This document shows, in pieces, positions 1 to 64,000 of a stretch of 64,000 nt of DNA (positions within the stretch are counted from its first letter, which is position 1; the number at the start of each line of letters is the position of its first letter). This DNA comes from Candidatus Poribacteria bacterium (lineage in GTDB: Bacteria > Poribacteria > WGA-4E > WGA-3G). Location of the stretch: positions 6,554 through 70,553 of the forward strand of contig JAGWBU010000021.1 of the NCBI GenBank assembly GCA_021295735.1. Reading direction: 5' to 3'. The translations under genes and the position numbers were made by a program. The notes beneath the pieces were generated by a model. That model did no database searches. It was not told where the DNA came from and was given only the letters and a program-made list of their open reading frames with translations.

Positions 1-12
1 AGGGACCCCGCT

Positions 13-65
13 CTACAGTGGAAAACGCCGCGTAATCATTGCAAATTGAACCTATGTAACCAAAT
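13..65. repeat. 53-bp dispersed repeat, copy 1
   Basis: Base-for-base identical to 37143-37195 in the same orientation; it starts CTACAGTGGAAAACGCCG and ends CTATGTAACCAAAT. Both copies are intergenic. The surrounding 1-337 stretch holds no gene I can support; a 73-codon minus-strand frame runs through the repeat but resembles nothing and lacks a convincing ribosome site. Function unknown; probably the end of a small mobile or repetitive element. Confidence 0.8.
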
Positions 66-337
66 ATTTACACACCCGTTCTGGCAATAGGGTTGACAAT
101 ACTCAATATGGTGCATCTCTGACTGCAATAGGATAACTCTTGCTATGGTCGGATTATTGTGTTTTCCGCAAACTGAAAAGAGTTCTGAATCTGACGATGG
201 ACAGGAAAGCGATACGAATCCTTGAACCAAATCGATAATTTCGTGGTAAGCAGACATGAACTAAATATACGGTTGATCTTTTACATTCACTAATACCAAC
301 CGTATATTCATTGTTACGCTCGGAATTTGTAAAACTG

Positions 338-1129
338 CTAAAGGCGGATTTCTGACAACGGGATACCGCGATTAAACATTTTCGCTGGTGGGAGCGTCTC
401 CTCAACTTCCGTCAATCCACACAACCAATTCCACGTCAATTGCCCCCTATACCGATCTCGATAAGATTCCACTTCCGTTACATACGGATGTCTTCCTTTA
501 TGTTGGTAAGGTGGAATTTCATCGGAATCGCGCACCCAATCCCGTTTTGGCATAGCGGTACGGAAATATGAAAACTTTATCATGCCGCGTCTGTCGGCAT
601 TGAGTTTTGGACCCGCCTTATGCCAAATACCGTAGCGTGTCATCGCAACGGTGCCAGCAGGCACAGTGAGCGATAGTTGTCCCAAAATATCACCGTAATG
701 TGCAATTGCTTCCCTATCAACAAGGCGAAAGTGTGACCCCGGCAAAATCATCGTGGGACCATCCTCAATTTTTACCTCTTTCGGATAATAGTAGCACTGA
801 AGATGTGTGATACCGTATCCGTATTCGGTGAGTCCGTCTGAGTGCCATGTTTGTCCACGGTGTGGTGCTTCAAACAGATGATGATGTGCATTTGTCGGCA
901 CAATGAAATTCGCACCTAACAGCGAACGTACAACGCCAGCAACCTCCGGATGGAGAAGGACGTTTCGGCGAAATTCATCCGTTTGGACAAAATCGCCCAT
1001 ACCTCCTCTACCAACTGATTTACATTCCCGATTGTAATCCGCATCGATTATGTTTTCTAATGTGATATATCCGTTGTGGATAAACTGCATGACTTGGTCA
1101 TCATTTAGTGTTGGTTCTACGTTAAACAT
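338..1129 (-). CDS. Phytanoyl-CoA dioxygenase (PhyH) family protein
   Basis: A 263-residue member of the Fe(II)/2-oxoglutarate-dependent PhyH dioxygenases. The metal-binding H-x-D is visible as His96-Ser-Asp98 (WHSDG) and the distal His as His170 (GIWHKAG). An Arg at 180/181 is placed to bind the 2-oxoglutarate carboxylate. Length fits the family. The start ATG follows AAGGA at a good distance and lies 12 bp after the stop of the upstream small gene, so the two are probably co-transcribed. Substrate cannot be predicted; such enzymes are expanded in sponge-associated lineages, where they hydroxylate diverse small molecules rather than phytanoyl-CoA. Confidence 0.85.
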   Translation of the reverse strand: MFNVEPTLNDDQVMQFIHNGYITLENIIDADYNRECKSVGRGGMGDFVQTDEFRRNVLLHPEVAGVVRSLLGANFIVPTNAHHHLFEAPHRGQTWHSDGLTEYGYGITHLQCYYYPKEVKIEDGPTMILPGSHFRLVDREAIAHYGDILGQLSLTVPAGTVAMTRYGIWHKAGPKLNADRRGMIKFSYFRTAMPKRDWVRDSDEIPPYQHKGRHPYVTEVESYRDRYRGQLTWNWLCGLTEVEETLPPAKMFNRGIPLSEIRL

Positions 1130-1141
1130 TTGTGTTATTCC

Positions 1142-1501
1142 TTATACGATTTTTTCTAAAATGAATTCAAAGCTGAGATACGCGTTTTTAACATCCGAAA
1201 AGTTGTAGAGTTCGGGGCGCGGAAATTGCACAATTCGCCATCCATCACGAACTGCATCAAGCACAGAGGCATAGGGCGGATCTTGTGATGGTAACGCTGG
1301 GTCGTCCGGTGCTGTTGGGTCATATAATGCCCAAGCACCAAGTGGTGAACGCAGATTAGTTGATTTGGAATAGAGATAGAGGACAAGCTGTTTTTCTGAA
1401 CTCAACGCAGCTTTTACAGTGGACAAATCTTCAGCTGTCAGTTCACCCGCGTTGAGTTTTTTTGTGCAATTGTCAAGCCATTCTTTTATTGCTGATTTCA
1501 C
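1142..1501 (-). CDS. Hypothetical protein upstream of the PhyH gene
   Basis: About 119 residues and not recognised. The N-terminal half is helical and charged; the C-terminal half has aromatic strands (WRIVQFPRPELY). I start it at the GTG at 1501, because GGGAG lies 7 nt upstream; a TTG at 1519 overlaps that ribosome site. A TATAAT box on the same strand (1537-1532) lies just upstream. It precedes the PhyH gene by 12 bp on the same strand, which suggests a two-gene operon. No function is assigned. Confidence 0.6.
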   Translation of the reverse strand: MKSAIKEWLDNCTKKLNAGELTAEDLSTVKAALSSEKQLVLYLYSKSTNLRSPLGAWALYDPTAPDDPALPSQDPPYASVLDAVRDGWRIVQFPRPELYNFSDVKNAYLSFEFILEKIV

Positions 1502-1627
1502 GCAAAGGTCTCCCTTCAATTAAGTTTTTGCATTATAGCATTAAAACAAAAAATATGGTATGATAGTTATTGAAGTGATTTGACATTATGCAAACTGGCG
1601 AAACGATAAAACTGAGGAATGCTAATT

Positions 1628-2878
1628 ATGGCTAAAACACCGAGCAATAAGCGAAAGAAACGCACCAACAACAAAAGGAAAATCACCAAGAGTCCAGATG
1701 CTTACAACAAGCAAGGGTTTGCCAAAGCTAGTCGTCAAGAACATCATGGAGCGATTAAGGATTTCAACGCTGCGATCCAGCTTAAACCAGACTATGTTGA
1801 GGCATACTACAATCGCGGTATATCAAAGAATGCGTTAGGTGAATATGAAGAGGCTATTGAAGATTTTGATGAAGCAATCAAACATAATCCCGAATACGTT
1901 GACGCCTATGTTAAGCGTGGATTTGCACTGAGTTTCATCGGTGAGGAGGAAGCTTCCATTGCAGATTGTGACACCGCAATCAATCAAAAGCCGGACTTTG
2001 CTGAAGCTTATTGGGTCCGCGGCTTGGCAAAAGGGGATTTAGAACTATATAACGAAGCTCTTGCTGATTTTGACGAAGCAATTCGCCTGCAGCCCAACAG
2101 CAGTGACGCATTCTATTATCGAGCGTGCCTAAAAGAAGAACTTGAGGAATATGAAGATGCCATTGCCGACTACGATGAGGCAATACGTTTAGACCCTACT
2201 AATAGTGATGCCCGTGAGAATTGTCAAGTATTAAAGGAGATGTTGATGGAGGACGAATCGCCTGATTTCCCAGGTTTGATCTTTATACCGAATCCTGAAA
2301 GTGAAGATATGTTGCCAGACGATTCAAATTTCGTCATTCCTATAATGCCCGATGTTTTTGAGAATTATTTTGACAAATCTGATGAAGATATTGAAGAATA
2401 CGAAACCGCCATTAAATCCGCTGATGAAGCAATACGTCTGGATCCTGAGAATATCAAAGCATACTATGATCGGGGAACTGCAAAGCATAATATATTTGAT
2501 TTTGAAGGCGCTATCAAAGATTTTGATGAAGTGATTCGCCGGCAGCCAGAGAATGTTGATGCTTACAACTATCGGGGAATGTCTAAGGATAACCTTGAGC
2601 TGCACGAAGAGGCGATCGCCGATTTTGACGAAGCAATACGTTTGCAACCGAATTTTGCCGAAGCGTATTACAACCGTGGCATCGGAAAGTCTAATCTTGA
2701 GTTGCACGAAGACGCGATTGCTGACTATGACGAAGTAATACGCTTACAACCGGATTTCGCAAGAGCTTACGTAGGTCGCTCACTTGCTAATAGTGAACTT
2801 GGCAGAGAGAAGGAATCTATAGAAGACTTCAAAAAAACTCTGCAGATGATTGCATTTTCTGAAGATGATGAAAAATAA
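1628..2878 (+). CDS. Tetratricopeptide-repeat protein
   Basis: About 416 residues, mostly TPR units of 34 residues with the signature A-x-x-D-x-[DN]-x-A-I-x-L-x-P. Two blocks of about five units each are separated by an acidic, proline-containing linker of about 60 residues. The N-terminus is a Lys/Arg/Asn-rich tail with no signal peptide. The ATG at 1628 is preferred over that at 1619 because GAGGA at 1614-1618 is better spaced to it. A TTGACA at 1580-1585 may be part of its promoter. TPR proteins are protein-protein scaffolds; no partner is evident from the neighbours. Confidence 0.85.
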   Translation: MAKTPSNKRKKRTNNKRKITKSPDAYNKQGFAKASRQEHHGAIKDFNAAIQLKPDYVEAYYNRGISKNALGEYEEAIEDFDEAIKHNPEYVDAYVKRGFALSFIGEEEASIADCDTAINQKPDFAEAYWVRGLAKGDLELYNEALADFDEAIRLQPNSSDAFYYRACLKEELEEYEDAIADYDEAIRLDPTNSDARENCQVLKEMLMEDESPDFPGLIFIPNPESEDMLPDDSNFVIPIMPDVFENYFDKSDEDIEEYETAIKSADEAIRLDPENIKAYYDRGTAKHNIFDFEGAIKDFDEVIRRQPENVDAYNYRGMSKDNLELHEEAIADFDEAIRLQPNFAEAYYNRGIGKSNLELHEDAIADYDEVIRLQPDFARAYVGRSLANSELGREKESIEDFKKTLQMIAFSEDDEK

Positions 2879-3036
2879 TGCGCAACACTCACATCAACAG
2901 CGGCGAAATTAAATGCATAGATTAGCTGTATTGTGTTAAAATTATTAGAACTGAATTGGGAACCTTAACCTGTCATCTCTGGATCCGTGTCAGGTTGTTA
3001 GTCAACACACGAGAAAATATACAGAAAGGATTTTTT

Positions 3037-3867
3037 ATGAGATTGGAAGGAAAAGTTGCAATTGTCGCTGGTGCTGCATGGGGCGGCATCGGGGCAGCAA
3101 CTGCTTACAAATTTGCTTGTGAAGGCGCAAAAGTGGTTGTCAACACGCGCCGCCGAGAAGGGAAACTTGCTGAAACCGTCCAACGCATTCAGGACGCTGA
3201 CGGTGAAGCAGTCGCTGTGATGGGTGATGTTGCCGAGGAAAAAACATGGCAAACACTCGTCGAAACAGCGTTGACAAATTACGGAAAAATAACAACATTA
3301 GTCCATAATGCAGCACACTCATACACTAAAAAAGCAATCGAATTCACGTCTGAAGAATGGAACGAAAGCCTTGGTGTGACGCTTGGCGGTCCGTGGCTTG
3401 GGGCAAAGTATTGTATTCCTGAAATGATTAGAAACGGAGGCGGCACCTTAGTCTTCATTTCAACCGTTAATGCCACGATTACAAACCCAGGTTTCGGTCT
3501 TTACGGTGCTGGCAAAGGCGGACTAAACGCATTAACACGCAGCATCGCGCTTGATTACGGCAGGGAAGGCATCCGCGCGAATGCTATTGCACCTGGGCAA
3601 ATTGTTGGCGAACGCGGTGAAGCATCGCTTGCAGCGGATACGTTAGAGGAACAAGCTTCGCGTGATTGCTATCCTATAGGACGTTACGGCAAACCTGAAG
3701 ACATCGCAAATGTAGCACTCTTTTTAGCATCTGATGAAGCGGATTTCGTTACAGGCATCGTGTTGACAGCAGACGGAGGCTTAACACTCCAATCACCAGA
3801 AGCACTTGTGCGTCCCTCTTTCCGTCTCCGCTGGAGAGACGATATTCTGGTGCCGCAATCAAAATAG
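3037..3867 (+). CDS. Short-chain dehydrogenase/reductase (SDR) family oxidoreductase
   Basis: About 276 residues of classical SDR fold. It has an N-terminal NAD(P)-binding glycine motif (AGAAWGGIGAA), an N-A-[AG] motif (HNAAHS), a Ser in FISTV, and a Y-x-x-x-K as Tyr-Gly-Ala-Gly-Lys (LYGAGKGG). The C-terminal DGGL motif is also present. A longer frame opens at 2956, but the ATG at 3037 has AGAAAGGA directly upstream and begins at the conserved LEGKVAIV. Substrate is unknown. It stands alone between the TPR and SRAP genes. Confidence 0.88.
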   Translation: MRLEGKVAIVAGAAWGGIGAATAYKFACEGAKVVVNTRRREGKLAETVQRIQDADGEAVAVMGDVAEEKTWQTLVETALTNYGKITTLVHNAAHSYTKKAIEFTSEEWNESLGVTLGGPWLGAKYCIPEMIRNGGGTLVFISTVNATITNPGFGLYGAGKGGLNALTRSIALDYGREGIRANAIAPGQIVGERGEASLAADTLEEQASRDCYPIGRYGKPEDIANVALFLASDEADFVTGIVLTADGGLTLQSPEALVRPSFRLRWRDDILVPQSK

Positions 3868-3999
3868 GATTTATTAGTTGAATCCATGCATTCTTCAGCG
3901 GACACTTGCAACAAACATAGAGATAGGTCTCCGTACTAACAGGTTTCCTTAATCAAATTGAGACAAAATACTAACCATTTGTCATTAAAGGAGATAAAA

Positions 4000-4743
4000 A
4001 TGTGTGGACGATTTACCTTCACAAGCGACCCTATACTATTGAGGCAACTTTTTTTTGGCTGTAAAATACCAACAAATATTTCTCCCCGGTACAATATCAC
4101 ACCAACACAGGATGTGGCTGTGATTGCCAACACACAGAATGATGGCGAATCTGACGGAAATGCAAAAAAAGTTGAATTCTTCCACTGGGGACTTATCCCC
4201 TCTTGGGCAAAAGACGCCAAAATCGGAAGCAGGATGATAAATGCACGTTCAGAAACGCTAACAGAAAAACCTTCTTTCCGAAGTGCCTACAAACGTAGAC
4301 GATGTCTCATTTTGGCGGATGGTTACTATGAATGGCAGAAGGTCCTCGGCACTAAACTCAAACAACCAGTCTACATCCGTCTCAAATCGCAAAATCCGTT
4401 TGCATTCGCGGGGTTATGGGAGGAATGGCAGGCAAATTGGATGGAAAAACCGCTCCGATCCTGCACTATCATTACATGCCCGCCGAACCCATTCTTGGAG
4501 GAAATCCACCACAGAATGCCTGTAATTTTGCCACAAGACCGTTATGCGCAATGGCTCGCCCCTGATGAACAATCATCAGAGACGCTGCAACCACTTCTCG
4601 CCCCTTACTCGGGTGAAGAGATGGAGGCATATCCGGTGTCAAGACTCGTTAATCGTCCGATAAATGACTCTCCAGAATGTATTGCACCAGTATCGGATGG
4701 AAACGGTAGTAGCGAGCAGAAATTAGTAGGAAGTTTATTTTAA
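4000..4743 (+). CDS. SOS response-associated peptidase, SRAP (YedK/HMCES) family
   Basis: About 247 residues. The family nucleophile is Cys2, exposed after removal of Met1 in the start M-C-G-R-F. Other conserved signatures are the N-A-R-S-E-T motif, the D-G-Y-Y-E-W motif with its Glu, and H-H-R-M-P-V near the C-terminus. Members crosslink to abasic sites in single-stranded DNA and protect them. The start at 4000 is fixed by the need for Cys2 and by AAAGGAG immediately upstream; a frame opening at 3958 would bury the cysteine. No lexA-like box was identified. Confidence 0.93.
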   Translation: MCGRFTFTSDPILLRQLFFGCKIPTNISPRYNITPTQDVAVIANTQNDGESDGNAKKVEFFHWGLIPSWAKDAKIGSRMINARSETLTEKPSFRSAYKRRRCLILADGYYEWQKVLGTKLKQPVYIRLKSQNPFAFAGLWEEWQANWMEKPLRSCTIITCPPNPFLEEIHHRMPVILPQDRYAQWLAPDEQSSETLQPLLAPYSGEEMEAYPVSRLVNRPINDSPECIAPVSDGNGSSEQKLVGSLF

Positions 4744-4789
4744 TTTTCTGACGAATTTTGGGAAAACATTATTTTATTAGGAAGGATTT

Positions 4790-5773
4790 ATGTTGAAACC
4801 AACCAAAGAGCAGATGCTTTTTATGTATCGCAAAATGGTAGAGATACGCCAATTTGAAGAAGCCGCTGGAACGCTTTATCAAAGTGGTCAACTCCCAGGC
4901 TTTTTGCACTTATACATTGGTGAAGAAGCGACAGCAGTAGGCGTCTGTGCACACTTAAAAGATGAAGATTACATCACCAGTACGCATCGTGGTCACGGAC
5001 ATCTCATCGCGAAGGGTGGTAAACGCGACCGCATGATGGCAGAATTATTTGCCCGCACAACCGGCTACTGTAAAGGCAAAGGCGGTTCAATGCACATTGC
5101 CGACAAAGAGACAGGTATTCTCGGTGCAAACGGTGTTGTCGGCGCAGGTATTCCACTTGCAGCAGGTGCTGCACTCTCTGCAAAGTACCGTGGTACGCAA
5201 CAGATCGCTGTATCTTTCTTCGGCGATGGTGCCACAAATCAGGGCGTCTTCCATGAAACGCTCAATCTCGCTGCAGTGTGGGAGCTGCCGGTTGTTTTTG
5301 TCTGTGAAAACAACCGATTCGGGATGGGAACGCCACAACATGAACATCAACGGGTAGAGGATATTGCTGTCCGTGCCCCCGCCTACGATATACCAGGACT
5401 TACCGTTGATGGAAACGATGTTCTGAAGGTTTATGCTGCAGCAGACGAAGCCGTTAAACGCGCACGCGAAGGTAGCGGTCCTACGCTCCTTAATTGTGAT
5501 ACCTACCGCTTCAAGGGGCATCACATCGGAGATCCAGGCACCTCTTACCGCGATCGCGAAGAGGTTCAAGAGCAGGAACGCCAACGCGATCCTATCCGAA
5601 GACTCGCCCAAGTTCTCACTGAAGAGAAAAGTGTAACACAAGAAGAACTTGAGGCACTTGAGGCAGAACTCGCAAATGAACTTGAGAAAGCGTTAGAGTT
5701 TGCAAAAAACAGTCCCGAACCACTTCCTGAAGATGCTTTAGATGACGTTTATGCAGGCTCCATTCAACCGTGA
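4790..5773 (+). CDS. Thiamine-diphosphate-dependent dehydrogenase E1 component, alpha subunit
   Basis: A 327-residue E1-alpha of the pyruvate / acetoin / 2-oxo-acid dehydrogenase type. The thiamine-diphosphate motif runs from G-D-G-A-T-N to C-E-N-N, and the early STHRGHGH segment and the KGHHIGDPG loop are present. The ATG follows AGGAAGG closely. E1 enzymes of this class need a beta subunit plus E2 and E3, and none is adjacent: the next gene is an MNT-HEPN protein. Whether it acts on pyruvate, acetoin or branched-chain oxo-acids cannot be told. An E1-alpha alone is unusual unless E1-beta lies elsewhere. Confidence 0.88.
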   Translation: MLKPTKEQMLFMYRKMVEIRQFEEAAGTLYQSGQLPGFLHLYIGEEATAVGVCAHLKDEDYITSTHRGHGHLIAKGGKRDRMMAELFARTTGYCKGKGGSMHIADKETGILGANGVVGAGIPLAAGAALSAKYRGTQQIAVSFFGDGATNQGVFHETLNLAAVWELPVVFVCENNRFGMGTPQHEHQRVEDIAVRAPAYDIPGLTVDGNDVLKVYAAADEAVKRAREGSGPTLLNCDTYRFKGHHIGDPGTSYRDREEVQEQERQRDPIRRLAQVLTEEKSVTQEELEALEAELANELEKALEFAKNSPEPLPEDALDDVYAGSIQP

Positions 5774-5791
5774 TTAGCAAATCCCAGAAAT

Positions 5792-5818
5792 GTAGGAGCG
5801 ATTTAAAATCGCTCCTAC
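5792..5818. terminator. Perfect hairpin after the E1-alpha gene
   Basis: Long self-complementary arms (GTAGGAGCGATTT and its complement) flank a one-base centre, 18 bp after the E1-alpha stop. There is no T-tract, so it may act as a transcript-end stabiliser or simply be a repeat. The GTAGGAGCGAT half recurs near 58533. Confidence 0.45.
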
Positions 5819-5863
5819 CGCAGCGTATCAATAATTATGTGGTGAAAACACGGAGATTTTAAA

Positions 5864-6799
5864 GTGTCCAACACAACTACAGCGACAGAGATGTCACCAT
5901 CCGAACTCGCGGAATGCAGAGAAAACCTCAAACGCCAGTGGGAAAATCGGCAGGTTGACGAGGAGTTGCTTCAACGCGCGTGGGAGGCTGCACATCGCGT
6001 TGCTACAGTGCTATATCAAGATTATGGTGCGTCAAAAGTTGCTGTGTTCGGTTCACTCACTGAACGGGAATGGTTCACTGAAAACTCCGATATTGATATA
6101 GTTGTCTGGGGTATTTCATATAACAAATGTCTTGATGCGCTTTGGAATACAGAAGGCTTAAGTTCTGAGTTTAAGATTGACCTTATTAATTTTAAAACCT
6201 TAGATAAATTATTTCGTGTGCGGGTTCTAAATCAAGCAATTCTAATTGATAAGGAAGAACTGGACGCTCCAAAATTGATGGAAAAGACGAATACCACAAC
6301 GGAGACGCAAACAGGAGAAATTTACAAAGTGAATCGTGACAAACTAATTCAACGTATCTCCGATGAGCGCACAAAAATAGAAGGAACTGTTAAAAGAATT
6401 GAGAGGGCTTTGGAAAAAATTGATGTGCTTCCAATTGATTCAAGAGAATTCATTGAGAGGGCACTCTCCGCTGACCTTGCCGAAGTCTACACAGGTTTTG
6501 AAAAAACCTGTGAACGGATTGCGAATGAAGTTGATAGGCACTTGCCGAGTGGGAGTCGGTGGCATAACAATTTGCTTTTACAGATGACTGAGCGACGTTC
6601 TGAACGTCCACCTGTGATTTCTGACATCACCCAGCGAAGATTGAAGCGCCTCTTAAGGTTTCGTCATAAAGTAAACAATATCTACGGTGATGAATTGATT
6701 TACGGAAAAGCGGAGAAACACGCAAAACGAGTCGGTAAACTTTTCAAAAATATCTCTGAAGAACTGGATGCTTTCGCCGCTTTTTTGCGCGAGACATAA
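5864..6799 (+). CDS. Fused nucleotidyltransferase (MNT) - HEPN/HepT-like protein
   Basis: 311 residues. Residues about 1-130 form a minimal nucleotidyltransferase with G-S-x11-D-I-D (VFGSLTER...NSDIDI), close to the GSx10DxD of MntA antitoxins. Residues about 150-311 are an all-helical HEPN/HepT-like domain with RFRHKVNNIYG near residue 270. In related loci these are two genes, a HepT-type RNase toxin and an MNT AMPylating antitoxin; here one polypeptide holds both. The Arg-His-Tyr spacing departs from the usual R-x(4-6)-H-x-Y, so RNase activity is uncertain. The GTG start has CGGAG upstream. Its TAA stop doubles as the target duplication of the adjacent MITE. Confidence 0.8.
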   Translation: MSNTTTATEMSPSELAECRENLKRQWENRQVDEELLQRAWEAAHRVATVLYQDYGASKVAVFGSLTEREWFTENSDIDIVVWGISYNKCLDALWNTEGLSSEFKIDLINFKTLDKLFRVRVLNQAILIDKEELDAPKLMEKTNTTTETQTGEIYKVNRDKLIQRISDERTKIEGTVKRIERALEKIDVLPIDSREFIERALSADLAEVYTGFEKTCERIANEVDRHLPSGSRWHNNLLLQMTERRSERPPVISDITQRRLKRLLRFRHKVNNIYGDELIYGKAEKHAKRVGKLFKNISEELDAFAAFLRET

Positions 6800-6888
6800 T
6801 ACCAAATTAACGAGAATTGTATTTTTTTCATTGCCGATGGTAAGGGCGGGCACAGAGACCCGCCCCTACGATTTAGGGTAATTTGGTA
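6800..6888. mobile_element. Family A MITE-like element, copy 1
   Basis: 89 bp bounded by TACCAAATTA and its complement TAATTTGGTA, with TAA directly repeated outside (6797-6799 and 6889-6891). A central hairpin GGGCGGG / CCCGCCC occupies about 6845-6867. It has no coding capacity. It lies exactly between the stop codon of the MNT-HEPN gene and the next gene. Without it and one TAA, those genes would be separated by only a few bases, so the insertion splits an apparent operon. Confidence 0.85.
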
Positions 6889-6897
6889 TAAGGCAAC

Positions 6898-8841
6898 ATG
6901 AAAGAAGATGAACGCCTAAAATTACATGGAGTTACATGGAAATCTGTCGTCATTACGCTTGTGTTGATTCCGTTTAATTTCTACTGGATCATCGCAGGTG
7001 AAGTTGGTCTTGTCGGCTATGCGTTAAATACTTACGCTGTCCCGTTTTACAATGTCGTCTTTGTTGTTTTCACATTCACCGTAATCAATCTTGCCGTTCA
7101 ATACACGTCCCGTATCCGTTTACTTACCGATGCTGAACTTCTGACCATCTATATTCTGCTCAGCACTGCATGCGCCTTCCCCTCCATAACCTTAATGACG
7201 ATCCTCGTCACGACCGTCGGACATGCATTCTGGTTCGCGACTCCCGAAAACGAATGGAAACAACTCTTCTGGGATTATCTTCCGAGACGGCTTCTTGTAG
7301 ATGACTCAAAAGCACTCACAGGGTACTATACTGGTGCTTCCAACCTCTCAACACTGGAGATTATTAGCGCGTGGATTGTGCCAATCTTATCTTGGACACT
7401 ATTCATAACAGCGTTAATCCTCGTGATGCTGTGTATCAACGTCATCTTGCGCAAACAGTGGGTAGAACGAGAACGACTCGCATATCCTATTACACAGATT
7501 GCGTTTCATGTTACGCATAACACAAAATCGTTGTTCTCGCACCGCATCATGTGGATTGGCTTCGGAATTGCCGCATCCATTGCAATTCTTAACGGATTCA
7601 GTTTTCTGTATCCGACAATTCCTTCCCTACCGATAAAGCGTATCGGTGGGTGGCGTGGATTTGGACATCTGTTCACAGAAAAGCCGTGGAATGCCATCGG
7701 TGGTATTAGCATGTCCTACTATCCGTTTGTTATCGGACTTGGACTCTTGATGCCGCTTGATCTTTCGTTCTCCAGTTGGTTTTTCTTCTTTTTTTATAAG
7801 GCGCAATTAGTATTCTCAAGTGCTGTTGGACTGTCCAGCCTCCCCGGATTTCCATATATTGATAGGCAGTGTTTTGGTGCTGCCATAGGGATTTTCATCT
7901 CCGTGTTGGTGCTGAACGGACGTCATTTTCGGGGTGTATTCCGCATTGCGCGGCATCGCACAGGTGAGGATTCTGCTGAACCGATTCCGTATAGATTTGC
8001 ACTGTGGGGTATTGTTGGTGGACTTGCCATACTTTTTATTTTTTCTAAACGGATTGGCATGTCGCTATGGCTCATACCGTTGTTTTTTGCCATCTATTTC
8101 ATTATCGTATTAGTGTTAACACGGATGCGTGCAGAACAAGGATTTCCCGTGCATGCGATGGAAAACATGCCGAATCATCATATCCTCATTGATAGCTTCG
8201 GCACGCGGACGTTAGGCACAAATAACCTTGTCGCCATGACGCTTTTCCGTTGGTTCAATCGGAGTTATACAAGCAACCCAATGCCACACCAGTTAGAAGG
8301 CTTTAAACTATTGGAACGTTCCAACATTGGACCGAGGCGGTTGTTTTTCGCGCTACTTGGCGTTTCGGCTTTTGCCTCAATCATGGTATTCGGTGTTATT
8401 CTCTATCTCTACTACACGTATGGTGCTTTGAACATGAGTGGGAGCAGCAGTTGGAACATAGGTTTCGGTGAACGTGTTTTTGGCGGTCTTCAACGTTGGC
8501 TTTATTATCCTACCGAACCGAATTTCTATGCCACAGGCGGTATTGTTTTCGGTCTATTCTTTTCGACGTGTCTGATGTTTATGCGGGCGCGTTTCTTTTG
8601 GTGGCCCTTCCATCCGATCGGGTTTGTCGTCTCCAGTGATTGGGGAATGCGGTATTTGTGGAGTTGTATGCTGGTAAGCTCAATCGTGAAATGGTCAGTT
8701 TTGAAAATCGGTGGTCCGCGAGCATCTCAACAACTGGTGATGTTTGCTGTTGGGTTGATGTTAGGTGATTTCACTGTCGGCGGGATATGGAGTCTGATTA
8801 GCGTCATAACACAGCAACCGATGTATAACTTTTGGCCATAA
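6898..8841 (+). CDS. Large polytopic membrane protein, DUF6785/DUF6784-like
   Basis: 647 residues with roughly 14-16 hydrophobic spans, starting at residues about 15-38 and continuing to the C-terminus. It has no signal peptide and no known transporter motif that I recognise. A conserved-looking polar stretch (RMRAEQGFPVHAME) sits in the second half. The pattern matches the DUF6785/DUF6784 proteins common in planctomycete- and poribacteria-like genomes, whose function is unknown. The start ATG has only a weak ribosome site (AAGGCA), consistent with former translational coupling to the upstream gene before the MITE arrived. Confidence 0.7.
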   Translation: MKEDERLKLHGVTWKSVVITLVLIPFNFYWIIAGEVGLVGYALNTYAVPFYNVVFVVFTFTVINLAVQYTSRIRLLTDAELLTIYILLSTACAFPSITLMTILVTTVGHAFWFATPENEWKQLFWDYLPRRLLVDDSKALTGYYTGASNLSTLEIISAWIVPILSWTLFITALILVMLCINVILRKQWVERERLAYPITQIAFHVTHNTKSLFSHRIMWIGFGIAASIAILNGFSFLYPTIPSLPIKRIGGWRGFGHLFTEKPWNAIGGISMSYYPFVIGLGLLMPLDLSFSSWFFFFFYKAQLVFSSAVGLSSLPGFPYIDRQCFGAAIGIFISVLVLNGRHFRGVFRIARHRTGEDSAEPIPYRFALWGIVGGLAILFIFSKRIGMSLWLIPLFFAIYFIIVLVLTRMRAEQGFPVHAMENMPNHHILIDSFGTRTLGTNNLVAMTLFRWFNRSYTSNPMPHQLEGFKLLERSNIGPRRLFFALLGVSAFASIMVFGVILYLYYTYGALNMSGSSSWNIGFGERVFGGLQRWLYYPTEPNFYATGGIVFGLFFSTCLMFMRARFFWWPFHPIGFVVSSDWGMRYLWSCMLVSSIVKWSVLKIGGPRASQQLVMFAVGLMLGDFTVGGIWSLISVITQQPMYNFWP

Positions 8842-8999
8842 GATATCTCTGTGTCTGAACACACTATTGTTGAATTATACGAAATCATTCAATCCCCAAG
8901 TTTCCCAAACCTCTGAGCAAAAGTTCTTGTGGGAGGGAAACCTTGTCCGCCCGATTTATGTGTGCAGAAGATAAATGCCGTACTAATAAAGTCCATCGC

Positions 9000-9028
9000 T
9001 TGACACACACTCATTTTTGCGTTAAAAT
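9000..9028 (+). promoter_or_regulatory. Sigma-70 promoter for fumarase
   Basis: TTGACA (9000-9005), a 17-bp spacer and TAAAAT (9023-9028), about 93 nt upstream of the fumarase start. Only the hexamers are seen; no operator was identified. The gap 8842-9121 holds nothing else. Confidence 0.6.
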
Positions 9029-9121
9029 TGAATTCGCTAAACAGAACGGACGGAACTTTACGCAATCAAAAAAGATAATTCCAGTCAACATAAACACAAC
9101 TATTAAAAAAAGAGGAATTTG

Positions 9122-10513
9122 ATGAAAACACGGATAGAAAAAGATAGTTTAGGCGATGTAGAGGTGCCTGAGGATGCATATTGGGGTGCACAGACACAGC
9201 GCGCATACATTAATTTTGACATCGGAGATGAACGTTTTCCACCGACCTTCATTCGCGCGCTTGCTATTATTAAGCATGCAGCTGCTACCGTCAATGTTGA
9301 ACTCGGTGGGATTACCTCAGAAATCGCTGACCTTATCTGTCGTGCTGCGGATGAAGTCGCTGATGGCAACCTCACTGACCAGTTCCCGCTTCGGATTTGG
9401 CAAACAGGCAGCGGAACACAAACACACATGAATATTAACGAAGTTATCGCAAACCGTGCGAATGAACTGACGGGCGGAAATCGTGGAGCGAAATCTCCTG
9501 TGCATCCGAATGACCATGTGAACCGTTCGCAATCAACAAATGATGTTTTCCCGACTGCTATCCACATAGCGGTTGTTACGCAGTGTGTTGAACGTTTGTT
9601 GCCTGCAGCGGCAGCGTTACAAGGTGCATTAGAAGATAAAGTACAAGAATTTTCGGGGATTGTAAAAACAGGACGGACGCATCTGATGGACGCGACACCA
9701 TTAACATTAGGACAGGTATTCAGTGGGTATGTGCAGCAGATAGCACACGCGCAGGAAGCGATTAGGGATACGCTACCACATCTTTATGAACTCCCTATTG
9801 GAGGCACGGCAGTCGGAACAGGATTGAATACACAACCTGATTATGCGGACGCGGTAGCATCTCGTATTGCTGAACGCACGGGACATCCATTTGTGAGCGC
9901 ACCGAATAAGTTCGAAGCGTTGGGAAGTAGAGACGCACTCGTATCAGCAAGTGGTGCTATGAAACGGTTTGCTTGCGCCTTGTATAAAATTGCCAACGAT
10001 ATTCGTTGGTTAGGTAGCGGTCCCCGATGCGGTATCGGTGAATTGATTCTGCCAGAGAACGAACCGGGAAGCTCTATCATGCCCGGCAAAGTCAATCCGA
10101 CTCAGTGTGAGGCAATGACGATGGTTTGCGCACAGGTGATTGGCAATGATACAACAATCTCACTCGCTGGTAGTGCAGGCAATTTTGAATTGAACGTATT
10201 TATGCCTGTAATCGCTTTCAATAGTCTACAATCGATTCGGTTGTTATCGGATGCGTGTGATGCGTTCCGTCAGCATTGCGTTGTTGGAATTGAAGCAAAT
10301 TTATCAGTAATTGCTGGCTATCTGGAAGCATCTTTGATGTTGGTAACGGCGTTGACGCCACGGATAGGGTACGATGCGGCGGCAAAACTTGCACAGAAGG
10401 CACATCGGGAAGGGTCCACACTCCGCGAAGTAGCAGTTAAAGAAGGTGTGTTAACAGCAGAAGAGTTTGATGCGCTTGTTGTACCGAGTGAAATGGTCAC
10501 GCCAAATTTATAG
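9122..10513 (+). CDS. fumC: Class II fumarate hydratase
   Basis: About 463 residues of the fumarase/aspartase superfamily. The signature [11 protein letters not shown] is present with its mobile-loop serine, as are [25 protein letters not shown] and [11 protein letters not shown]. The T-H-L-M-D-A-T-P sequence favours fumarase over aspartase or argininosuccinate lyase. It interconverts fumarate and malate in the citric acid cycle. ATG at 9122 is chosen because AGAGGA at 9111-9116 is spaced 5 nt from it; an in-frame TTG lies one codon earlier. sucC and sucD elsewhere in the window supply neighbouring cycle steps. Confidence 0.95.
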
Positions 10514-10558
10514 CAAAACCAATGATTATTTATAGACTGCGAATCGTGTTTATGCAGG

Positions 10559-10624
10559 CTGGTAGATGCGGTGAATCAACGCCTCATGCACGTATGGCAT
10601 TCGGCGGGAAAACGCATCTACCAG
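10559..10624. repeat. Inverted repeat between fumC and rpoC
   Basis: Twelve-base perfect arms CTGGTAGATGCG (10559-10570) and CGCATCTACCAG (10613-10624) surround about 42 bp. The GGTAGATGCGG module recurs inside the family B element at 40767-40929. fumC and rpoC converge here, so it may serve both as a repeat relic and as a transcript end. Confidence 0.55.
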
Positions 10625-10667
10625 AGAAGTGTTCACATATTTTAGGTTTTACAATAAACAACTAAAG

Positions 10668-13600
10668 TTATTCCTCAACCGTGTCAGCAATCGGTTCAGG
10701 CTCAGAAACCGGTTCAGGTAATTCTTCAGGTTCCGGATTATCGATTGCGTCGCGTGACACTTCAAGTTCATGCCACTCAGAGAATCCTGTCCCAGCGGGG
10801 ATGAGGCGTCCGAGGATAACGTTTTCCTTTAGACCTGTAAGCAGGTCTGTTTGTCCTTCAACAGCGGCATCTGTGAGAACCTTGGGTGTCTGTTGGAAAC
10901 TCGCTGCAGAAATGAAACTATCCGTGCTAAGTGATGCTTTACTGATACTCTGCAAGACAGGTTCACCTGTTGCGGGGGTACCGCCTTCTTGTTCGACACG
11001 TCTGTTTTCGGCGTGGAACTTGTGTCGACTGACTTCATCGTTCGCGTAGAACTTTGTGTCCCCGACAGATAGGATGCGTATCTTTTGAAGCATCTGTCGC
11101 ACAATAACTTCCACGTGCTTATCGTTAATGCTGTCAGTCGGATAGACTGCCTGAACCTCATCCACAAGGTATGCCCAAAGTGCTTCTTCACCTTCCAGAG
11201 AATGTCCATTAAGGGTAGTTCTACCAATGGTAAGAATGTCATGTGGGTTGAGGTATCCGTCCGTCAGAGGTTCTCCTGCTTTGACCCAGTCACCATCATC
11301 AACACGGCGTTTCTCGTCGGGAATAGAATATAGACGACTTTTAGTAGCCCCATCTACGATTCGGTATTGGGGTACTCCAGCTTTCTGCCCGGTGAGTTGC
11401 ACATGCCCATCAATTTCAGCAATTTCAGCAGCATCTTCGCGTTTTGGACGCCGTGCTTCAAAAAGTTCCGTCACACGCGGAATCCCAGCAACAATGTCAA
11501 GGTTGGTAGTTTTTTCTTGCAATTCTGCCAACGAATGTTGTGCTTTGACACGTTGTCCATCCTTAACAGAAACTGAGTAACCAGCGGGAATAAGGTGCGA
11601 CACACTCCCGCCCCCTGGGATATCAATATCGACTCGGAAGGTTTCGATTAAGCCATCCACATCAACGCCAGCATATTGTTCAAGCGCGGTGGCATATTCC
11701 CAATCTTTCAACTCTTGATCGACATTAAGCGTACAGTTCGGATGCGTTACCTTGGTCACTCGATAGGTATTCTTTGAAGTAGAAGCCGATTCTTTTTTAT
11801 AGTTAGCATCACTGAGAATATCACCTACAGCAACCTCAGCATCAGGCGCGGTAACACCCGTTACCTTAAAGACACGTTCAGTATCAAAGCCTTTATAAAG
11901 TCGTTGGGCACGTTTATACTCAGTCTCGTCAATCTGTTGTCCAGCAGTAAACGGGCAATCATCATGATGAACAGCAAGGACGTGATACATCAGCTTTACA
12001 TCAGGCAGTGGCGTATCCGTGTCTCGATGTTGTTTCACAAGTGCTTTGTAGTCCGATTCTGTCATAGTTTCTTGATCTTCATCCCCTTCAGGGGCATGTA
12101 GATAAAGTTTCTCAAAGTCGAACCCCTTATAATTTCGCCGGTATCGATTAGACTCAGATTGCGTGATAAGTTCACCAACAGCAACGGGAAAGTCAGCGTG
12201 GTGTGAGGCTGCAACGCGGTAGAGTCGTTCAACCTCAAACGCTCCTTCATTCTTAGTGACATCAACCTCAAAACCTGGATATGCCTTCAACACTGCTTTT
12301 TTCTCATTTTCGGTGAGCAGTGTTTCAGGTTCCAACTTACAATCGGGATGATGCACAGCAGTAATACGGTATTTGAGTCGTTCGGCAGTAAACCCGCTGA
12401 ATTTATTCCGAAGTGCCTCTAATTTATCGGCTTCAATTAGTTCGTCAGGTTTTAGCGGGCATTCCGGGTGCATTACGTGTTTAACTCGATACAACTCCGC
12501 TGATGGGCGTTGCACTTCAAATGCTTTATACGTTTCCTGTGCACGTCGGAATTCTACAGCACTCAATTCTTGATCCACAGCTAAATCAATACCGTCACTG
12601 ACCTCTGTTAAGGTATACACCGGTTCATCAAGTTCCAAGTGGTACTGGCTCTCTTCTTCCGGCGAGAGTAGTTTTCCTTCCTTAAACGGACAACTCGGAT
12701 GTGTAACCTTCTGAATTTGATACATCATTTCGGCTTTCACACTGTCCTGCTTTCGTAAATATTCACTTTCGGTAAGGATCGTCCCTTTTTTCGTTTGGTA
12801 CACCCATTCACCATCAAACGGGCGGATCTCAGAACGCCATGTTTCCGCCTCGCTTTCTGTCAGCAATGTGCCTTCCTTCAGTGAAGTATCCGCATGTTTT
12901 ACACTTTTCACACGATAGTGTGGTTCAGAGCATCGGAACGGTGAGAATTTGTGAAAACAGATATTATATTCCTGTTCCGTTAGATATTGCCCCTCTTGCA
13001 ATGAAAAGCCTGATTCAGTGTTCGCTTCAATGATATCTGGACGTTTAACTCCAATAACTTGACAGGCGATAGGTTCAACCTCAAACCCAGGAAAACGTTC
13101 ACGGTTTTCCTCATGCTGTTTCTCGGTGAGGAGTTCATCCGGTTGCAGTTTGCATTCAGGGTGTTCTACGGTTTTAACCTTATATTTTGGTTGATCGAGG
13201 TGTTCCGCGACCTGTTGAACTATCCATAATCCGCTTTCTTCACGAACGGTACGTCCCGGAATGAAATCACGAAACCGCACTTTCCCGGTAGCCTTCGCCA
13301 GAATCTTACGTGCGAGTCGTTCACTCATATCTTCAACCACACCGCCTGTATGGAAAGTACGCATTGTCAACTGCGTCCCAGGTTCGCCGATAGATTGCGC
13401 TGCGATGATGCCGATAGCCTCTCCAACATTGGCAAGTTGTCCCGATGTTAAATCAGCGCCATAGCAGGTCGCACAGGTGCCTTTATCGGCCTCGCAGGTA
13501 AGTATAGATCTGACACGAACGCTGGGAACCTCAGCATCCTCAATAATTTGTGCTATCTGTGGTGTAATCAATGTGCCATCTTCAACCAACGTTTCCTCTG

Positions 13601-16286
13601 TCGTGGGATGTATGACAGGTTCCACGGTGACACGACCACTAATTTTGAAACTGATGGTTCCTGCGTCTGTGGTAAATTTGAGGATACCGTGCGTTGTGCC
13701 GCAATCATCTTCGGTAATCATAACATCTTGCGCAACATCAACAAGTTTCCGCGTGAGGTACCCAGAGGCAGCGGTTTTCATAGCGGTATCCACCAACCCC
13801 TTCCGTGACCCATAGGTTGAGGTAAAGTAATCAAGTACATCCAAGCCTTCCCGATAAGAAGATTGAATCGGTGTAGACAGAATCTCACCACTCTGCTTAG
13901 ATTTCAGTCCAACGATAGCACTAATTTGGATAAATGGATTTTTGCGAGCGCGGGCACCACTGTCTGCCATCAGATGCACAGGGCTAAAACCTTCAACCTC
14001 TTTACCTTGTTCAACCAGATACGTTTCTGTCGTCGGAAGCTCGGTAAACAGCGTCTCTTCAATTTTTTCGACAGCATCATACCATATCCGAATTTTCTGG
14101 TTCTCTAATTCCTCTGCCTCAAGGTTTTCTTCCTCGCTTAAACGTTCAATTTGTTTGCTTGCCGCAGTGAGGATTTTCGTTTTATCAAGCGGTATCAAGT
14201 AATCTCGTATACCAGGCGATATTCCGCTGCGAGTTGCGTACTCAAAACTAAGTTTCTGTAACCGATCTAACAACGATACAGTTTCTGCGGTCCCAAGTTC
14301 ATTAAAACAACGTTTGACAAGTTGCGACAAACGTCTACTGCGCGCTTCCTCATTGAAAAATGGCAATTCAAGTCCTGTAGTCTCATCTTTCCAAGTGAGT
14401 GAGGCGGTGCCGTTTGTATGCGGAAGAACCTCATTAAAAATCACACGTCCAACGGTCGTGAGGATTGGTTCATGATGTCCTTTGAAGAACAGTAGAACAG
14501 AATCATGCAGTTTGAGCGTGCCACAACCGTGTGCATGCGTCACCTCATCCACAGATGTAAATCGGCGCTTGGCCCAAACTTCATTTTCTAACGTAGCAAA
14601 GACGTTATCTGATTTGGCATCTCCTGATTTTTCTGTATAGGCAGCATGGAGTTGTTCTGCTCGTCCTTGGTGTTCTGGCAGTGATTTTGTTAGAAAACTC
14701 GCGCCTAAAATCATATCAAGTTCTGGCACTGTAATCGGTTCACCATGCGAAGGTTTGAGAATATTACCACTACTGAGTAGTAACATTTTCGCTTCTGCGC
14801 GAGCTTCAATAGATAGAGGCACATGAACTGCCATCTGATCACCATCAAAATCAGCATTAAACGCTTTACAAACAAGCGGTGGTATCCGAATTGACTTCCC
14901 TTCAACAAGCACAGGCATGAACGCCTGAATTCCGAGTCTGTGTAGCGTCGGAGGACGATTCAATAACACTGGATGGTCAGCGATAACTTCCTCTAATGCT
15001 TCCCAAACTGGCGAGTCTGGTGTAACGTGTTCGGTCAGATATTTGCCACGTTTAATAGTCTGCACTTTTCCAGCTGTTAAAAGTTTCTCAATAATAAATG
15101 GCTTAAAAAGTTCAACAGCCATTAATTTAGGCACCCCGCACTGATGAAGTTCCAGTTCGGGTCCGACAACGATGACGCTTCTGCCAGAATAGTCGACTCG
15201 TTTACCGAGTAGATTTTGTCGGAAACGTCCGACTTTACCTTTAAGGATATCAGATAAGGATTTGAGCGCGCGTTTACCAGGTCCAGTCACGCGACGCCCG
15301 TGCCTGCCGTTGTCCAAAAATGCGTCGACAGATTCCTGAAGCATCCGTTTTTCGTTTCGGAGGATGACTTCGGGAGACCGGAGATCAATAAGTTTTTGCA
15401 GTCGGTTGTTTCGGTTAATTACACGGCGATATAGATCGTTGAGATCACTTGTTGCAAACCTACCACCTTCCAAAGAGACTAAAGGACGAAGATCAGGGCT
15501 AATCACAGGAAGAACATCAAGGATCATCCAGTCAGGATGCATCTCTGCTCTGTCAAAACCTGCTACCATCTTGAGCTGCTTTGAAAGTTTTACTTTTTTC
15601 TGGTGGCTTGAGGTTGCCTCAAGTTCTTCTGTGAATTTTTTCACATCTTCTGGCAGATCAATTTTGCGCAGGAGTTCCTGAATTGCATCAGCCCCTGTTC
15701 GCGCTCGGAACGAATCCGGATGTTCACGCAGCTTAGCATTCACCTCCGTCTCTGTAAGGATATCTTTTTCTGCCAAACCACAACTGTCATCAATGACCTC
15801 TATAACAATAAATGCTTCAAAGTAAAGAACCCGCTCAACTTGTCGGGAGGCAAGCTCAAGGAACGTGCCAAGTCGCGATGGGATCCCTTTAAAAAACCAT
15901 ATATGGGAAACTGGCGTAGCAAGTTTGATGTACCCAAGTCGTTCTCGTCGGACTTGCGATTTTGTCACCTCAACTCCGCACTGGTCACAAATAAGACCTT
16001 TATGCTTAATTCGCTTATACTTACCGCAACTGCACTCAAAATCCTTTTGTGGGCCAAACGTTGCTTCACAAAATAAACCTTGATTTTCAGGGCGAAAACT
16101 CCGGTAGTTAATCGTTTCTGCCTTTTTGATTTCGCCGCAATCACATGTGCCTTTCTCGGGACACGTCCACGTATCGCTTGCTGGGTTCCGCCGCCTACAA
16201 GATGTCCGTTTTGCCCAATCCTTTATCTGCTCAGGCGAAGCGATACTGATAGAGATACGATTAAATCGATTTTCTTTGTCTGCCAT
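10668..16286 (-). CDS. rpoC: DNA-directed RNA polymerase subunit beta-prime, with a large repeat insertion
   Basis: About 1872 residues, some 465 longer than E. coli beta-prime. The N-terminal zinc ribbon, the RKR-rich clamp, the catalytic N-A-D-F-D-G-D (about 14837-14857), the bridge-helix region and the second zinc site (CEADKGTCATC) are all intact. The trigger-loop sequence GTQLTMRTFHTGG (about 13340-13385) is followed by a short conventional domain. Then comes a tandem-repeat block (11650-13184), after which the chain resumes at the conserved VTELFEARRPK. The acidic C-terminus is Glu/Pro-rich. The start is set at the ATG at 16286, with AAGGAG upstream at 16295-16300, rather than the in-frame ATG 14 codons earlier. 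rpoB lies 127 bp upstream on the same strand. Confidence 0.97.
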   Translation of the reverse strand: MADKENRFNRISISIASPEQIKDWAKRTSCRRRNPASDTWTCPEKGTCDCGEIKKAETINYRSFRPENQGLFCEATFGPQKDFECSCGKYKRIKHKGLICDQCGVEVTKSQVRRERLGYIKLATPVSHIWFFKGIPSRLGTFLELASRQVERVLYFEAFIVIEVIDDSCGLAEKDILTETEVNAKLREHPDSFRARTGADAIQELLRKIDLPEDVKKFTEELEATSSHQKKVKLSKQLKMVAGFDRAEMHPDWMILDVLPVISPDLRPLVSLEGGRFATSDLNDLYRRVINRNNRLQKLIDLRSPEVILRNEKRMLQESVDAFLDNGRHGRRVTGPGKRALKSLSDILKGKVGRFRQNLLGKRVDYSGRSVIVVGPELELHQCGVPKLMAVELFKPFIIEKLLTAGKVQTIKRGKYLTEHVTPDSPVWEALEEVIADHPVLLNRPPTLHRLGIQAFMPVLVEGKSIRIPPLVCKAFNADFDGDQMAVHVPLSIEARAEAKMLLLSSGNILKPSHGEPITVPELDMILGASFLTKSLPEHQGRAEQLHAAYTEKSGDAKSDNVFATLENEVWAKRRFTSVDEVTHAHGCGTLKLHDSVLLFFKGHHEPILTTVGRVIFNEVLPHTNGTASLTWKDETTGLELPFFNEEARSRRLSQLVKRCFNELGTAETVSLLDRLQKLSFEYATRSGISPGIRDYLIPLDKTKILTAASKQIERLSEEENLEAEELENQKIRIWYDAVEKIEETLFTELPTTETYLVEQGKEVEGFSPVHLMADSGARARKNPFIQISAIVGLKSKQSGEILSTPIQSSYREGLDVLDYFTSTYGSRKGLVDTAMKTAASGYLTRKLVDVAQDVMITEDDCGTTHGILKFTTDAGTISFKISGRVTVEPVIHPTTEETLVEDGTLITPQIAQIIEDAEVPSVRVRSILTCEADKGTCATCYGADLTSGQLANVGEAIGIIAAQSIGEPGTQLTMRTFHTGGVVEDMSERLARKILAKATGKVRFRDFIPGRTVREESGLWIVQQVAEHLDQPKYKVKTVEHPECKLQPDELLTEKQHEENRERFPGFEVEPIACQVIGVKRPDIIEANTESGFSLQEGQYLTEQEYNICFHKFSPFRCSEPHYRVKSVKHADTSLKEGTLLTESEAETWRSEIRPFDGEWVYQTKKGTILTESEYLRKQDSVKAEMMYQIQKVTHPSCPFKEGKLLSPEEESQYHLELDEPVYTLTEVSDGIDLAVDQELSAVEFRRAQETYKAFEVQRPSAELYRVKHVMHPECPLKPDELIEADKLEALRNKFSGFTAERLKYRITAVHHPDCKLEPETLLTENEKKAVLKAYPGFEVDVTKNEGAFEVERLYRVAASHHADFPVAVGELITQSESNRYRRNYKGFDFEKLYLHAPEGDEDQETMTESDYKALVKQHRDTDTPLPDVKLMYHVLAVHHDDCPFTAGQQIDETEYKRAQRLYKGFDTERVFKVTGVTAPDAEVAVGDILSDANYKKESASTSKNTYRVTKVTHPNCTLNVDQELKDWEYATALEQYAGVDVDGLIETFRVDIDIPGGGSVSHLIPAGYSVSVKDGQRVKAQHSLAELQEKTTNLDIVAGIPRVTELFEARRPKREDAAEIAEIDGHVQLTGQKAGVPQYRIVDGATKSRLYSIPDEKRRVDDGDWVKAGEPLTDGYLNPHDILTIGRTTLNGHSLEGEEALWAYLVDEVQAVYPTDSINDKHVEVIVRQMLQKIRILSVGDTKFYANDEVSRHKFHAENRRVEQEGGTPATGEPVLQSISKASLSTDSFISAASFQQTPKVLTDAAVEGQTDLLTGLKENVILGRLIPAGTGFSEWHELEVSRDAIDNPEPEELPEPVSEPEPIADTVEE
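11650..13184 (-). repeat. Protein-level tandem repeat array inside beta-prime
   Basis: About 510 residues made of roughly 13 degenerate units of 26-50 residues. The core pattern is Y-[RK]-V-x3-H-P-x-C-x-[LF], then L-[LIT]-[ST]-E-x-E, then about 8 residues and G-F-x-x-E. The H-P-x-C centre is clear in at least five units (for example VEHPECKL, VTHPSCPF, VMHPECPL, VHHPDCKL, VTHPNCTL) and eroded in the rest. The reading frame is open throughout and flanked by canonical polymerase sequence, so it is translated. It lies in the trigger-loop region where other bacteria carry the SI3 insertion, but the units do not look like the sandwich-barrel hybrid motifs of known SI3. Confidence 0.85.
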
Positions 16287-16413
16287 TCTTTCTGCTCCTT
16301 TAATGGTTGTAGGAATGGCTATCGGCAATTAGCCCTCGGCTTTCAGTATAAGAGATATGTGATGTATGCCAGTCCCCTTACCGATAGCCGATAGTTGATA
16401 GCCATGTTTCAAA

Positions 16414-19400
16414 CTATTCGGCGTCATCGGTGTCCCACGTGAGTTTTAAAGGTGGTTCCTCATCTATGGGTTCCATTGTATCCAACGTGTGTAAGAGCGG
16501 GAATCCCGCTTCATGGAGACCTACTTGTTCTGAGTCAACATCTGCAGGGTCACCTTCAGATAATTCCACATTTAAACCAAGACTTTGCAATTCTCTCACC
16601 AACACGTTAAAAGATTCAGGGGTGCCGGGTTTTAAAGGACTTTGACCTTTTACAATAGATTCATAAATTTTGGTTCTGCCTTTTACATCGTCCGACTTGA
16701 TAGTCAACATCTCTTGCAGTGTGTGTGCTGCACCATAAGCCTCCAATGCCCAAACCTCCATTTCACCGAGTCGTTGCCCTCCGTGTTGGGCCTTTCCACC
16801 CAGCGGTTGCTGTGTCACCAAGGAGTACGGCCCGGTTGAACGCGCATGCATTTTATCCGCAACGAGGTGATTCAACTTGAGAAAATAAACATAACCAACT
16901 GTTACTTCCTGTCCGAACGGTTCACCAGTGCGTCCATCATAGAGTACGCTTTTACCTGTCTGTTTGACCTTATCAGGCAAACCCGTTTTCACCAACATGT
17001 CGAACACCTCTTCCTCTGTAGCACCGTCAAATACAGGTGAGGCAACATGCAAACCGAGTTCCTTGCATGCCAAACCTAAATGTATTTCGAGAATCTGACC
17101 AACATTCATCCGAGAAGGCACGCCAAGAGGATTTAAAACTATATCAACAGGAGTACCATCCGGTAGGTATGGCATATCTTCTTCGGGTAAAATTTTGGCG
17201 ACAACGCCCTTGTTACCGTAGCGCCCCGCCATTTTATCTCCGATGGAGATCGGACGTCGACTTGCAACATAGACTTTGACAAGTTTCAAAACCCCCGGTT
17301 TTAACTCTTCACCTGCAGCGAGTTTTTCCAACGCGTCATCTTTTTCCTGCGTATAAGCATTAATCCGACCAGTGGCGAGTTCTTGCAGATTCTTAATGTA
17401 CGACACTGCATCTGCATCTGTGATCTGAAGTGCTTCCAATTGACTTTGCGACAGCACGTCCAGATATTCACGCGTCAACACTTCACCTGCCTGCATCTGC
17501 AGAGGTGCTTCAGTGTTTTCCCCATCCTCAGCCTTACTATCCTCCTCAAAAGTTGTTGGATACGCGAGTTCTTTGTTGACCAAAGTCTCACGTAATTCTT
17601 CTGTCAAGCGTTCGGTAACTTGTGCACACTGTTCTGTCCAGGTTTGCTCAATTTGTTTTCGGAATGCCTCTTGCCGCCAAGCGGTTCGCTCGCTATTAGG
17701 GGTAGCTTGGCGAGAGAATACCTTTACGTCAATGACAACGCCTTCTACGCCTGGTCGGGTGTAAGCGGAAGCGTCTTTTACCTCTTTGACTTTCTCCCCG
17801 AAAATCGCTCGTAGTAGTTTTTCTTCAGGACCATATTCACTTTCCCCTTTTGGAGAGATTTTTCCGACAAGAATACTACCGGTCCCAACGACACTCCCGA
17901 TCCGAATGATTCCTTCGTCATCAAGTTGGGCAAGGCTCCGGGCAGACATGTTTGGAATATCACGGGTGATCTCTTCGTCTCCCATCTTTGTTTGCCTCGC
18001 GGCGACTTCGAATTCTTCAATATGGATAGAGGTGAACGTATCGTTTTTGATGAGCGACTCGCTGATGAGGATTGAGTCCTCAAAGTTGTGTCCGCCCCAC
18101 GGCATATAGGCGCAAAGAACATTTCTTCCAAGTGCGAGTTCACCACCTTCAGTTGCTGTGCCATCGGCAACAACATCGCCAGCTTCAACAACATCGCCTA
18201 TATTCACGCGTGGACGCTGATGGATACAGGTGCCGCTGTTACTCCGCTTGAAGTTTTTCAGTTTATAGACATCGTAGCCCATTTCACTGAAAGCATGCTC
18301 ACCTTCTTCAAGATGAAGCGCTTGCCCAGTGCGGATCAGGATCTCTTCGGCATCAACGCTGGAGACAACCCCATCACGTTGTGCGATGACCATAGCATTA
18401 GCATCACGCGCAGCGCGATGTTCCATACCGGTCCCAACCCACGGTGCCTCTGGACGAATTAGCGGTACTGCCTGTCGCTGATGGTTAGCCCCCATGAGTG
18501 CACGGTTAGCATCTTCATGCTCCAAAAAAGGCACAAGCGCAGCGGAAACACCAACAATTTGTTGCGGAGCGATACCGATGTAATCAATTTCTTTAAGCTC
18601 GCGCGGAAGCACTTCCTCACCTTTTCGGCTACGAAGTATTTTTGATCTACTGTGAGAAGATATAGCATCTGCAGGGGCAATGTGGTACTTGTCCTCTGCA
18701 TCTGCTGTTAAATATTCAACATCTTTGGTAATTTTACCTCTGCGGACAACACGGTAGGGTGTTTCTAAAAACCCGTATGGATTAACACGCGCAAAAGTTG
18801 CTAAGGAAACTATGAGACCGATGGAGGGCCCCTCCGGCGTTTCTAAAGGACAGACACGTCCATAATGCGTGCGATGGACATCTCGCACGGCTGCGGTAGC
18901 ACGGTCACGATGTAACCCGCCAGGACCGATCGCTGAAATACGACGTTTATGGGTGAGTTCATCCAACGGATTAATCTGTTGCATGAATTGGGAAAGTTGG
19001 TTAGAGCCGAAAAACTCTCGGAGTGCCATCATGAGTGGCTTTGGATTCACCAAATTCTTCGGATTTTTCAGCTGTGCATCAGTGGTCGTACTTAGTTTTT
19101 CTCGCGCTGCCCGGCGCATTTGCAGCAGTGCCATGCGAAATTGATTCTCAAGCAGTTCTCCGATAACACGCACGCGGCGATTTCCGAGATGGTCTAAATC
19201 ATCTACTTCTCTGTGCCCATTTCGGATGTGCATCAGGTGTTGTAAAGTGGCAGCGATATCCTCTTTGCGAAGTACCTTTATCTCTTCTAATGGCATCTCA
19301 CCGGATTCATCAATATAGATAGCTAAATCACCGAGTTGCGTATTGAGTTTGTATCTTCCGACGGTGCCTAAATCATAACGTGCGCCATCAAAAAACAGGC

Positions 19401-20439
19401 GTTCTAAGCAAGTTGAAGATGCTTCGCGTGTTGGGGCATCGCCAGGCCGCAAGGTGCGAAATATCTCAAGCAGTGCTCCCTCTTGCAATGTTCCACCTGC
19501 ATACGCCTTAACCGTGTCACGCGAAAGCGTATTCCGCAAATATCGTAGTTCCTGTTCATCTGATTCCCCCAACACTTCCACCTCTGATATCTTAGCTTCG
19601 GTGAGTCGATCAAATTCTATTTCAGATAACTTCGTATTTGCTTCAAGCAAAACTTCGCCTGAACTGGCGTCAACCACAGGTTCCGCGATAACGCGTCCGA
19701 TAACATCCTGCGTCATCGGAACGATCTCTGTGCTGCTGAAAAGTTTTAGGATTTCCGCATCTGTTTCCCAACCGAGTGCCCGTAAAAGGACGGTAGCTAA
19801 TAGTTTTTTCTTTCGGTCTAATCGGACGTGGATGCAGTCCTTTGAATCAAACTCAAATTCTATCCATGCGCCTCGATAGGGAATAATCTGGCCTGTTGGG
19901 AGTTTCTGCACACTTGCTGCATGCGATTTATCAAGAAAAATTACGCCTGGAGACCGATGTAACTGGTTTACAATCACACGTTCGGACCCGTTAATGATAA
20001 AAGTTCCATTCTCAGTCATCAACGGAATATCACCAAGGTACACATCAGATTCGGTAATATCTAAAACACGCGTTTGCCCTGTATCCTCATCCTTTTCGCG
20101 TTCGACGCGCATCAGGCGGGCTTGTAGCCGCACCTGATAGTTCAGGCCGCGTGCTTGACAATCCGAAAGATCGTGTATGGGTGGACTAAGCGTGTAACTG
20201 ACAAATTCAAGACTTGTCGTTTCTTTAAAATCATAAATCGGAAAAACTTCCTTGAACAGTGCCTGAAGTCCCATCGTCTCGCGTTCATTTCCTTCAACAA
20301 AACGTTGTAAAAATGCTGCGTAGGAACGCTTTTGGGTCTCAATTAAGTCAGGCAGTTCAAGCACCGATGGAGTTTTGGCAAAGGAGACACGTTGTCGTAA
20401 CGCTGCTGAACTTCCATTAGTTTTAGTAGTATTGGGCAT
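16414..20439 (-). CDS. rpoB: DNA-directed RNA polymerase subunit beta
   Basis: 1341 residues, like other bacterial beta subunits. The rifampicin-pocket region is FFGSNQLSQFMQQINP followed by LTHKRRISAIGPGG. The GRVCPLETPEGPSIGLI stretch, the active-site lysines (VKVYVASRRPISIGDKMAGR) and the C-terminal MEVWALEAYGAAHTLQEM clamp segment are intact. Compared with E. coli, the residue at position 516 (Asp) is Gln and 518 (Asn) is Ile. rpoC follows after 127 bp containing a small GGCTATCGG / CCGATAGCC inverted repeat. The usual rplJ-rplL genes are not upstream; instead there are about 950 non-coding bases with a MITE and a strong promoter. Confidence 0.98.
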   Translation of the reverse strand: MPNTTKTNGSSAALRQRVSFAKTPSVLELPDLIETQKRSYAAFLQRFVEGNERETMGLQALFKEVFPIYDFKETTSLEFVSYTLSPPIHDLSDCQARGLNYQVRLQARLMRVEREKDEDTGQTRVLDITESDVYLGDIPLMTENGTFIINGSERVIVNQLHRSPGVIFLDKSHAASVQKLPTGQIIPYRGAWIEFEFDSKDCIHVRLDRKKKLLATVLLRALGWETDAEILKLFSSTEIVPMTQDVIGRVIAEPVVDASSGEVLLEANTKLSEIEFDRLTEAKISEVEVLGESDEQELRYLRNTLSRDTVKAYAGGTLQEGALLEIFRTLRPGDAPTREASSTCLERLFFDGARYDLGTVGRYKLNTQLGDLAIYIDESGEMPLEEIKVLRKEDIAATLQHLMHIRNGHREVDDLDHLGNRRVRVIGELLENQFRMALLQMRRAAREKLSTTTDAQLKNPKNLVNPKPLMMALREFFGSNQLSQFMQQINPLDELTHKRRISAIGPGGLHRDRATAAVRDVHRTHYGRVCPLETPEGPSIGLIVSLATFARVNPYGFLETPYRVVRRGKITKDVEYLTADAEDKYHIAPADAISSHSRSKILRSRKGEEVLPRELKEIDYIGIAPQQIVGVSAALVPFLEHEDANRALMGANHQRQAVPLIRPEAPWVGTGMEHRAARDANAMVIAQRDGVVSSVDAEEILIRTGQALHLEEGEHAFSEMGYDVYKLKNFKRSNSGTCIHQRPRVNIGDVVEAGDVVADGTATEGGELALGRNVLCAYMPWGGHNFEDSILISESLIKNDTFTSIHIEEFEVAARQTKMGDEEITRDIPNMSARSLAQLDDEGIIRIGSVVGTGSILVGKISPKGESEYGPEEKLLRAIFGEKVKEVKDASAYTRPGVEGVVIDVKVFSRQATPNSERTAWRQEAFRKQIEQTWTEQCAQVTERLTEELRETLVNKELAYPTTFEEDSKAEDGENTEAPLQMQAGEVLTREYLDVLSQSQLEALQITDADAVSYIKNLQELATGRINAYTQEKDDALEKLAAGEELKPGVLKLVKVYVASRRPISIGDKMAGRYGNKGVVAKILPEEDMPYLPDGTPVDIVLNPLGVPSRMNVGQILEIHLGLACKELGLHVASPVFDGATEEEVFDMLVKTGLPDKVKQTGKSVLYDGRTGEPFGQEVTVGYVYFLKLNHLVADKMHARSTGPYSLVTQQPLGGKAQHGGQRLGEMEVWALEAYGAAHTLQEMLTIKSDDVKGRTKIYESIVKGQSPLKPGTPESFNVLVRELQSLGLNVELSEGDPADVDSEQVGLHEAGFPLLHTLDTMEPIDEEPPLKLTWDTDDAE

Positions 20440-20880
20440 AAATTTTCACCTTGCGTGGGTCGCTGATGGATTGAAGGGTTTGTCCGATTAGGCTGCTGTT
20501 TCTAACGAATTGACAGAGAAATACTTTCTGTTATCGGAAAAGGTGCTTACCAATAACAGATACTCAAAAACAATTCTCATTACAAGCTATTGGGTTTTCT
20601 TTCACGACTTCTGTTGTTTTTGTGCTTGAATGTGCAATGCTGCTTGGGGTAGTGAAACATTCTGTTGAATTGCGAATAGTTGGCGATATAACGGTTCACA
20701 TAACTAACAATTGTGCCGATTCTCGTTCTTCAAAGTGAATACGAATTCGCAGAAGACCGAATATCCACGATTTTGATGTAGGGTTCATCGTTAAGATTGT
20801 CACCGACTAACTGGATGCTTTTTTGCTGCCCAGCATCTTCCTGTCAGAGGGACAGTTGTGAATGCGATGAATCTGATTTA

Positions 20881-21020
20881 TAGTGAAATCCATAATTATT
20901 TGGACATTTTGTTCTTATGCGGATTTCAAACACACCATAAATATAAGAGGCGCAATGAATTGCGCGACTACAAACGCCGCTAACCTTAAGAAAATGTAAA
21001 GGTATTTTTAGATTTTACTA
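20881..21020. mobile_element. Family B MITE-like element, copy 1 (in the rpoB leader)
   Basis: 140 bp. The left end is TAGTGAAATCCATAATTATT and the right end is the imperfect complement ending GATTTTACTA, with TA on both outer sides (20879-20880, 21021-21022). Its core holds the palindrome GCGCAATGAATTGCGC (20950-20965) followed by GACTACAAAC. It is over 90% identical to 23107-23245. It lies between the predicted rpoB promoter and rpoB, so it would be transcribed in the leader. The rest of 20440-21387 shows no gene. Confidence 0.85.
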
Positions 21021-21245
21021 TATTAAACATTATCAGGCAGTGGGCGCGAAAAAACGCTTGACCTCACATACCTCATAAAAGAAGCAAACGAAGTACTTGA
21101 CAACCTGTGGCACAACACCAAACAATTATTAATATTTTTCATTTGATTTCAAAAACAGTTGCCTATTTTTTGAAGAAGTTATATACTTCCCTATAAAGAT
21201 GTTTCAATACATACTTTTCCTTAACTTCTTAAGGCGTAACGTATA

Positions 21246-21274
21246 ATTATACCTTAAGGTTTACAAAATGTCAA
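21246..21274 (-). promoter_or_regulatory. Perfect-consensus sigma-70 promoter directed toward rpoB
   Basis: On the minus strand TTGACA (21274-21269), an exact 17-bp spacer and TATAAT (21251-21246). No other candidate of this quality lies before rpoB. It implies a 5' leader of about 800 nt that includes the family B element. DUF4416 starts divergently at 21388. Confidence 0.65.
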
Positions 21275-21387
21275 GAAAAAGCGCGTAAAGTTGTAAAAAT
21301 TTTCAATTTTGACATATATTTCCCACAAAAGTTCGAAATTTCGGTTGAGGTATAGCACCATTAAATTATTCAGTTACGCGCGAATTT

Positions 21388-21918
21388 ATGCAAACACTTA
21401 GAGAGCAACTACCTGTCAAAGCGATTATTGGCGTTCTGACAGCGGAACCGCCAATTCTGCCGAAGGTCTATCAGCAATTGGCAGACCAATTCGGTCCTAT
21501 CGACTATACCAGTGAACTTTTACCATTTACCAGTACAACTTACTATGAAGGCGAGATGGGACAGGGACTGCAACGCCAATTTATCAGTTTCAAAAAACTG
21601 GTTGATGCCGGAACGTTGGCAGATAGAAAGTTATTTACAAATCAAGTAGAACAAGCATTTGTACAAAAAGACACCTCACAGCGACGTGTCAATTTAGATG
21701 TGGGTTACGTCTGTATGGCAAAGTTGGTGCTTGCGTCAACAAAAGATCACGCGCACCGTATTTATCTCCGTGATGGTATCTATGCAGAAATTACGCTCCG
21801 TTTTTATCGTAAAACGTTCCAGCCGTGGGAATGGACGTATCCAGATTATCGTTCCCCTGCTTACATTGCTATTTTTAATCAAATTCGCACTATCTATAGG
21901 GAGCAACTTAACGTATGA
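21388..21918 (+). CDS. DUF4416 family protein
   Basis: 176 residues matching the DUF4416 pattern as I recall it. It has an early K-A-I-I-G-V-L-T segment, the YYEGEMG motif, RVNLDVGYV and a C-terminal PWEWTYPDYRS-P-Y. No enzymatic role is established for the family. Its last four bases overlap the start of the downstream P1 peptidase (ATGA), indicating translational coupling. Confidence 0.8.
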   Translation: MQTLREQLPVKAIIGVLTAEPPILPKVYQQLADQFGPIDYTSELLPFTSTTYYEGEMGQGLQRQFISFKKLVDAGTLADRKLFTNQVEQAFVQKDTSQRRVNLDVGYVCMAKLVLASTKDHAHRIYLRDGIYAEITLRFYRKTFQPWEWTYPDYRSPAYIAIFNQIRTIYREQLNV

Positions 21919-23099
21919 ACACACATACACAAAAATCCAAGATAGGAACTATTGTTTGCGCTTATGCACGTTCTAAAATCTTCATTTCTTGCATTATCTA
22001 CACTTTTTTGGTACAACTCGTAAGTTTTATCGGGGCACAAGAAACAGAAACTCCCCGAGTGCGGGCGCGAGAACTCGGTATCCACATAGGCACGCTTCCT
22101 ACTGGTGAACACAATGCTATTACGGACGTTACTGGTGTCAAAGTCGGACATGTTACGCTAAACGAAGGCGATTCAATTCGCACTGGCGTAACCGCTATAC
22201 TCCCTCACGATGACATTTGGAAGGTAAGATTGTTCGGTGCGGCGCATACTATCCATGGCAACGGTGAAACCACCGGCATTGCCCGAATTAATCAGGCGGG
22301 ATGGATTGAATCGCCTATTTTGCTGACAAATACGCTGAGTGTTGGTGCTGTTCACGATGGTGTTGTGCGATATATTGTAAAGCGTTACCCTGATGATAAC
22401 ATCGTGCTTCCGATTGTGGCAGAATGCTACGATGGTGTGTTGAACGACATCAGCGGACTCCATATAAAACCGGAACACGCGATTGAGGCAATAGAGAAAG
22501 CAACATCTGGTCCGGTAGCAGAAGGTTGTGTCGGTGGTGGCACAGGTATGCGTTGCTACGGTTTTAAAGCAGGTATCGGTACTGCTTCGCGAGTTTTACC
22601 ACCAGATGTAGGTGGGTGGAAAGTGGGTGTATTGGTGAACTCCAACGGTGGAAGACGGCACCAATTGCGTATTGACGGTGTGCCAGTCGGTAAGGCGTTG
22701 GAAGATAACCAATTGAAACCGGGCAGAGATGGATCGTTTATTATTGTTATCGCAACGGACGCACCTTTGACACACCGCCAATTGAAACAACTGGCTATCC
22801 GTGCGACACACGGTCTTGCCCGCACAGGCACGCCGAGCACAGACGGCAGCGGCGAATTTGTTATCGCATTTTCAACTGCAAATGTCTTTCCAAGCAACAC
22901 TGAAACCGGGACTTTTCAGATTCAGATGGTCGTTAACAGACGTTTAAGTTTGCTTTTTGAGGCAGCTATTGAGGCAACTGAGGAGGCAGTTATCAACTCA
23001 ATGACAATGGCAACGACGATGACGGGGCGTAATGGGCGGACAATGCCCGCGATTCCGCTGGAGCAGTTGAAACAGGTGATGAAACAGTATGGGCGTTGA
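21915..23099 (+). CDS. P1 family (DmpA-type) peptidase, probably exported
   Basis: 394 residues. A hydrophobic stretch at about residues 16-37 followed by A-Q-E resembles a signal peptide. The mature part has the S58/DmpA hallmarks: NAITDVTGVKVGH, the N-G-N-G-E-T segment, the VLVNSNGG strand, and the autoprocessing Gly-Ser with catalytic Ser in RDGSFIIVIATDAPL. Such enzymes are N-terminal-nucleophile aminopeptidases or amidases that cleave themselves at that Gly-Ser. The start overlaps the DUF4416 stop by 4 bp. A family B element begins 8 bp after its stop. Confidence 0.9.
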   Translation: MNTHTQKSKIGTIVCAYARSKIFISCIIYTFLVQLVSFIGAQETETPRVRARELGIHIGTLPTGEHNAITDVTGVKVGHVTLNEGDSIRTGVTAILPHDDIWKVRLFGAAHTIHGNGETTGIARINQAGWIESPILLTNTLSVGAVHDGVVRYIVKRYPDDNIVLPIVAECYDGVLNDISGLHIKPEHAIEAIEKATSGPVAEGCVGGGTGMRCYGFKAGIGTASRVLPPDVGGWKVGVLVNSNGGRRHQLRIDGVPVGKALEDNQLKPGRDGSFIIVIATDAPLTHRQLKQLAIRATHGLARTGTPSTDGSGEFVIAFSTANVFPSNTETGTFQIQMVVNRRLSLLFEAAIEATEEAVINSMTMATTMTGRNGRTMPAIPLEQLKQVMKQYGR

Positions 23100-23106
23100 G
23101 TGTTTA

Positions 23107-23245
23107 TAGTGAAATCCATAATTATTTGGACATTCTGTTCTTATGCGGATTTCAAACACACCATAAATATAAGAGGCGTAATGAATTGCGCGACTACAAA
23201 CGCCGCTAATCTTAAGAAAATGTCCAGTTATTTTAGATTTTACTA
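23107..23245. mobile_element. Family B MITE-like element, copy 2
   Basis: 139 bp with the same ends as 20881-21020 (TAGTGAAATCC... and ...GATTTTACTA), flanked by TA at 23105-23106 and 23246-23247. The core palindrome at 23176-23191 has one change (GCGTAAT). It sits directly after the P1 peptidase gene. Confidence 0.85.
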
Positions 23246-23466
23246 TAATAACCTAAGTTGCTACGGACAAGATTTCAAGTTCGCAAATACTGCTTTTTAC
23301 TGAAAAAACAAGGCTTTTTCGCTGATTCTTATGTTTTTTGTTCTAAATCGGGGTTAGAAACTGGGTTATAATACGGGTTATGCACTTTCAATTATTTGCG
23401 AGGTGTAGTGTTTTGTAAACCACCCTTTCCTGTAGAAGCGAGTTCTAACTCACGCCCTGAAATTAC

Positions 23467-23495
23467 TTGACATCTGATGCAAATTTGTGTTAAAC
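23467..23495 (+). promoter_or_regulatory. Sigma-70 promoter for the DUF6883/DUF4926 toxin locus
   Basis: TTGACA (23467-23472), a 17-bp spacer and TTAAAC (23490-23495), about 35 bp before the readable DUF6883 remnant. The rest of 23246-23520 shows no gene. Confidence 0.5.
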
Positions 23496-23529
23496 TTCAG
23501 CTTGTGAATCACTATCCTTTTTAACTAAA

Positions 23530-23670
23530 AAGAACGCCTATGGATAGCGGTATACACTTGATTTCACGCTGCATTGGCAGGACAAACAAGCGACAATTCA
23601 GAGTGCTTGGATTATTGAAACTAATTCTGATGTCCCAAAATTGATTACCGCGTTTCCTTTGTTATGGTAA
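23530..23670 (+). pseudogene. DUF6883-like gene remnant with an in-frame TAG
   Basis: The frame reads K-N-A-Y-G-stop-R-Y-T-L-D-F and continues through SAWIIETNSD and PKLITAFPLLW to TAA at 23668-23670. The TAG at 23545-23547 sits where related proteins have a residue between YG and RYTLDF; a Gln codon (CAG) would be one change away. Only the C-terminal third is recognisable. DUF6883 proteins are, as I recall, often encoded directly before DUF4926 proteins, and that order is seen here with a 9-bp gap. Confidence 0.55.
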
Positions 23671-23679
23671 GGATGTACT

Positions 23680-24102
23680 ATGAAAAATAAATTTTTCGAT
23701 GACACCTCACACATAGATAACTTGCCTGAAGATAAACAAAAACCTACAGAAAAAGGCAAAATCAAACTTCTGGATGTTGTTGCGCTTACTGAGGACATAC
23801 CTGAACATAATCTTAAGCGTGGAGAAGCCGGCGCAGTCGTTGAAATCCTTGCAGATGGTGAAGCGTTTGAGGTTGAATTTAGTGATGACAATGGACAAAT
23901 GTACAAGTGTACCAGTTTACTTGCATCTCAACTTAGTGTGCTTCCACCTGAACCGACAAAAGCAAATGCGACAGCACAACGCTTAATCAAGGCAATGGAG
24001 AAACCGCCGCATCTCACTGATGAAGACATTGAAGCACTGAATCAGTCAATAAAAGAGGGGGAAATACCTATAAAGTTTGATTCGCCCTTTGAACTGGATT
24101 AA
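23680..24102 (+). CDS. DUF4926 protein with a VapB-like C-terminal tail (putative antitoxin)
   Basis: 140 residues. Residues about 30-92 are a small DUF4926 beta domain (LLDVVALTEDIPEHNLKRGE, GAVVEILADGEAFEVEFSD). Residues about 97-140 carry the pattern PPHLTDEDIEALNQSIKEGE ending FDSPFE, which resembles the toxin-binding tail of VapB-type antitoxins. AAGGA precedes the ATG. A degraded PIN toxin follows 10 bp later, supporting an antitoxin role. This combination looks like a join of a DUF4926 module and an antitoxin tail. The frame is intact. Confidence 0.65.
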   Translation: MKNKFFDDTSHIDNLPEDKQKPTEKGKIKLLDVVALTEDIPEHNLKRGEAGAVVEILADGEAFEVEFSDDNGQMYKCTSLLASQLSVLPPEPTKANATAQRLIKAMEKPPHLTDEDIEALNQSIKEGEIPIKFDSPFELD

Positions 24103-24112
24103 TACGAAAATA

Positions 24113-24527
24113 ATGAATAAATATCTCCTTGAAACAACAACATGTAGTGAGTTGATAAAGGAAACCCTAAAGTTAAAGGGCGTTTGAATTCTCTAACCGA
24201 GTCGGACTACCATTTTACTTCCCCATCGTTAAGGGCGAAATTCTGTTTGGAATTGTTCGGCTTCCTATTGGAAAAAGACGACAAGAACTTCAACAAAAGG
24301 CAAATGATTTATTTGCTGCTGTTACTTGTGACCCAATCCCAGAAAATGCTGGCAATACTTATGCCCACATAAAAGTTGCTGCTCAACAGCAAGGAACGTC
24401 TTTAGGTGAATGCGACCTTTGGATTGCTGCTACGGCTTTATCTCTTGATGCAATCTTGGTTGCTTCTGATTCCGATTACGAGAGAATAATCGGGTTGGGA
24501 TTGCGTTTGGAAAATTGGGAGAACTAA
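24113..24527 (+). pseudogene. VapC-type PIN-domain toxin, two frameshifts
   Basis: Three consecutive frames spell a complete PIN protein. First MNKYLLETTTCSELIKETLK, then R-L-N-S-L-T-E-S-D-Y-H-F-T-S, then IVKGEILFGIVRLPIGKRR through LGECDLWIAATALSLDA to LRLENWEN and TAA. The breaks lie near 24180 and 24228; each looks like a one-base deletion. The first catalytic Asp of PIN domains (LLDT) is Glu here (LLET), while the GEIL Glu and the ECDLW Asp are kept. No functional toxin can be made. Confidence 0.8.
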
Positions 24528-24565
24528 CAAGGACATTCAATAATGCCGGTCTTAAGGTAAAGACA

Positions 24566-24973
24566 ATGAAATATATCTACCACAAAGAGGATGCCGAAGT
24601 CGTTCGGATTGAAGATGATGCCCCACGGACGTTGTATACGCTCATTGAACCGAATACCAGCGACACAGAACACTTCGCAATGGGATTAGAAGAAATTGAC
24701 CCGAATAGCGAAATACCGATTCACTCGCATAGTGAAGCAGAGGAGATTATATTTGTGTTTGGTGGGAAAGGGAAAGCGTTTGTTGGCGATGAGGTGGCAG
24801 AGTTGAAACCCGGTACGGTGATCTATCTTCCACCCAACGTTGAACACCGCTTTGTCAACACAGGCGATGAACCGCTTTGGATTACATGGACGCTTTCACC
24901 ACCCGGCTTTGAGAAACAGATTCGCAAAATTGCGGATGGGTCTGCGGGGATGGAAGTTTTCAGCGAATCTTGA
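24566..24973 (+). CDS. Cupin-domain protein
   Basis: About 135 residues, a single beta-barrel cupin. Motif 1 is H-S-H-S-E-A-E-E (metal ligands His, His, Glu) with a following G; motif 2 is PPNVEHRFVNTG with its His. No attached enzymatic domain is present, so it is a small metal-binding cupin of unknown substrate (isomerase, dioxygenase or sensor are all possible). A longer frame begins at 24515 inside the VapC remnant; the ATG at 24566 is preferred. Its TGA abuts the fusA stop with no spacer (convergent genes). Confidence 0.8.
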   Translation: MKYIYHKEDAEVVRIEDDAPRTLYTLIEPNTSDTEHFAMGLEEIDPNSEIPIHSHSEAEEIIFVFGGKGKAFVGDEVAELKPGTVIYLPPNVEHRFVNTGDEPLWITWTLSPPGFEKQIRKIADGSAGMEVFSES

Positions 24974-27079
24974 TTAGGTTGACTTAGAAGTACTGACAGA
25001 TGACGGTGCTACCTCATAATGCGAAAATTCTAATGTAAATGCGCCTCGTCCCTGAGTCATAGAACGGAGCCGGGTTGTATATTGGAACGTCTCTGCCAAC
25101 GGGATGATGGCATTGATAACGTTAGACGTGTCTTGAGAACTGGTGTCGTTGATTTGTGCGCGACGAGAATTTAAGTCACCGATAACCTTCCCAATGTGTT
25201 CATCTGACACAGTGATATGTATTTGCATAATCGGTTCAAGAAGTAACGGATTCGCCTGCCTAACGGCCTTTTCAAAAGCGAGCACAGCTGCCGCTTCAAA
25301 AGCCACCTCCGACGAATCGGTGGGGTGTGTTGAACCGCCGGTAAGTGTCACCTTAATATCTTGCAATGCGTATCCCATCAGCGCACCTGTGCCCATTGCC
25401 CCTTCAAGAGCATTTTGAATAGATGAGATATACTGCCTCGGAATCTGCGTCTCATCGGTTTTATCGTCAAACTGAAATCCTTCCCCCCGTTCCAAAGGTG
25501 CTACAGTAAGCACTACATCGCCGTAAATGCCTTCTTCATCTGTTTTATGGATATGTGTGCCGCGTGCCTCTGCAGTTGTGCTGATAGTTTCGCGATATGC
25601 CACTTGTAGTTTACTAACCCGTGCATTCACACCAAACTCACGGATCATACGGTCGGTGAGGATTTCTAAATGAAGTTCTCCCATGCCGGAAATAATCCGT
25701 TGTCCCGTCTCTTTATCAATACCAACAGTAAAGGTTGGGTCTTCGTCCATAAGTTTTTCAAGCGTTTCTTCCAACGCGTCCGTATCACTGGCGCGTTCAG
25801 GTTCAATCGCAACAGAGATAACCGGCGGCGGAAATTCAATTGATTCCAGCAACAGTGGGTTGTTAACATCGCTCAAGGTGTGTCCTGTTTTAGTAGTGCG
25901 CATCCCGACGAGCGCGACAATATCGCCTGCATACGCGGCATCACAACTCGCCTCTTTATTCGCGTGCATCTGTAAAATGCGATTGACCCGTTCCCGTTTT
26001 TCTGTCGCCACGTTATAGACCACTTCACCGCGTTTAAGCGTGCCAGAATAGACGCGGCAGTAAACAAGTTTGTCCACAGTGTCATGACTTGCGACCTTGA
26101 ATGCTAATGCGGAAAAGGGTTCAGTATCATCTGCACGGCGAGTGGCTTTATCTGTAGTCTGTGAAGTATCGCGTTTAGAGGATTTTCCTTTAGAAGGTTT
26201 TGGAATCTCACCTTCAATTGGCGGCACATCAACCGGGGAGGGTAAAAAGTCAATAACCGCATCAAGGAGCGGTTGCACCCCCTGATTTTTTAGGGAACTT
26301 CCACATAGTATCGGAACGAAACTTCCTTTCAACGTAGCGCTTCGAATCCCGGTTATTAATTCAGTCGTATCAATCTCGTTACCTTCAAGATATTTCTCAA
26401 GGAGATCATCATCTTCAGATGCTACATTCTCAACAAGGGATTCGCGTGCGGTGTTCGCTGCTTCCTGAAATTCAGGCGGGATATCTACTTCTTGGTATGT
26501 CTTCCCTTGGTCATCGGGACTCCAATGAATGGCTTTCATTGAAATAAGATCAACTATCCCCGCAAAATCGCGTCCTTCACCAAGCGGTATCTGCAACGGC
26601 ACAGGATTCGTGCCAAATCGTTCCGTCATCATCTCAAGCACACGAGAGAAATTCGCGCCGACCCGATCCATCTTATTGACGAATGCGATACGGGGTACCT
26701 GATAACGTTCCGCTTGATTCCAAACCGTTTCGGATTGTGGTTCTACGCCGCCGACTGCACAGAACAAAGCAATAGCACCGTCCAAAACACGCAATGAACG
26801 TTCTACTTCTACTGTGAAATCAACGTGTCCGGGGGTATCAATCAGATGTATCGCGTGGTCTCGCCAGAAACAGGTTGTCGCGGCGGCAGTAATTGTTACA
26901 CCGCGTTCCCGCTCCTGCAACATCCAATCCATCTCTGTAGTGCCATCGTCTACAGTACCGATTTTATGCTTTTTGCCAGTATAGAAAAGAATTCGTTCAG
27001 TAGTGGTTGTTTTGCCTGCATCAATGTGCGCTGCAATACCGATATTGCGCACGTTTTCTATTAGATATTCGCGTGCCAT
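24974..27079 (-). CDS. fusA: Elongation factor G
   Basis: 701 residues. GTPase motifs are G1 [14 protein letters not shown]2 in [11 protein letters not shown]3 DTPGHVDF and G4 NKMD. Domains II to V are present, including GMGELHLEI and the domain [12 protein letters not shown] region. It translocates the ribosome after peptide-bond formation. It is not in a str operon; its upstream neighbour on the same strand is an MDR oxidoreductase 30 bp away. A Lys/Ser/Thr/Asp-rich segment of about 20 residues (about 26140-26210) interrupts the chain before domain II. A second EF-G copy elsewhere in the genome cannot be excluded. Confidence 0.95.
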
Positions 27080-27109
27080 CTATTTCCTTTGAAGTAACTG
27101 AGAGTATTC

Positions 27110-28111
27110 CTACATATCATTGTTCCACTGAAGAATAACACCAAGCAGCCCAGGATTCCATTCCATAAGCAGTTGATACGCTTTCGGCGCATCGTGTCCA
27201 GACACTCGGTGACTAATCAGCAGTGCAACGATAAACCTTTTCTGTGCGATAAGCGATAACATCAAACGACTATCATCTTCACTCGTCCAGAAATTCGGAG
27301 CGGATTCTTGACGCGGGCGGATCGAATTGTGTGCGCCATAGAGAATAAGCCCTTTTTTGTGCACATCACGATAGAAATTGACGCTCGGTGTTTCCCCACG
27401 TGTACTCGCTAACAACACAACCCGCGCGCCCCAACCTGCAACATCTAAAGCAGTGCTGATTGCATCTGGATGTCCCGTAGCCTCAATAACAACTGCTGGA
27501 CCTTTGCCCATGGTTGCGCTGGATAACCTTTCGGAAAAATCTGTATCTTCAGGATTTAGTGTGTGGTCTGCGCCAATGCTTTTAGAAAGTTCAAGACGAC
27601 TATCGGTTAAATCTGCTGCAATTACTGGCACCGCCCCGCTCAACTTAGAGAGTTGCAAAGCAAGTAGTCCGATGAGTCCCTGTCCTAAAACTAACGTTGC
27701 TTCCCCCAATTCTATCCGTGCTTTTCGAACTCCTTGCAGTGCAATCGCGCTCAAATTAAAAAAGACCATCTCTTCAGCTGGCACATCAGACGATTCTACC
27801 TTTAGTAATCGATGCGGTGATGCGACAAAATGGCTGGTGTGCCCCTGCGTTGTGGCGACACGATCCCCTACCGTATATCCACTAACATTTTTGCCGACCT
27901 CTACCACTTTGCCTATATTACTGTAGCCTGGGCGCGATGGATATCCACCCCGTGCGTTCGGAAGTCCTAATAAAAATGCGCGTTCTGTGCCGGGACTGAT
28001 AAGCGTACATTCCGTTGCAACCAGAACTTCGTCATCTTTGACAGTAGGTAGATCAAACGCCTCAATATCAACTTTAGCGCGATCCGGCCAAATAACCCGT
28101 TGTCCTTTCAT
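27110..28111 (-). CDS. Medium-chain dehydrogenase/reductase (MDR) superfamily oxidoreductase
   Basis: About 333 residues. It has an N-terminal GroES-like fold (ISPGTERAFLLG, GYSNIGKVVEVGKNV) and a Rossmann domain with V-L-G-Q-G-L-I-G. The catalytic zinc Cys/His set and the four-cysteine structural zinc lobe of alcohol dehydrogenases are not seen, so it is probably a zinc-free or modified MDR. The start at 28111 is chosen because it begins the conserved MKGQRVIW and has an AGGGG upstream; an in-frame ATG 25 codons earlier lacks one. It precedes fusA by 30 bp on the same strand. Confidence 0.85.
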   Translation of the reverse strand: MKGQRVIWPDRAKVDIEAFDLPTVKDDEVLVATECTLISPGTERAFLLGLPNARGGYPSRPGYSNIGKVVEVGKNVSGYTVGDRVATTQGHTSHFVASPHRLLKVESSDVPAEEMVFFNLSAIALQGVRKARIELGEATLVLGQGLIGLLALQLSKLSGAVPVIAADLTDSRLELSKSIGADHTLNPEDTDFSERLSSATMGKGPAVVIEATGHPDAISTALDVAGWGARVVLLASTRGETPSVNFYRDVHKKGLILYGAHNSIRPRQESAPNFWTSEDDSRLMLSLIAQKRFIVALLISHRVSGHDAPKAYQLLMEWNPGLLGVILQWNNDM

Positions 28112-28253
28112 CAAACTCAAACCCCTTAAAAAAATGAAGGATAGCCGTTTTTTCAGAAGTGTATCATAAAAACGACTATCCCTCAAGTTTTAAATTTGCA
28201 AACAGAGACGAAACAATAACCGTCAGTGACGCCTACGTAGTTCGGCTCATGAA

Positions 28254-29840
28254 CTATCGATCTGACGTGCCTAAATTTAACGTAATATAACCTGTGCCTT
28301 CTCCGTCTGGGGATTTGACATAGAGAAGAATCCGAGTTTCCCTGTTATTTCTAATTTTGTTGAGAACATCTGCGTACTCTTTGAGGTCTTTAATTGGAGT
28401 GTATTCCATCTCTTGAATGAGGTAGCCAGGTTTGATACCCTTTTTCTTTGCTTCGCTGCCAGTTTCAACGCGTGTAACAACAACGCCTGTTTCATTTTCC
28501 GCGTATCCGTGGCGTAATGCATCGGCAGGAGTCAGGTCTCGGACGCGAAGCCCCGCAAATACTAACCCTTGTTCCTCTTCCGTGAGGGTTGCAAGTGTTT
28601 CTTCCGTGCGTTTACCCAGTTTAACGGTCAACTGTTTTTCTTTATTCCCACGCATAATTTCTACTTCAACAGATTTTCCAACTGCTGTTGCTGCGACGAC
28701 GTGTCTCAAGTGTGACATGTCTTCAATTTTTTGACCGTCAAACTTAAGAATTACATCACCACGTTGAATGTCGCCTTTTTCTGCGGGGCTACCTTCTCCG
28801 ATTCGTTCCACTAAAACACCATACGGTTCATCTAAGTTGAGTTTATCGGCTAAATCTTCGTCAACAACCCCCATTGAGATTCCAAGCCAACCGCGTTCAA
28901 CTTTTCCTTTTTCAATCAGGTCAGGCAAAATTTGTTGGGCAAGGTTACTTGGTAGCGCAAAGCCAAGACCTATATTCCCACTCATGAATCCATTAGTAGC
29001 AATATAGGCGTTAATACCTACCAATTCTCCGCGAATATTAATCAGCGCGCCACCGCTGTTGCCACGATTAATCGGCGCATCGGTTTGTATGAACTTCCCA
29101 TAAGCAGTGTATCCTGGGCGTTCCTTAGCGCTAACAATACCACGGGTTACAGTTTGTGAAAGGTTAAACGGAGTTCCAATTGCAATAACCCACTCACCGA
29201 CTTCAAGTGCGCCCGAATCCCCAAACGGCAGCACAGGTAAATCATTCGCATCAATTTTGATGACTGCCAAATCTGTTCCGCCACCACCATCCAAGGCAGC
29301 ATCACGTCCGACTAACGATGCCTCATATTTATTACCATCTGCCAGGGTAACAGTAATTTCATCCGCGCCTTCAATAACATGGTTATTGGTAAGGATATAG
29401 CCATCTTCACTGACAATCACACCGGAACCAATACCTTGAGTGGAACGGGGTGGTACTGGTTCACTTGGTGTACGCTCTCTAAAAAAGCGTTCAAACAAAT
29501 CATCACCAAATCTGCGTCTAAACTCTTCTCTATCCATTTCACCTGGTGGAAATACTTCTACTCTGGGAACCGTACGTTCAACTCTTTGTTGTGATGTAAC
29601 CTTAATTTGTACAACAGAAGGCTTTGTACGCTCAACTAAATTAATGAATGCGCGATTTGCGCGTTCTAAAGCCTGAAAATCTTCTAATTCTTTAGGTGTT
29701 TCATTCGTGTCACCAATTGCAGTCGGCACAACAAATTCGTCTGCGCCTTGATTAAATACAAATCCCGCTGCAACAGCAAGTCCAGCTAAGATTAAAAGTA
29801 GTGCCGCGCGTCTGCGAAGCATGTGTCTGAAATTTAACAT
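28254..29840 (-). CDS. Do/HtrA (DegP-like) serine protease
   Basis: About 528 residues. An N-terminal hydrophobic segment (about residues 13-28) anchors or exports it to the periplasm. The trypsin-like domain has His in LTNNHVIEG, Asp in GTDLAVIK and Ser in NRGNSGGALIN. Two PDZ domains follow. Members degrade misfolded envelope proteins and can act as chaperones. The ATG at 29840 follows GGAGG at 9 nt and is preferred over one 10 codons upstream. No dedicated stress-sigma promoter could be recognised. Confidence 0.95.
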   Translation of the reverse strand: MLNFRHMLRRRAALLLILAGLAVAAGFVFNQGADEFVVPTAIGDTNETPKELEDFQALERANRAFINLVERTKPSVVQIKVTSQQRVERTVPRVEVFPPGEMDREEFRRRFGDDLFERFFRERTPSEPVPPRSTQGIGSGVIVSEDGYILTNNHVIEGADEITVTLADGNKYEASLVGRDAALDGGGGTDLAVIKIDANDLPVLPFGDSGALEVGEWVIAIGTPFNLSQTVTRGIVSAKERPGYTAYGKFIQTDAPINRGNSGGALINIRGELVGINAYIATNGFMSGNIGLGFALPSNLAQQILPDLIEKGKVERGWLGISMGVVDEDLADKLNLDEPYGVLVERIGEGSPAEKGDIQRGDVILKFDGQKIEDMSHLRHVVAATAVGKSVEVEIMRGNKEKQLTVKLGKRTEETLATLTEEEQGLVFAGLRVRDLTPADALRHGYAENETGVVVTRVETGSEAKKKGIKPGYLIQEMEYTPIKDLKEYADVLNKIRNNRETRILLYVKSPDGEGTGYITLNLGTSDR

Positions 29841-29965
29841 GGTATAAAACCTCCAGTTATTTTTTACCAAGCCAAGTGGGCTTTTAGATTTTTTTGGTGT
29901 CTACGCCTAAAGACACACCTATTAAGAAATAAAGTTGCAAAAAAAATTGCGCGTAAAAATTAAGA

Positions 29966-30322
29966 CTACTCACCGCGGGAAATTTTGTCCACATGCTCAC
30001 GGACAATATATTCGGGACAGGACTTGATAAATAACCATGCGCCCGGTACCAAAATAATCAATGCTCCAATAACAATATCGTCAAAACGCCCCGCGAACAG
30101 CGGCAGAAAATCAAATATAAGATCAAAAGGAAAAACAAGGTAGGCAATCGCAAAGACACCTGCAAGAATTTCTGCGATAACCAGAATCGCCTTCCGATAG
30201 ACTGGCACACGTTCATCACGGAAAAGACGCATCGTCAACCGAATGAAGTTCGGAAAATGGAGAAAGATACGTAGAAAACGAAATATACCTCGTCCTCTAC
30301 TGCCAAAGAAAAAAGGATTCAT
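29966..30322 (-). CDS. DUF1232 (YkvA-like) membrane protein
   Basis: 118 residues. The family core is readable as RDERVPVYRKAILV, followed by a transmembrane helix, FPFDLIFDFLP and the DD-containing second helix FDDIVIGALIILV. The C-terminus is charged and cytoplasmic. Function is unknown. It is upstream of htrA on the same strand with a 125-bp gap. Confidence 0.8.
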   Translation of the reverse strand: MNPFFFGSRGRGIFRFLRIFLHFPNFIRLTMRLFRDERVPVYRKAILVIAEILAGVFAIAYLVFPFDLIFDFLPLFAGRFDDIVIGALIILVPGAWLFIKSCPEYIVREHVDKISRGE

Positions 30323-30500
30323 GATATGTTAAGTTTATCAAAATTCATGGTTTATGTGCAAATTATTTTATTTTCATTGACAGGGCATTCAATTTTGGCT
30401 TATTACCCGTTTTAGTCGAAAAGTCGCTAACTGGAGGTCGTTTCTACAGCTATCCGAATTGTTTGCGTTTTTCTTGTCATTTCATTAGAATCATCTTCTT

Positions 30501-30526
30501 AAAAAGTTACCATACGGTAACTTTTT
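30501..30526. terminator. Symmetric hairpin with T-tract, overlapping a second one
   Basis: AAAAAGTTACC, a 4-base loop and GGTAACTTTTT, followed by T and then CATACCGTGGTAACTTTTTT, which can re-pair with the first arms. It can work in either direction or as alternative structures. It is about 180 bp upstream of the DUF1232 gene. Confidence 0.5.
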
Positions 30527-30661
30527 TCATACCGTGGTAACTTTTTTAGATTCGCTCTAAACCCAGTCTCTGATTATATTTAGAATAGTTTTCTTATTGT
30601 GACATTAATTTTTTATTTTGATTAAGCCAACTTTCACGATTTTTGCAATAATTATGACTAA

Positions 30662-30735
30662 TACCAAATTACCCTAAATCGTAGGGGCGGGTCTCTGTGC
30701 CCGCCCTTACCATCGGCAATGAAAACAATGCAATT
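30662..30735. mobile_element. Family A MITE-like element, truncated copy
   Basis: It starts TACCAAATTACCC after TAA (30659-30661) and continues as an inverted copy of 6800-6888, including the GGGCGGG / CCCGCCC hairpin. The second TACCAAATTA terminus is not found, so the far end has been lost. The interval 30323-31424 otherwise holds only hairpins and repeats. Confidence 0.65.
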
Positions 30736-30889
30736 GCAGAATTCTGAATTATCAGCGCGTTTACATGAAGATTAAGAGATAAATTGGGTAATTTCATAGA
30801 GATGCTTGGTGCGGTTAGGAAACCGCACTTACCGCGATTGAGGGAACTGGCATTATCTGATTAAATACTTAAACTTCATCAAAACGCGC

Positions 30890-30964
30890 CTACCACTTGT
30901 GCGTAAGTCCTAAAGTAATTTCAACATTCTCTCGTAGAGGTTGTGCTTCAGATTTCTGGTCTGG
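30890..30964 (-). pseudogene. Possible C-terminal remnant of an outer-membrane beta-barrel protein
   Basis: A short open stretch of about 24 codons ends L-R-E-N-V-E-I-T-L-G-L-T-H-K-W-stop. The alternating hydrophobic strand with a terminal aromatic residue is typical of beta-barrel C-termini. A stop codon precedes it in frame and no upstream part is recognisable. Confidence 0.25.
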
Positions 30965-31224
30965 TTGTTATGCGTTTAGGGATTGGTTTGTTTTTTCATG
31001 CTGATATTATACCTTGTTCTGTGTGGTGATCAGAGATCTTTGTAGTTTGCGGACAATAGATATCCAATATATTTCCAATAAGTTTGCAGAAAAAGTTGGG
31101 GATAGACGCGTTTTTGAATATCTGATGAGCGTGGGTTTTGTTTTCAGCATGGCGGTTGACGTGGATTTTTGGTAAGGAAGAAATTATTGGAGAATTGAAT
31201 GGTTCTGATTCCATTGAATTTGTC

Positions 31225-31253
31225 TTGACATCTGTTCCTCTTGGGAGTATACT
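31225..31253 (+). promoter_or_regulatory. Sigma-70 promoter upstream of the sugar isomerase gene
   Basis: TTGACA (31225-31230), a 17-bp spacer and TATACT (31248-31253). It is about 170 nt from the start of the downstream gene, with a repeat module between them. Confidence 0.6.
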
Positions 31254-31331
31254 ACCACAAATAATACCATTTCTGAAAATAAGACTTCATTATGAGATTA
31301 TAGGTTCACACTGAGGTGAAGAATGTCCGAG

Positions 31332-31347
31332 GCGCAATGAATTGCGC
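31332..31347. repeat. Palindromic repeat module GCGCAAT-GA-ATTGCGC
   Basis: Same core as in the family B elements, followed by GACTACAAACGCG. Here the flanking terminal repeats are not recognisable, so the module occurs without the rest of the element. It would be in the leader of the sugar isomerase transcript. Confidence 0.75.
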
Positions 31348-31424
31348 GACTACAAACGCGTTTTTGTTAATGAAAGGCGATCAATTAGAAACGATATAAC
31401 ATATTACATACAGAAGGAAAAATT

Positions 31425-32189
31425 ATGGCAACACAACTTGCAGCACAACTTTATACTTTGAGAGAATTCACCAAAACCGAATCCGATATTGCGGAAACCA
31501 TGAAAAAGGTCCGGCAACTCGGTTACGAGGCGGTTCAATGTTCAGCACTTGGTCCGATTGAACCTGAAGCACTGAAAAAGATTGTTGACAACGAAGGCAT
31601 CGCGATCTGCGCGACACATACCAGTTATGCACGGATGCAGGATGAGCCGCAGGCAATTATTGATGAACATCAATTGTGGGGATGTAAGCACGCAGCAATA
31701 GGCGGACTCCCCGGTGAATATCGCAGCACAGAAGGTTATGCAAAATTTGCAAAAGAAGCTTCCGAAGTTGCAGCACGACTTGCTGAAGGCGGTTTAACCT
31801 TTTCCTATCACAACCACAGTTTTGAGTTGGAACGTTATAATGGACGCACAGGGTTGCAAATTTTATATGAGGAAAGCGACCCGAAATATTTTAATAGTGA
31901 AATTGATACCTATTGGATTCAGCACGGTGGAGGTGATCCTGCTGAATGGATTCGCAAGTTAAAGGGGCGGGCGCATATCGTTCATCTTAAAGATATGGCA
32001 GTTGTAGGAAACTCACAACGATATGCAGAAGTCGGTGAAGGTAACCTCAATTGGACTGCTATCTTGGATGCGTGTGAGGACGCCGAAGTTGAATGGTATA
32101 TTGTTGAACAGGATTCCTGCTATGAACGCGACCCATTTGAAAGTTTAGGTATCAGTCTTAAAAACTTGCAAGCGATGGGGCTTTCTTAA
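31425..32189 (+). CDS. Sugar phosphate isomerase/epimerase family protein
   Basis: 254 residues, AP-endonuclease-2-like TIM barrel. Metal-ligand positions are visible as a His in ICATHTSY, the NH of SYHNHSFE, a Glu in NSEIDTYW, the H-I-V-H-L-K-D strand and the C-terminal Glu in WYIVEQDS. Members act as isomerases, epimerases or dehydratases on sugars and inositols; the substrate cannot be predicted. AAGGAAAAATT precedes the ATG. It is a single gene between its own promoter and a strong terminator. Confidence 0.88.
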   Translation: MATQLAAQLYTLREFTKTESDIAETMKKVRQLGYEAVQCSALGPIEPEALKKIVDNEGIAICATHTSYARMQDEPQAIIDEHQLWGCKHAAIGGLPGEYRSTEGYAKFAKEASEVAARLAEGGLTFSYHNHSFELERYNGRTGLQILYEESDPKYFNSEIDTYWIQHGGGDPAEWIRKLKGRAHIVHLKDMAVVGNSQRYAEVGEGNLNWTAILDACEDAEVEWYIVEQDSCYERDPFESLGISLKNLQAMGLS

Positions 32190-32209
32190 CGCAAAACGCT
32201 GAAATTATA

Positions 32210-32259
32210 AAAACTTGGCAGAGCATTTAACGATTTTGATGTTCTGTCAAGTTTTTTTT
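32210..32259 (+). terminator. Intrinsic terminator after the sugar isomerase gene
   Basis: The stem AAAACTTGGCAGAGCAT pairs with ATGTTCTGTCAAGTTTT with two mismatches and is followed by an unbroken T-run (32252-32259), about 20 bp after the stop. Confidence 0.8.
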
Positions 32260-32300
32260 GCAATTGCTTTCAAATGACTTGATCGCGATATATATTAACC

Positions 32301-32329
32301 TTGACAACTTCCCTATTTCATGGCAAAAT
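32301..32329 (+). promoter_or_regulatory. Sigma-70 promoter for the restriction-modification locus
   Basis: TTGACA (32301-32306), a 17-bp spacer and CAAAAT (32324-32329), about 30 nt before the start codon. Confidence 0.55.
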
Positions 32330-32359
32330 CCTACCTAAAAAAACAAACGGAGAAACATA

Positions 32360-34453
32360 ATGGCACAATCCGATATCCTTCAAACCATCCTCAAAGATAG
32401 CAACTACCACCTTGACCTCTTCAACGAATCCGAAGTCCAGGATTTACGCCAAAAGGTGGAAGGCAGCGAGAAACCTGGGATTTACTGTGATGTTCGGCGG
32501 AAAGCGGTTCAGCTAAAACCGGAGGAGGTTGTCCGTCAACTTTATGCAGCACGACTTCTCAAACAATATCGTTACGACAAAGATCGTGTCCGATTTGAAC
32601 ACTCTGTTAACTTCGGTAGAGAAAAGAAACGTGCCGATATTGTTATCCTTGACAAAGACCGCCCTGATACGCCCTTCATCATCGTTGAGGTAAAGAAGCC
32701 GAAACTTCAGGATAGTAAAGACCAACTCCGTTCCTACTGCAACGCGACCGGCGCGCCCATCGCTGTATGGACAAACGGACAGCAGATTTCACATTACCAC
32801 CGAAAAGACCCGAATTACTTTGAAGAAATTACCGATATTCCCAACGCTGATCAAACCCTCGCCGACATTCTCAATGAACGGTTTACCCTCAAAGACCTCA
32901 TTATCAAGGATAAACTCGCAGCGGAGCGAAAATCCCTAAAAGATATTATTCTGGAATTAGAGGATGAGGTGCTGGCAAACGCAGGTGTAGATGTTTTTGA
33001 AGAAGTTTTTAAACTCATCTTTACCAAATTGCATGACGAATTTGAGAGTCGTTCCGATAAAGAATATATCAACCGCATTTTGAGGCGGGAAATCAACACA
33101 GTTGTTCAGGAATCTACCGAACCTTACGGCTCCAGAGGTGCAGATTATGAGACTATCAAGAAAGTGGTTGAAGCGATACCCGATGACGATATGGAACGCG
33201 CGATGGAGTTTAGAAATACGGGGCAAACGGATAGCGAACTGAAGTCAAAAATTCAGCACCTTTTCAATAACGCAAAAAATCAGTGGAGAGGTGTTTTCCC
33301 AGAATATTCGGAGTTTGAACTTTCGGATACACATTTGGCAGTCTGTGTCTCAAGTCTGCAAGATGTCAAGTTGTTTAACTCTAATCTGCAGGTTGTTGAC
33401 GAAGCGTTTGAGTATCTCGTCAGTAAGTCTGCCAAAGGTGAAAAGGGGCAATACTTTACGCCACGGCACGTGATTGATATGTGTGTCAAAATGCTCAACC
33501 CAAAGCGCGGTGAGTATATGATTGACACCGCCTCTGGCAGTTGTGGTTTTCCTGTGCATACCTTTTTTCAAGTTACAGGTTCACCTTTCACCAACGCAGA
33601 AATGTCCACACCTGACAAGCAGTATGTGCGTGATAATATATTCGGTATTGACTTTGACTAAAAGACGGTACGGGTGGCACGAACACTAAACCTGATTGCA
33701 GGTGATGGTGAGTCCAACGTTTTACACCTCAACACACTTGACTATGAACGTTGGCTCGACAGAACTGAGAAAGATCGCGTATGGATAATGACTTATGGCA
33801 GAGGGTTCGATCGACTCAAAGCGTTAAGGGCGGAAAGAGACCAAAATAGACTATTCAATTTTGATATTCTGATGGCAAATCCGCCTTTTGCAGGGGATAT
33901 TAAAGAAAACCGTCTCCTCCACCAATACACCCTCGGCTTTAAAGGAGACGGTAAGGCGCAAAGCAAAGTGGGTAGGGATATTCTATTTATTGAGCGCAAT
34001 TTAGACTTTCTTAAACCCGGTGGCAGAATGGCAATTGTGCTACCACAAGGTAGATTCAATAACATATCCGACAAGTACGTCCGTGATTTTATCGCTGAGC
34101 AAGCGCGCATCTTAGCGATCGTGGGTTTGGATACCAATACCTTCAAACCGCATACTGGCACCAAAACAAGCGTTCTCTTTCTACAGAAATGGAACGATGA
34201 TCCAGACCAAGGACCGCTCTGTCCGAAAGTTGAGGACTACCCAACCTTTTTTGCTGTTTCCGAAAAAGGTGGCAAGGATAATTCTGGCGATTATGTGTTC
34301 CTTCAAAACGAAAATGGGCAGTACAAGTTGGACGAAAACGGGCACCTGATTGTTGAACACGATCTACACAATCACAATGGCGAACTACCAGATGGGATTG
34401 CCGAAGTTTTTATTGCATGGGCAAAGGGAGAAAGTTTAAGTTTTTGGCAGTAA
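32360..34453 (+). pseudogene. HsdR_N-like nuclease fused to HsdM N6-adenine methylase, interrupted by TAA
   Basis: A single 698-codon frame apart from TAA at 33659-33661. Residues 1-130 are a PD-(D/E)XK domain of the HsdR N-terminal type (RADIVIL 91-97, IVEVKKP 108-114). From about residue 215 comes the type I methylase helical domain. Then follow GQYFTPRHVI, motif I as DTASGSCGF (389-397) and, beyond the stop, motif IV NPPF at about codon 507. The break falls in G-I-D-F-D-stop-K-T-V-R-V-A-R, where E or K is expected, so one substitution explains it. A GTG at 33674 could restart translation but would give a methylase without motif I. ACGGAG precedes the ATG. The specificity gene follows at 35022. 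Confidence 0.85.
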
Positions 34454-34522
34454 TAACCTGAATTAAATCCCTTGATAAGGGGCAGGACCCTATAGCGATA
34501 GCGTATGGGGAGTGGGAATCAA

Positions 34523-34549
34523 CACTAAATACGCATTTGGTATTTAGTG
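34523..34549. terminator. Hairpin between the methylase gene and the coiled-coil gene
   Basis: CACTAAATAC, a 7-base loop and GTATTTAGTG, lying between two convergent genes. No long T-run is present. Termination in both directions is plausible. Confidence 0.4.
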
Positions 34550-34569
34550 GGTTAAAATTCAACAGTAGA

Positions 34570-34950
34570 TCAGAACGCTTTTAGGAGAGCAATAAGAACA
34601 CCAAGTACAGCAAGTCCAGCTGTCACCGTCCATTGAAGCGTCTTAATCCCTGCCTCCAGGCGATCCAGACGTTGTCCATTAGACCGAACCTCATCGCGTA
34701 GCGAGTCTAAATCCGCTTTATCAGCTTTTTGGTCTAATTTTTCATTAACAGACTTCAGTTCTGTCTTAACATCGTTGACATCTGCCTTGAGTTCTGTCTT
34801 AACGGCCTTGAGTTCTGCCTTAACGTCGCTGACATCTATCTTATCGGCTTTTTCGTTTATGACATGATCCGCGCGTCCCTCAAGCCGCTCCAATCGGACA
34901 CCTATCTCTTTGAGTGTCTGTAATAATAATTCGTTGAAATGATCTGACAT
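34570..34950 (-). CDS. Coiled-coil protein with a C-terminal membrane anchor
   Basis: 126 residues. Residues about 15-98 form charged heptads with internal near-repeats (AELKAVKTELK, DVKTELKSVNEKL). Residues about 106-124 are a hydrophobic helix (WTVTAGLAVLGVLIALL). It resembles the general layout of XhlA-like or Bdr-like proteins, but I cannot assign a family. It lies opposite in direction between the methylase and specificity genes of the broken restriction locus and may be an unrelated insertion. Confidence 0.55.
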   Translation of the reverse strand: MSDHFNELLLQTLKEIGVRLERLEGRADHVINEKADKIDVSDVKAELKAVKTELKADVNDVKTELKSVNEKLDQKADKADLDSLRDEVRSNGQRLDRLEAGIKTLQWTVTAGLAVLGVLIALLKAF

Positions 34951-35021
34951 CAGAACCCTCCTACATTGTAGGATAACAGAAATTCGTGGTGGATGTCAAG
35001 CAATTATTAGGAATATTAATA

Positions 35022-36418
35022 ATGCAGTATTCAATCGTTAATTTTAGTGAAGTAAATTTGCACAAAGATAAGAGGTTAGATGCAGATCATTACCATCCCT
35101 ACCATTTGGAAAATCTTAGAAAATTTGAGAACAAGTCACAACCACTCTCTGAATATATCACACATATATCTGGCGGTGCAACACCTCTTGGAGCGGTTTA
35201 CCCAGAAGAAGGCGTCCCTTTTCTGAGAGTACAAAATATAATGCCAAACTACATCTCAGCCGCAGGCATAAAATATTTATCCCTTCTCAAAACCAAGAAA
35301 TCATAAGAAGCCAATTAAAGAAAGACGATGTTTTACTGACTATCACAGGCGTTTCCTATGGAAAATCCGCAGTTGTGACAGATGAGTTTGTCGGTGCAAA
35401 TATTAATCAACATTCCGTAAAAATGACGGTTAGAAATATCTCACCTTATTTTTTGTCTACCTTCCTAAACTGTAAATACGGGTATTCACAATCTACAAGG
35501 CACGTAGTAGGAATTACACGTCCCGCTTTAGATTATTCAGCTATAAAGTCTTTTTTAGTCCCAGAATTAGATGGAAAATTCCAAGAAACAGTAGCGAAAT
35601 ACTGCACTCAAGCAGAGAAATTAAGAACAGATTCTAAACAACGTTATACCGATGCACAAACCCTCCTCCTCTCCGAACTCGGGCTCACCGACTGGCAACC
35701 AAAGCAACAGTTAACCTTTGTTAAAAACTTTTCAGACATGGAATCCGCTGGACGTATTGACGCTGATTATTTTCAACCGAAATATGATGAAATCGTCAAC
35801 GCTATTAGAGATTATCCGGACGGTTGGGATACGTTAGAAAAACTGGCGCGCTTGAAAGATAGTAAATTCAACCCTGAGGTCGAGACTGAATACAAATACA
35901 TTGAACTTTCAAACATCGGTAGTAATGGTGAGGTAACAGATTGTATGGTTGAATTAGGACAAGATTTATCGACCAGAGCGCGGCGCAAGGTAACCGCAGG
36001 AGATGTTATTATTTCATCTGTTGAGGGTTCATTGGATAGTATCGCCTTGATAACTGAAGAATATGATAGTGCGTTATGTTCAACTGGATTTCATGTTATC
36101 CAATCAGATGTGCTTAAATCCGAAGTTTTACTCGTGCTTTTGAAAAGCATTGTCGGGCAGTTACAACTTAAAAAAGGTTGTAGTGGAACAATCCTAACTG
36201 CTATTAACAAGGAAGAATTTAGTAAGATTGTCGTCCCAAAAATTAGAGAAGAGAAACAAATTGAGATTCAAGAAAAGGTGCTTGAATCCTTCAACGGACG
36301 CAAGCGTGCCAAAAACCTCTTGGAATATGCTAAACGTGCAGTTGAAATTGCTATTGAACAGGACGAACAGGCTGCTATTGATTGGTTGGAATCTGTTTCA
36401 CAGGTGCCAGATGCTTAG
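35022..36418 (+). pseudogene. Type I restriction specificity subunit (HsdS), frameshifted
   Basis: Two frames together give a full HsdS of about 465 residues. The first, from ATG 35022 (AGGA upstream), has VPFLRVQNIMP and stops at TAA 35304-35306. The second carries on at NQEIIRSQLKK, DDVLLTITGVSYGK, through the first conserved helix (AQTLLLSELGLTDW) into a second target-recognition domain. That domain has VTAGDVIISSVEGSLDSIA and ends in helices. The shift lies near 35270-35290. The part from 35375 alone would lack half of target domain 1. Together with the nonsense codon in the methylase gene, the locus appears inactive. Confidence 0.85.
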
Positions 36419-36728
36419 CGTGTGTCCCTTCAATCACCAGAGGATTCTTAAGAGCGTTCAACAAAGAGCTGAACGTATCTAATAATCGTGTAGCATCCTC
36501 ATTAGAGAACATATTTAAAAGCGTTTCGGTATCAATACCAGTTCGTTTGCAAATTTCAACAACTCCACCTTGTGATTCTATAAAGACCCGAAGCTCCTTC
36601 AGGAAGAAGGGCAGATCGCCATCAGCATGGTATTCTTCCAATGTCAATTGGAGATAGTTAATTGCTGCCTCCGGATCATCAGCAAGTCTTCTAATTTGAT
36701 ACTCGCGCCAGCTCCCCATTTCTCTCAT
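36375..36728 (-). CDS. HigA-like addiction-module antidote
   Basis: 117 residues. It has the layout of the antidote proteins paired with RelE/ParE (Gp49-like) toxins: an N-terminal amphipathic part, a helix with FLKELRVFIESQGG, then a helix-turn-helix (VVEICKRTGIDTETLLNMF). The C-terminal ~25 residues extend past the family norm and overlap the HsdS 3' end by 44 bp. AAGGAG lies 7 nt before the ATG, and the ATG overlaps the toxin stop in the restored toxin frame. It is intact while its toxin is not. Confidence 0.7.
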   Translation of the reverse strand: MREMGSWREYQIRRLADDPEAAINYLQLTLEEYHADGDLPFFLKELRVFIESQGGVVEICKRTGIDTETLLNMFSNEDATRLLDTFSSLLNALKNPLVIEGTHAKHLAPVKQIPTNQ

Positions 36729-37059
36729 TGATGTGTCTCCTTATATTCCCGCCAATAGGTTTTTGCGATTTCAATATCCCCTTGTTGTGATTTCCTATCC
36801 CCACCACAAAGCAAATAACAATATGAGAAGTAAGCGTGCCAAAATAGATCCGATATCCTGGTCCGTAGTTTATTCTCAGTTCATATAAATCGCTACCCAA
36901 CCTTTTACAATCACCGAAGTTTCCCTCTTGTAGACGTGCAATTCGTCTCTGAATGTTTGCGCGTGTTCTTTTATCTTGGAGTTGTGTCAACCACTGACGG
37001 AACGGGTTACGTCCTTCTGGTGTGATATAGTTCCTGACCTCTCTGGCAATGACTTGCAT
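36725..37059 (-). pseudogene. HigB/RelE-type toxin (Gp49-like), frameshifted near the 3' end
   Basis: The 5' part reads as a standard toxin: YITPEGRNPFRQWL, IQRRIARLQEGNFGDCKRL, YELRINYGPGYRIYFG. After about 36820 the conserved end CGGDRKSQQGDIEIAKTYW appears in another frame, finishing in a TGA that overlaps the antitoxin ATG. A one-base indel between about 36805 and 36830 explains both. Unless the shift is a sequencing error, the product has an unrelated 40-residue tail. The start at 37059 follows a promoter closely. Confidence 0.75.
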
Positions 37060-37067
37060 ATTTTGTA

Positions 37068-37096
37068 AGTATAACACATCTGCACGGCATTTTCAA
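37068..37096 (-). promoter_or_regulatory. Promoter of the HigBA-like module, near-leaderless
   Basis: Minus-strand TTGAAA (37096-37091), a 17-bp spacer and TATACT (37073-37068). Transcription would begin only a few bases before the ATG at 37059, and no ribosome site is seen for the toxin. Confidence 0.55.
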
Positions 37097-37142
37097 ATTA
37101 TGCATCTTGAAGGGCTGTGTAAAGTTTTTGTAGAAATCCGCC

Positions 37143-37195
37143 CTACAGTGGAAAACGCCGCGTAATCATTGCAAATTGAACCTATGTAACCAAAT
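37143..37195. repeat. 53-bp dispersed repeat, copy 2
   Basis: Identical to 13-65. It lies between the toxin-antitoxin promoter and a promoter reading toward the tRNA. Confidence 0.8.
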
Positions 37196-37197
37196 TC

Positions 37198-37226
37198 TTG
37201 ACTTTTCCACCAATTTGTGATACTAT
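37198..37226 (+). promoter_or_regulatory. Candidate promoter for tRNA-Pro and hom
   Basis: TTGACT (37198-37203), a 17-bp spacer and TACTAT (37221-37226). A family B-like element separates it from the tRNA, so its current role is uncertain. Confidence 0.4.
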
Positions 37227-37242
37227 TAATTGGGTAACTATG

Positions 37243-37385
37243 GTAGATTTTAGAATTAATTGAATCTGTGGACAAGCGAGGTTAGGAAACCTCGCCTACC
37301 GGTGAATGTCCGAGGCGCAATGAATTGCGCGACTACAAACGGCGTAAATTCTAAGAAGATGTTCACTTGATTTTATAATTCACTA
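37243..37385. mobile_element. Family B-like element upstream of tRNA-Pro
   Basis: The right end ...TTCACTA is followed by TA (37386-37387). The left end is degenerate (TAGATTTTAGAATTAATTG, then GTGGACA). Inside are two hairpin modules in series: GCGAGGTT / AACCTCGC (about 37275-37295) and the palindrome GCGCAATGAATTGCGC (37315-37330). The element ends 12 bp before the tRNA. Confidence 0.6.
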
Positions 37386-37397
37386 TAAATTTGAAAA

Positions 37398-37471
37398 CGG
37401 GGCGTGGCGCAGCCCGGAAGCGCGCTTGAATGGGGTTCAAGAGGTCGCTGGTTCGAATCCAGTCGCCCCGA
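37398..37471 (+). tRNA. tRNA-Pro (anticodon GGG)
   Basis: The acceptor stem CGGGGCG pairs with CGCCCCG, with A as discriminator. The anticodon stem CTTGA / TCAAG encloses the loop ATGGGGT, giving anticodon GGG at 37432-37434 and G37. The T-arm is CTGG-TTCGAAT-CCAG. CCA is not encoded. It reads proline CCC and CCU codons. A long frame that translates through this tRNA is an artefact. Confidence 0.95.
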
Positions 37472-37521
37472 TTTGCCCATTTGCAGTTAATAAGAATATC
37501 AGAAAAGAGGCAGTTGTAGTC

Positions 37522-38844
37522 GTGGATAAATCGTGTATCAATGTAGGAATTTTAGGATGGGGAACAGTCGGCACTGGTGTTTCCAAGATTCTGATAAATC
37601 AGAATACGCTCATATCCAAAAATAGTGGCATCCAACTATGCGTAAAAAAAGTCGTAAAACGGACACTTCCTGCTTCGCGAGAGGGGATAGAACTTCCCGC
37701 TGACTGTCTAACTTCCGATCCTGCTGAAGTTGTTGACAACCCAGAAATTGATATTGTCGTAGAGCTTATCGGTGGCATTTCCGAAGCACATTCACTCATT
37801 ACTCGTGCGATTCAAAACGGTAAGCACGTTGTGACAGCAAACAAAGCTCTCTTGGCAGAACATGGAGGTGAGTTATTCCAATTAGCGAAGAAACATCAGG
37901 TGAGTCTCAATTTTGAAGCAAGCACAGCGGGCGGCATACCAATTATCAAAACGCTCCAAGAAAGTTTCACGGCTAATCAAATTCAATCTATCTACGGCAT
38001 TGTTAACGGCACTTGCAACTATATGCTGACTGAAATGAATGAACGTGGTGTTGATTTTGCTGATGTGCTTACAGATGCCCAAGAGAAAGGTTTTGCTGAA
38101 GCGGATCCCACACTTGACGTTGAAGGTATTGATGCTGCCCAAAAGTTAACACTTCTCATTGCGCTCGCCTACGGTGTGAATCTCTCAGTTGACCAATTTC
38201 ATGTTGAAGGTATCACAGACATTTCTCAGCAAGAGATTCAATATGCACATGAACTCGGCTATGTAATCAAACTGCTTGCTATTGCGAAATTAACCGATGA
38301 CAATCGTGTGGAAGCGCGCGTACATCCAACACTTCTGCCAGAACGAAGCCTATTAGCAAACGTTGGCGGCGCATTTAATGCTGTCTGTGTTATCGGATCG
38401 GCTGTCGGCCCAACACTTTTTTATGGACAAGGGGCAGGTGAAATGCCTACTGCAAGCGCTGTTGTGGCAGATATTATTGATGCTGCAAAATCTATCCAGT
38501 GGGGTGTGAGTTCACCAATCTCTCAAGCATGGCTTTCGAATTCGGAGACTGAAATTACTGTCTGTTCTATTGACGATATTGAGACACGCTACTACCTCCG
38601 CTTTGTCGTTATTGATCGCCCAGGCGTTTTGGCAAGTATTGGCAACATATTAGGAAACCATAATATCAGTATTGCTTCAGTTATTCAAAAAGAGCCTCAC
38701 GGCACCGATACCGTTTCACTCATGATGCTAACGCATAAGGCACGAGAAAAAAATATGAAAGCCGCGCTTAAGCAGATTTACACACTTGAAGTTGTCAAAG
38801 GCGACGCGAAACTTATTAGAATTGAAGAAGAAGTAGCCTTTTAA
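37522..38844 (+). CDS. hom: Homoserine dehydrogenase
   Basis: About 440 residues. It has a Rossmann NAD(P) site (VGILGWGTVGTG), a catalytic core with VTANKALLAEHG, FEASTAGGIPII, IYGIVNGTCNYML and FAEADPTLDVEG with its catalytic Asp/Lys region, and a C-terminal ACT domain (YYLRFVVIDRPGVLASIG) for allosteric control. It reduces aspartate semialdehyde to homoserine for threonine and methionine synthesis. The GTG at 37522 is chosen, with AAGAGG 11 nt upstream; the in-frame ATG at 37426 lies inside tRNA-Pro. The yceD gene follows after 17 bp. Confidence 0.93.
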   Translation: MDKSCINVGILGWGTVGTGVSKILINQNTLISKNSGIQLCVKKVVKRTLPASREGIELPADCLTSDPAEVVDNPEIDIVVELIGGISEAHSLITRAIQNGKHVVTANKALLAEHGGELFQLAKKHQVSLNFEASTAGGIPIIKTLQESFTANQIQSIYGIVNGTCNYMLTEMNERGVDFADVLTDAQEKGFAEADPTLDVEGIDAAQKLTLLIALAYGVNLSVDQFHVEGITDISQQEIQYAHELGYVIKLLAIAKLTDDNRVEARVHPTLLPERSLLANVGGAFNAVCVIGSAVGPTLFYGQGAGEMPTASAVVADIIDAAKSIQWGVSSPISQAWLSNSETEITVCSIDDIETRYYLRFVVIDRPGVLASIGNILGNHNISIASVIQKEPHGTDTVSLMMLTHKAREKNMKAALKQIYTLEVVKGDAKLIRIEEEVAF

Positions 38845-38861
38845 GTCCACCAGACAAAACA

Positions 38862-39479
38862 ATGAAAGACACGTTAGTTTTTGACGCAAGAAACATTCGA
38901 GACGGGGTCTTCAATAATCATGAAGTAGAAATCCTAACCTCGCAGCTTGAATTGGATCTTGATGATGTCCAATTTATCAGTCCAGTGCGGGGCACCGTTC
39001 AACTACTCCGTCACAGCGAGGATAATATTTACGTCAAAGCTGAAGTATTCACGGATATTGAAATGCAATGCGGTAGATGTCTTGAACCTTTTGAGGAAGA
39101 CGTCACAGCAACTTTTGAGCTGCAATTCACGCCAGTTCGCAACCCCGAAGATATAAAATCTGAAGGAGACGGAGAACGCTACTATGATGGTGAAACGTTT
39201 GACATCTCTGAAGATGCCCGACAAGCATTGGTAATCCAGATACCAATTTGGCCTCTCTGCTCACAGACCTGTGAAGGCTTATGCCATGGATGCGGTGTAA
39301 ATCTCAATGAAGAGCATTGTACTTGTCAAAATACAGATAAAATTGAATCTGAAACGCCCAGTGTAAATTCACCTTTTGCAGTGCTCCCACAGTTATTAGA
39401 AACAGCGAAATCGGAGAACAAATCCAAATCAAAAAATCGTAAGGAGATAATTTCTAAAAATGGCACATCCAAAACGTAA
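38862..39479 (+). CDS. YceD (DUF177) family protein
   Basis: 205 residues. It has the family's central C-G-R-C-L-E-P-F segment and a C-terminal Cys cluster (WPLCSQTCEGLCHGCG, then CTCQ) that may bind metal. The extreme C-terminus is Lys/Ser-rich. YceD genes typically precede rpmF and the fatty-acid cluster and have been linked to 23S rRNA processing. It overlaps rpmF by 20 bp in another frame. Confidence 0.85.
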   Translation: MKDTLVFDARNIRDGVFNNHEVEILTSQLELDLDDVQFISPVRGTVQLLRHSEDNIYVKAEVFTDIEMQCGRCLEPFEEDVTATFELQFTPVRNPEDIKSEGDGERYYDGETFDISEDARQALVIQIPIWPLCSQTCEGLCHGCGVNLNEEHCTCQNTDKIESETPSVNSPFAVLPQLLETAKSENKSKSKNRKEIISKNGTSKT

Positions 39480-39648
39480 AACATCAAAATCGAAAAAAAG
39501 AATGCGTAGAAGCCATCATGCACTTCGGAGCCAAGTTGTTACAGGCTGCTTATATTGTGGAGAAATGATGGTTTCACACCGAGTCTGTCCGCATTGTGGG
39601 CACTATAAAGGGAGATCAGTTCTAAAGTCTACAGAAGAACAGTTGTAG
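39460..39648 (+). CDS. rpmF: 50S ribosomal protein L32
   Basis: 62 residues. The basic start MAHPKRKTSKSKKRMRRSHH is characteristic of L32, followed by a zinc ribbon C-L-Y-C...C-P-H-C and the YKGRSVL end. Its start lies within the yceD coding region. The usual next gene plsX is missing; fabH follows instead. A hairpin around GCCGATT / AAATCGGC lies in the 85-bp gap before fabH. Confidence 0.96.
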   Translation: MAHPKRKTSKSKKRMRRSHHALRSQVVTGCLYCGEMMVSHRVCPHCGHYKGRSVLKSTEEQL

Positions 39649-39733
39649 GTAAGACACCAGCGTCTCAATTCTCGCCGATTAAGCCTTCACACTGTGTTGA
39701 TTCTTCTAAATCGGCTAAAAAGGATTTTTTAGC

Positions 39734-40723
39734 ATGGATCGATATACAGCAATCATAGGGACGGGTTCTTATCTACCTGAAACCGTTTTAACCAATTCTG
39801 ATCTTGAAAAGATGGTAGATACCAGCGACGAATGGATTCTTCAACGCACAGGTATTGCTGAGCGACGAATCGCCGAAGACGACATCGCCACTTCGGATCT
39901 CAGTGTGCAAGCGGCACGATTAGCTATAAAAAAAGCACAAATTGACCCACTCGAAATTGAAATGATCCTCGTTGCTACCGTTACACCCGACACATTTTTT
40001 CCATCAACTGCTTGTTATGTGCAGAAAGGGATCGGTGCTAAAAACGCGGCAGCAATGGATATATCCGCTGCATGTGCAGGATTCTTATATGGGCTTGATT
40101 TAGCAAATGGCTTGATTGTATCTGGACAGTATGATACTATACTTGTAGTCGGAGGCGAAGTTTTTAACAATATCGTTGATTGGAACGATAGAAACACATG
40201 CGTCCTCTTTGGAGATGGGGCAGGCGCTGCCGTTGTCCAAGCAACTGAAGAATCGAAAGGAATTCTCGCCTCTTACATCGGATCTGATGGGGATTATGCT
40301 GACATTGATCTACTCGGTATACCCGCTGGTGGGTCCAGAATGCCGGTAACATCAGAGGCAATTGATCAAAAACTGGATAAAATTCAGATGAATGGGCGCG
40401 AAGTTTTCAAACTTGGGGTTCGTCTCATGCCAGAAGCAGCACAACGCGCCCTAAGCAAAGCAAACCTCAGTGTTGAAGATATTGATTTGTTAATACCGCA
40501 TCAAGCAAACTTGCGTATTATTGAAGCGGTCGGCGATAGGCTCGGTGTGCCACGAGAAAAGGTATATATAAACGTTGACAAATACGGCAATACCTCAGCA
40601 GCAACGGTAATCATCGCATTAGACGAAGCAATCCAGGATGGACGCGCAAAACCGGGGGACCTGATATTGCTCGTAACTTTTGGTGCCGGCCTGACATGGG
40701 GAAGTACGCTTTTAAGATTGTAA
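39734..40723 (+). CDS. fabH: Beta-ketoacyl-ACP synthase III
   Basis: 329 residues. The catalytic triad is Cys in ISAACAGFLYGL, His in LIPHQANLRI and Asn in DKYGNTSAATV. The family GFG-like C-terminus is LVTFGAGLTWGS. It condenses acetyl-CoA with malonyl-ACP to begin fatty-acid synthesis. AAGGATTTTTTAGC precedes the ATG. It is second-last before a family B insertion that separates it from fabD. Confidence 0.96.
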   Translation: MDRYTAIIGTGSYLPETVLTNSDLEKMVDTSDEWILQRTGIAERRIAEDDIATSDLSVQAARLAIKKAQIDPLEIEMILVATVTPDTFFPSTACYVQKGIGAKNAAAMDISAACAGFLYGLDLANGLIVSGQYDTILVVGGEVFNNIVDWNDRNTCVLFGDGAGAAVVQATEESKGILASYIGSDGDYADIDLLGIPAGGSRMPVTSEAIDQKLDKIQMNGREVFKLGVRLMPEAAQRALSKANLSVEDIDLLIPHQANLRIIEAVGDRLGVPREKVYINVDKYGNTSAATVIIALDEAIQDGRAKPGDLILLVTFGAGLTWGSTLLRL

Positions 40724-40766
40724 ACTGCACTAATTGTTGTTACGTGCCAGATTTAGGTTTCATTTA

Positions 40767-40929
40767 TAGTAAAATCTAAAACATGTGAACACTCCCTGGT
40801 AGATGCGGTTTCCCGCCAAATACCACACGCGTATTTGGCGTTGATTCACTATATCTATGAGACTAAACAAACACCGGTTCGGTTGGGAAACTGAACCTAC
40901 CACAGTGTCCAAATAATTATTGGTTCCTA
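40767..40929. mobile_element. Family B MITE-like element between fabH and fabD
   Basis: 163 bp. The left end is TAGTAAAATCTAAAACATG and the right end is the complement of TAGGAACCAATAATTATTTG, with TA at 40765-40766 and 40930-40931. The core differs from copies 1 and 2: it holds GGTAGATGCGG and CGGTTCGGTTGGG modules instead of the GCGCAAT palindrome. Its right end lies 17 bp before the fabD start, so it may have replaced or separated the fabD ribosome site. Confidence 0.8.
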
Positions 40930-40946
40930 TAAGCGCCACAGACAAA

Positions 40947-41885
40947 ATGACGCAAATCGCCTTTATTTTTCCAGGACAGGGTTCACAGAAAGTTGGTATG
41001 GGATCGGAATTGGCACAGACTCACGCAATTGCCAAAACCGTTTTTGATGAAGCAGATAATTTCTTAGAAAGGTCATTAAGCCAACTCTGTTTTGAGGGAC
41101 CAGCAGCAGAATTAAAACAGACAGAAAACACACAACTCGCTATTTTAACGTGCAGCGTCGCTACGTTGCAAATTCTCACACAATTGGGGGTTGTACCGAA
41201 GATTGTAGCAGGCCATAGTTTGGGGGAGTATTCCGCGCTTGTAGCGTCTGGCGTTCTTGAATTTGTGGACGCGTTACAATTGGTCAGTGCCCGCGCACAG
41301 TTTATGGCAGAAGCGGGTAAAAAACAGAACGGCACAATGGCAGCAATCCTTGGCATGGAGGCAGCGCAGCTTGAACACTTCTGTGAGAGGGTTGATGGTG
41401 TGGTGAAGATCGCCAATTACAACTGTCCAGGACAATTGGTAATTTCAGGGGAGGTTGATGCGGTTAATCAGGTTGTCGCTCTTGCATCTGATGTAATTGG
41501 AGCGAGAAGATGTCGTCCCTTGCCTGTCAGTGGTGCTTTTCATTCGCCACTGATGGAATCAGCGCAACAAAAGTTTCAAGATGTGCTTGACTCGGTAAAG
41601 CTAAATCCACCGCAAATTGATATAGCGATGAACGTAACAGGCGAGTTTGCAACAAATACGGATGACATCAAACACTTACTCTTTCAACAGATAACACAAC
41701 CTGTCCAATGGGAAAAGACACTGCACACTATTGAGGAAACCGGAATCACAGATTTTATAGAGGTTGGACCAGGACAAGTTTTATCTGGTTTAGTGAAACG
41801 GACACTGCCCGAAAGTACTGCCTTGAACGTTGAAGATGTTGAGGCACTTTCACTCGTGACAGATGAATATGGAAGTGGTGAATAA
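40947..41885 (+). CDS. fabD: Malonyl-CoA:ACP transacylase
   Basis: About 312 residues. It has IFPGQGSQKVGMG, the nucleophile serine in GHSLGEYSAL, the active-site His in SGAFHSPLM and the C-terminal EVGPGQVLSGL. It transfers malonyl from CoA to ACP. The ATG at 40947 begins the conserved sequence; no good Shine-Dalgarno is visible, and a TTG nine codons earlier lies within the MITE end. The stop directly abuts the fabG ATG. Confidence 0.94.
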   Translation: MTQIAFIFPGQGSQKVGMGSELAQTHAIAKTVFDEADNFLERSLSQLCFEGPAAELKQTENTQLAILTCSVATLQILTQLGVVPKIVAGHSLGEYSALVASGVLEFVDALQLVSARAQFMAEAGKKQNGTMAAILGMEAAQLEHFCERVDGVVKIANYNCPGQLVISGEVDAVNQVVALASDVIGARRCRPLPVSGAFHSPLMESAQQKFQDVLDSVKLNPPQIDIAMNVTGEFATNTDDIKHLLFQQITQPVQWEKTLHTIEETGITDFIEVGPGQVLSGLVKRTLPESTALNVEDVEALSLVTDEYGSGE

Positions 41886-42650
41886 ATGGAACAGCGTGTT
41901 TTTATAGAGGATATGCTGAATGGAAAAACCGCAATCGTAACAGGTGCGTCGCGTGGTATTGGTGCAGCAATCGCCCACAGACTATGTGAAGTCGGTGCAA
42001 ACGTCGTTATCTGCTCGCGTTCTATTGAAAGTGTCTCCCAAACCGCCACTGCGTTGAAAGACAAAGGCTACACCACGCACGCAATGGCAGCCGACATTTC
42101 CAAAAAAGAAGATGTTGAAACGCTTGTTGAAGAAACACTCGAACAGTTTTCGCAGATTGATATCCTCGTGAACAACGCTGGAATTACACGGGATATGTTG
42201 CTGATGCGTCTCAAAGATGAAGACTGGGATGCTGTTTTACAGACAAATCTAACCGGAACGATGTATTGCACCCGCGCTGTTCTTCGTCCTATGATACGCC
42301 AAAAAAGTGGGCGTATCATCAATATCTCGTCAGTTATCGGATTGATGGGAAATGCAGGACAAGCGAGTTACGCTGCAGCAAAAGCTGGCATCATAGGTTT
42401 AACAAAAACGACTGCAAAAGAAGTTGGTACACGGGGCATAACTGTAAATGCTATCGCCCCTGGATTTATTACAACCGACATGACAGCGCAAATACCTGAA
42501 GAATTTCAGAAAAAACTGCTTGAACTTATTCCATTACAGAACTTTGGCACGCCAGAAGATGTCGCAGACGCTGTCTGCTTTTTGGCATCCGATGCCGCCT
42601 GTTATATCACCGGACAAACCTTTCAGGTTGACGGTGGCATGGTGATGTAG
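41886..42650 (+). CDS. fabG: 3-oxoacyl-ACP reductase
   Basis: 254 residues. The SDR motifs are TGASRGIGAAIA, VNNAGITRD, the catalytic Ser in ISSVIGLMG and Tyr-x3-Lys in SYAAAKAG, with the C-terminal QVDGGMVM. It reduces 3-oxoacyl-ACP with NADPH. The gene begins at the base after the fabD stop; an internal ATG nine codons later is a possible alternative start. A 192-bp gap without a gene precedes acpP. Confidence 0.95.
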   Translation: MEQRVFIEDMLNGKTAIVTGASRGIGAAIAHRLCEVGANVVICSRSIESVSQTATALKDKGYTTHAMAADISKKEDVETLVEETLEQFSQIDILVNNAGITRDMLLMRLKDEDWDAVLQTNLTGTMYCTRAVLRPMIRQKSGRIINISSVIGLMGNAGQASYAAAKAGIIGLTKTTAKEVGTRGITVNAIAPGFITTDMTAQIPEEFQKKLLELIPLQNFGTPEDVADAVCFLASDAACYITGQTFQVDGGMVM

Positions 42651-42842
42651 CTTATATCTCTAAATTCTGTCAATAGGCAGCAAAATTTGTATTCTTAATA
42701 GTTGGCTTACCGTAGGGGCAGTTACTAAAAATATGGGACTCTCCCTGCAATTAACCTTGATTTTTAAATTAGGAGCGGACCCGGCAATCATTCAATTGTC
42801 GTTGATTTATCCGCCCGTTTGATAGGAGATTAAAATAAAGAA

Positions 42843-43076
42843 ATGGCTACGAACGAAAAACGACTTATTGAAATTATTGCCCACCAACTCGGTATTGACG
42901 CAGATAACGTAACACCTGATGCTTCATTCATGGAAGACTTGGGAGCGGACTCGCTTGATCAAGTTGAATTAGTCATGGCACTTGAAGAGGAATTTGACCT
43001 TGAAATCCCTGACAGTGATGCTGAAAAGATACAAACTGTTCAAGATGCCCTTGATTACCTTGATGAGCATGTATAA
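42843..43076 (+). CDS. acpP: Acyl carrier protein
   Basis: 77 residues, acidic. The phosphopantetheine serine is in [12 protein letters not shown], followed by the recognition helix [10 protein letters not shown]. It carries growing acyl chains for the fab enzymes on either side. A start two codons earlier is not available; TAGGAGATTA lies upstream. Confidence 0.97.
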
Positions 43077-43159
43077 ATTCACATAATTTGACACATCTCT
43101 TGAGGGCGTGTAGCCGAAAACTGCTGTCCTCTTGACTACTTAAGAAAAGGATCGGTCTC

Positions 43160-44398
43160 GTGGAGCGTGTAGTTATTACAGGAATCGGAGTTGTCAATGC
43201 GATTGGCAATACGAAAGAAGAATATTGGGATGCGCTTGCTGTCGGTAAAAACGGAATCGGACCTTTAACCTTTTTTGATGCAAGCGAATATCGGACTCAG
43301 ATCGCCGCTGAAGTAAAAAACTTTGAAGCGGAAAAGTATCTGGATAAGAAAGCTGTCACCCGTTTTCCGCTTTTCATTCAGTACGCACTTGCTGCTTCAA
43401 TGATGGCGCATGAGAATTCGGGTATAGACTTGTCTGAAGTTGATCCCTATCGCGCAGGAGTCCAAATCGGTTCTGGTGTCGGTGGCATCGGTGTGCTTGA
43501 AGAAAACGCAGCAGTACTTATTGATAAAGGTCCTAAACGCGTCAGTCCATTTCTTGTGCCATTTATGATCATTAACATGGCATCGGGACAAGTGTCTATC
43601 CATTTTGACCTCAGAGGGCCCAGTTCTGCGTCTGTCACTGCTTGTGCAACTTCTAACCATTCCATGGGTGAATCATTTCGCTTGATTCAACACGGATATG
43701 CGGATGTGATGTTTACAGGTGGTGCTGAATCAGCGATTACACCATTGGCTGTTGCGGGCTTCTGTTCAATGCGTGCAATGTCCGAACGTAACCATGAACC
43801 TGAACATGCTTCTCGTCCATTTGACAAAAAACGCGATGGGTTTGTTATGGGTGAAGGCGCGGGGGTTCTTATCCTTGAATCACTATCACATGCCCAAAAA
43901 CGTGGTGCCTATATCTACGCTGAGGTAGTCGGTTTCGGAATGACTTCGGATGCGCACGATATGGTGAGTCCACCCAAAAGCGGTGAAGGTGCAGCTAAAG
44001 CGATGGAATTTGCGCTTAGTGATGCAAAACTGCCGATAGACGCCGTTGACTATATCAATGTACACGGCACCTCTACGCCAATTGGCGATGTTGCCGAAAC
44101 TAACGCTATTAAATCCCTCTTTGGTGAACGCGCCTACAAAATTCCGATTAGTTCTACTAAATCTATGGTTGGACATCTGCTCGGAGCAGCGGGTGCGGTG
44201 GAACTTATAGCCTGCATAGGTGGTATGGAAAAAGGCTTTCTACCACCGACTATTAACTACGAAGTGCCGGATGAAGAGTGTGATTTAGATTACATTCCGA
44301 ACGAGAGTCGTGATGCCAAGATTGAAGTAGTGCTCTCCAACGCCTTCGGTTTCGGCGGACACAACACCTCTATCGCTATCCGCAAATTCTCCGGTTAG
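43160..44398 (+). CDS. fabF: Beta-ketoacyl-ACP synthase II
   Basis: 412 residues. The catalytic Cys is in [12 protein letters not shown] and the two His residues are in [10 protein letters not shown] and [21 protein letters not shown] closes the C-terminus. It elongates acyl-ACP with malonyl-ACP. The GTG start follows AAAAGG. folK starts 2 bp after its stop. Confidence 0.96.
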
Positions 44399-44400
44399 CC

Positions 44401-44949
44401 GTGTCTCTGTCCACTTCTTACCATTCAAATTCTGTGCATTCAGCATATATTGGCTTCGGAAGCAACATCAACGATAGACTTTCGTATATTGAGGACGCTA
44501 TCCACGCCTTATCGCAAGCGAAGGGAATCACCTTACAAAAGATTTCCTCGCTCTACAAAACCGCCCCGGTCGGATACGAAACGCAGGCAGATTTTCTAAA
44601 TGGTGTTGTTGCAATCAAAACCAGCCTTTCCCCTCACACCTTGCTGCACACCTTAAAACAGATCGAAACCGACGTTGGTAGGCAACACCGCGCCCGCTGG
44701 GGGCCGAGAGAGATTGACATGGATATTTTAATCTATGGAGATATCTGCCTGCAATCCCTCTATCTTATTATCCCGCACCCAGAGATGCATCTCCGCCGCT
44801 TTGTGCTTGTCCCGTTAGCTGAAATCGCTCCAGATGTTGTCCATCCTGTTTTCAATGAAACTATCCAAACTTTACTTGAGCGTCTTGAGGATGATAAGTC
44901 CGTTGTGAAAAATAAAGATTATGATTTTTCATCCTACCCACCATCTTAA
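44401..44949 (+). CDS. folK: 2-amino-4-hydroxy-6-hydroxymethyldihydropteridine pyrophosphokinase
   Basis: 182 residues. Conserved features are [32 protein letters not shown]-x-x-x-G-R and the [12 protein letters not shown] signature with the metal-binding Asp pair, then [14 protein letters not shown]. It transfers pyrophosphate from ATP to the pterin in folate synthesis. The GTG start lies 2 bp after fabF, so translation is probably coupled. The fatty-acid cluster ends here. Confidence 0.92.
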
Positions 44950-45073
44950 TCAAATTTTATCGCACAATCTGTCAGTTTGTGCTACCTGTCCCTGTCAAAC
45001 ACTCTTCTTTTCTTATAGACTTCCATACTGCAATCTGATATAATTCCTTCAACGACTTAAGGAGAGTAGAGAG

Positions 45074-46672
45074 ATGCGATGGTTTGAAACCCGCGGACCC
45101 GTGTACCCTGAGGATAACTACGTTGTCGCCCGAACAGAAGAACTCGCGGATTTTGTAGAGCGATTGGAAAAGGGGAGATACATAGTCCTCTTTGCGCCAC
45201 GCCAGACCGGTAAAACTACATTTTTCCGAAACGGACTCGATACACTTGAAAATAATGAAGACACATATTTCCCAATACAACTTAATTTTGAGGTGTACGT
45301 AGACATTGATGCTAATGTCTTCTATGGTTCTTTCTGTAACGAAATTTGTAAAAAAATTAGGGACGTATACCAAAAACGGAGAGAAAATCTCTCTGAAGAA
45401 CTCAACCAATTTTTGGTGAGTGCACAGATAACCGATTCTGTTTCAATGTTAGAGTTCTTTGAAACTCTTGGAAGTTTGTTGGAAAAGCAGCGGTTTGTCA
45501 TGATTATTGACGAATTTGATGCTATTCCACCACCTGCTTTACGAGGATTTCTACATACACTCCGTCAAATTTATCTTTCCGAAAAAACCCGATGTCCACA
45601 TAGTGTCGGCATTGTCGGTGTCAAGAGCATCACACAACTGAATTATGATCGCTCAATATCTCCATTTAATATCCAAGACGAATTCAAATTGCCCAATTTC
45701 ACACTTGAGCAGGTGCAGGAACTTCTTTCACAATATACGGACGAAGTTGGACAACCTTTTGTCTCTGAAGTAATAGTATCTATCCACAAACAAACTGCTG
45801 GACAACCAGTGCTTGTCAATCGATTTGCGCAAATTCTTACCGAAGAATTGGACATCCCGAAAAGCGAACCAATTACAATGGAACACTTTTCAAAAGCACA
45901 CGTAAAACTCCTTCGCGAACGAAACACCAATATTGCCCATCTGACGACCAATATCCGTAGAGATCGGCGGTTTGAGGCATTACTCATGAAGATCGCTTCT
46001 TACGATGAAGGGGTGGAATTCACCCTGCACAATGAACTCATCAGTGAACTAACAACTTATGGCGTAATCACCGAAGGTACTGATGGAATGTGTGAAATTG
46101 TCAATCCAATTTACCACTATTGCATTATGCAAGCATTCAAACCTGCGGTTAATGGATTAGAACAAGATTACTTACCTGAAGAAACCCATGACGGATTTAA
46201 GGATTATCTCACATCGGACGGACATATTCAGATGGAGGCACTCCTTGACAACTTCCGAGACTTCATTGCACGCGTAGGGTTCAAGATTCTACAAGTGCCA
46301 GAAACACCACAAGAATACGTTGGGCAACATCTACTCTTCGCTTATTTGAGGCAGTTTGTTCAGATTATAGGTGGCACTATGTATCTTGAGGTTCAGACAG
46401 GGCGCGGCAGAATGGATATCCTAATTCTCCACAACCAACAAAAATACATCGTTGAAACAAAAATATGGGGTGGAGATACTCGCTATCAGACAGGCAAAGC
46501 ACAACTTGCCGCGTATGTTAGATTGGAAAAAGCACAAGAGGGGTATTATGCCGTATTTGATCATCGGAAAACACCGGAACCACGAGTGGAAACTGAAACA
46601 TTTGATGGATTAACTATTCGCAGTTACGTGATTCCTGTGGTACAAGAACTTCCTTCATCGATTCAACCATAA
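45074..46672 (+). CDS. AAA-family ATPase fused to a PD-(D/E)XK nuclease domain
   Basis: 532 residues. Walker A is APRQTGKTT (41-49) and Walker B FVMIIDEFD (141-149). A helical winged segment follows, with GQPVLVNRFAQ in the sensor region. The C-terminal about 90 residues contain G-R-M-D-I-L-I-L, then Y-I-V-E-T-K, then GKAQLAAYV, which fits the DUF1703 / PDDEXK_9 nuclease fold with its Asp, Glu and Lys. Such proteins are multicopy in several uncultured phyla; a defensive or DNA-processing role is inference. AAGGAG precedes the ATG. Confidence 0.85.
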   Translation: MRWFETRGPVYPEDNYVVARTEELADFVERLEKGRYIVLFAPRQTGKTTFFRNGLDTLENNEDTYFPIQLNFEVYVDIDANVFYGSFCNEICKKIRDVYQKRRENLSEELNQFLVSAQITDSVSMLEFFETLGSLLEKQRFVMIIDEFDAIPPPALRGFLHTLRQIYLSEKTRCPHSVGIVGVKSITQLNYDRSISPFNIQDEFKLPNFTLEQVQELLSQYTDEVGQPFVSEVIVSIHKQTAGQPVLVNRFAQILTEELDIPKSEPITMEHFSKAHVKLLRERNTNIAHLTTNIRRDRRFEALLMKIASYDEGVEFTLHNELISELTTYGVITEGTDGMCEIVNPIYHYCIMQAFKPAVNGLEQDYLPEETHDGFKDYLTSDGHIQMEALLDNFRDFIARVGFKILQVPETPQEYVGQHLLFAYLRQFVQIIGGTMYLEVQTGRGRMDILILHNQQKYIVETKIWGGDTRYQTGKAQLAAYVRLEKAQEGYYAVFDHRKTPEPRVETETFDGLTIRSYVIPVVQELPSSIQP

Positions 46673-46679
46673 TCAAAAC

Positions 46680-46708
46680 TTGCAATTACCAATCAAGTAT
46701 AGTATAAT
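46680..46708 (+). promoter_or_regulatory. Sigma-70 promoter for sucC
   Basis: TTGCAA (46680-46685), a 17-bp spacer and TATAAT (46703-46708), about 58 nt before the sucC ATG. Confidence 0.65.
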
Positions 46709-46765
46709 CTTTAAACATTTTAACCTTGAAATAGGTTGACAATCTACCTCATACACACATAAAAA

Positions 46766-47950
46766 ATGAACATACACGAATACCAAGCCAAAGAGATTTT
46801 AGAGTCCTTTGGTGTTAGGACACTCCCTGGCAAAGTCGCTGAAACACCAGAAGAAGCGGAAGCCATCGCGAAAACAATTGATTGCACTAAATACGTTGTC
46901 AAAGCACAAATTCACGCAGGTGGGCGCGGAAAGGGTGGCGGCGTTAAACTCGCAAACTCTACCGCTGAAGTAAAACAGCTCGCCACGGATATGCTCGGCA
47001 TGCAACTTGTAACACCTCAGACAGGTCCCGAAGGCAAACTTGTCAGAAAAGTTCTTATTGTCCAAGCAGCAAAAATACAGAAGGAATTCTACCTCGCCAT
47101 CTTACTTGACCGGGAAACATCACAACTCACCCTCATAGGTAGTGAAGAAGGTGGTGTCAACATAGAAGAAGTTGCGGCACAAACTCCCGAAAAGATTATC
47201 AGAACACAGATTCATCCCGCCTTTGGGTTAACCGAGTTCCAAGCGCGGGAGTTTGCATACAAACTGATCACTGACACAACCTATCGGCAGCTTATTCCAA
47301 GTGCCGTTGAATTGATTACCTGTCTTTACAATGCGTTTGTTGAATGTGATTGTTCACTGATAGAAATTAATCCGCTGGCAATTGTAGGTGAGGAAGATAA
47401 CTTAGAAATCGTAGCACTTGATTCTAAGGTCAACTTTGACGACAACTCCCTTTGGCGAAATCCCGATATTGCTGCGATGCGTGATCCGCATGAAGAAGAC
47501 CCCAGTGAATTAGAGGCGAGCGAATCTGGCTTAAGTTACATCCGTCTTGATGGTAATATCGGTTGCATGGTAAACGGCGCGGGATTGGCAATGGCAACGA
47601 TGGACATAATCAAACAGAAAGGCGGCGAACCTGCAAACTTCCTTGATGTTGGGGGAGGTGCATCTGTTGAGGCTGTCGCACATGCCTTCCGTCTTATCCT
47701 TGCAGACGAAAACGTGAAAGCTGTTCTTGTGAATATTTTCGGCGGCATCATGAAATGTGACACCATCGCCACCGGTATTGTTGAGGCAGCAAAGCAGGTC
47801 AAACTCAACGTCCCACTTGTGGTCAGATTAGAAGGTACAAACGTGGAACTGGGAAAACAAATTATTGCCGAATCTGACTTGAACCTTCAACTTGCAGAGG
47901 GGCTTTCTGAAGCGGCGGAACTTGCTGTGACCGCAGCAAATGCCGCATAG
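46766..47950 (+). CDS. sucC: Succinate-CoA ligase, beta subunit
   Basis: 394 residues with an ATP-grasp domain: [36 protein letters not shown]. The C-terminal CoA-ligase domain has [14 protein letters not shown] and [14 protein letters not shown]. With SucD it converts succinyl-CoA to succinate with nucleotide triphosphate formation. sucD is normally adjacent; here it is about 9 kb downstream at 56972. An Rpn-like gene starts inside its last codons. Confidence 0.96.
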
Positions 47951-48944
47951 AGGACTTTTGAACGAGCGAAGTGAAAAACAAGCCGCATCTGACGAGTTAA
48001 TCTTACCACATCAACAATTTGACATTGTGGCAAAAGACCCGTTTTGTAACTTTCCGGAGGATATGTTCCAATTTCTAATGGATGGGAATGATTTTGAGTT
48101 TATTGAGCATGTAGACAGCAATTTAACCACTGTTGAAGTTCGCCACATGGACATCCTGATAAAGGTGCTAAGGGATGAAAAACCTGTTTTAGTACATTGT
48201 GAAATCCAGACAGACGATAGCACACATCCAAACATGGTTCAGCGGAATGTAGGCTATCTCGGCAGGTGTTTTGAAAAATATGGGTTACCGATCTATTCTT
48301 ACGTGCTTTACCTTCGGTCAACTGCGGGTGTTAGAGACCCAGGCGGATATTTTCAAGATGTGCCAGGACATCGCTTCATTGTTGAATATCAAGTAATTCG
48401 GTTAAACGAGATTGACGGTGAGGAAATTCTTCAGACACAGCAGCCAGGACTGATGCCATTTACACCTTTGATGAAACCACCTGTCAATATGTCAAGCGTT
48501 GAGTGGACGACACATTGCGTAGAAGTAACGCAGTCATTGTCCGTGGATACAGCGGCACGGAATAATTTACTGGTAGAACTATGGGTAATGAGTGGTTTAA
48601 GGCATGAACGTCAAAACCTATTAACAATATTATCGGAGGACATTGTGAAAGAATCGTCAGTTTATGAAATGATTATTGAACGTGGTATGGAACGCGGTAT
48701 TGAGCAAGGTAAGCAGCTAGGCATTGAACAAGGTAAGCAGCTAGGGGCCAAAACAAAAACTATTGAATTTATCACGGATTTACTTGACAAGCGTTTTGAG
48801 ATGAGTACTGCCGAAATCTTAACGCCTTTGCTTCAACCGATTGACGATTTAGAACAGCTCAGACAGTTGTTTCATGAAGCATTAGAAGTGGAACATTTAG
48901 AAGATTTTATCCGGTCAGCACAAACGGCTCAAAATGGAACATAG
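47940..48944 (+). CDS. Rpn/YhgA-like PD-(D/E)XK nuclease family protein
   Basis: 334 residues. The nuclease core is readable as [13 protein letters not shown] followed by [11 protein letters not shown], giving the Asp, Glu and Gln of the Rpn family, then [13 protein letters not shown]. The C-terminal third is a Glu/Gly/Gln-rich helix ([20 protein letters not shown]), typical of these transposase-like proteins. Rpn proteins in E. coli promote RecA-independent recombination. It overlaps sucC by 11 bp; a TTG start at 47958 is also possible. Confidence 0.75.
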
Positions 48945-49009
48945 TGGGTATTGAAGAATCGCTAACGGAGTCATTAGCGGTATAACGTATATCGCATAGA
49001 AAAGAAAAA

Positions 49010-50200
49010 ATGGCAAAACTTGAATTAGCAGATATAGACATTACTGGAAAACGGGTTCTCGTGCGTGTGGACTTTAACGTCCCCTTGAAAGATGGAAAAA
49101 TCACGGACGAAACCCGTATTACTGCTGCTCTGCCCACCCTTTTAGACCTTATCCATCGGAATGCGAAAATCATCCTTGTTACACATTTAGGCAGACCAAC
49201 AGTAGGATCATCCACAGATCGCGAAGAACTTTCTACTGCGCCAATTGCTATTGCACTTAGTCAAAAACTGGGAAAACGTATTACACATGTTCAAGATTGC
49301 ATCGGTGAAGATGTTCAAAGTGCTGTTGAGTCGTTGGAAGGTGGTGAAATCCTACTCCTTGAGAACGTTCGGTTTTATGCAGAAGAAACAGACAACGATT
49401 CTGAGTTTGCAAAACAACTCGCCTCACTTGCAGATGTTTATGTTAACGATGCTTTCGGTACTGCTCACCGTGCACATGCCTCAACAGAAGGCGTGACACA
49501 CTACTTGACAACATGTGCCACAGGTTTACTCATGGCACGCGAGATACACTACCTCAGCATGAGTCTTGAGAACCCCGAACGTCCATACATAGCAATTCTC
49601 GGTGGTGCCAAAATATCAGATAAAATCACACTGATTGAGAATCTATTAGGAAAAGTTGACAATCTGCTTATCGGTGGTGGTATGGCTTATACGTTTCTTG
49701 CTGCGATGGGAGTTTCTATCGGGAACTCGCTCGTTGAAAAAGAAAAACTTGATGTAGCTGCATCCTTAATAAAGAAAAAAGGGTTTGCAGATACCGTTCT
49801 CCTACCAGTTGATCATATTGCAGGACAAACGTTTGACCCTGAAACCGAATCTCAGATTGTAGATGAAGTGGCTGTCCCTGACGGATGGCAAGGATTAGAC
49901 ATCGGCCCCAAAACTGTTGCCGTGTTTAGTGAACGAATTGCCTCCGCAAAAACAGTTGTATGGAACGGTCCTTTAGGTGTCTATGAGTTCAAAAAATTTG
50001 CCCAAGGCACAATCTCGGTTGCTAAAAAGATCGCTGCTTCCGATACAGTAAGCATTATCGGTGGTGGTGATTGTGTTGCAGCAATTCAACAAGCAGGTGT
50101 CGCTGATCGGATTACACATGTTTCCACCGGTGGTGGCGCATCATTGGAGTTTTTAGAGGGAAAACCTTTGCCGGGAATTACGGCATTAACTGACAAATAA
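49010..50200 (+). CDS. pgk: Phosphoglycerate kinase
   Basis: 396 residues. It has RVLVRVDFNVPL, the substrate-binding LVTHLGRP, LLENVRFY, the hinge ILGGAKISDKI and the nucleotide-binding WNGPLGVYE and IGGGDC segments. It transfers phosphate from 1,3-bisphosphoglycerate to ADP in glycolysis. No gap gene is next to it. proS begins 18 bp downstream on the same strand. A CGCTAA / TTAGCG hairpin sits in the 65-bp gap after the Rpn-like gene. Confidence 0.96.
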   Translation: MAKLELADIDITGKRVLVRVDFNVPLKDGKITDETRITAALPTLLDLIHRNAKIILVTHLGRPTVGSSTDREELSTAPIAIALSQKLGKRITHVQDCIGEDVQSAVESLEGGEILLLENVRFYAEETDNDSEFAKQLASLADVYVNDAFGTAHRAHASTEGVTHYLTTCATGLLMAREIHYLSMSLENPERPYIAILGGAKISDKITLIENLLGKVDNLLIGGGMAYTFLAAMGVSIGNSLVEKEKLDVAASLIKKKGFADTVLLPVDHIAGQTFDPETESQIVDEVAVPDGWQGLDIGPKTVAVFSERIASAKTVVWNGPLGVYEFKKFAQGTISVAKKIAASDTVSIIGGGDCVAAIQQAGVADRITHVSTGGGASLEFLEGKPLPGITALTDK

Positions 50201-50218
50201 TCAAAGCGAAACTAAAAT

Positions 50219-51655
50219 ATGTTTGATAAAATTACGCCTCGTAGTGAAGACTACTCAAAATGGTATACACAAGTCATCCGCCAAGCAGAGATGGCAGATT
50301 ACGCCCCCGTGCGTGGGTGCATGGTAGTGCGTCCTTACGGTTATGCGCTCTGGGAAAACGTCAAAGAACAACTGGATATCCGCTTCAAAGCGACAGGACA
50401 CCAAAACGCCGCTTTCCCGCTTTTCATTCCGATGAGTTTCATTGAGAAAGAAGCAGAGCATGTAGAGGGTTTCAAACCTGAACTCGCTGTTGTTACCCAC
50501 GGTGGCGGCAAAAAGTTGGAAGAGCCGCTTGTTGTACGTCCGACATCCGAAACCATCATCGGCTATATGTATAGTCAGTGGATACAATCTTACCGAGACT
50601 TGCCCGTGCTTATCAATCAATGGGCAAATGTGGTGCGATGGGAATTGCGTCCCCGCCTTTTCCTCCGAACGATGGAATTTTTCTGGCAAGAGGGACATAC
50701 TGCACATGCCACGCATGAGGAAGCAATGGAGGAAACACTTCGCATCCTTGACATTTATACCGATTTTGCTGTTAACGAAGCAGCAATACCGGTCATTCCC
50801 GGTCGTAAAAGTGATAGTGAAAAGTTTCCCGGTGCCTTAACCTCCTACACCATTGAGGCAATGATGGGTGATAAACGCGCACTCCAAGCAGGCACATCAC
50901 ACGATCTCGGACAGAACTTTGCCAAAGTCTTTGATATACAATATCTGGATGCGAATCAGAAACAACAGCACTGCTGGACAACCAGTTGGGGTGTTAGCAC
51001 CCGAATGATTGGCGCGATTATTATGACACACGGGGACGACCAAGGCTTGGTTCTACCCCCACGACTTGCTCCCACGCAACTTGTTATCGTACCTATTATT
51101 CCGAAAAACAAGGATGAAGTGAAACAGGTCGTCACACAAACCGTTGAAACTATCTGTGAGACGTTAGGCGATATCCGATACCATGTTGATGACCGATATG
51201 AGTATTCTCCGGGTTGGCGATTCAACGAATGGGAACTTAAAGGTGTGCCATTGCGGATAGAGATTGGTCCACGCGACATTGAAAATGAACAGGTTGTTTT
51301 TGCCAGACGAGATATTCCCGGTAAAGAAGGCAAAACATTTGTCCCGATTGCCAATGTTGCTGAGACAGCAACGCAGCTGCTTGACACAATTCAGGCGGAT
51401 ATGCTCAGGCGTGCAACAGAATTCCGAGATGCAAACACCTTTGAACCAACAGATTACGGTGAATTTAAAGAGATTGCTGAAAACGGGTTTGCACGTGCAT
51501 GGTGGTGTGGAAACGCTGAATGTGAAGATAAGGTCAAAGAAGATACACAAGCGACTATCCGATGCATCCCGATGGAGCAACCTGGCGGAGATGGTGCGTG
51601 TATTGTCTGCAGCACGTCAGCGAAAGAGATCACAATTTTTGCACGCGCATACTAA
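50219..51655 (+). CDS. proS: Prolyl-tRNA synthetase, ProS type 3 (no editing domain)
   Basis: 478 residues, class II. Motif 2 is in NVVRWELRPRLFLRTMEFFWQEGHTAH and motif 3 has the GMGLIGR-like arginine in PLRIEIGPRDIE. It lacks the large INS editing domain of E. coli-type ProRS. It has the C-terminal extension with a Cys cluster (WWCGNAECEDK) and an aromatic Tyr terminus, as in the archaeal/eukaryotic-like type. It charges tRNA-Pro. It is probably co-transcribed with pgk. Confidence 0.93.
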   Translation: MFDKITPRSEDYSKWYTQVIRQAEMADYAPVRGCMVVRPYGYALWENVKEQLDIRFKATGHQNAAFPLFIPMSFIEKEAEHVEGFKPELAVVTHGGGKKLEEPLVVRPTSETIIGYMYSQWIQSYRDLPVLINQWANVVRWELRPRLFLRTMEFFWQEGHTAHATHEEAMEETLRILDIYTDFAVNEAAIPVIPGRKSDSEKFPGALTSYTIEAMMGDKRALQAGTSHDLGQNFAKVFDIQYLDANQKQQHCWTTSWGVSTRMIGAIIMTHGDDQGLVLPPRLAPTQLVIVPIIPKNKDEVKQVVTQTVETICETLGDIRYHVDDRYEYSPGWRFNEWELKGVPLRIEIGPRDIENEQVVFARRDIPGKEGKTFVPIANVAETATQLLDTIQADMLRRATEFRDANTFEPTDYGEFKEIAENGFARAWWCGNAECEDKVKEDTQATIRCIPMEQPGGDGACIVCSTSAKEITIFARAY

Positions 51656-51711
51656 CATAACCCAAGTTTCCACCTAAAAAATTATAAACGAATCTTATTG
51701 GAAAAAAATAA

Positions 51712-52365
51712 ATGAAATACGTTATCTGTGCAACACCCCGCACACGCAGCACCGTTTTATGTGACTTGTTGGTTTCATCTGATGTAGCAGGGTATCCGAG
51801 AGAATACCACGAAGGACACGAATCGCTAAAAGGCTTGGACATAACCGATCCAGCAACATATCAAAAATACGTATCCGTTTCCACTTCACCGAATGGGGTT
51901 TGTGGTATACAGGTCATGTCCACAGAAAAGCATATCGTTGAAAAGTTTATAGATTTTAAAAACGTAAAATGCATCTGGCTCCGCAGAGAGAACAAAATAA
52001 AACAAGCCATCTCCCTTTTGAAAGCGCACAAACGCAATTGCTTTTACCAGACAGATAAAACCCGGAAAAATGACGATCTCAATCAAATCAAAATTACGCG
52101 TGATGAGATCGCATACAGCACATTTGAATTGACTGCACAGGATATGTCGTGGGGATATTATTTTGAAGAAAACAAGATTATTCCCCTAATAATTTGGTAT
52201 AAAGACTTAGAAACAGAAACACAGCAGAAAGAGACCCTCAAGAAAGTCTTAGATTTTCTTGATATCTACGATACGCCGAATGAACCTAAAGTTTGGGTTA
52301 CACGTCAGGATGCTAAATGGGATGAGGACTTATATAAGCAAATCGTGGATCCCTATCGGCTATGA
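51712..52365 (+). CDS. Stf0-type sulfotransferase
   Basis: 217 residues. The 5'-phosphosulfate binding loop is C-A-T-P-R-T-R-S-T-V-L-C near the N-terminus and a 3'-phosphate-binding segment is at KCIWLRRENKIKQAIS. The order matches Stf0 (trehalose 2-sulfotransferase) relatives, which are widespread in bacteria, and the acceptor cannot be predicted. The upstream ribosome site is weak (TTGGAAAAAAATAA). It stands alone. Confidence 0.82.
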   Translation: MKYVICATPRTRSTVLCDLLVSSDVAGYPREYHEGHESLKGLDITDPATYQKYVSVSTSPNGVCGIQVMSTEKHIVEKFIDFKNVKCIWLRRENKIKQAISLLKAHKRNCFYQTDKTRKNDDLNQIKITRDEIAYSTFELTAQDMSWGYYFEENKIIPLIIWYKDLETETQQKETLKKVLDFLDIYDTPNEPKVWVTRQDAKWDEDLYKQIVDPYRL

Positions 52366-52506
52366 ATCACTATTTAATCCAAGTTGCTACCCTCGCTGAT
52401 GGGTGGAGTTGATTTGGCAGAATACCATACGCGTATTCTATATGATAGAATTAGTCAATGTCCAAACATAGTCTACATAAGGCAGGGCTATACTTATTGC
52501 CTTCCT

Positions 52507-53060
52507 TTATGGTGTAATATTCAGATTTATTTCTTTATGCCTTCTATAGAATTCTATGAAGTTTTTATCAAAGTTTATATCAATATTGTAGTTCATGAGA
52601 ATATCAAGTCCGATAACTCCATCTATAAACATGTTATCAAAATGTTCATTACATAGAACTTTATGATCTCTATATTTTGATCCAGCAAAATCAATCTGTT
52701 TAACTGTAATTATCGATAATGGTTGTGTTCCGCCAGCAGTATCAAAATCTTGGGGGATACCATGTTGTAGTAGGTCATATCCTAATTCTATTGCTAAATT
52801 TTCGCTAATTCCACTTATTGTTGCACCAGTATCCAAAACAAGTTTTATGTCTCTATAATTAGAATCAGGAATTCCATGTATCTTATACCAGATTCATTTG
52901 ATTCATCGTCTTCACATACCGCTCCGCTGGAGCGGAAGACAGAAAACTCCACGTGCTATAAACACTGGAAAAACAAGACGGATTCCGTTAATTTGGTATT
53001 ACATCTAATCGTGATCTGCCCATTTCTAAATTCTATACGTGTTTTGTAATCAGGGACCAA
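52507..53060 (-). pseudogene. Retropepsin-like aspartic protease gene split by a MITE
   Basis: The 3' part reads ...IPDSNYRDIKLVLDTGATIS, with the D-T-G-A catalytic motif, and GVIGLDILMNY, ending at 52507. Upstream the frame stops within the family A element at 52886-52998. On the far side of the element, TTG 53060 opens a 20-codon frame (LVPDYKTRIEFRNGQITIRC). Deleting the element plus one TTA/TAA copy joins C to KIHGIPDSN in frame, giving about 145 residues. The pieces were thus one gene. The TTG start has AAGGAC upstream. Such single-domain retropepsins act as dimers. The upstream small gene at 53129 may be its operon partner. Confidence 0.8.
52886..52998. mobile_element. Family A MITE-like element inside the retropepsin gene
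   Basis: 113 bp, from TACCAGATTCATTTGATTC to the complement of TACCAAATTAACGGAATC, flanked by direct TTA at 52883-52885 and 52999-53001. The interior has CCGCTCC / GGAGCGG hairpin arms (about 52919-52935) in place of the GGGCGGG hairpin. TSD and terminal bases match the copy at 6800-6888. Confidence 0.85.
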
Positions 53061-53080
53061 AATAATGTCCTTCTTTAAAG

Positions 53081-53120
53081 CAAACCCTTATTGCACTCTT
53101 TATGTTGCAACAAGGGTTTG
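53081..53120. terminator. Hairpin between the small minus-strand gene and the split protease gene
   Basis: CAAACCCTTATTGCA and TGCAACAAGGGTTTG pair with one mismatch around a 10-base loop. It lies just after the stop of the 53129 gene and before the protease start, so it may attenuate the second gene. Confidence 0.45.
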
Positions 53121-53128
53121 TGCTTGAA

Positions 53129-53395
53129 TTATTTAGAGTTCTTCGGTTTATATGAAGTTATCCTATGTGTCCGTTTATATTTTGGATTTGTCCATTCACC
53201 TGTGAACCTTATAGCTGCACCACCAATAAATTCTTTTGAAACTTTATGAATATCATCACGTGACGGACTATGGACTTGAACGATACCAGATATAAGTTCA
53301 TCCGTTTCCTCACAGATAGCAGGTTCAATGATGAACAACCATTGGTTAGGATATTTCTCTACCATTTCCTGTGTTGTCAAACGCTCACGTGCCAT
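53129..53395 (-). CDS. Small hypothetical protein
   Basis: 88 residues. It begins MARERLTTQEMVEKYPNQWL and has a beta-rich middle (FIIEPAICEETDELISGIV, QVHSPSRDDI) and a basic Lys-rich C-terminus. AGGAG (GACTCAGTAA context) precedes the ATG. It is on the same strand and 68 bp upstream of the restored retropepsin gene, so the two probably formed an operon. Function unknown. Confidence 0.6.
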   Translation of the reverse strand: MARERLTTQEMVEKYPNQWLFIIEPAICEETDELISGIVQVHSPSRDDIHKVSKEFIGGAAIRFTGEWTNPKYKRTHRITSYKPKNSK

Positions 53396-53598
53396 TTTAC
53401 TGAGTCTCCTATTGTGAGTTTTGTGATTATTTTTTGTCCGATTATGGACAATAGTGTTACACTTTAATATTATGTCTTATTCTGTCCGTAGAGTCAAACC
53501 TTTTTCGGGAATGCACCGTGCTTGCATTTCTTGTCTCGTTATGGTAAACTCCGTTATTGAAGACATCAATAGGTCCGGTTTTATTTGGAGAATTACAA

Positions 53599-53823
53599 AT
53601 GCCAGTAAATTGGAGAAATTACATTGTTAGCACGCCAGAAATATTACCAGGTAAACCGCTTATTAAAGCCACGAGGATTCCTGTCCGTCTCATTCTTGGT
53701 TACTTTGCTGCGGGGTGGACCACAGACGAAATCATTGTTGCCTTTCCAGATCTCAAAACAACGCAGATTTATGCTTGCCTTGATTATGCACGCGACTTAG
53801 CAGAATTTGAGGAAGTTACATAA
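53599..53823 (+). CDS. DUF433 protein, putative antitoxin
   Basis: 74 residues. Typical DUF433: WRNYIVSTPEILPGKPLIKA, TRIPVRLILGYFAAGWT, and an HTH-like end LKTTQIYACLDYA. TTGGAGAA precedes the ATG at 53599; an upstream ATG at 53557 in the same frame lacks one. DUF433 proteins are usually paired with a DUF5615 PIN-like toxin, and a damaged one follows with a 1-bp overlap. Confidence 0.82.
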   Translation: MPVNWRNYIVSTPEILPGKPLIKATRIPVRLILGYFAAGWTTDEIIVAFPDLKTTQIYACLDYARDLAEFEEVT

Positions 53824-53930
53824 TGGGATTGCGGTTTTATTTGCCGAGCAGTGTATGCCTACTATTGTGACTGAATCCCTGTGCAGTACTGGATATGAAG
53901 TAATGCCACTAAAAAATTTAGGTTGTTTCT
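53823..53930 (+). pseudogene. DUF5615 PIN-like toxin remnant
   Basis: ATG at 53823 overlaps the DUF433 stop (TAATG). It reads M-G-L-R-F, then a one-base insertion near 53840, after which FAEQCMPTIVTESLCSTGYE and VMPLKNLG follow in another frame. The N-terminal Asp of DUF5615 (usually FLADEN or F-A-D-Q) reads Glu here. The rest of the toxin is missing. Confidence 0.7.
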
Positions 53931-53931
53931 C

Positions 53932-54120
53932 ATGAACAATATAAAGTATTTAGGCAAAGTAGTGCTGATTTTTTTAGGTGTAGTTTGGTTAGGATACTCT
54001 TTTAGTGGGTGCTCACATAATACTCCTTTACTGTTCGCAATGTTGATATTGCTGTGTATAAATACAGTGCTTCTGGCAGCTTGTTTAACAATCTTACTCA
54101 TCAATATACTTAAAAAATGA
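53932..54120 (+). CDS. Possible small membrane protein
   Basis: About 62 residues with two hydrophobic helices (VVLIFLGVVWLGYSF and LLFAMLILLCINTVLLAACL) and a Lys-Lys end. It has no good ribosome site and no recognised family, so it could be a chance frame. It lies directly after the toxin remnant. Confidence 0.3.
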   Translation: MNNIKYLGKVVLIFLGVVWLGYSFSGCSHNTPLLFAMLILLCINTVLLAACLTILLINILKK

Positions 54121-54315
54121 TGAACTATAAAGAGTATCCTCTTAATTATCAAGTGTATTGCTGTACTGACGCTGTAGTGTGATTCTTATGTTAGGGAATC
54201 ATATCTCTACAGAATGAACGTTCAGAACTGAACCGTATTTTTCACATGATAACCAAATTGAAAGAACAAGGAGCGTTAGGCTAAAAATCATAAACGAATC
54301 AATCGGAGGAATTAA

Positions 54316-54789
54316 ATGAATTTCAAACAGAAAATCGGATATATGGCAATCGGGTGTCTATTCACATTAGCAGGTTATTTCCTTGCTACATTGGGCTCAG
54401 GAGGGTTTGCCCCACAAAATGCGTCCGCACAAGCAGGAGACAAACAGATAATTGATGAGATCGTCTGTAGAGGGTTGTCGATTGTCAATGCGGAAAATAA
54501 AATTATCGTTCGCTTGGTTGCAGATGCTGAGGACGAGGGAGGCATGATATCCATTTCCAATAAAGTAGGTTTTCCCGTTGCCACCTTGAGTGTTATTGAA
54601 GAAGGTGGTTCCCTAAGTATCGCTAATAGAGTAGGTCAAGCCGTTGCTGCCTTGATTGCTGAGGATGAAGGTGGCAGCCTGAATATATTTGGTAGTAATA
54701 GGAATAAAAGTGGTGCTCGCTTAAGTGCTAACAAAAATGGCGGCGTTCTAACTGTCAGGTATAAGGGAAGATCGAAAAGTTTTTATTAA
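54316..54789 (+). CDS. Exported or membrane-anchored repeat protein, family not recognised
   Basis: 157 residues. An N-terminal signal or anchor (residues about 8-28) is followed by A-S-A-Q-A-G, a possible cleavage region. The rest is a short beta repeat: I-[SA]-N-[KR]-V-G-x-x-V-A-[TA]-L, then E-x-x-E-G-G, repeated three times with an N-terminal IVRLVADAEDEGG variant. CGGAGGAATTAA gives an excellent ribosome site. It resembles a repetitive strand stack such as a small beta-solenoid; function unknown. Confidence 0.65.
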   Translation: MNFKQKIGYMAIGCLFTLAGYFLATLGSGGFAPQNASAQAGDKQIIDEIVCRGLSIVNAENKIIVRLVADAEDEGGMISISNKVGFPVATLSVIEEGGSLSIANRVGQAVAALIAEDEGGSLNIFGSNRNKSGARLSANKNGGVLTVRYKGRSKSFY

Positions 54790-54922
54790 CCAATTAAAAA
54801 ATGAAAACTGAACACACCCGTGATCTACAATCCAGAAACGTGGGATTCCCAAATACGATCTCACCTACAACACGTCCTACATATAATGACAAAAACTTTA
54901 CACACCCTGAGAAGAACTTAAC

Positions 54923-56965
54923 ATGCACTACACATCACAACAAAATGATTGGTTAGTTCAACCCTATAGCCAACCCGCTTCAGTCCAAGAAACGGACAAT
55001 CAGATTATTCTCGGTAATGGACTCATTCAACGAAGATTCGTCACCGCACCGAATTTCGCAACGGTTGCTTATACAAATCAAATTACCGAGAGCAGTCTTC
55101 TGCGTGGCATCAAACCAGAAGCGGTGCTTACGATTGACGAACACGAATTTGAGGTAGGTGGCTTAAAGGGGCAGCCAGACTACGCCTACCTTGATGATGA
55201 TTGGATTGCAGACTTGACCAGTGACGAGAACGCATTTCAGTTTCACGAATACCAAGTCGGTGAACCTGAAACCCGCTATCCGTGGGTACGCAGGCGTTCT
55301 ACGACACCATCAGTCCATCCGCCAGAGGGTGCGACACTGACAGTTGCGTTTTCACCGCCGCCCTCCCTTGACTCCCTGCAGGTTTGTGTGCATTATGAAC
55401 TATATCAAGGTATTCCAGTACTGTCCAAATGGATCACTATTCGCAATGAGGGGCAAAAACCTATTCAGATTGATGCCTTAAGCTGTGAAATCCTTGCTGT
55501 CAACGAGCAGGAGAAGCATCGGCTACATGTCGAGAGCGATTATGCATTTAGCAGAATGGAAACGGCACAGTGGGGACCAGATGCGGATTACCTGACGCAA
55601 GTAGATTATCGCTATCAGATGCCGCTGTTGATGACAAGCCACTATCCGCTCGGTCCGGGTGTGCTACTTCAACCGGGAGAGACTTTCACAAGTTTTCGCA
55701 CCTTCGAGATTCTGCATGATAGTGATGATCGTGAACGTAAAGGACTTGCACGCCGCAAGATGTTTCGCACGGTTGCACCGCAGGTCACGGAGAATCCTAT
55801 CCTCATGCACGTTCGGAGTGCTGAGCCAGACGCGGTCCGTTTAGCGATTGATCAGTGCGCCGAAGTCGGATTTGAAATGGTGATTATGACCTTTGGAAGT
55901 GGATACAATATTGAGAGCGAAGACCCGGAATATATCGCTACGATGAAGGGATTAGCAGATTATGCACATAGTAAAGGCATTCAACTCGGTGGCTATACGT
56001 TGATGTGTGCTTCGCGGGGAGTAGGTGAGGATTACAACTGTATTGACCCAGAAACCGGGCAACCCGGAAGTAGGTTTGGGCAGAGTGCTTGTCTTGCGAG
56101 CAGTTGGGGAGATGGGTATGTCCAACGAGTGTTGAATTTTATGGATGCAACGGGTATGGATATCATAGAGACTGATGGACCTTATCACGGTGATGTATGT
56201 GCTTCAACGAAGCACGAACACCATAACGGCTTAGCGGATTCGCAGTTGCGGCAGTGGGAAGCGTGTGTCCATTTTTACCACGAATGCCGAAAACGCGGTA
56301 TCTATATTAATTCGCCAGATAATTATTACCTCAACGGTTCAAACAAATGCGGTATGGGCTATCGCGAAACGAATTTTAGCTTGCCCCGCGAGCGACAAAT
56401 TCTAATTGCCCGTCAGAATATCTACGATGCAACTTACGAAAAGACACCGAGTATGGGTTGGATGTTCGTCCCGTTAGTGGAGTATCACGGTGGTGGACAA
56501 GCCGCGACATTTGAGCCACTTTGCGAACACCTTGATGACTACGAAGCCCACCTTGCACAGAACTTCGGCAGTGGTGTGATTGCGTGCTATCGCGGTCCCC
56601 GGCTTTTTGATACTGAACAGACAAAAACTGTCGTTAAGAAATGGGTTGGCTTTTTCAAAAAGTATCGTCCAATATTGGAGTCTGACCTGATTCATGTGCG
56701 TCGTCCGGATGGAGGCTCTATTGATTGTGTGCTACACGTTAACCCGCAAATTACCCCCTGTGGACTCGCGATGCTCTATAATCCCACGCGGACGGAACAA
56801 CAGATCACTTTGAAATTACCAGTCTATTATACTGGATTGTCTGAAACTGCCAAGATTCGTGAAAAAGAAAGAGAACTCAAACATTACAAAATAGACCGAA
56901 ACTACAACATTGAGATTCCAATTGAGATGGAGGCAAAAAGTATTAGCTATCTCGTTATTGAGTAA
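54923..56965 (+). CDS. Glycoside hydrolase, clan GH-D (GH36/alpha-galactosidase)-like
   Basis: 680 residues. The N-terminal half is a beta-sandwich with LSKWITIRN and PGVLLQPGETFTS, as in GH36. The second half is a TIM barrel: EMVIMTFGSGYN, GIQLGGYTLMCASRG and then MDIIETDGPYHGD, where the Asp after I-E-T is the likely nucleophile. A small C-terminal beta domain closes it. No signal peptide is seen, so it is probably cytoplasmic. It ends 6 bp before sucD on the same strand. Substrate and linkage are unknown. Confidence 0.75.
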   Translation: MHYTSQQNDWLVQPYSQPASVQETDNQIILGNGLIQRRFVTAPNFATVAYTNQITESSLLRGIKPEAVLTIDEHEFEVGGLKGQPDYAYLDDDWIADLTSDENAFQFHEYQVGEPETRYPWVRRRSTTPSVHPPEGATLTVAFSPPPSLDSLQVCVHYELYQGIPVLSKWITIRNEGQKPIQIDALSCEILAVNEQEKHRLHVESDYAFSRMETAQWGPDADYLTQVDYRYQMPLLMTSHYPLGPGVLLQPGETFTSFRTFEILHDSDDRERKGLARRKMFRTVAPQVTENPILMHVRSAEPDAVRLAIDQCAEVGFEMVIMTFGSGYNIESEDPEYIATMKGLADYAHSKGIQLGGYTLMCASRGVGEDYNCIDPETGQPGSRFGQSACLASSWGDGYVQRVLNFMDATGMDIIETDGPYHGDVCASTKHEHHNGLADSQLRQWEACVHFYHECRKRGIYINSPDNYYLNGSNKCGMGYRETNFSLPRERQILIARQNIYDATYEKTPSMGWMFVPLVEYHGGGQAATFEPLCEHLDDYEAHLAQNFGSGVIACYRGPRLFDTEQTKTVVKKWVGFFKKYRPILESDLIHVRRPDGGSIDCVLHVNPQITPCGLAMLYNPTRTEQQITLKLPVYYTGLSETAKIREKERELKHYKIDRNYNIEIPIEMEAKSISYLVIE

Positions 56966-56971
56966 AAGAAT

Positions 56972-57844
56972 ATGAGCATACTTGTCCACAAAAATACAAA
57001 AGTAATAGTTCAAGGAATCACAGGACGTTCTGGGCGTTTTCACACAGAACAGTGTGCCGATTACGGCACGCAAATTGTTGCTGGTGCAGTTCCCGGTAGA
57101 GGTGGAACTGATGTGAACGGCATCCCTGTGTTTGACACCGTAGCAGAAGGCGTTGCTGAGACAAGCGCAGATACCTCTCTGATTTTCGTTCCTGCGCGCT
57201 TTAACGCCGCCGACTCTATCATGGAAGCCGCTGATGCCGGTATTGAACTGATCATCTGTATCTCGGAACATATCCCTGTGCTTGATATGGTAAAGGCAAA
57301 AGCGTTCCTTCATGGCAAACAGACACGGTTAATCGGTCCGAACTGTCCCGGCATCATCACACCCAGCGAATGTAAAATCGGTGTGATGCCCGCGTTTGCT
57401 TATTCCCCCGGTAACGTCGGTATTGTTTCACGAAGTGGCACATTAACTTATGAAGCTGCGTATCAATTGAAACAACTCGGTATCGGGCAATCTACCTGTG
57501 TCGGTATCGGTGGCGATCCTGTGATTGGGACAAACTTCGTTGATGTTCTCAAGCTTTTTGAGGAGGACGATGGGACGCATGCCGTTGTTTTAATCGGGGA
57601 AATCGGTGGCACAGCTGAGGAAAAAGCAGCGCAGTTCGTCAAGAACGAAATGACAAAACCTGTGGTCGGTTTTATCGCTGGACAGACTGCCCCACCCGGC
57701 AAACGGATGGGACATGCAGGTGCAATTATCTCAGGCGGACAAGGCACCGCTGCAGATAAAATTGCATCACTCAAAGATGCCGGAATCGCTGTTGCAGACG
57801 ACCTCACTACCATCGGAGAAACCGTTGCGGAGGTCTTGGCTTGA
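56972..57844 (+). CDS. sucD: Succinate-CoA ligase, alpha subunit
   Basis: 290 residues. It has [15 protein letters not shown] (CoA-binding Rossmann), [27 protein letters not shown] and the phospho-His loop in [15 protein letters not shown]. Partner of SucC at 46766. It follows a glycoside hydrolase gene by 6 bp, so it depends on that transcript or on an internal promoter. The PD-(D/E)XK gene begins 20 bp after its stop. Confidence 0.96.
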
Positions 57845-57864
57845 TACCTGGGAGGTGGAACATA

Positions 57865-58482
57865 ATGGCATTTAGTGATTTTAAAGCGATCCCCGAAGTC
57901 CAAGAAAAGTTTGGAATCAGACACATTGAAAATGATTTTATAGTGGTTGAGGAAACGGCGGGTGCCCCTTCAGCACAATTTCAAGAGGAATTAGAATTTA
58001 GTCGACAACACATTGATGTTTTCGTTTCCGAGGGGGCTCGATGTGAAGCGATTATCTTCCCTATTTTACGGGAAGTCTACAAAGGTTATGCTGAAAACTA
58101 CGCCCTCTGGATAAAAAAACCGATCACTTATGATGAGACTTTGAGCGGCACGCCAGATTACTTTATCTCAACACGATCCGAGTTGGGTATGCTCGTTGTC
58201 GGGATACCTCTAATAATGCTGGTAGAGGCGAAGAAGAACGATTTTGAACAAGGATGGGGGCAATGTCTTGCTGAATTGGTAGCAGCACAAAAAATAAATG
58301 CCGATTTGGATGTCCCTGTCTATGGAATTGTGAGCGATGGAACTTGGTGGCAATTTGGGTGCCTTCTCGGCGATGCTTTCACTCGAAATAGAACAAGTTT
58401 TAGCGTGGATGATTTGTCTACACTCTTTCGCGCGATTCATGCTATCTTCAAAGCAGCAAGCGAGACACCTAAGCAATCCTGA
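57865..58482 (+). CDS. PD-(D/E)XK-fold protein, HsdR N-terminal-like
   Basis: About 205 residues. The restriction-endonuclease core is legible as S-G-T-P-D-Y-F-I-S, then PLIMLVEAKKNDFEQG, then GQCLAELVAAQ and the helical end YGIVSDGTWWQFG. The Asp, Glu and Lys are intact. No methylase or specificity partner is adjacent. GGGAGGTGG precedes the ATG at 57865. Related stand-alone proteins are common in cyanobacteria and uncultured phyla with unknown targets. Confidence 0.75.
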   Translation: MAFSDFKAIPEVQEKFGIRHIENDFIVVEETAGAPSAQFQEELEFSRQHIDVFVSEGARCEAIIFPILREVYKGYAENYALWIKKPITYDETLSGTPDYFISTRSELGMLVVGIPLIMLVEAKKNDFEQGWGQCLAELVAAQKINADLDVPVYGIVSDGTWWQFGCLLGDAFTRNRTSFSVDDLSTLFRAIHAIFKAASETPKQS

Positions 58483-58491
58483 TGCCTTTTA

Positions 58492-58560
58492 TAGTAAATT
58501 ATGTAAATAAATTCACATATATTCTGTAGGAGCGATCTCCGAATCGCGACGAAACCACTA
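58492..58560. repeat. Family B left end fragment
   Basis: After TA at 58490-58491 it reads TAGTAAATTATGTAAATAAA, like the inverted right end at 37385. It runs into a GTAGGAGCGAT module (about 58533). No right end was found. The region 58483-58686 has no gene. Confidence 0.4.
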
Positions 58561-58686
58561 ATAGTCGGGAATCGGAGTTCCCTCGGACAGCTATAACAGC
58601 AGAACATCAGAAACTCGCGGAGACAAGACTTAGCGTGCATAGCACGTTCTACAGTGTGTGCAGATTACTTAGTTGGGAGCCTTTTT

Positions 58687-59517
58687 GTGAAGAAAAACAT
58701 CGGTTTCTTGCACTCGAAAAAATATAAACATGAACCCATTACCGTGCTCACCTGCTACGATTACCCCACCGCTTGCATGCAGGACGAAGCAGGTATTGAT
58801 ATCGTGTTTGTCGGGGATAGCGTCGGCACGAATATCCTCGGCTATAAAAGCGAAATGGAGGTGACGATGGCTGATATGCTGCATCACCTCAAGGCGGTGC
58901 ACCGCGGTGTGACAAATGCTTACCTGCTCATTGACATGCCTTACGCCGCTGACCGCAACGCGAAGCAAGCCGTTGCAAATGCAAACCTCTTTTTAGATAA
59001 TGGTGCTGATGGTGTTAAGTTGGAAGGCGGAACAGAAAAAGTCCCTATCGTTACTGCACTCACGGAGCAGGGAATAGAGGTTTGCGCGCATATCGGACAT
59101 AACCCACAAATCCACGGCACAAAAGCGGCGACACACGGCAAAACGGTTAGCAAAGCAAAAGAACTCGTTCAAACTGCAGTGGCACTTGCAGGTGCTGGTG
59201 CAAAACTTATCGTGCTTGAAAAAATCACTGAAGAGGTAAGCCAAATCATCACGGGGACGCTTGATATTCCCACCATCGGCATTGGGGCGGGCAGATACTG
59301 TGACGGGCAAGTGCTTGTTATCAACGATGTTTTAGGGATGGGCACCCTCTTCAAACACGCCAAACGCTATCAGGATTACGATCATCTCACCTTTGAAGCA
59401 ATATCGCAATATATATACGACGTAGAAAACGGAGATTTTCCAAGAGATGAAAATGTCTCTCACATCGCCCCTGACAAGTTAGCGCGGGTTCAGAAGTGGC
59501 TGGAATCAGAAAGGTGA
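58687..59517 (+). CDS. panB: 3-methyl-2-oxobutanoate hydroxymethyltransferase
   Basis: About 276 residues. It has the ITVLTCYDYPTA start, metal-binding FVGDSVG and Asp in IDMPYA, GADGVKLEGG, and AHIGHNPQ with its His. The pattern K-x-L-I-V-L-E-K and IGIGAGRYCDGQVLV follows. It makes ketopantoate from 2-oxoisovalerate and methylene-THF in pantothenate/CoA synthesis. The GTG at 58687 is preferred, with GGGAG upstream; a GTG at 58654 opens the same frame. No panC or panD is adjacent. Confidence 0.95.
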   Translation: MKKNIGFLHSKKYKHEPITVLTCYDYPTACMQDEAGIDIVFVGDSVGTNILGYKSEMEVTMADMLHHLKAVHRGVTNAYLLIDMPYAADRNAKQAVANANLFLDNGADGVKLEGGTEKVPIVTALTEQGIEVCAHIGHNPQIHGTKAATHGKTVSKAKELVQTAVALAGAGAKLIVLEKITEEVSQIITGTLDIPTIGIGAGRYCDGQVLVINDVLGMGTLFKHAKRYQDYDHLTFEAISQYIYDVENGDFPRDENVSHIAPDKLARVQKWLESER

Positions 59518-59536
59518 TACACCTCTATTTGTTCTC

Positions 59537-62383
59537 CTACCAATCCGAACCCTTGAGGGCTTCATCCCAATCCCACAAAAGAATTGTGCCATCTTGCCCC
59601 GTGCTGACGAGTGTCTTGCCATCAGGTGAGAATACCAGCGTCTCTACTGGTGCTGAATGCCCATCAAGTATAGTGAGTTTGTCCCCAGATTCAACATCCC
59701 ATAACTCAATTCCACCGTTTCTAAGACCAGCAATAAGCAAAGAACTATCTGGTGAAAATACTAATGATTTGGCACCATTGGAAACTTCCTTAAGACATTC
59801 CATTTTATTAGTGCTCATTATGTGGATTCGTTTACGACTTGCCACGGCAAGCAAGGCACCATTTGAAGAAAATGATAAAGCTTCAATCTCAGAATTCTGT
59901 TCAGTAAACAAAGTTAACACAACTCCAGTTTCTACATTAGACATCTGAACTTTTCCTTCCTTAGTTCCACTAACAAGTTTCTTACCGTCTGATGAAAATA
60001 TCAAAACATCTACATCTATTTTCTTGTCTGAGAGAGGAATATCAAAGAAAGAGCCAATTTCCGTATTCCATATGCGAATTTTTTTAGTGAAACTTGCTCC
60101 GATCGCAACCTTTTTTCCATCAGGTGAAAAAGACATAACTGAAGGAATGCCTTCACCTGGATTCTCCAAACGTATCAACTCGCGCCCTGTGCGGGTACCA
60201 ATCAAACGAATTAGTCCATCTAACACTGACACCGTATGCATTGCGCCAAATCCTGGATCGAAAATTATATCACTATCTGCACCAATGCTGACAAGTTTCA
60301 TTCCATCAGGTGAAAACGCTAAAGTCTGTAACGAATCCCGATGTCCTGTAATTTTGAGAGAACTTTTTTGAGACGTTTTTATATCCCAAAAGGTCATTAT
60401 GCCATTAAGTGCAACACTCGCAAGCGTGGAACTGTCCTTAATGAAAGCCACTGCTTTAACCCACTCCGTATGTCCAGTGATGTGAGTTGGAAGAAGAGAT
60501 CCAGTTTTTATATGCCAGAACTTAATAGTACCATCTGTACTCCCACTGACGAGGGTGCCACCTTCTGGTGAAAAAGTTAAGGCAGCGATACCGTTAATAT
60601 GTCCGGTGAGTGTCGCCAACAATTCTCCCGTGATAGTATTCCACAGTCGTACTGTCTTATCAGTGCTTCCGCTTGCGAGCATTCTTCCATCATGTGAAAA
60701 TGCCAATGTAGTTATCCAATCTGTATGTTTCCGAAGGATAAACAGTCCATGATTCTTAGAGGTATTCCATAATCGTACTGTTTTATCCTGACTCCCGCTT
60801 GCGAGCATCGTGCCATCAGGTGAAAATGCTAAGGCGAAAACGTGTTCTCCCGAATGTCCTTTGAGAGTAGATAATTTTTGCCTGATTGTCGTGTCCCATA
60901 TCTCAATCTTCCCGTCTCTCATTCCAATTGCAAATAAATCTTGTGTAAGCGCGTATGGTTCCTTGCCGTACTTTTTCTTATGCTTCTTCCATCGTCCTTT
61001 AATCTTCTCTATATTCCTCTTCTTGGTCTCAATATCTAACCTGCCAATTTCGTCGCCTGAGTTCCCCAAACTGATAAGCGTTTTGCCATCTTTAGAGAAA
61101 CGTAATTCTGAAGCAGGATACAGCAAACCAGTGAGTGCAACTTTTCTACCAGTCGCTACTTCCCACAACTGGAGTCTCTTCCCACGGAACCTACCACCTA
61201 TCCCAAGCTTATCCCCTCCACTGGCAAGAAAACGTCCATCTGGGGAAAATGCCAGGGATTGACACGCACCAGGGAACATGGATATTTCTTCGCCTGTTTT
61301 CGCATCGTAAAGCCACACACCGATATTACTACCTACCGCGAGTTGTGTGCCGTCAGGTGAAAACTGCATCGCATTAATTCCACCTTTCCCTAAACGCGCT
61401 TTCGCCGCTTTCGGCAATTCCCATTTTGTCCAATCTTCCGCTATTTCGTCTGCTTGTGCCTCCGCAATTGCTGCGGAAGCACCATTAGGTTGCTGCTCAG
61501 GGTTATCGCGTTTATCCAGTGCATCAACATTTCCGATTTGTGTCCGTACATCTGGCTTAGATTCTAAGTTTGCGACTATTGGCGCGTCAACGATCTCAAC
61601 CGTCATCTCTGTGGTGGCATCTAAACTATAAGGTTTTTGAAATATTTGCAAGTATTTGCTATTTCCAAAACCGAGCATGAGCAACACCACTACCAACGTT
61701 GAAGCAGCAATTGCCCATGGCACTAACGGTTTACTGCCGACTGGTGTAGCGGGTTTGGTCCGCGAAATCTCTTGCATGATGTTTTCTGTCAGATTTGGAG
61801 TGATTTTGAAATTGTCTAAAGCCTCTCTTATCATCGTTTCCTCCTTCTGTAAACGCTGCTGTGCGCGGCGCAGACGACTCTTAACCGTATTTGCCGATAC
61901 ACCTAAAAACGCACCTATTTCTGTACACGACATCTCTCCGAAGTAATGCAAAGTCATGACAGTACGTTCACTTTCTCCCAGCTTCGCAAGTAGTTTTTTG
62001 ACGACATCGCGTTGTGTTTCTACGGTGATCCGTTCGTTTTCCACATGCATATATTCAGAATAGGTGGCTTCTTCAGGCTGTGCAACGTCCCTACCTTCTA
62101 ACAACTGCGCTCGTAAATGCTTTTTACGCAACCACGTGCTGCAACGGTTCGCTGCAATCACATAAAGCCAACTTGCGAAACGCTGCGGTTTCTTAAGCTC
62201 GCCTAATTTCTGATACGCTTTCAGAAACGTATCCTGTGTAATCTCTTCGGCTGTGTGAAAATCTCCGATTTTCCGCCACACAAGCGCATGAACCTGTTTT
62301 TGATATTTTTCCACAAGTTCTGCAAAGGCGGTATCATCGCCATCAAGAGTCCGGTGGATTAATTGCACATCGTTGTTTTTCAT
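59537..62383 (-). CDS. ECF sigma factor fused to a membrane segment and WD40 repeats
   Basis: 948 residues. Residues about 8-95 are sigma region 2 (AEEITQDTFLKAYQKL, FASWLYVIAANRC). Residues about 125-180 are region 4 with an HTH (MSCTEIGAFLGVSANTVKSR). A hydrophobic helix at about 222-239 follows, then a low-complexity linker and WD40 repeats from about residue 345 to the end. The repeats carry [FS]-S-P-D-G and V-x-L-W-[ND] signatures, about 12 in all. The Shine-Dalgarno GGAGGTGATCC lies directly before the ATG. The layout implies a membrane-tethered sigma factor controlled by an extracytoplasmic propeller, presumably needing proteolysis for release. That mechanism is inference. Confidence 0.9.
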   Translation of the reverse strand: MKNNDVQLIHRTLDGDDTAFAELVEKYQKQVHALVWRKIGDFHTAEEITQDTFLKAYQKLGELKKPQRFASWLYVIAANRCSTWLRKKHLRAQLLEGRDVAQPEEATYSEYMHVENERITVETQRDVVKKLLAKLGESERTVMTLHYFGEMSCTEIGAFLGVSANTVKSRLRRAQQRLQKEETMIREALDNFKITPNLTENIMQEISRTKPATPVGSKPLVPWAIAASTLVVVLLMLGFGNSKYLQIFQKPYSLDATTEMTVEIVDAPIVANLESKPDVRTQIGNVDALDKRDNPEQQPNGASAAIAEAQADEIAEDWTKWELPKAAKARLGKGGINAMQFSPDGTQLAVGSNIGVWLYDAKTGEEISMFPGACQSLAFSPDGRFLASGGDKLGIGGRFRGKRLQLWEVATGRKVALTGLLYPASELRFSKDGKTLISLGNSGDEIGRLDIETKKRNIEKIKGRWKKHKKKYGKEPYALTQDLFAIGMRDGKIEIWDTTIRQKLSTLKGHSGEHVFALAFSPDGTMLASGSQDKTVRLWNTSKNHGLFILRKHTDWITTLAFSHDGRMLASGSTDKTVRLWNTITGELLATLTGHINGIAALTFSPEGGTLVSGSTDGTIKFWHIKTGSLLPTHITGHTEWVKAVAFIKDSSTLASVALNGIMTFWDIKTSQKSSLKITGHRDSLQTLAFSPDGMKLVSIGADSDIIFDPGFGAMHTVSVLDGLIRLIGTRTGRELIRLENPGEGIPSVMSFSPDGKKVAIGASFTKKIRIWNTEIGSFFDIPLSDKKIDVDVLIFSSDGKKLVSGTKEGKVQMSNVETGVVLTLFTEQNSEIEALSFSSNGALLAVASRKRIHIMSTNKMECLKEVSNGAKSLVFSPDSSLLIAGLRNGGIELWDVESGDKLTILDGHSAPVETLVFSPDGKTLVSTGQDGTILLWDWDEALKGSDW

Positions 62384-62509
62384 GGATCACCTCCGATTTC
62401 ACCCTATAGTGACGCCACGAAACGGTGAAACGGGTGCATAATTCTGCAAATATAGGAGTGTGTTTAGATAAGAGGGTTCTGTAGGTCGGGTTTCGTTCCT
62501 TAACCCAAC

Positions 62510-63307
62510 CTACGCATTAACAGGTACTACGTCAGCATACACATAAGTCGGAGGATTAGGACTGCTGGAATGAATTTTGTCATCTTCGTCTTTGGCTGCA
62601 GAAACAATATCTCTCTGCACTATTCTGCCCGGTTTCGCAGCAATAGGTGAACTAAACATCGGTCCATCAACTACGCAGGTATGGAATTCCCCGTTTTCAC
62701 CGAGCGGGTCCACCTCATCTGGTAAGTCTGCAAGGAGTTCGGTATCAAACCACCTTCCTGCAAACTCTGCGGGGACTTTGGTAGGATTGAGGGCAGTGAT
62801 AATCGCGCGCATGCCAGAAGTAACCATCTTTTGCGCGAGTAATGTTGTATCCTCACCCCATACCGGAAAAATCGGTGTGAAGCCGGTACCGCTAAGTTTC
62901 TCCTCTCGGTACGCGCGAATGTCTTCAAGGAATAAATCACCAAAAGCGAAATGCGAAGCGGTCAAATGCTTTGGTAATGCTTCTACTTCTGCAAGAAACT
63001 TTCGCATCGCCGCTTCGTATATTTCGTTTGAGCAAGGATACGGAATCGGTATCTCGTATAACGGCACGCCGAGTCTTTCTGCTTGCTGTTTCAAAACCCA
63101 CGCAGGTGTAGAGTGAATAGAAACACGGTCAAATGTCTTTGTGACAGTGGTAAAGACTCCACGCACATCGTATCGTTCTGGCTGTTGACGCAAAGTGTGA
63201 AGTGCCCACGCAGAATCTTTCCCTGAGGACCAGGAGACCAGAACTGGCATGGGCGACTTGTCTTTTATTTTATTTCTCATGATTGAGATTTTTTCTCCAA
63301 TTCGCAT
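62510..63307 (-). CDS. Dph6-like PP-loop ATP pyrophosphatase
   Basis: 265 residues. The PP-loop is VLVSWSSGKDSAWAL, followed by the family's FGDLFLEDIRAYRE, PIFPVWGED and the C-terminal G-E-N-G-E-F-H-T. Archaeal and eukaryotic homologues amidate diphthine; bacteria lack diphthamide, so the bacterial substrate is unknown. An ATG at 63307 and another at 63250 just before the PP-loop are both possible starts; neither has a strong ribosome site. Confidence 0.8.
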   Translation of the reverse strand: MRIGEKISIMRNKIKDKSPMPVLVSWSSGKDSAWALHTLRQQPERYDVRGVFTTVTKTFDRVSIHSTPAWVLKQQAERLGVPLYEIPIPYPCSNEIYEAAMRKFLAEVEALPKHLTASHFAFGDLFLEDIRAYREEKLSGTGFTPIFPVWGEDTTLLAQKMVTSGMRAIITALNPTKVPAEFAGRWFDTELLADLPDEVDPLGENGEFHTCVVDGPMFSSPIAAKPGRIVQRDIVSAAKDEDDKIHSSSPNPPTYVYADVVPVNA

Positions 63308-63443
63308 CTATAATTGGTAGGTTGGGCAGAGCGAAACCCAAATCAACGCTATGAATGCGCTTGTGGCATTCAGCCAAATCAACGCAACGTGCGCGTGTGG
63401 CACGCTGCGGGTGTCAATTTAAGCATGAATCCCTGTTCACATC

Positions 63444-63519
63444 GTAGGGCGGGTCCCTGTGCCCCGCCATGTGTCTGGATTATGTTAAGCAACGGGCGGG
63501 CACAGGGACCCGCCCCTAC
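63444..63519. repeat. Large GC-rich inverted repeat
   Basis: GTAGGGCGGGTCCCTGTG (63444 on) and the complement ending GGACCCGCCCCTAC (to 63519) form a long hairpin; each arm also contains the GGGCGGG / CCCGCCC module of family A. It lies in the 406-bp gap 63308-63713, which has no gene. Confidence 0.6.
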
Positions 63520-63633
63520 AAGAGGTGGCCATTTGGAGGAAATCGCGCTTACAAAGCGCTCCCACAAGAGAAATTCAGCAAATTTTTCTTAAGTTGACAG
63601 TTAATAGGCAGAACCCAACAAATTTCAAAAGAG

Positions 63634-63649
63634 GCGCAATGAATTGCGC
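63634..63649. repeat. Palindromic repeat module GCGCAAT-GA-ATTGCGC
   Basis: Identical to the cores at 20950, 31332 and 37315, followed by GACTACAAACGCG. No family B ends are recognisable around it. Confidence 0.75.
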
Positions 63650-63713
63650 GACTACAAACGCGGTACTTCCCAAGATGCACTTGTAAGCGCGCCTACCAGC
63701 GAGAGCATGTATT

Positions 63714-64000
63714 TTACAGAGCCAAAAAGTTGCCTAACAAACTCTTTCCAGCAGCTGTCAAAATAGACTCCGGATGAAACTGTACACCCCATACAGGCAA
63801 AGTCTTATGCCGAAGCCCCATAATTTCGTCCTGATCTGTCCATGCTGTGATTTCCAAGCAATCTGGCAGTGTTTCTTTTTTTACAATCAGCGAATGGTAG
63901 CGCGTCGCTTCAAATGGATTATCCAAACCCTCAAAAAGTTCAGCACCATTGTGCAGTATCATTGAGGTTTTACCATGCATCAACCGATCCGCACGGACAA
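63714..64000 (-). CDS. Glutamine amidotransferase, C-terminal part (TrpG/PabA type)
   Basis: The frame runs off the window edge. The visible part holds [12 protein letters not shown] and the catalytic His-Pro-Glu of [11 protein letters not shown], ending GNFLAL. The catalytic Cys would lie outside. The pattern fits component II of anthranilate or aminodeoxychorismate synthase, which supplies ammonia from glutamine. Which of the two cannot be decided here. Confidence 0.85.

Follow-up and report, generated by a model that had tools for sequence, protein, structure and literature searches.

An array of thirteen small-left-claw-like units nested in the trigger-loop insertion (SI3) of a Poribacteria RNA polymerase

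Background

In Escherichia coli, the SI3 insertion (beta'i6) interrupts the trigger loop of the RNA polymerase beta' subunit and holds two sandwich-barrel hybrid motifs (SBHMs) in 188 residues, according to the available part of PMC2939025. The cyanobacterial Si3, of 630 to 645 amino acids, occupies the same site and is made of a repeated small module, SBHM/HABAS, whose copies are split by others. It swings with the trigger loop, and in the accessible portion of PMC10802570 this large swing is reported not to alter catalysis markedly; together with sigma it forms an arch (PMC10120043, in part). RpoB, too, can have a module repeated in tandem within an insert specific to a lineage: at beta-i4, the BBM2/BEAN repeats are predicted to number one to six (PMC2939025). 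The small left claw, or sLC (CATH 3.30.60.280), is the name given to beta'-bD2 in PMC11515920; it is represented in beta' by bD2 and bD7 and is elsewhere found as single core domains. The part of that source at our disposal describes neither an sLC array in SI3 nor an sLC in RpoB.

The locus analyzed here lies in a stretch of 64,000 nucleotides from a Candidatus Poribacteria bacterium, hereafter the window. Its rpoC gene has an insert at the same trigger-loop point as E. coli SI3, with a host domain that matches the E. coli SBHMs; in contrast to E. coli SI3, which is without such an array, a single SBHM here holds a 513-residue array of sLC-like units. In size and site the insert is similar to the cyanobacterial Si3, and it too repeats a small module. 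The module differs, however, both from SBHM/HABAS and from BBM2/BEAN, and the inserts of the family reach 850 to 931 amino acids.

Results and discussion

The insert in rpoC

The two polymerase genes are consecutive, both on the minus strand: rpoB (16414..20439) encodes 1341 amino acids, and rpoC (10668..16328) encodes, in one open frame matching TIGR02386 with 1418.7 bits, a beta' subunit of 1886 amino acids; in two other families of this order, f2 and f4, RpoC has about 1430. Between the peptides TMRTFHTGG and VTELFEARRPK stands an insert of 622 amino acids (11475..13340), and the insertion point in the trigger loop is confirmed by the Rpb1 domain 5 model, which matches both flanks. The initial annotation had counted about 510 extra residues, at 11650-13184. 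In number and position this fits the repeat array (residues 1048-1560, 513 amino acids, 11649..13187), and not the whole insert, the remainder of which, about 109 residues, corresponds by structural alignment to one E. coli-like SI3 SBHM domain, split by the array into an N-terminal half (residues 997-1047, 13188..13340) and a C-terminal half (residues 1561-1618, 11475..11648). The insert could not be assigned convincingly to any family through Pfam, NCBIfam or PDB sequences (best Pfam E value 0.1, best PDB E value 1.3).

The same subunit contains two ordinary sLC domains: bD2, in the clamp (residues ~169-213, 15690..15824), and bD7 (residues ~1749-1783, 10980..11084), the latter placed by the position of the motif and by the match of the modelled unit fold to residues 1256-1309 of E. 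coli beta'.

Thirteen diverged units

The array was laid out as 13 units of 25 to 49 amino acids. Starting at its N-terminal end, these are unit 1 (13071..13187), unit 2 (12921..13067), whose loop is 9 amino acids longer and holds nuclease or nuclease-like domains in the related loci L039 and L088, unit 3 (12804..12920), a short unit 4 (12729..12806), unit 5 (12621..12725), unit 6 (12495..12620), unit 7 (12375..12494), unit 8 (12258..12374), unit 9 (12105..12224), unit 10 (11991..12107), which is degenerate in the window, unit 11 (11874..11990), unit 12 (11769..11873) and unit 13 (11649..11768).

A model built from the 13 units re-finds all 13, but this is circular, and a leave-one-out (jackknife) test was therefore run, in which each unit was omitted in turn and scored against 2000 shuffles of itself. 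Twelve of the 13 units scored above all 2000 shuffles, whereas the score of unit 10 was reached by 137 of them, so that this unit fails the test. The tandem repeat of about 13 units noticed initially is therefore real, and individual units can be traced across the family in alignments. Tandem Repeats Finder, run on the DNA, did not detect the array, which indicates that the copies are well diverged. At the position of unit 10, sequences of genus g2 (for example locus L017) have a clearer sLC pattern by eye.

The units resemble an sLC domain of beta' itself

On sequence profiles and predicted structure, we identify the units as repeated copies of the sLC module that RpoC itself has as beta'-bD2, with an sLC-like predicted fold. 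When the whole genome of the window was searched in six frames with the unit profile, 14 matches reached E <= 10. The array accounts for 13 of them; the remaining one, weak (E 0.046), is at RpoC bD2. Among 14 genomes of the same order that are devoid of the array, the best six-frame match was RpoC bD2 in 11 (E 6.7e-8 to 4.2e-4), as judged by comparing the places of the matches with those of the RpoC frames; two of these 11 had weaker additional matches elsewhere (E 0.05-0.8), and the other three, all of family f3, gave no match to the profile. On the RpoC proteins of array-less relatives, the unit model likewise matches residues ~174-205, that is, bD2.

A profile-profile comparison with the RpoC and RpoB of eight array-less relatives, cut into 537 sliding windows, gave the same answer: the top 12 windows all overlap bD2, with a best probability of 97.5, and the next window has a probability of 12. 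No bD7 window is among the 16 best, which leaves bD7 as the origin of the units without sequence support. The windows of RpoC bD5 and RpoB beta-i4 from the relatives, which would have reflected BEAN/BBM2 similarity, are also absent from the 16 best, and no SBHM window of RpoC exceeds a probability of 12. Against PDB, the unit profile matches beta' bD2 weakly (E 0.045), below a guanylate-binding protein (E 0.018) that we take as a chance match.

The AF2 model of units 7-9 (pLDDT 78.2, pTM 0.47), like that of the whole insert (below), shows units with a helix of about 10 residues between strands, as opposed to the all-beta, four-stranded SBHM/HABAS. Foldseek itself returned no match at E <= 0.001 for this model or for the whole-insert model, and only re-alignment of its candidates was informative: units 7-9 were re-aligned to the 76 best candidates, giving 47 rows. 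Judged from entry, length and range, 45 of these belong to beta'-type chains, with the match at bD7 in 42 and at bD2 in 3 (in E. coli, at 1256-1309 and 141-181, respectively), with an rmsd of 1.2-2.2 over 38-47 residues and Z of 2.6-5.7. A Z of about 5 is modest for a 45-residue unit. Sequence thus points to bD2, and predicted fold to either sLC domain, mostly bD7; we infer that the lineage's own bD2 gave rise to the units by amplification.

The initial annotation had expected a novel or non-SBHM fold. The array is indeed a non-SBHM element at the SI3 position, but the fold of its unit is not novel, since beta' already has the sLC module twice. The doubt raised at the same time, that the units could be ordinary SBHMs, is answered by the helix of the modelled units and by the profile, which selects bD2 and not SBHM windows. 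The insert does contain one SBHM, as the host of the array; that the array itself is nothing else than an ordinary SBHM-built SI3 nevertheless has, given the helix and the profile, almost no probability left in our estimation.

One SBHM domain as host

The whole insert was modelled with AF2 from a family alignment of 40 sequences, namely 39 of the 45 loci found by scanning (see below) and the window (pLDDT 77.8, pTM 0.46). When the array is looped out, the ends of this model (within residues 37..638) can be superposed on either SBHM of E. coli SI3, the second giving the better alignment (Z up to 12.8, 80 residues, rmsd 2.0) and the first a Z of about 10. In the model, the array is nested within a loop of one SBHM domain of SI3. 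The pTM of 0.46-0.47 in both models means that they do not fix the shape of the whole arm.

Three array-less genomes (G037, G043 and G050) have at this site an insert of 187-211 residues in which two SBHM-like stretches are recognized by eye, the second resembling the host domain of the window. As these relatives have two such stretches, one SBHM appears to be missing in family f1, to which the window belongs, with the array nested in the other.

Compared with what characterizes SI3 (beta'i6), the insertion lies in the trigger loop and contains at least one SBHM, but its composition is not purely SBHM, 513 of its 622 residues belonging to the sLC array. The contrast drawn initially with SBHM-built SI3 insertions therefore holds for the array and has to be softened for the insert, where an SBHM domain persists as the host. 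We regard as probable, and as the best explanation, that the insert is an SI3 with one SBHM, and that inside the loop of this domain the sLC module (bD2) would have been multiplied 13-fold.

The His/Cys motif

The recurring His and Cys residues had suggested metal binding. The pair H-x2-C is present in six units of the window (1, 5, 7, 8, 11 and 13), and in units 1 and 7 neither residue of the pair varies across the 40 sequences, which speaks for a function of this kind. The pair is however absent in 7 of the 13 units, and no unit has more than a single His and a single Cys from the motif. Moreover, the Cys is also present in the bD2 of array-less relatives (DPNC, DSEC); it was found in f2, f4 and the f1 genera g1 and g2, and not in the examined sequences of f3, f5, f6 and g3, the His position in the bD2 of the order being Asp or another residue. 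Most simply, the Cys would be a residue inherited from the source module. In view of the His/Cys counts and of the Cys in bD2, metal binding was rejected as the main reading, and we hold it to be very improbable.

Distribution and selection

We surveyed 84 Poribacteria genomes, 58 in family f1 and 26 outside it. Between 7 and 15 unit matches were found in 55 of the 58 f1 genomes; the three exceptions are G004, G008 and G068, the first two of which gave no RpoC. None of the 26 others (including G057 and G058, which gave no RpoC) had more than one match, and 11 of them had a single one. Within the phylum, the array is restricted to one family. The insert alignment, used in the form of two peptide patterns to scan genome_contigs, yielded 45 distinct loci, all from Poribacteria and, by their titles, all from metagenome-assembled genomes (MAGs). 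This one pattern scan, which may omit records very near that of the window, is the basis for the distribution beyond the phylum, so that arrays elsewhere are possible. Both surveys agree with a lineage-limited distribution, which the initial annotation had named as support for its reading, the array having been seen so far in one lineage. Publications on Poribacteria and rpoC were, by title, on other subjects in what was a narrow search for earlier reports.

Variation in unit number had also been suggested as informative. In g1, the genus of the window, insert length is nearly constant: of the 15 measurable genomes, 12 have 622 amino acids and the other three 624 (four of the 15 missed by the anchor pattern, three of 624 and one of 622); across the family it ranges from 622 to 931, and two of the long inserts hold nuclease or nuclease-like domains.

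In comparisons of the window with eight members of its genus (510 gap-free aligned residues per pair), dN/dS is 0.10-0.16 for the array and 0.04-0.06 for the core, and dN of the array is 2.5-2.9 times that of the core. The array is under purifying selection; together with the AF2 model, this supports the view that it is translated and folds as part of the polymerase. The units differ in their conservation between genera: identity to the window is 0.40-0.51 for units 1, 3, 7, 8, 9, 11 and 13, and 0.17-0.24 for units 2, 4, 5 and 12, and certain units, such as unit 1, retain invariant residues across the family.

Such uneven conservation would fit a few interface units, and repeat arrays often bind partners. 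By analogy, the array could serve to dock a protein factor peculiar to the lineage, as proposed initially; the better conserved units may, however, simply be those that fold best, and we consider this role unlikely.

sLC units in RpoB of sister genera

In the species of the window, sLC units were not found in RpoB, unlike in genera g2 and g3. Relative to the window, RpoB of g2 has 124-137 additional residues at a site that we take to be beta-i4 and 289-329 at what is presumably beta-i9 (10 of 10 sequences examined), and RpoB of g3 has 202-203 additional residues at beta-i4 (2 of 2); these site names follow from the position in the alignment and from the E. coli sequence. The additional residues contain sLC units at each of these places, and at beta-i4 the units precede, by eye, a BEAN-like stretch in both genera. 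In most array-less relatives beta-i4 is likewise longer, yet it gives no unit matches.

The g3 beta-i4 array matches the array of the window with an E value of about 1e-17 over some 200 residues. In a donor test on five beta-i4 sequences, the unit with an RRKWKGF-like peptide is closest to SI3 unit 9 (three sequences) or 7 (two), and the first unit to unit 8 (three), 7 (one) or 13 (one). Judging from these matches, it is suggestive that the beta-i4 units were copied as a block from the SI3 array.

Nuclease cassettes in rpoB and rpoC of relatives

Some relatives carry, at various sites of rpoB and rpoC, in-frame cassettes that combine sLC units with a nuclease or nuclease-like domain. In RpoC of locus L055, an insert of 420 amino acids, in bD5 by position, contains REase_MTES_1575 (E 8.1e-23) followed by sLC units; in L082, an insert of 360-394 amino acids (by alignment) just after bD7 contains the same domain (E 9e-20), again followed by sLC units. 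These two inserts are homologous (375 residues, 36% identity, E 1.8e-49) although they occupy different rpoC sites in different species. The start of the L082 insert resembles a second bD7. In L039, the SI3 array harbors REase_MTES_1575 within its unit 2 (E 6.7e-23), so that this domain exceeds the Pfam cut-off in three RpoC inserts (L039, L055 and L082). The loop of unit 2 in L088 has an HNH-like stretch (E 0.05, below the cut-off), and L058 has an insert of about 433 amino acids without clear family and with a coiled-coil look by eye.

In RpoB, genome G015 has 471 extra residues with sLC units and an HNH-like motif, seen by eye and without Pfam HNH match, and G075 has about 500, with sLC units and an HSDR_N-like stretch (E 0.0075, below the cut-off). 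A copy of the G075 cassette, 49% identical over about 470 residues, is found in an 851-amino-acid TPR protein of G082, which is not an RNA polymerase subunit; among the matches listed, no other hit to the sLC part falls outside rpoB and rpoC frames (judged by frame length, with a check of four doubtful contigs). The g2 RpoB beta-i9 inserts match the second half of the G075 cassette with E values down to 3e-40, and in the one such insert tested Pfam recognized no nuclease. A search for PF18741 in 57 genomes of the family gave an above-cut-off match in 21; by frame length, three of the matches are in RpoC (G033, G009 and G063), and the remaining ones are in frames of other lengths.

Three species (G009, G015 and G011) have RpoC N-terminal parts that are 98.6-99.2% identical; a cassette is present in RpoC of G009 only and in RpoB of G015 only, and neither is present in G011. 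At the flank of the G009 insertion, DNA identity to G015 is about 93% and drops to about 60% within roughly 20 codons, in a stretch that is also more variable between two cassette-free species (77-83%).

Mobile sequences inside conserved reading frames are known in the form of inteins and of Rickettsia palindromic elements. The former were considered for the long rpoC frames of the relatives and rejected: a nuclease domain is present, but Pfam scans of the inserts detected no self-splicing (Hint) domain. The latter also reside in conserved frames, but the cassettes are much longer. Closer is the ShiLan domain, an insertion in a phage methylase without internal stops or splicing domain and associated with a nuclease, as described in the available part of PMC11855218; the HNH is out of frame there, whereas here the genes are bacterial rpoB and rpoC and the nuclease or nuclease-like domain is in frame.

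A possible reading, which we hold to be doubtful, is that a selfish, in-frame, non-splicing nuclease element invades rpoB and rpoC, and that the array of the window is a domesticated fossil of it. The element would consist of short YKVTxVP repeats, a domain from any of three nuclease or nuclease-like families, and tandem sLC units, which, copied from the polymerase, would fold as a harmless chain of beads. Young copies, with nuclease, would be those in RpoC bD5, beside bD7, in unit 2 of SI3 and at two RpoB sites; in older copies the nuclease would have decayed (g2 RpoB beta-i9) or disappeared (RpoB beta-i4 and the 13-unit SI3 array of the window, which would have become fixed throughout the family). 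That the array of the window has no BLAST hit to the MTES cassettes at E <= 1e-3 counts against this reading, and so do the small number of RpoC nuclease domains above the Pfam cut-off, just three, and the MAG origin of the records, homing being a proposal. In limited searches, furthermore, no relative of the L055 cassette was found in viral_contigs (by pattern scan) or in phages, and none of the window array in plasmids.

Possible role of the array

Given its position, the array must move with the trigger loop. We tentatively favor, at slightly less than even chances and by analogy with the cyanobacterial insertion, that it works as a swinging arm: beta-alpha-beta beads fixed to the trigger loop would swing as the loop folds and lean on outer surfaces of the polymerase, as cyanobacterial SI3 does with its SBHM units, and could in this way influence pausing, the stability of the open complex or how accessible the secondary channel is. 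That the large swing is reported to leave cyanobacterial catalysis without marked change counts against such an effect.

Alternatively, the array may be a fixed and tolerated by-product of recombination, perhaps a cassette relic, with no role in transcription; selection would then act only to have it fold and not interfere. We take this rival seriously, while judging it rather unlikely: it would account for the occurrence of sLC units in several unrelated places of RpoB and RpoC, for the differing in-frame insertions of three species whose RpoC N-terminal parts are nearly identical, and for the elevated dN of the array, but less easily for an insert that stays at 622-624 residues in 15 measured members of the genus, or for invariant residues kept by particular units, such as unit 1, over the family.

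Conclusions

The surprise of this locus is that the array is built of the polymerase's own clamp module, and is neither a new fold nor, in all likelihood, a metal array. In one bacterial family, a beta' core module would have been multiplied 13-fold on a moving catalytic element, and would also have reached beta. The resulting arm, of about 60 kDa as estimated from its 513 residues, would represent a second natural solution, beside the cyanobacterial SBHM arch, for hanging an arm on the trigger loop. Insertions in RNA polymerase have been read, in the part of PMC11515920 available, as early events that tapered off. In this lineage they apparently continue: species whose RpoC is nearly identical are set apart by additional in-frame insertions, some of which contain nuclease domains, and in this family the way polymerase insertions arise may be open to direct observation instead of guesswork.

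Other genes of the window

Between rpoB and the EF-G gene (window 24974-27079), our ORF survey of window 20440-24973 found no minus-strand ORF of at least 150 aa, a size threshold that would pass over smaller ribosomal-protein genes; DUF4416 and peptidase S58 genes occupy the opposite strand of this interval. The window also encodes, on the minus strand at 59537-62383, a eukaryote-like repeat protein of 948 aa (Pfam WD40, E = 1.5e-80).

Insertions in RpoB and RpoC of relatives

In one Poribacteria relative (G033, locus L039), a REase_MTES_1575 nuclease domain (Pfam E = 6.7e-23) spans RpoC residues 1123 to 1295 approximately, inside unit 2 of the trigger-loop insertion SI3, and is nested in the array of sLC units, copies of a small module present in the beta' clamp. 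MTES_1575 and sLC units are also found together in two in-frame RpoC inserts, of about 420 aa in L055 (7038-8297, plus strand) and about 360 aa in L082 (5812-6918, plus strand), which are homologous, yet belong to different species and lie at two different RpoC sites.

RpoB carries in-frame inserts with sLC units as well, of about 471 aa with an HNH-like stretch in genome G015 (L164:3017-4429, minus strand) and about 500 aa with an HSDR_N-like stretch in G075 (L165:11452-12969, minus strand). The first part of a non-polymerase ORF of 851 aa in L163 (4562-7117, minus strand) is 49% identical to the G075 insert; this ORF combines HSDR_N-like stretches, sLC units, TPR repeats and, by eye, a hydrophobic stretch.

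Other RpoC additions include about 430 extra residues in L058 (5853-7211, plus strand), near the position of residues 713-733 in the window's RpoC, which appear coiled-coil-like by eye and for which Pfam gives no clear family. In other Poribacteria families, insertions at the SI3 site measure 396 aa (L046, G036) and 245 aa (L051, G053), and sequence added past the ordinary sLC copy bD7, BEAN-like by eye, is present in L048 (G049) and L051. Finally, L081 has an additional sLC-like unit (5223-5525, plus strand) in or beside bD2, the other ordinary copy, which possibly exemplifies a first duplication step.

Follow-up and report, generated by a model that had tools for sequence, protein, structure and literature searches.

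The window analysed here, a stretch of 64,000 nucleotides of a Candidatus Poribacteria contig, carries two small neighbouring genes on the minus strand, an intact upstream gene (hereafter the partner) and a putative protease gene interrupted by a MITE. The features of the locus are the following.

52507–52885, minus strand: 3' part of the protease gene, residues 21–145, with the putative catalytic DTGA and the GLDIL motif, stop codon at 52507–52509 (from the frame, profile matches and homologues)
52883–52885, no strand: left TTA of the target-site duplication, present as a single copy in four empty-site orthologues
52886–52998, no strand: MITE of 113 bp, non-coding, with imperfect terminal inverted repeats TACCA...TGGTA (from its copies, inverted ends and fold)
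52919–52935, no strand: inner palindrome of the MITE, CCGCTCCGCTGGAGCGG, also found free-standing in the same and in related genomes
52999–53001, no strand: right TTA of the target-site duplication, likewise single in the four empty-site orthologues
53002–53060, minus strand: 5' part of the protease gene, TTG start, residues 1–20 (MVPDYKTRIEFRNGQITIRC), with the SD-like AAGAAGGA just upstream (from the frame and homologues)
53081–53120, no strand: inverted repeat with 15-nt arms between partner and protease
53129–53395, minus strand: partner gene, 88 aa, the upstream gene of the module, intact, with homologues at 31 loci

Beyond these, two plus-strand neighbours match Stf0 sulphotransferase (51712–52365; PF09037) and DUF433 (53557–53823; PF04255).

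As found, the upstream frame of the protease gene starts with a TTG codon, runs for 20 codons and then meets a stop inside the element (ITIRCNTKLTESVLFFQCL followed by the stop); past the element, the downstream frame reads KIHGIPDSNYRDIKLVLDTGATISG and continues to the stop at 52507–52509. The initial annotation had claimed that removal of the element rejoins the 20-codon frame exactly to the frame containing DTGA, ITIRC running on into KIHGIPDSN. We removed the element and one TTA (116 bp) and indeed recovered a frame of 145 codons on the minus strand, from the TTG ending at 53060 to the stop, in which QITIRC is followed by KIHGIPDSN and, further on, by LDTGA. No second lesion was detected in this joined frame.

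The joined 145-residue protein was searched against 98 genomes. We observed orthologues in four genomes of the same genus: G007 (88% identity over residues 1–145, stop-free), G010 (79%, residues 1–126), G014 (91%, residues 1–78) and G017 (81%, residues 1–57). In the DNA of all four, exactly the element and one TAA (the coding-strand form of TTA) are missing; a single TAA is present and the frame is continuous across the junction. Since four sister sites lack precisely these bases, an insertion with a 3-bp duplication is supported, and the borders proposed in the initial annotation, a 113-bp element at 52886–52998 between TTA direct repeats, turn out to be right to the base, in the sequence of the window as in the empty sites. 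The expected homologue continuous from C20 into KIHG exists in G007, intact over its whole length; alignments starting only at the DTG part are not the pattern seen, as 28 of the 31 homologous loci align on both sides of the C20/K21 junction. That the disruption is real is borne out by the recurrence of the element elsewhere in the genome together with the four empty sites. We therefore explain the site by a MITE insertion with a 3-bp duplication that inactivated the protease gene, a reading to which we give a probability of about 0.95.

Positions 52883–53001 read TTA, TACCAGATTCATTTGATTC...CGTTAATTTGGTA, TTA. The termini of the element in the window are TACCAGATTC on the left and AATTTGGTA on the right, and its terminal inverted repeats can be written TACCARATT...AATTTGGTA. 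Within its 113 bp, transposase coding capacity is absent; as a single strand it folds better than 200 of 200 shuffled sequences (z = -3.7), and a search of Rfam gave no match above the gathering score. We then used the element to search its own genome (G000), a 5.07-Mb draft in 230 contigs, and obtained 29 matches, with about 11 full-length copies on different contigs plus fragments; five of the other copies show 93% identity end to end with that of the window. Copy length is 100–138 bp in this genome and 150 bp in G035, and the variation is chiefly that between one and two copies of the unit with the palindrome CCGCTCCGCTGGAGCGG. When the full copies were aligned, identical 3-bp flanks (TTA, TAA or TCA) were found in 10 of the 11 copies of the own genome, the exceptional one being flanked by TAA and TTA, and likewise around the 150-bp copy of G035. 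Because the flanks match in this way, the limits of the element are fixed as TACCA...TGGTA and the duplication type as TNA across the whole family. The competing reading of a TA duplication, with an element CCA...TGG, was ruled out by a copy flanked on both sides by TCA and by the single TAA of the empty sites. The 113-bp element is a MITE, non-autonomous, multicopy and dispersed.

The TACCA...TGGTA end motif is part of a wider set: a relaxed pattern of the ends was counted 130 times in the own genome, where the reversed control gave 15, and the corresponding counts for the complete genome G010 were 49 and 0. At 6800–6888 the window holds another MITE, of 89 bp, with TACCAAATT ends, TAA on both sides and a different inner sequence. 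Many genomes of the order also contain the palindromic unit ACATACCGCTCCGCTGGAGCGGAAGA on its own, as a REP-like repeat, and in some cases its two arms carry changes that match each other (CACTCCGCTGGAGTG at L018; loci L018, L020, L022 and L023). One further copy of the MITE (G000:C99:17724-17840; L005, L031) lies about 75 bp past the 3' end of a further retropepsin paralogue in this genome; a systematic association of the MITE with protease genes was not seen at the other protease loci checked.

Concerning the mechanism, a DDE transposase acting in trans would have inserted the MITE, by cut-and-paste or by copy insertion, into the site TTA (coding strand TAA) that lies between protease codons 20 and 21, with duplication of 3 bp. 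The element brings in stop codons and a frame shift, so that translation from the native start ends inside it and the catalytic part is severed from the start and the N-terminal segment. IS5 elements duplicate TNA and PIF/Harbinger elements duplicate TWA, both of 3 bp; the duplications of the present family are TTA, TAA and TCA. The TNA duplication, taken as the sole basis, suggests a transposase of the IS5/PIF-Harbinger-like type. The transposase families searched were DDE_Tnp_1, DDE_Tnp_1_2, DUF4096 and DDE_Tnp_4. The 3-bp TNA or TWA duplication is thus shared with IS5-type and PIF/Harbinger-type transposons and their MITEs, but none of the PF13586, PF01609 (DDE_Tnp_1), PF13340 and PF13359 elements in the searched genomes, which are partly drafts, has TACCA ends, and no autonomous transposon that would move the MITE was detected among them. 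For this reason, the MITE family is not filed under any IS family.

Two candidate sources were rejected. Three partial copies (L178, L180 and L181), considered as the ends of longer elements, enclose no transposase, and a 344-aa frame on contig C37 beside a TACCAAATT end is a separate transposase gene next to another gap. Larger elements of the own genome with related ends are interrupted by runs of N. Throughout the assembly, N runs or contig ends also interrupt a larger repeat that has TACCACATTAACTTGATTC and TACCAAATTAACGGGATTTATC as its ends (G000; L122-L125, L128 and L131). In a draft of 230 contigs, the insertion may also be one that is not fixed in the population.

The joined protein matches PF13650 (Asp_protease_2) with 45.3 bits (cut-off 24.3; E = 1.5e-11) and PF13975 (gag-asp_proteas) with 42.7 bits (cut-off 28.2), and the profile of the protease family matches the structure 5c9d, a Rickettsia protease (E = 6e-7), and Ddi1 (E = 3e-5). 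DTGA occupies residues 38–41 and GVIGLDIL lies near residues 109–116. In a comparison of 12 members, D38, T39, G40, G109 and G112 are invariant, as is I16 in the N-terminal segment. By its sequence, the gene is thus predicted to encode a retropepsin-like aspartic protease of clan AA. DTGA and membership of clan AA are shared with APRc of Rickettsia (PDB 5c9b and 5c9d, listed as ApRick protease) and RloA of Pseudomonas (PMC12239564). An AlphaFold2 model of the intact G007 orthologue was of low confidence (pLDDT 43.6).

The protease gene comes second in a conserved module of two genes. At 31 of 31 homologous poribacterial loci (the window and L031-L062), a partner of 75–88 aa lies upstream of it, and at most of these the stop of the partner and the start of the protease overlap by 1 nt. 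The small partner beside the protease sets this arrangement apart from the rlo operon of Pseudomonas (PMC12239564). At the family level the partner has no Pfam match, one of 15 members hitting DUF5678 at 0.028. Against the PADLOC models of PDC-M08, a phage-defence candidate, the protease matches PDC-M08B (best value 6e-9 for this protein and 3.5e-12 in the family), and the partner matches no PADLOC model; for these reasons a role of the module in defence is only a lead, and a hit to a retropepsin model is in itself no sign of a defence function. In a search of a plasmid collection, both protease and partner were without a match.

Each of the five genomes of the genus with an orthologue has an intact partner, but G007 alone has an intact protease. 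In the complete genome G010 the protease gene is interrupted close to its 3' end by 103 bp (L035, 1869–1971), a repeat of about 40 copies there with TATAGT ends and with a related form in the window's genome; G014 has lost the middle and the 3' part, and G017 the 3' part. In G044, a relative at the family level, the protease is short too. MITEs of at least two families have therefore interrupted this gene, in two species, and the protease gene has been broken independently several times in the genus, the disruption in the window being one case. At 37239–37301 (G000:C59:43792-43854) the window matches in part, with 83% identity, the 103-bp MITE family of G010 that has TATAGT ends.

We infer that loss of the protease is tolerated. 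The element may even have hit a gene already dispensable or decaying, in which case it would mark relaxed selection and would not be the cause of the functional loss; we give this slightly less than an even chance. Such a course would agree with the orthologue being otherwise broken in three of four sister genomes (G010, G014 and G017) and short in G044, and with a dN/dS near 1 between G007 and G014, a value from the first 76 codons with few changes. However, the dN/dS of the joined frame of the window was 0.43 versus G007, 0.18 versus G010, 0.13 versus G014 and 0.18 versus G017. Given this range (0.13–0.43), the frame was under purifying selection before the insertion, and the insertion is probably recent, since the copy in the window bears no second lesion. 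This intactness, taken with the values of 0.13–0.18 against G010, G014 and G017, points to constraint until recently, and the more distant members of the protease family are mostly intact. The pattern in these five genomes may reflect mere dispensability or selection for loss. A bolder proposal, which we consider unlikely, is that the pair forms an undescribed module, for instance of a conflict, defence or toxin-antitoxin-like kind, in which it is repeatedly advantageous to lose the protease and keep the partner, with MITEs of different families as recurrent breakers.

It could also be supposed that the gene is altered rather than dead, an N-terminally shortened catalytic protein being made from an internal TTG. 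Indeed, an open frame of 109 codons starts from the TTG at 52836 (52507–52836) and holds both DTGA and GLDIL. Against this, about 36 residues would be missing, including the conserved segment with the invariant I16, and promoter-like sites in the region are not above background; we regard such a product as improbable. Under the insertional inactivation that we prefer, the protein product is predicted to be inactive, because translation passes through only 20 native residues before it enters the element, and a product from an internal start would lack the conserved N-terminal segment; the gene would have been inactivated recently in this genome, with the upstream partner left intact. An assembly artefact of a multicopy repeat, which might arise in a metagenome-type draft where the ends of other repeats lie at contig edges, is very improbable here, as the two flanks are correctly ordered parts of one gene that overlap by exactly 3 bp and the copy in the window has its own variants (CGGATTCCG, CAGATTC) with respect to the other copies.

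Inactivation of genes by MITEs is well documented in prokaryotes (PMC10969869). Like the element described here, Chunjie of Geobacter uraniireducens, Correia of Neisseria and MITEAba12, found in hns of Acinetobacter baumannii, are short, non-coding and multicopy with inverted ends, and they share with it a target duplication of fixed length and insertion within a coding frame, which varies between strains or species (PMC10969869); the present family differs from them by its sequence (TACCA...TGGTA), its TNA duplication and its poribacterial host. The MITE BrickBuilt from Porphyromonas gingivalis (PMC4596501) is likewise reported to carry internal repeats of variable number, comparable to the copies of 138–150 bp with two palindromic units; that element has a minisatellite, whereas the present one has a palindromic unit, single or doubled, which is also found free-standing. 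Our literature search found no paper linking Poribacteria with these MITEs.

The breaking of a gene by a MITE is an ordinary kind of event, and the module with its recurrent decay is the more open part. For Poribacteria, a phylum in which mobile elements have been little annotated, an insertion exact to the base, with four natural empty sites, defines a MITE family by its ends and its TNA duplication. It also serves as a warning, in that gene callers will report at this site a false gene of 109 aa with a TTG start. Finally, it draws attention to a conserved module of two genes from which the protease is repeatedly lost within one genus.
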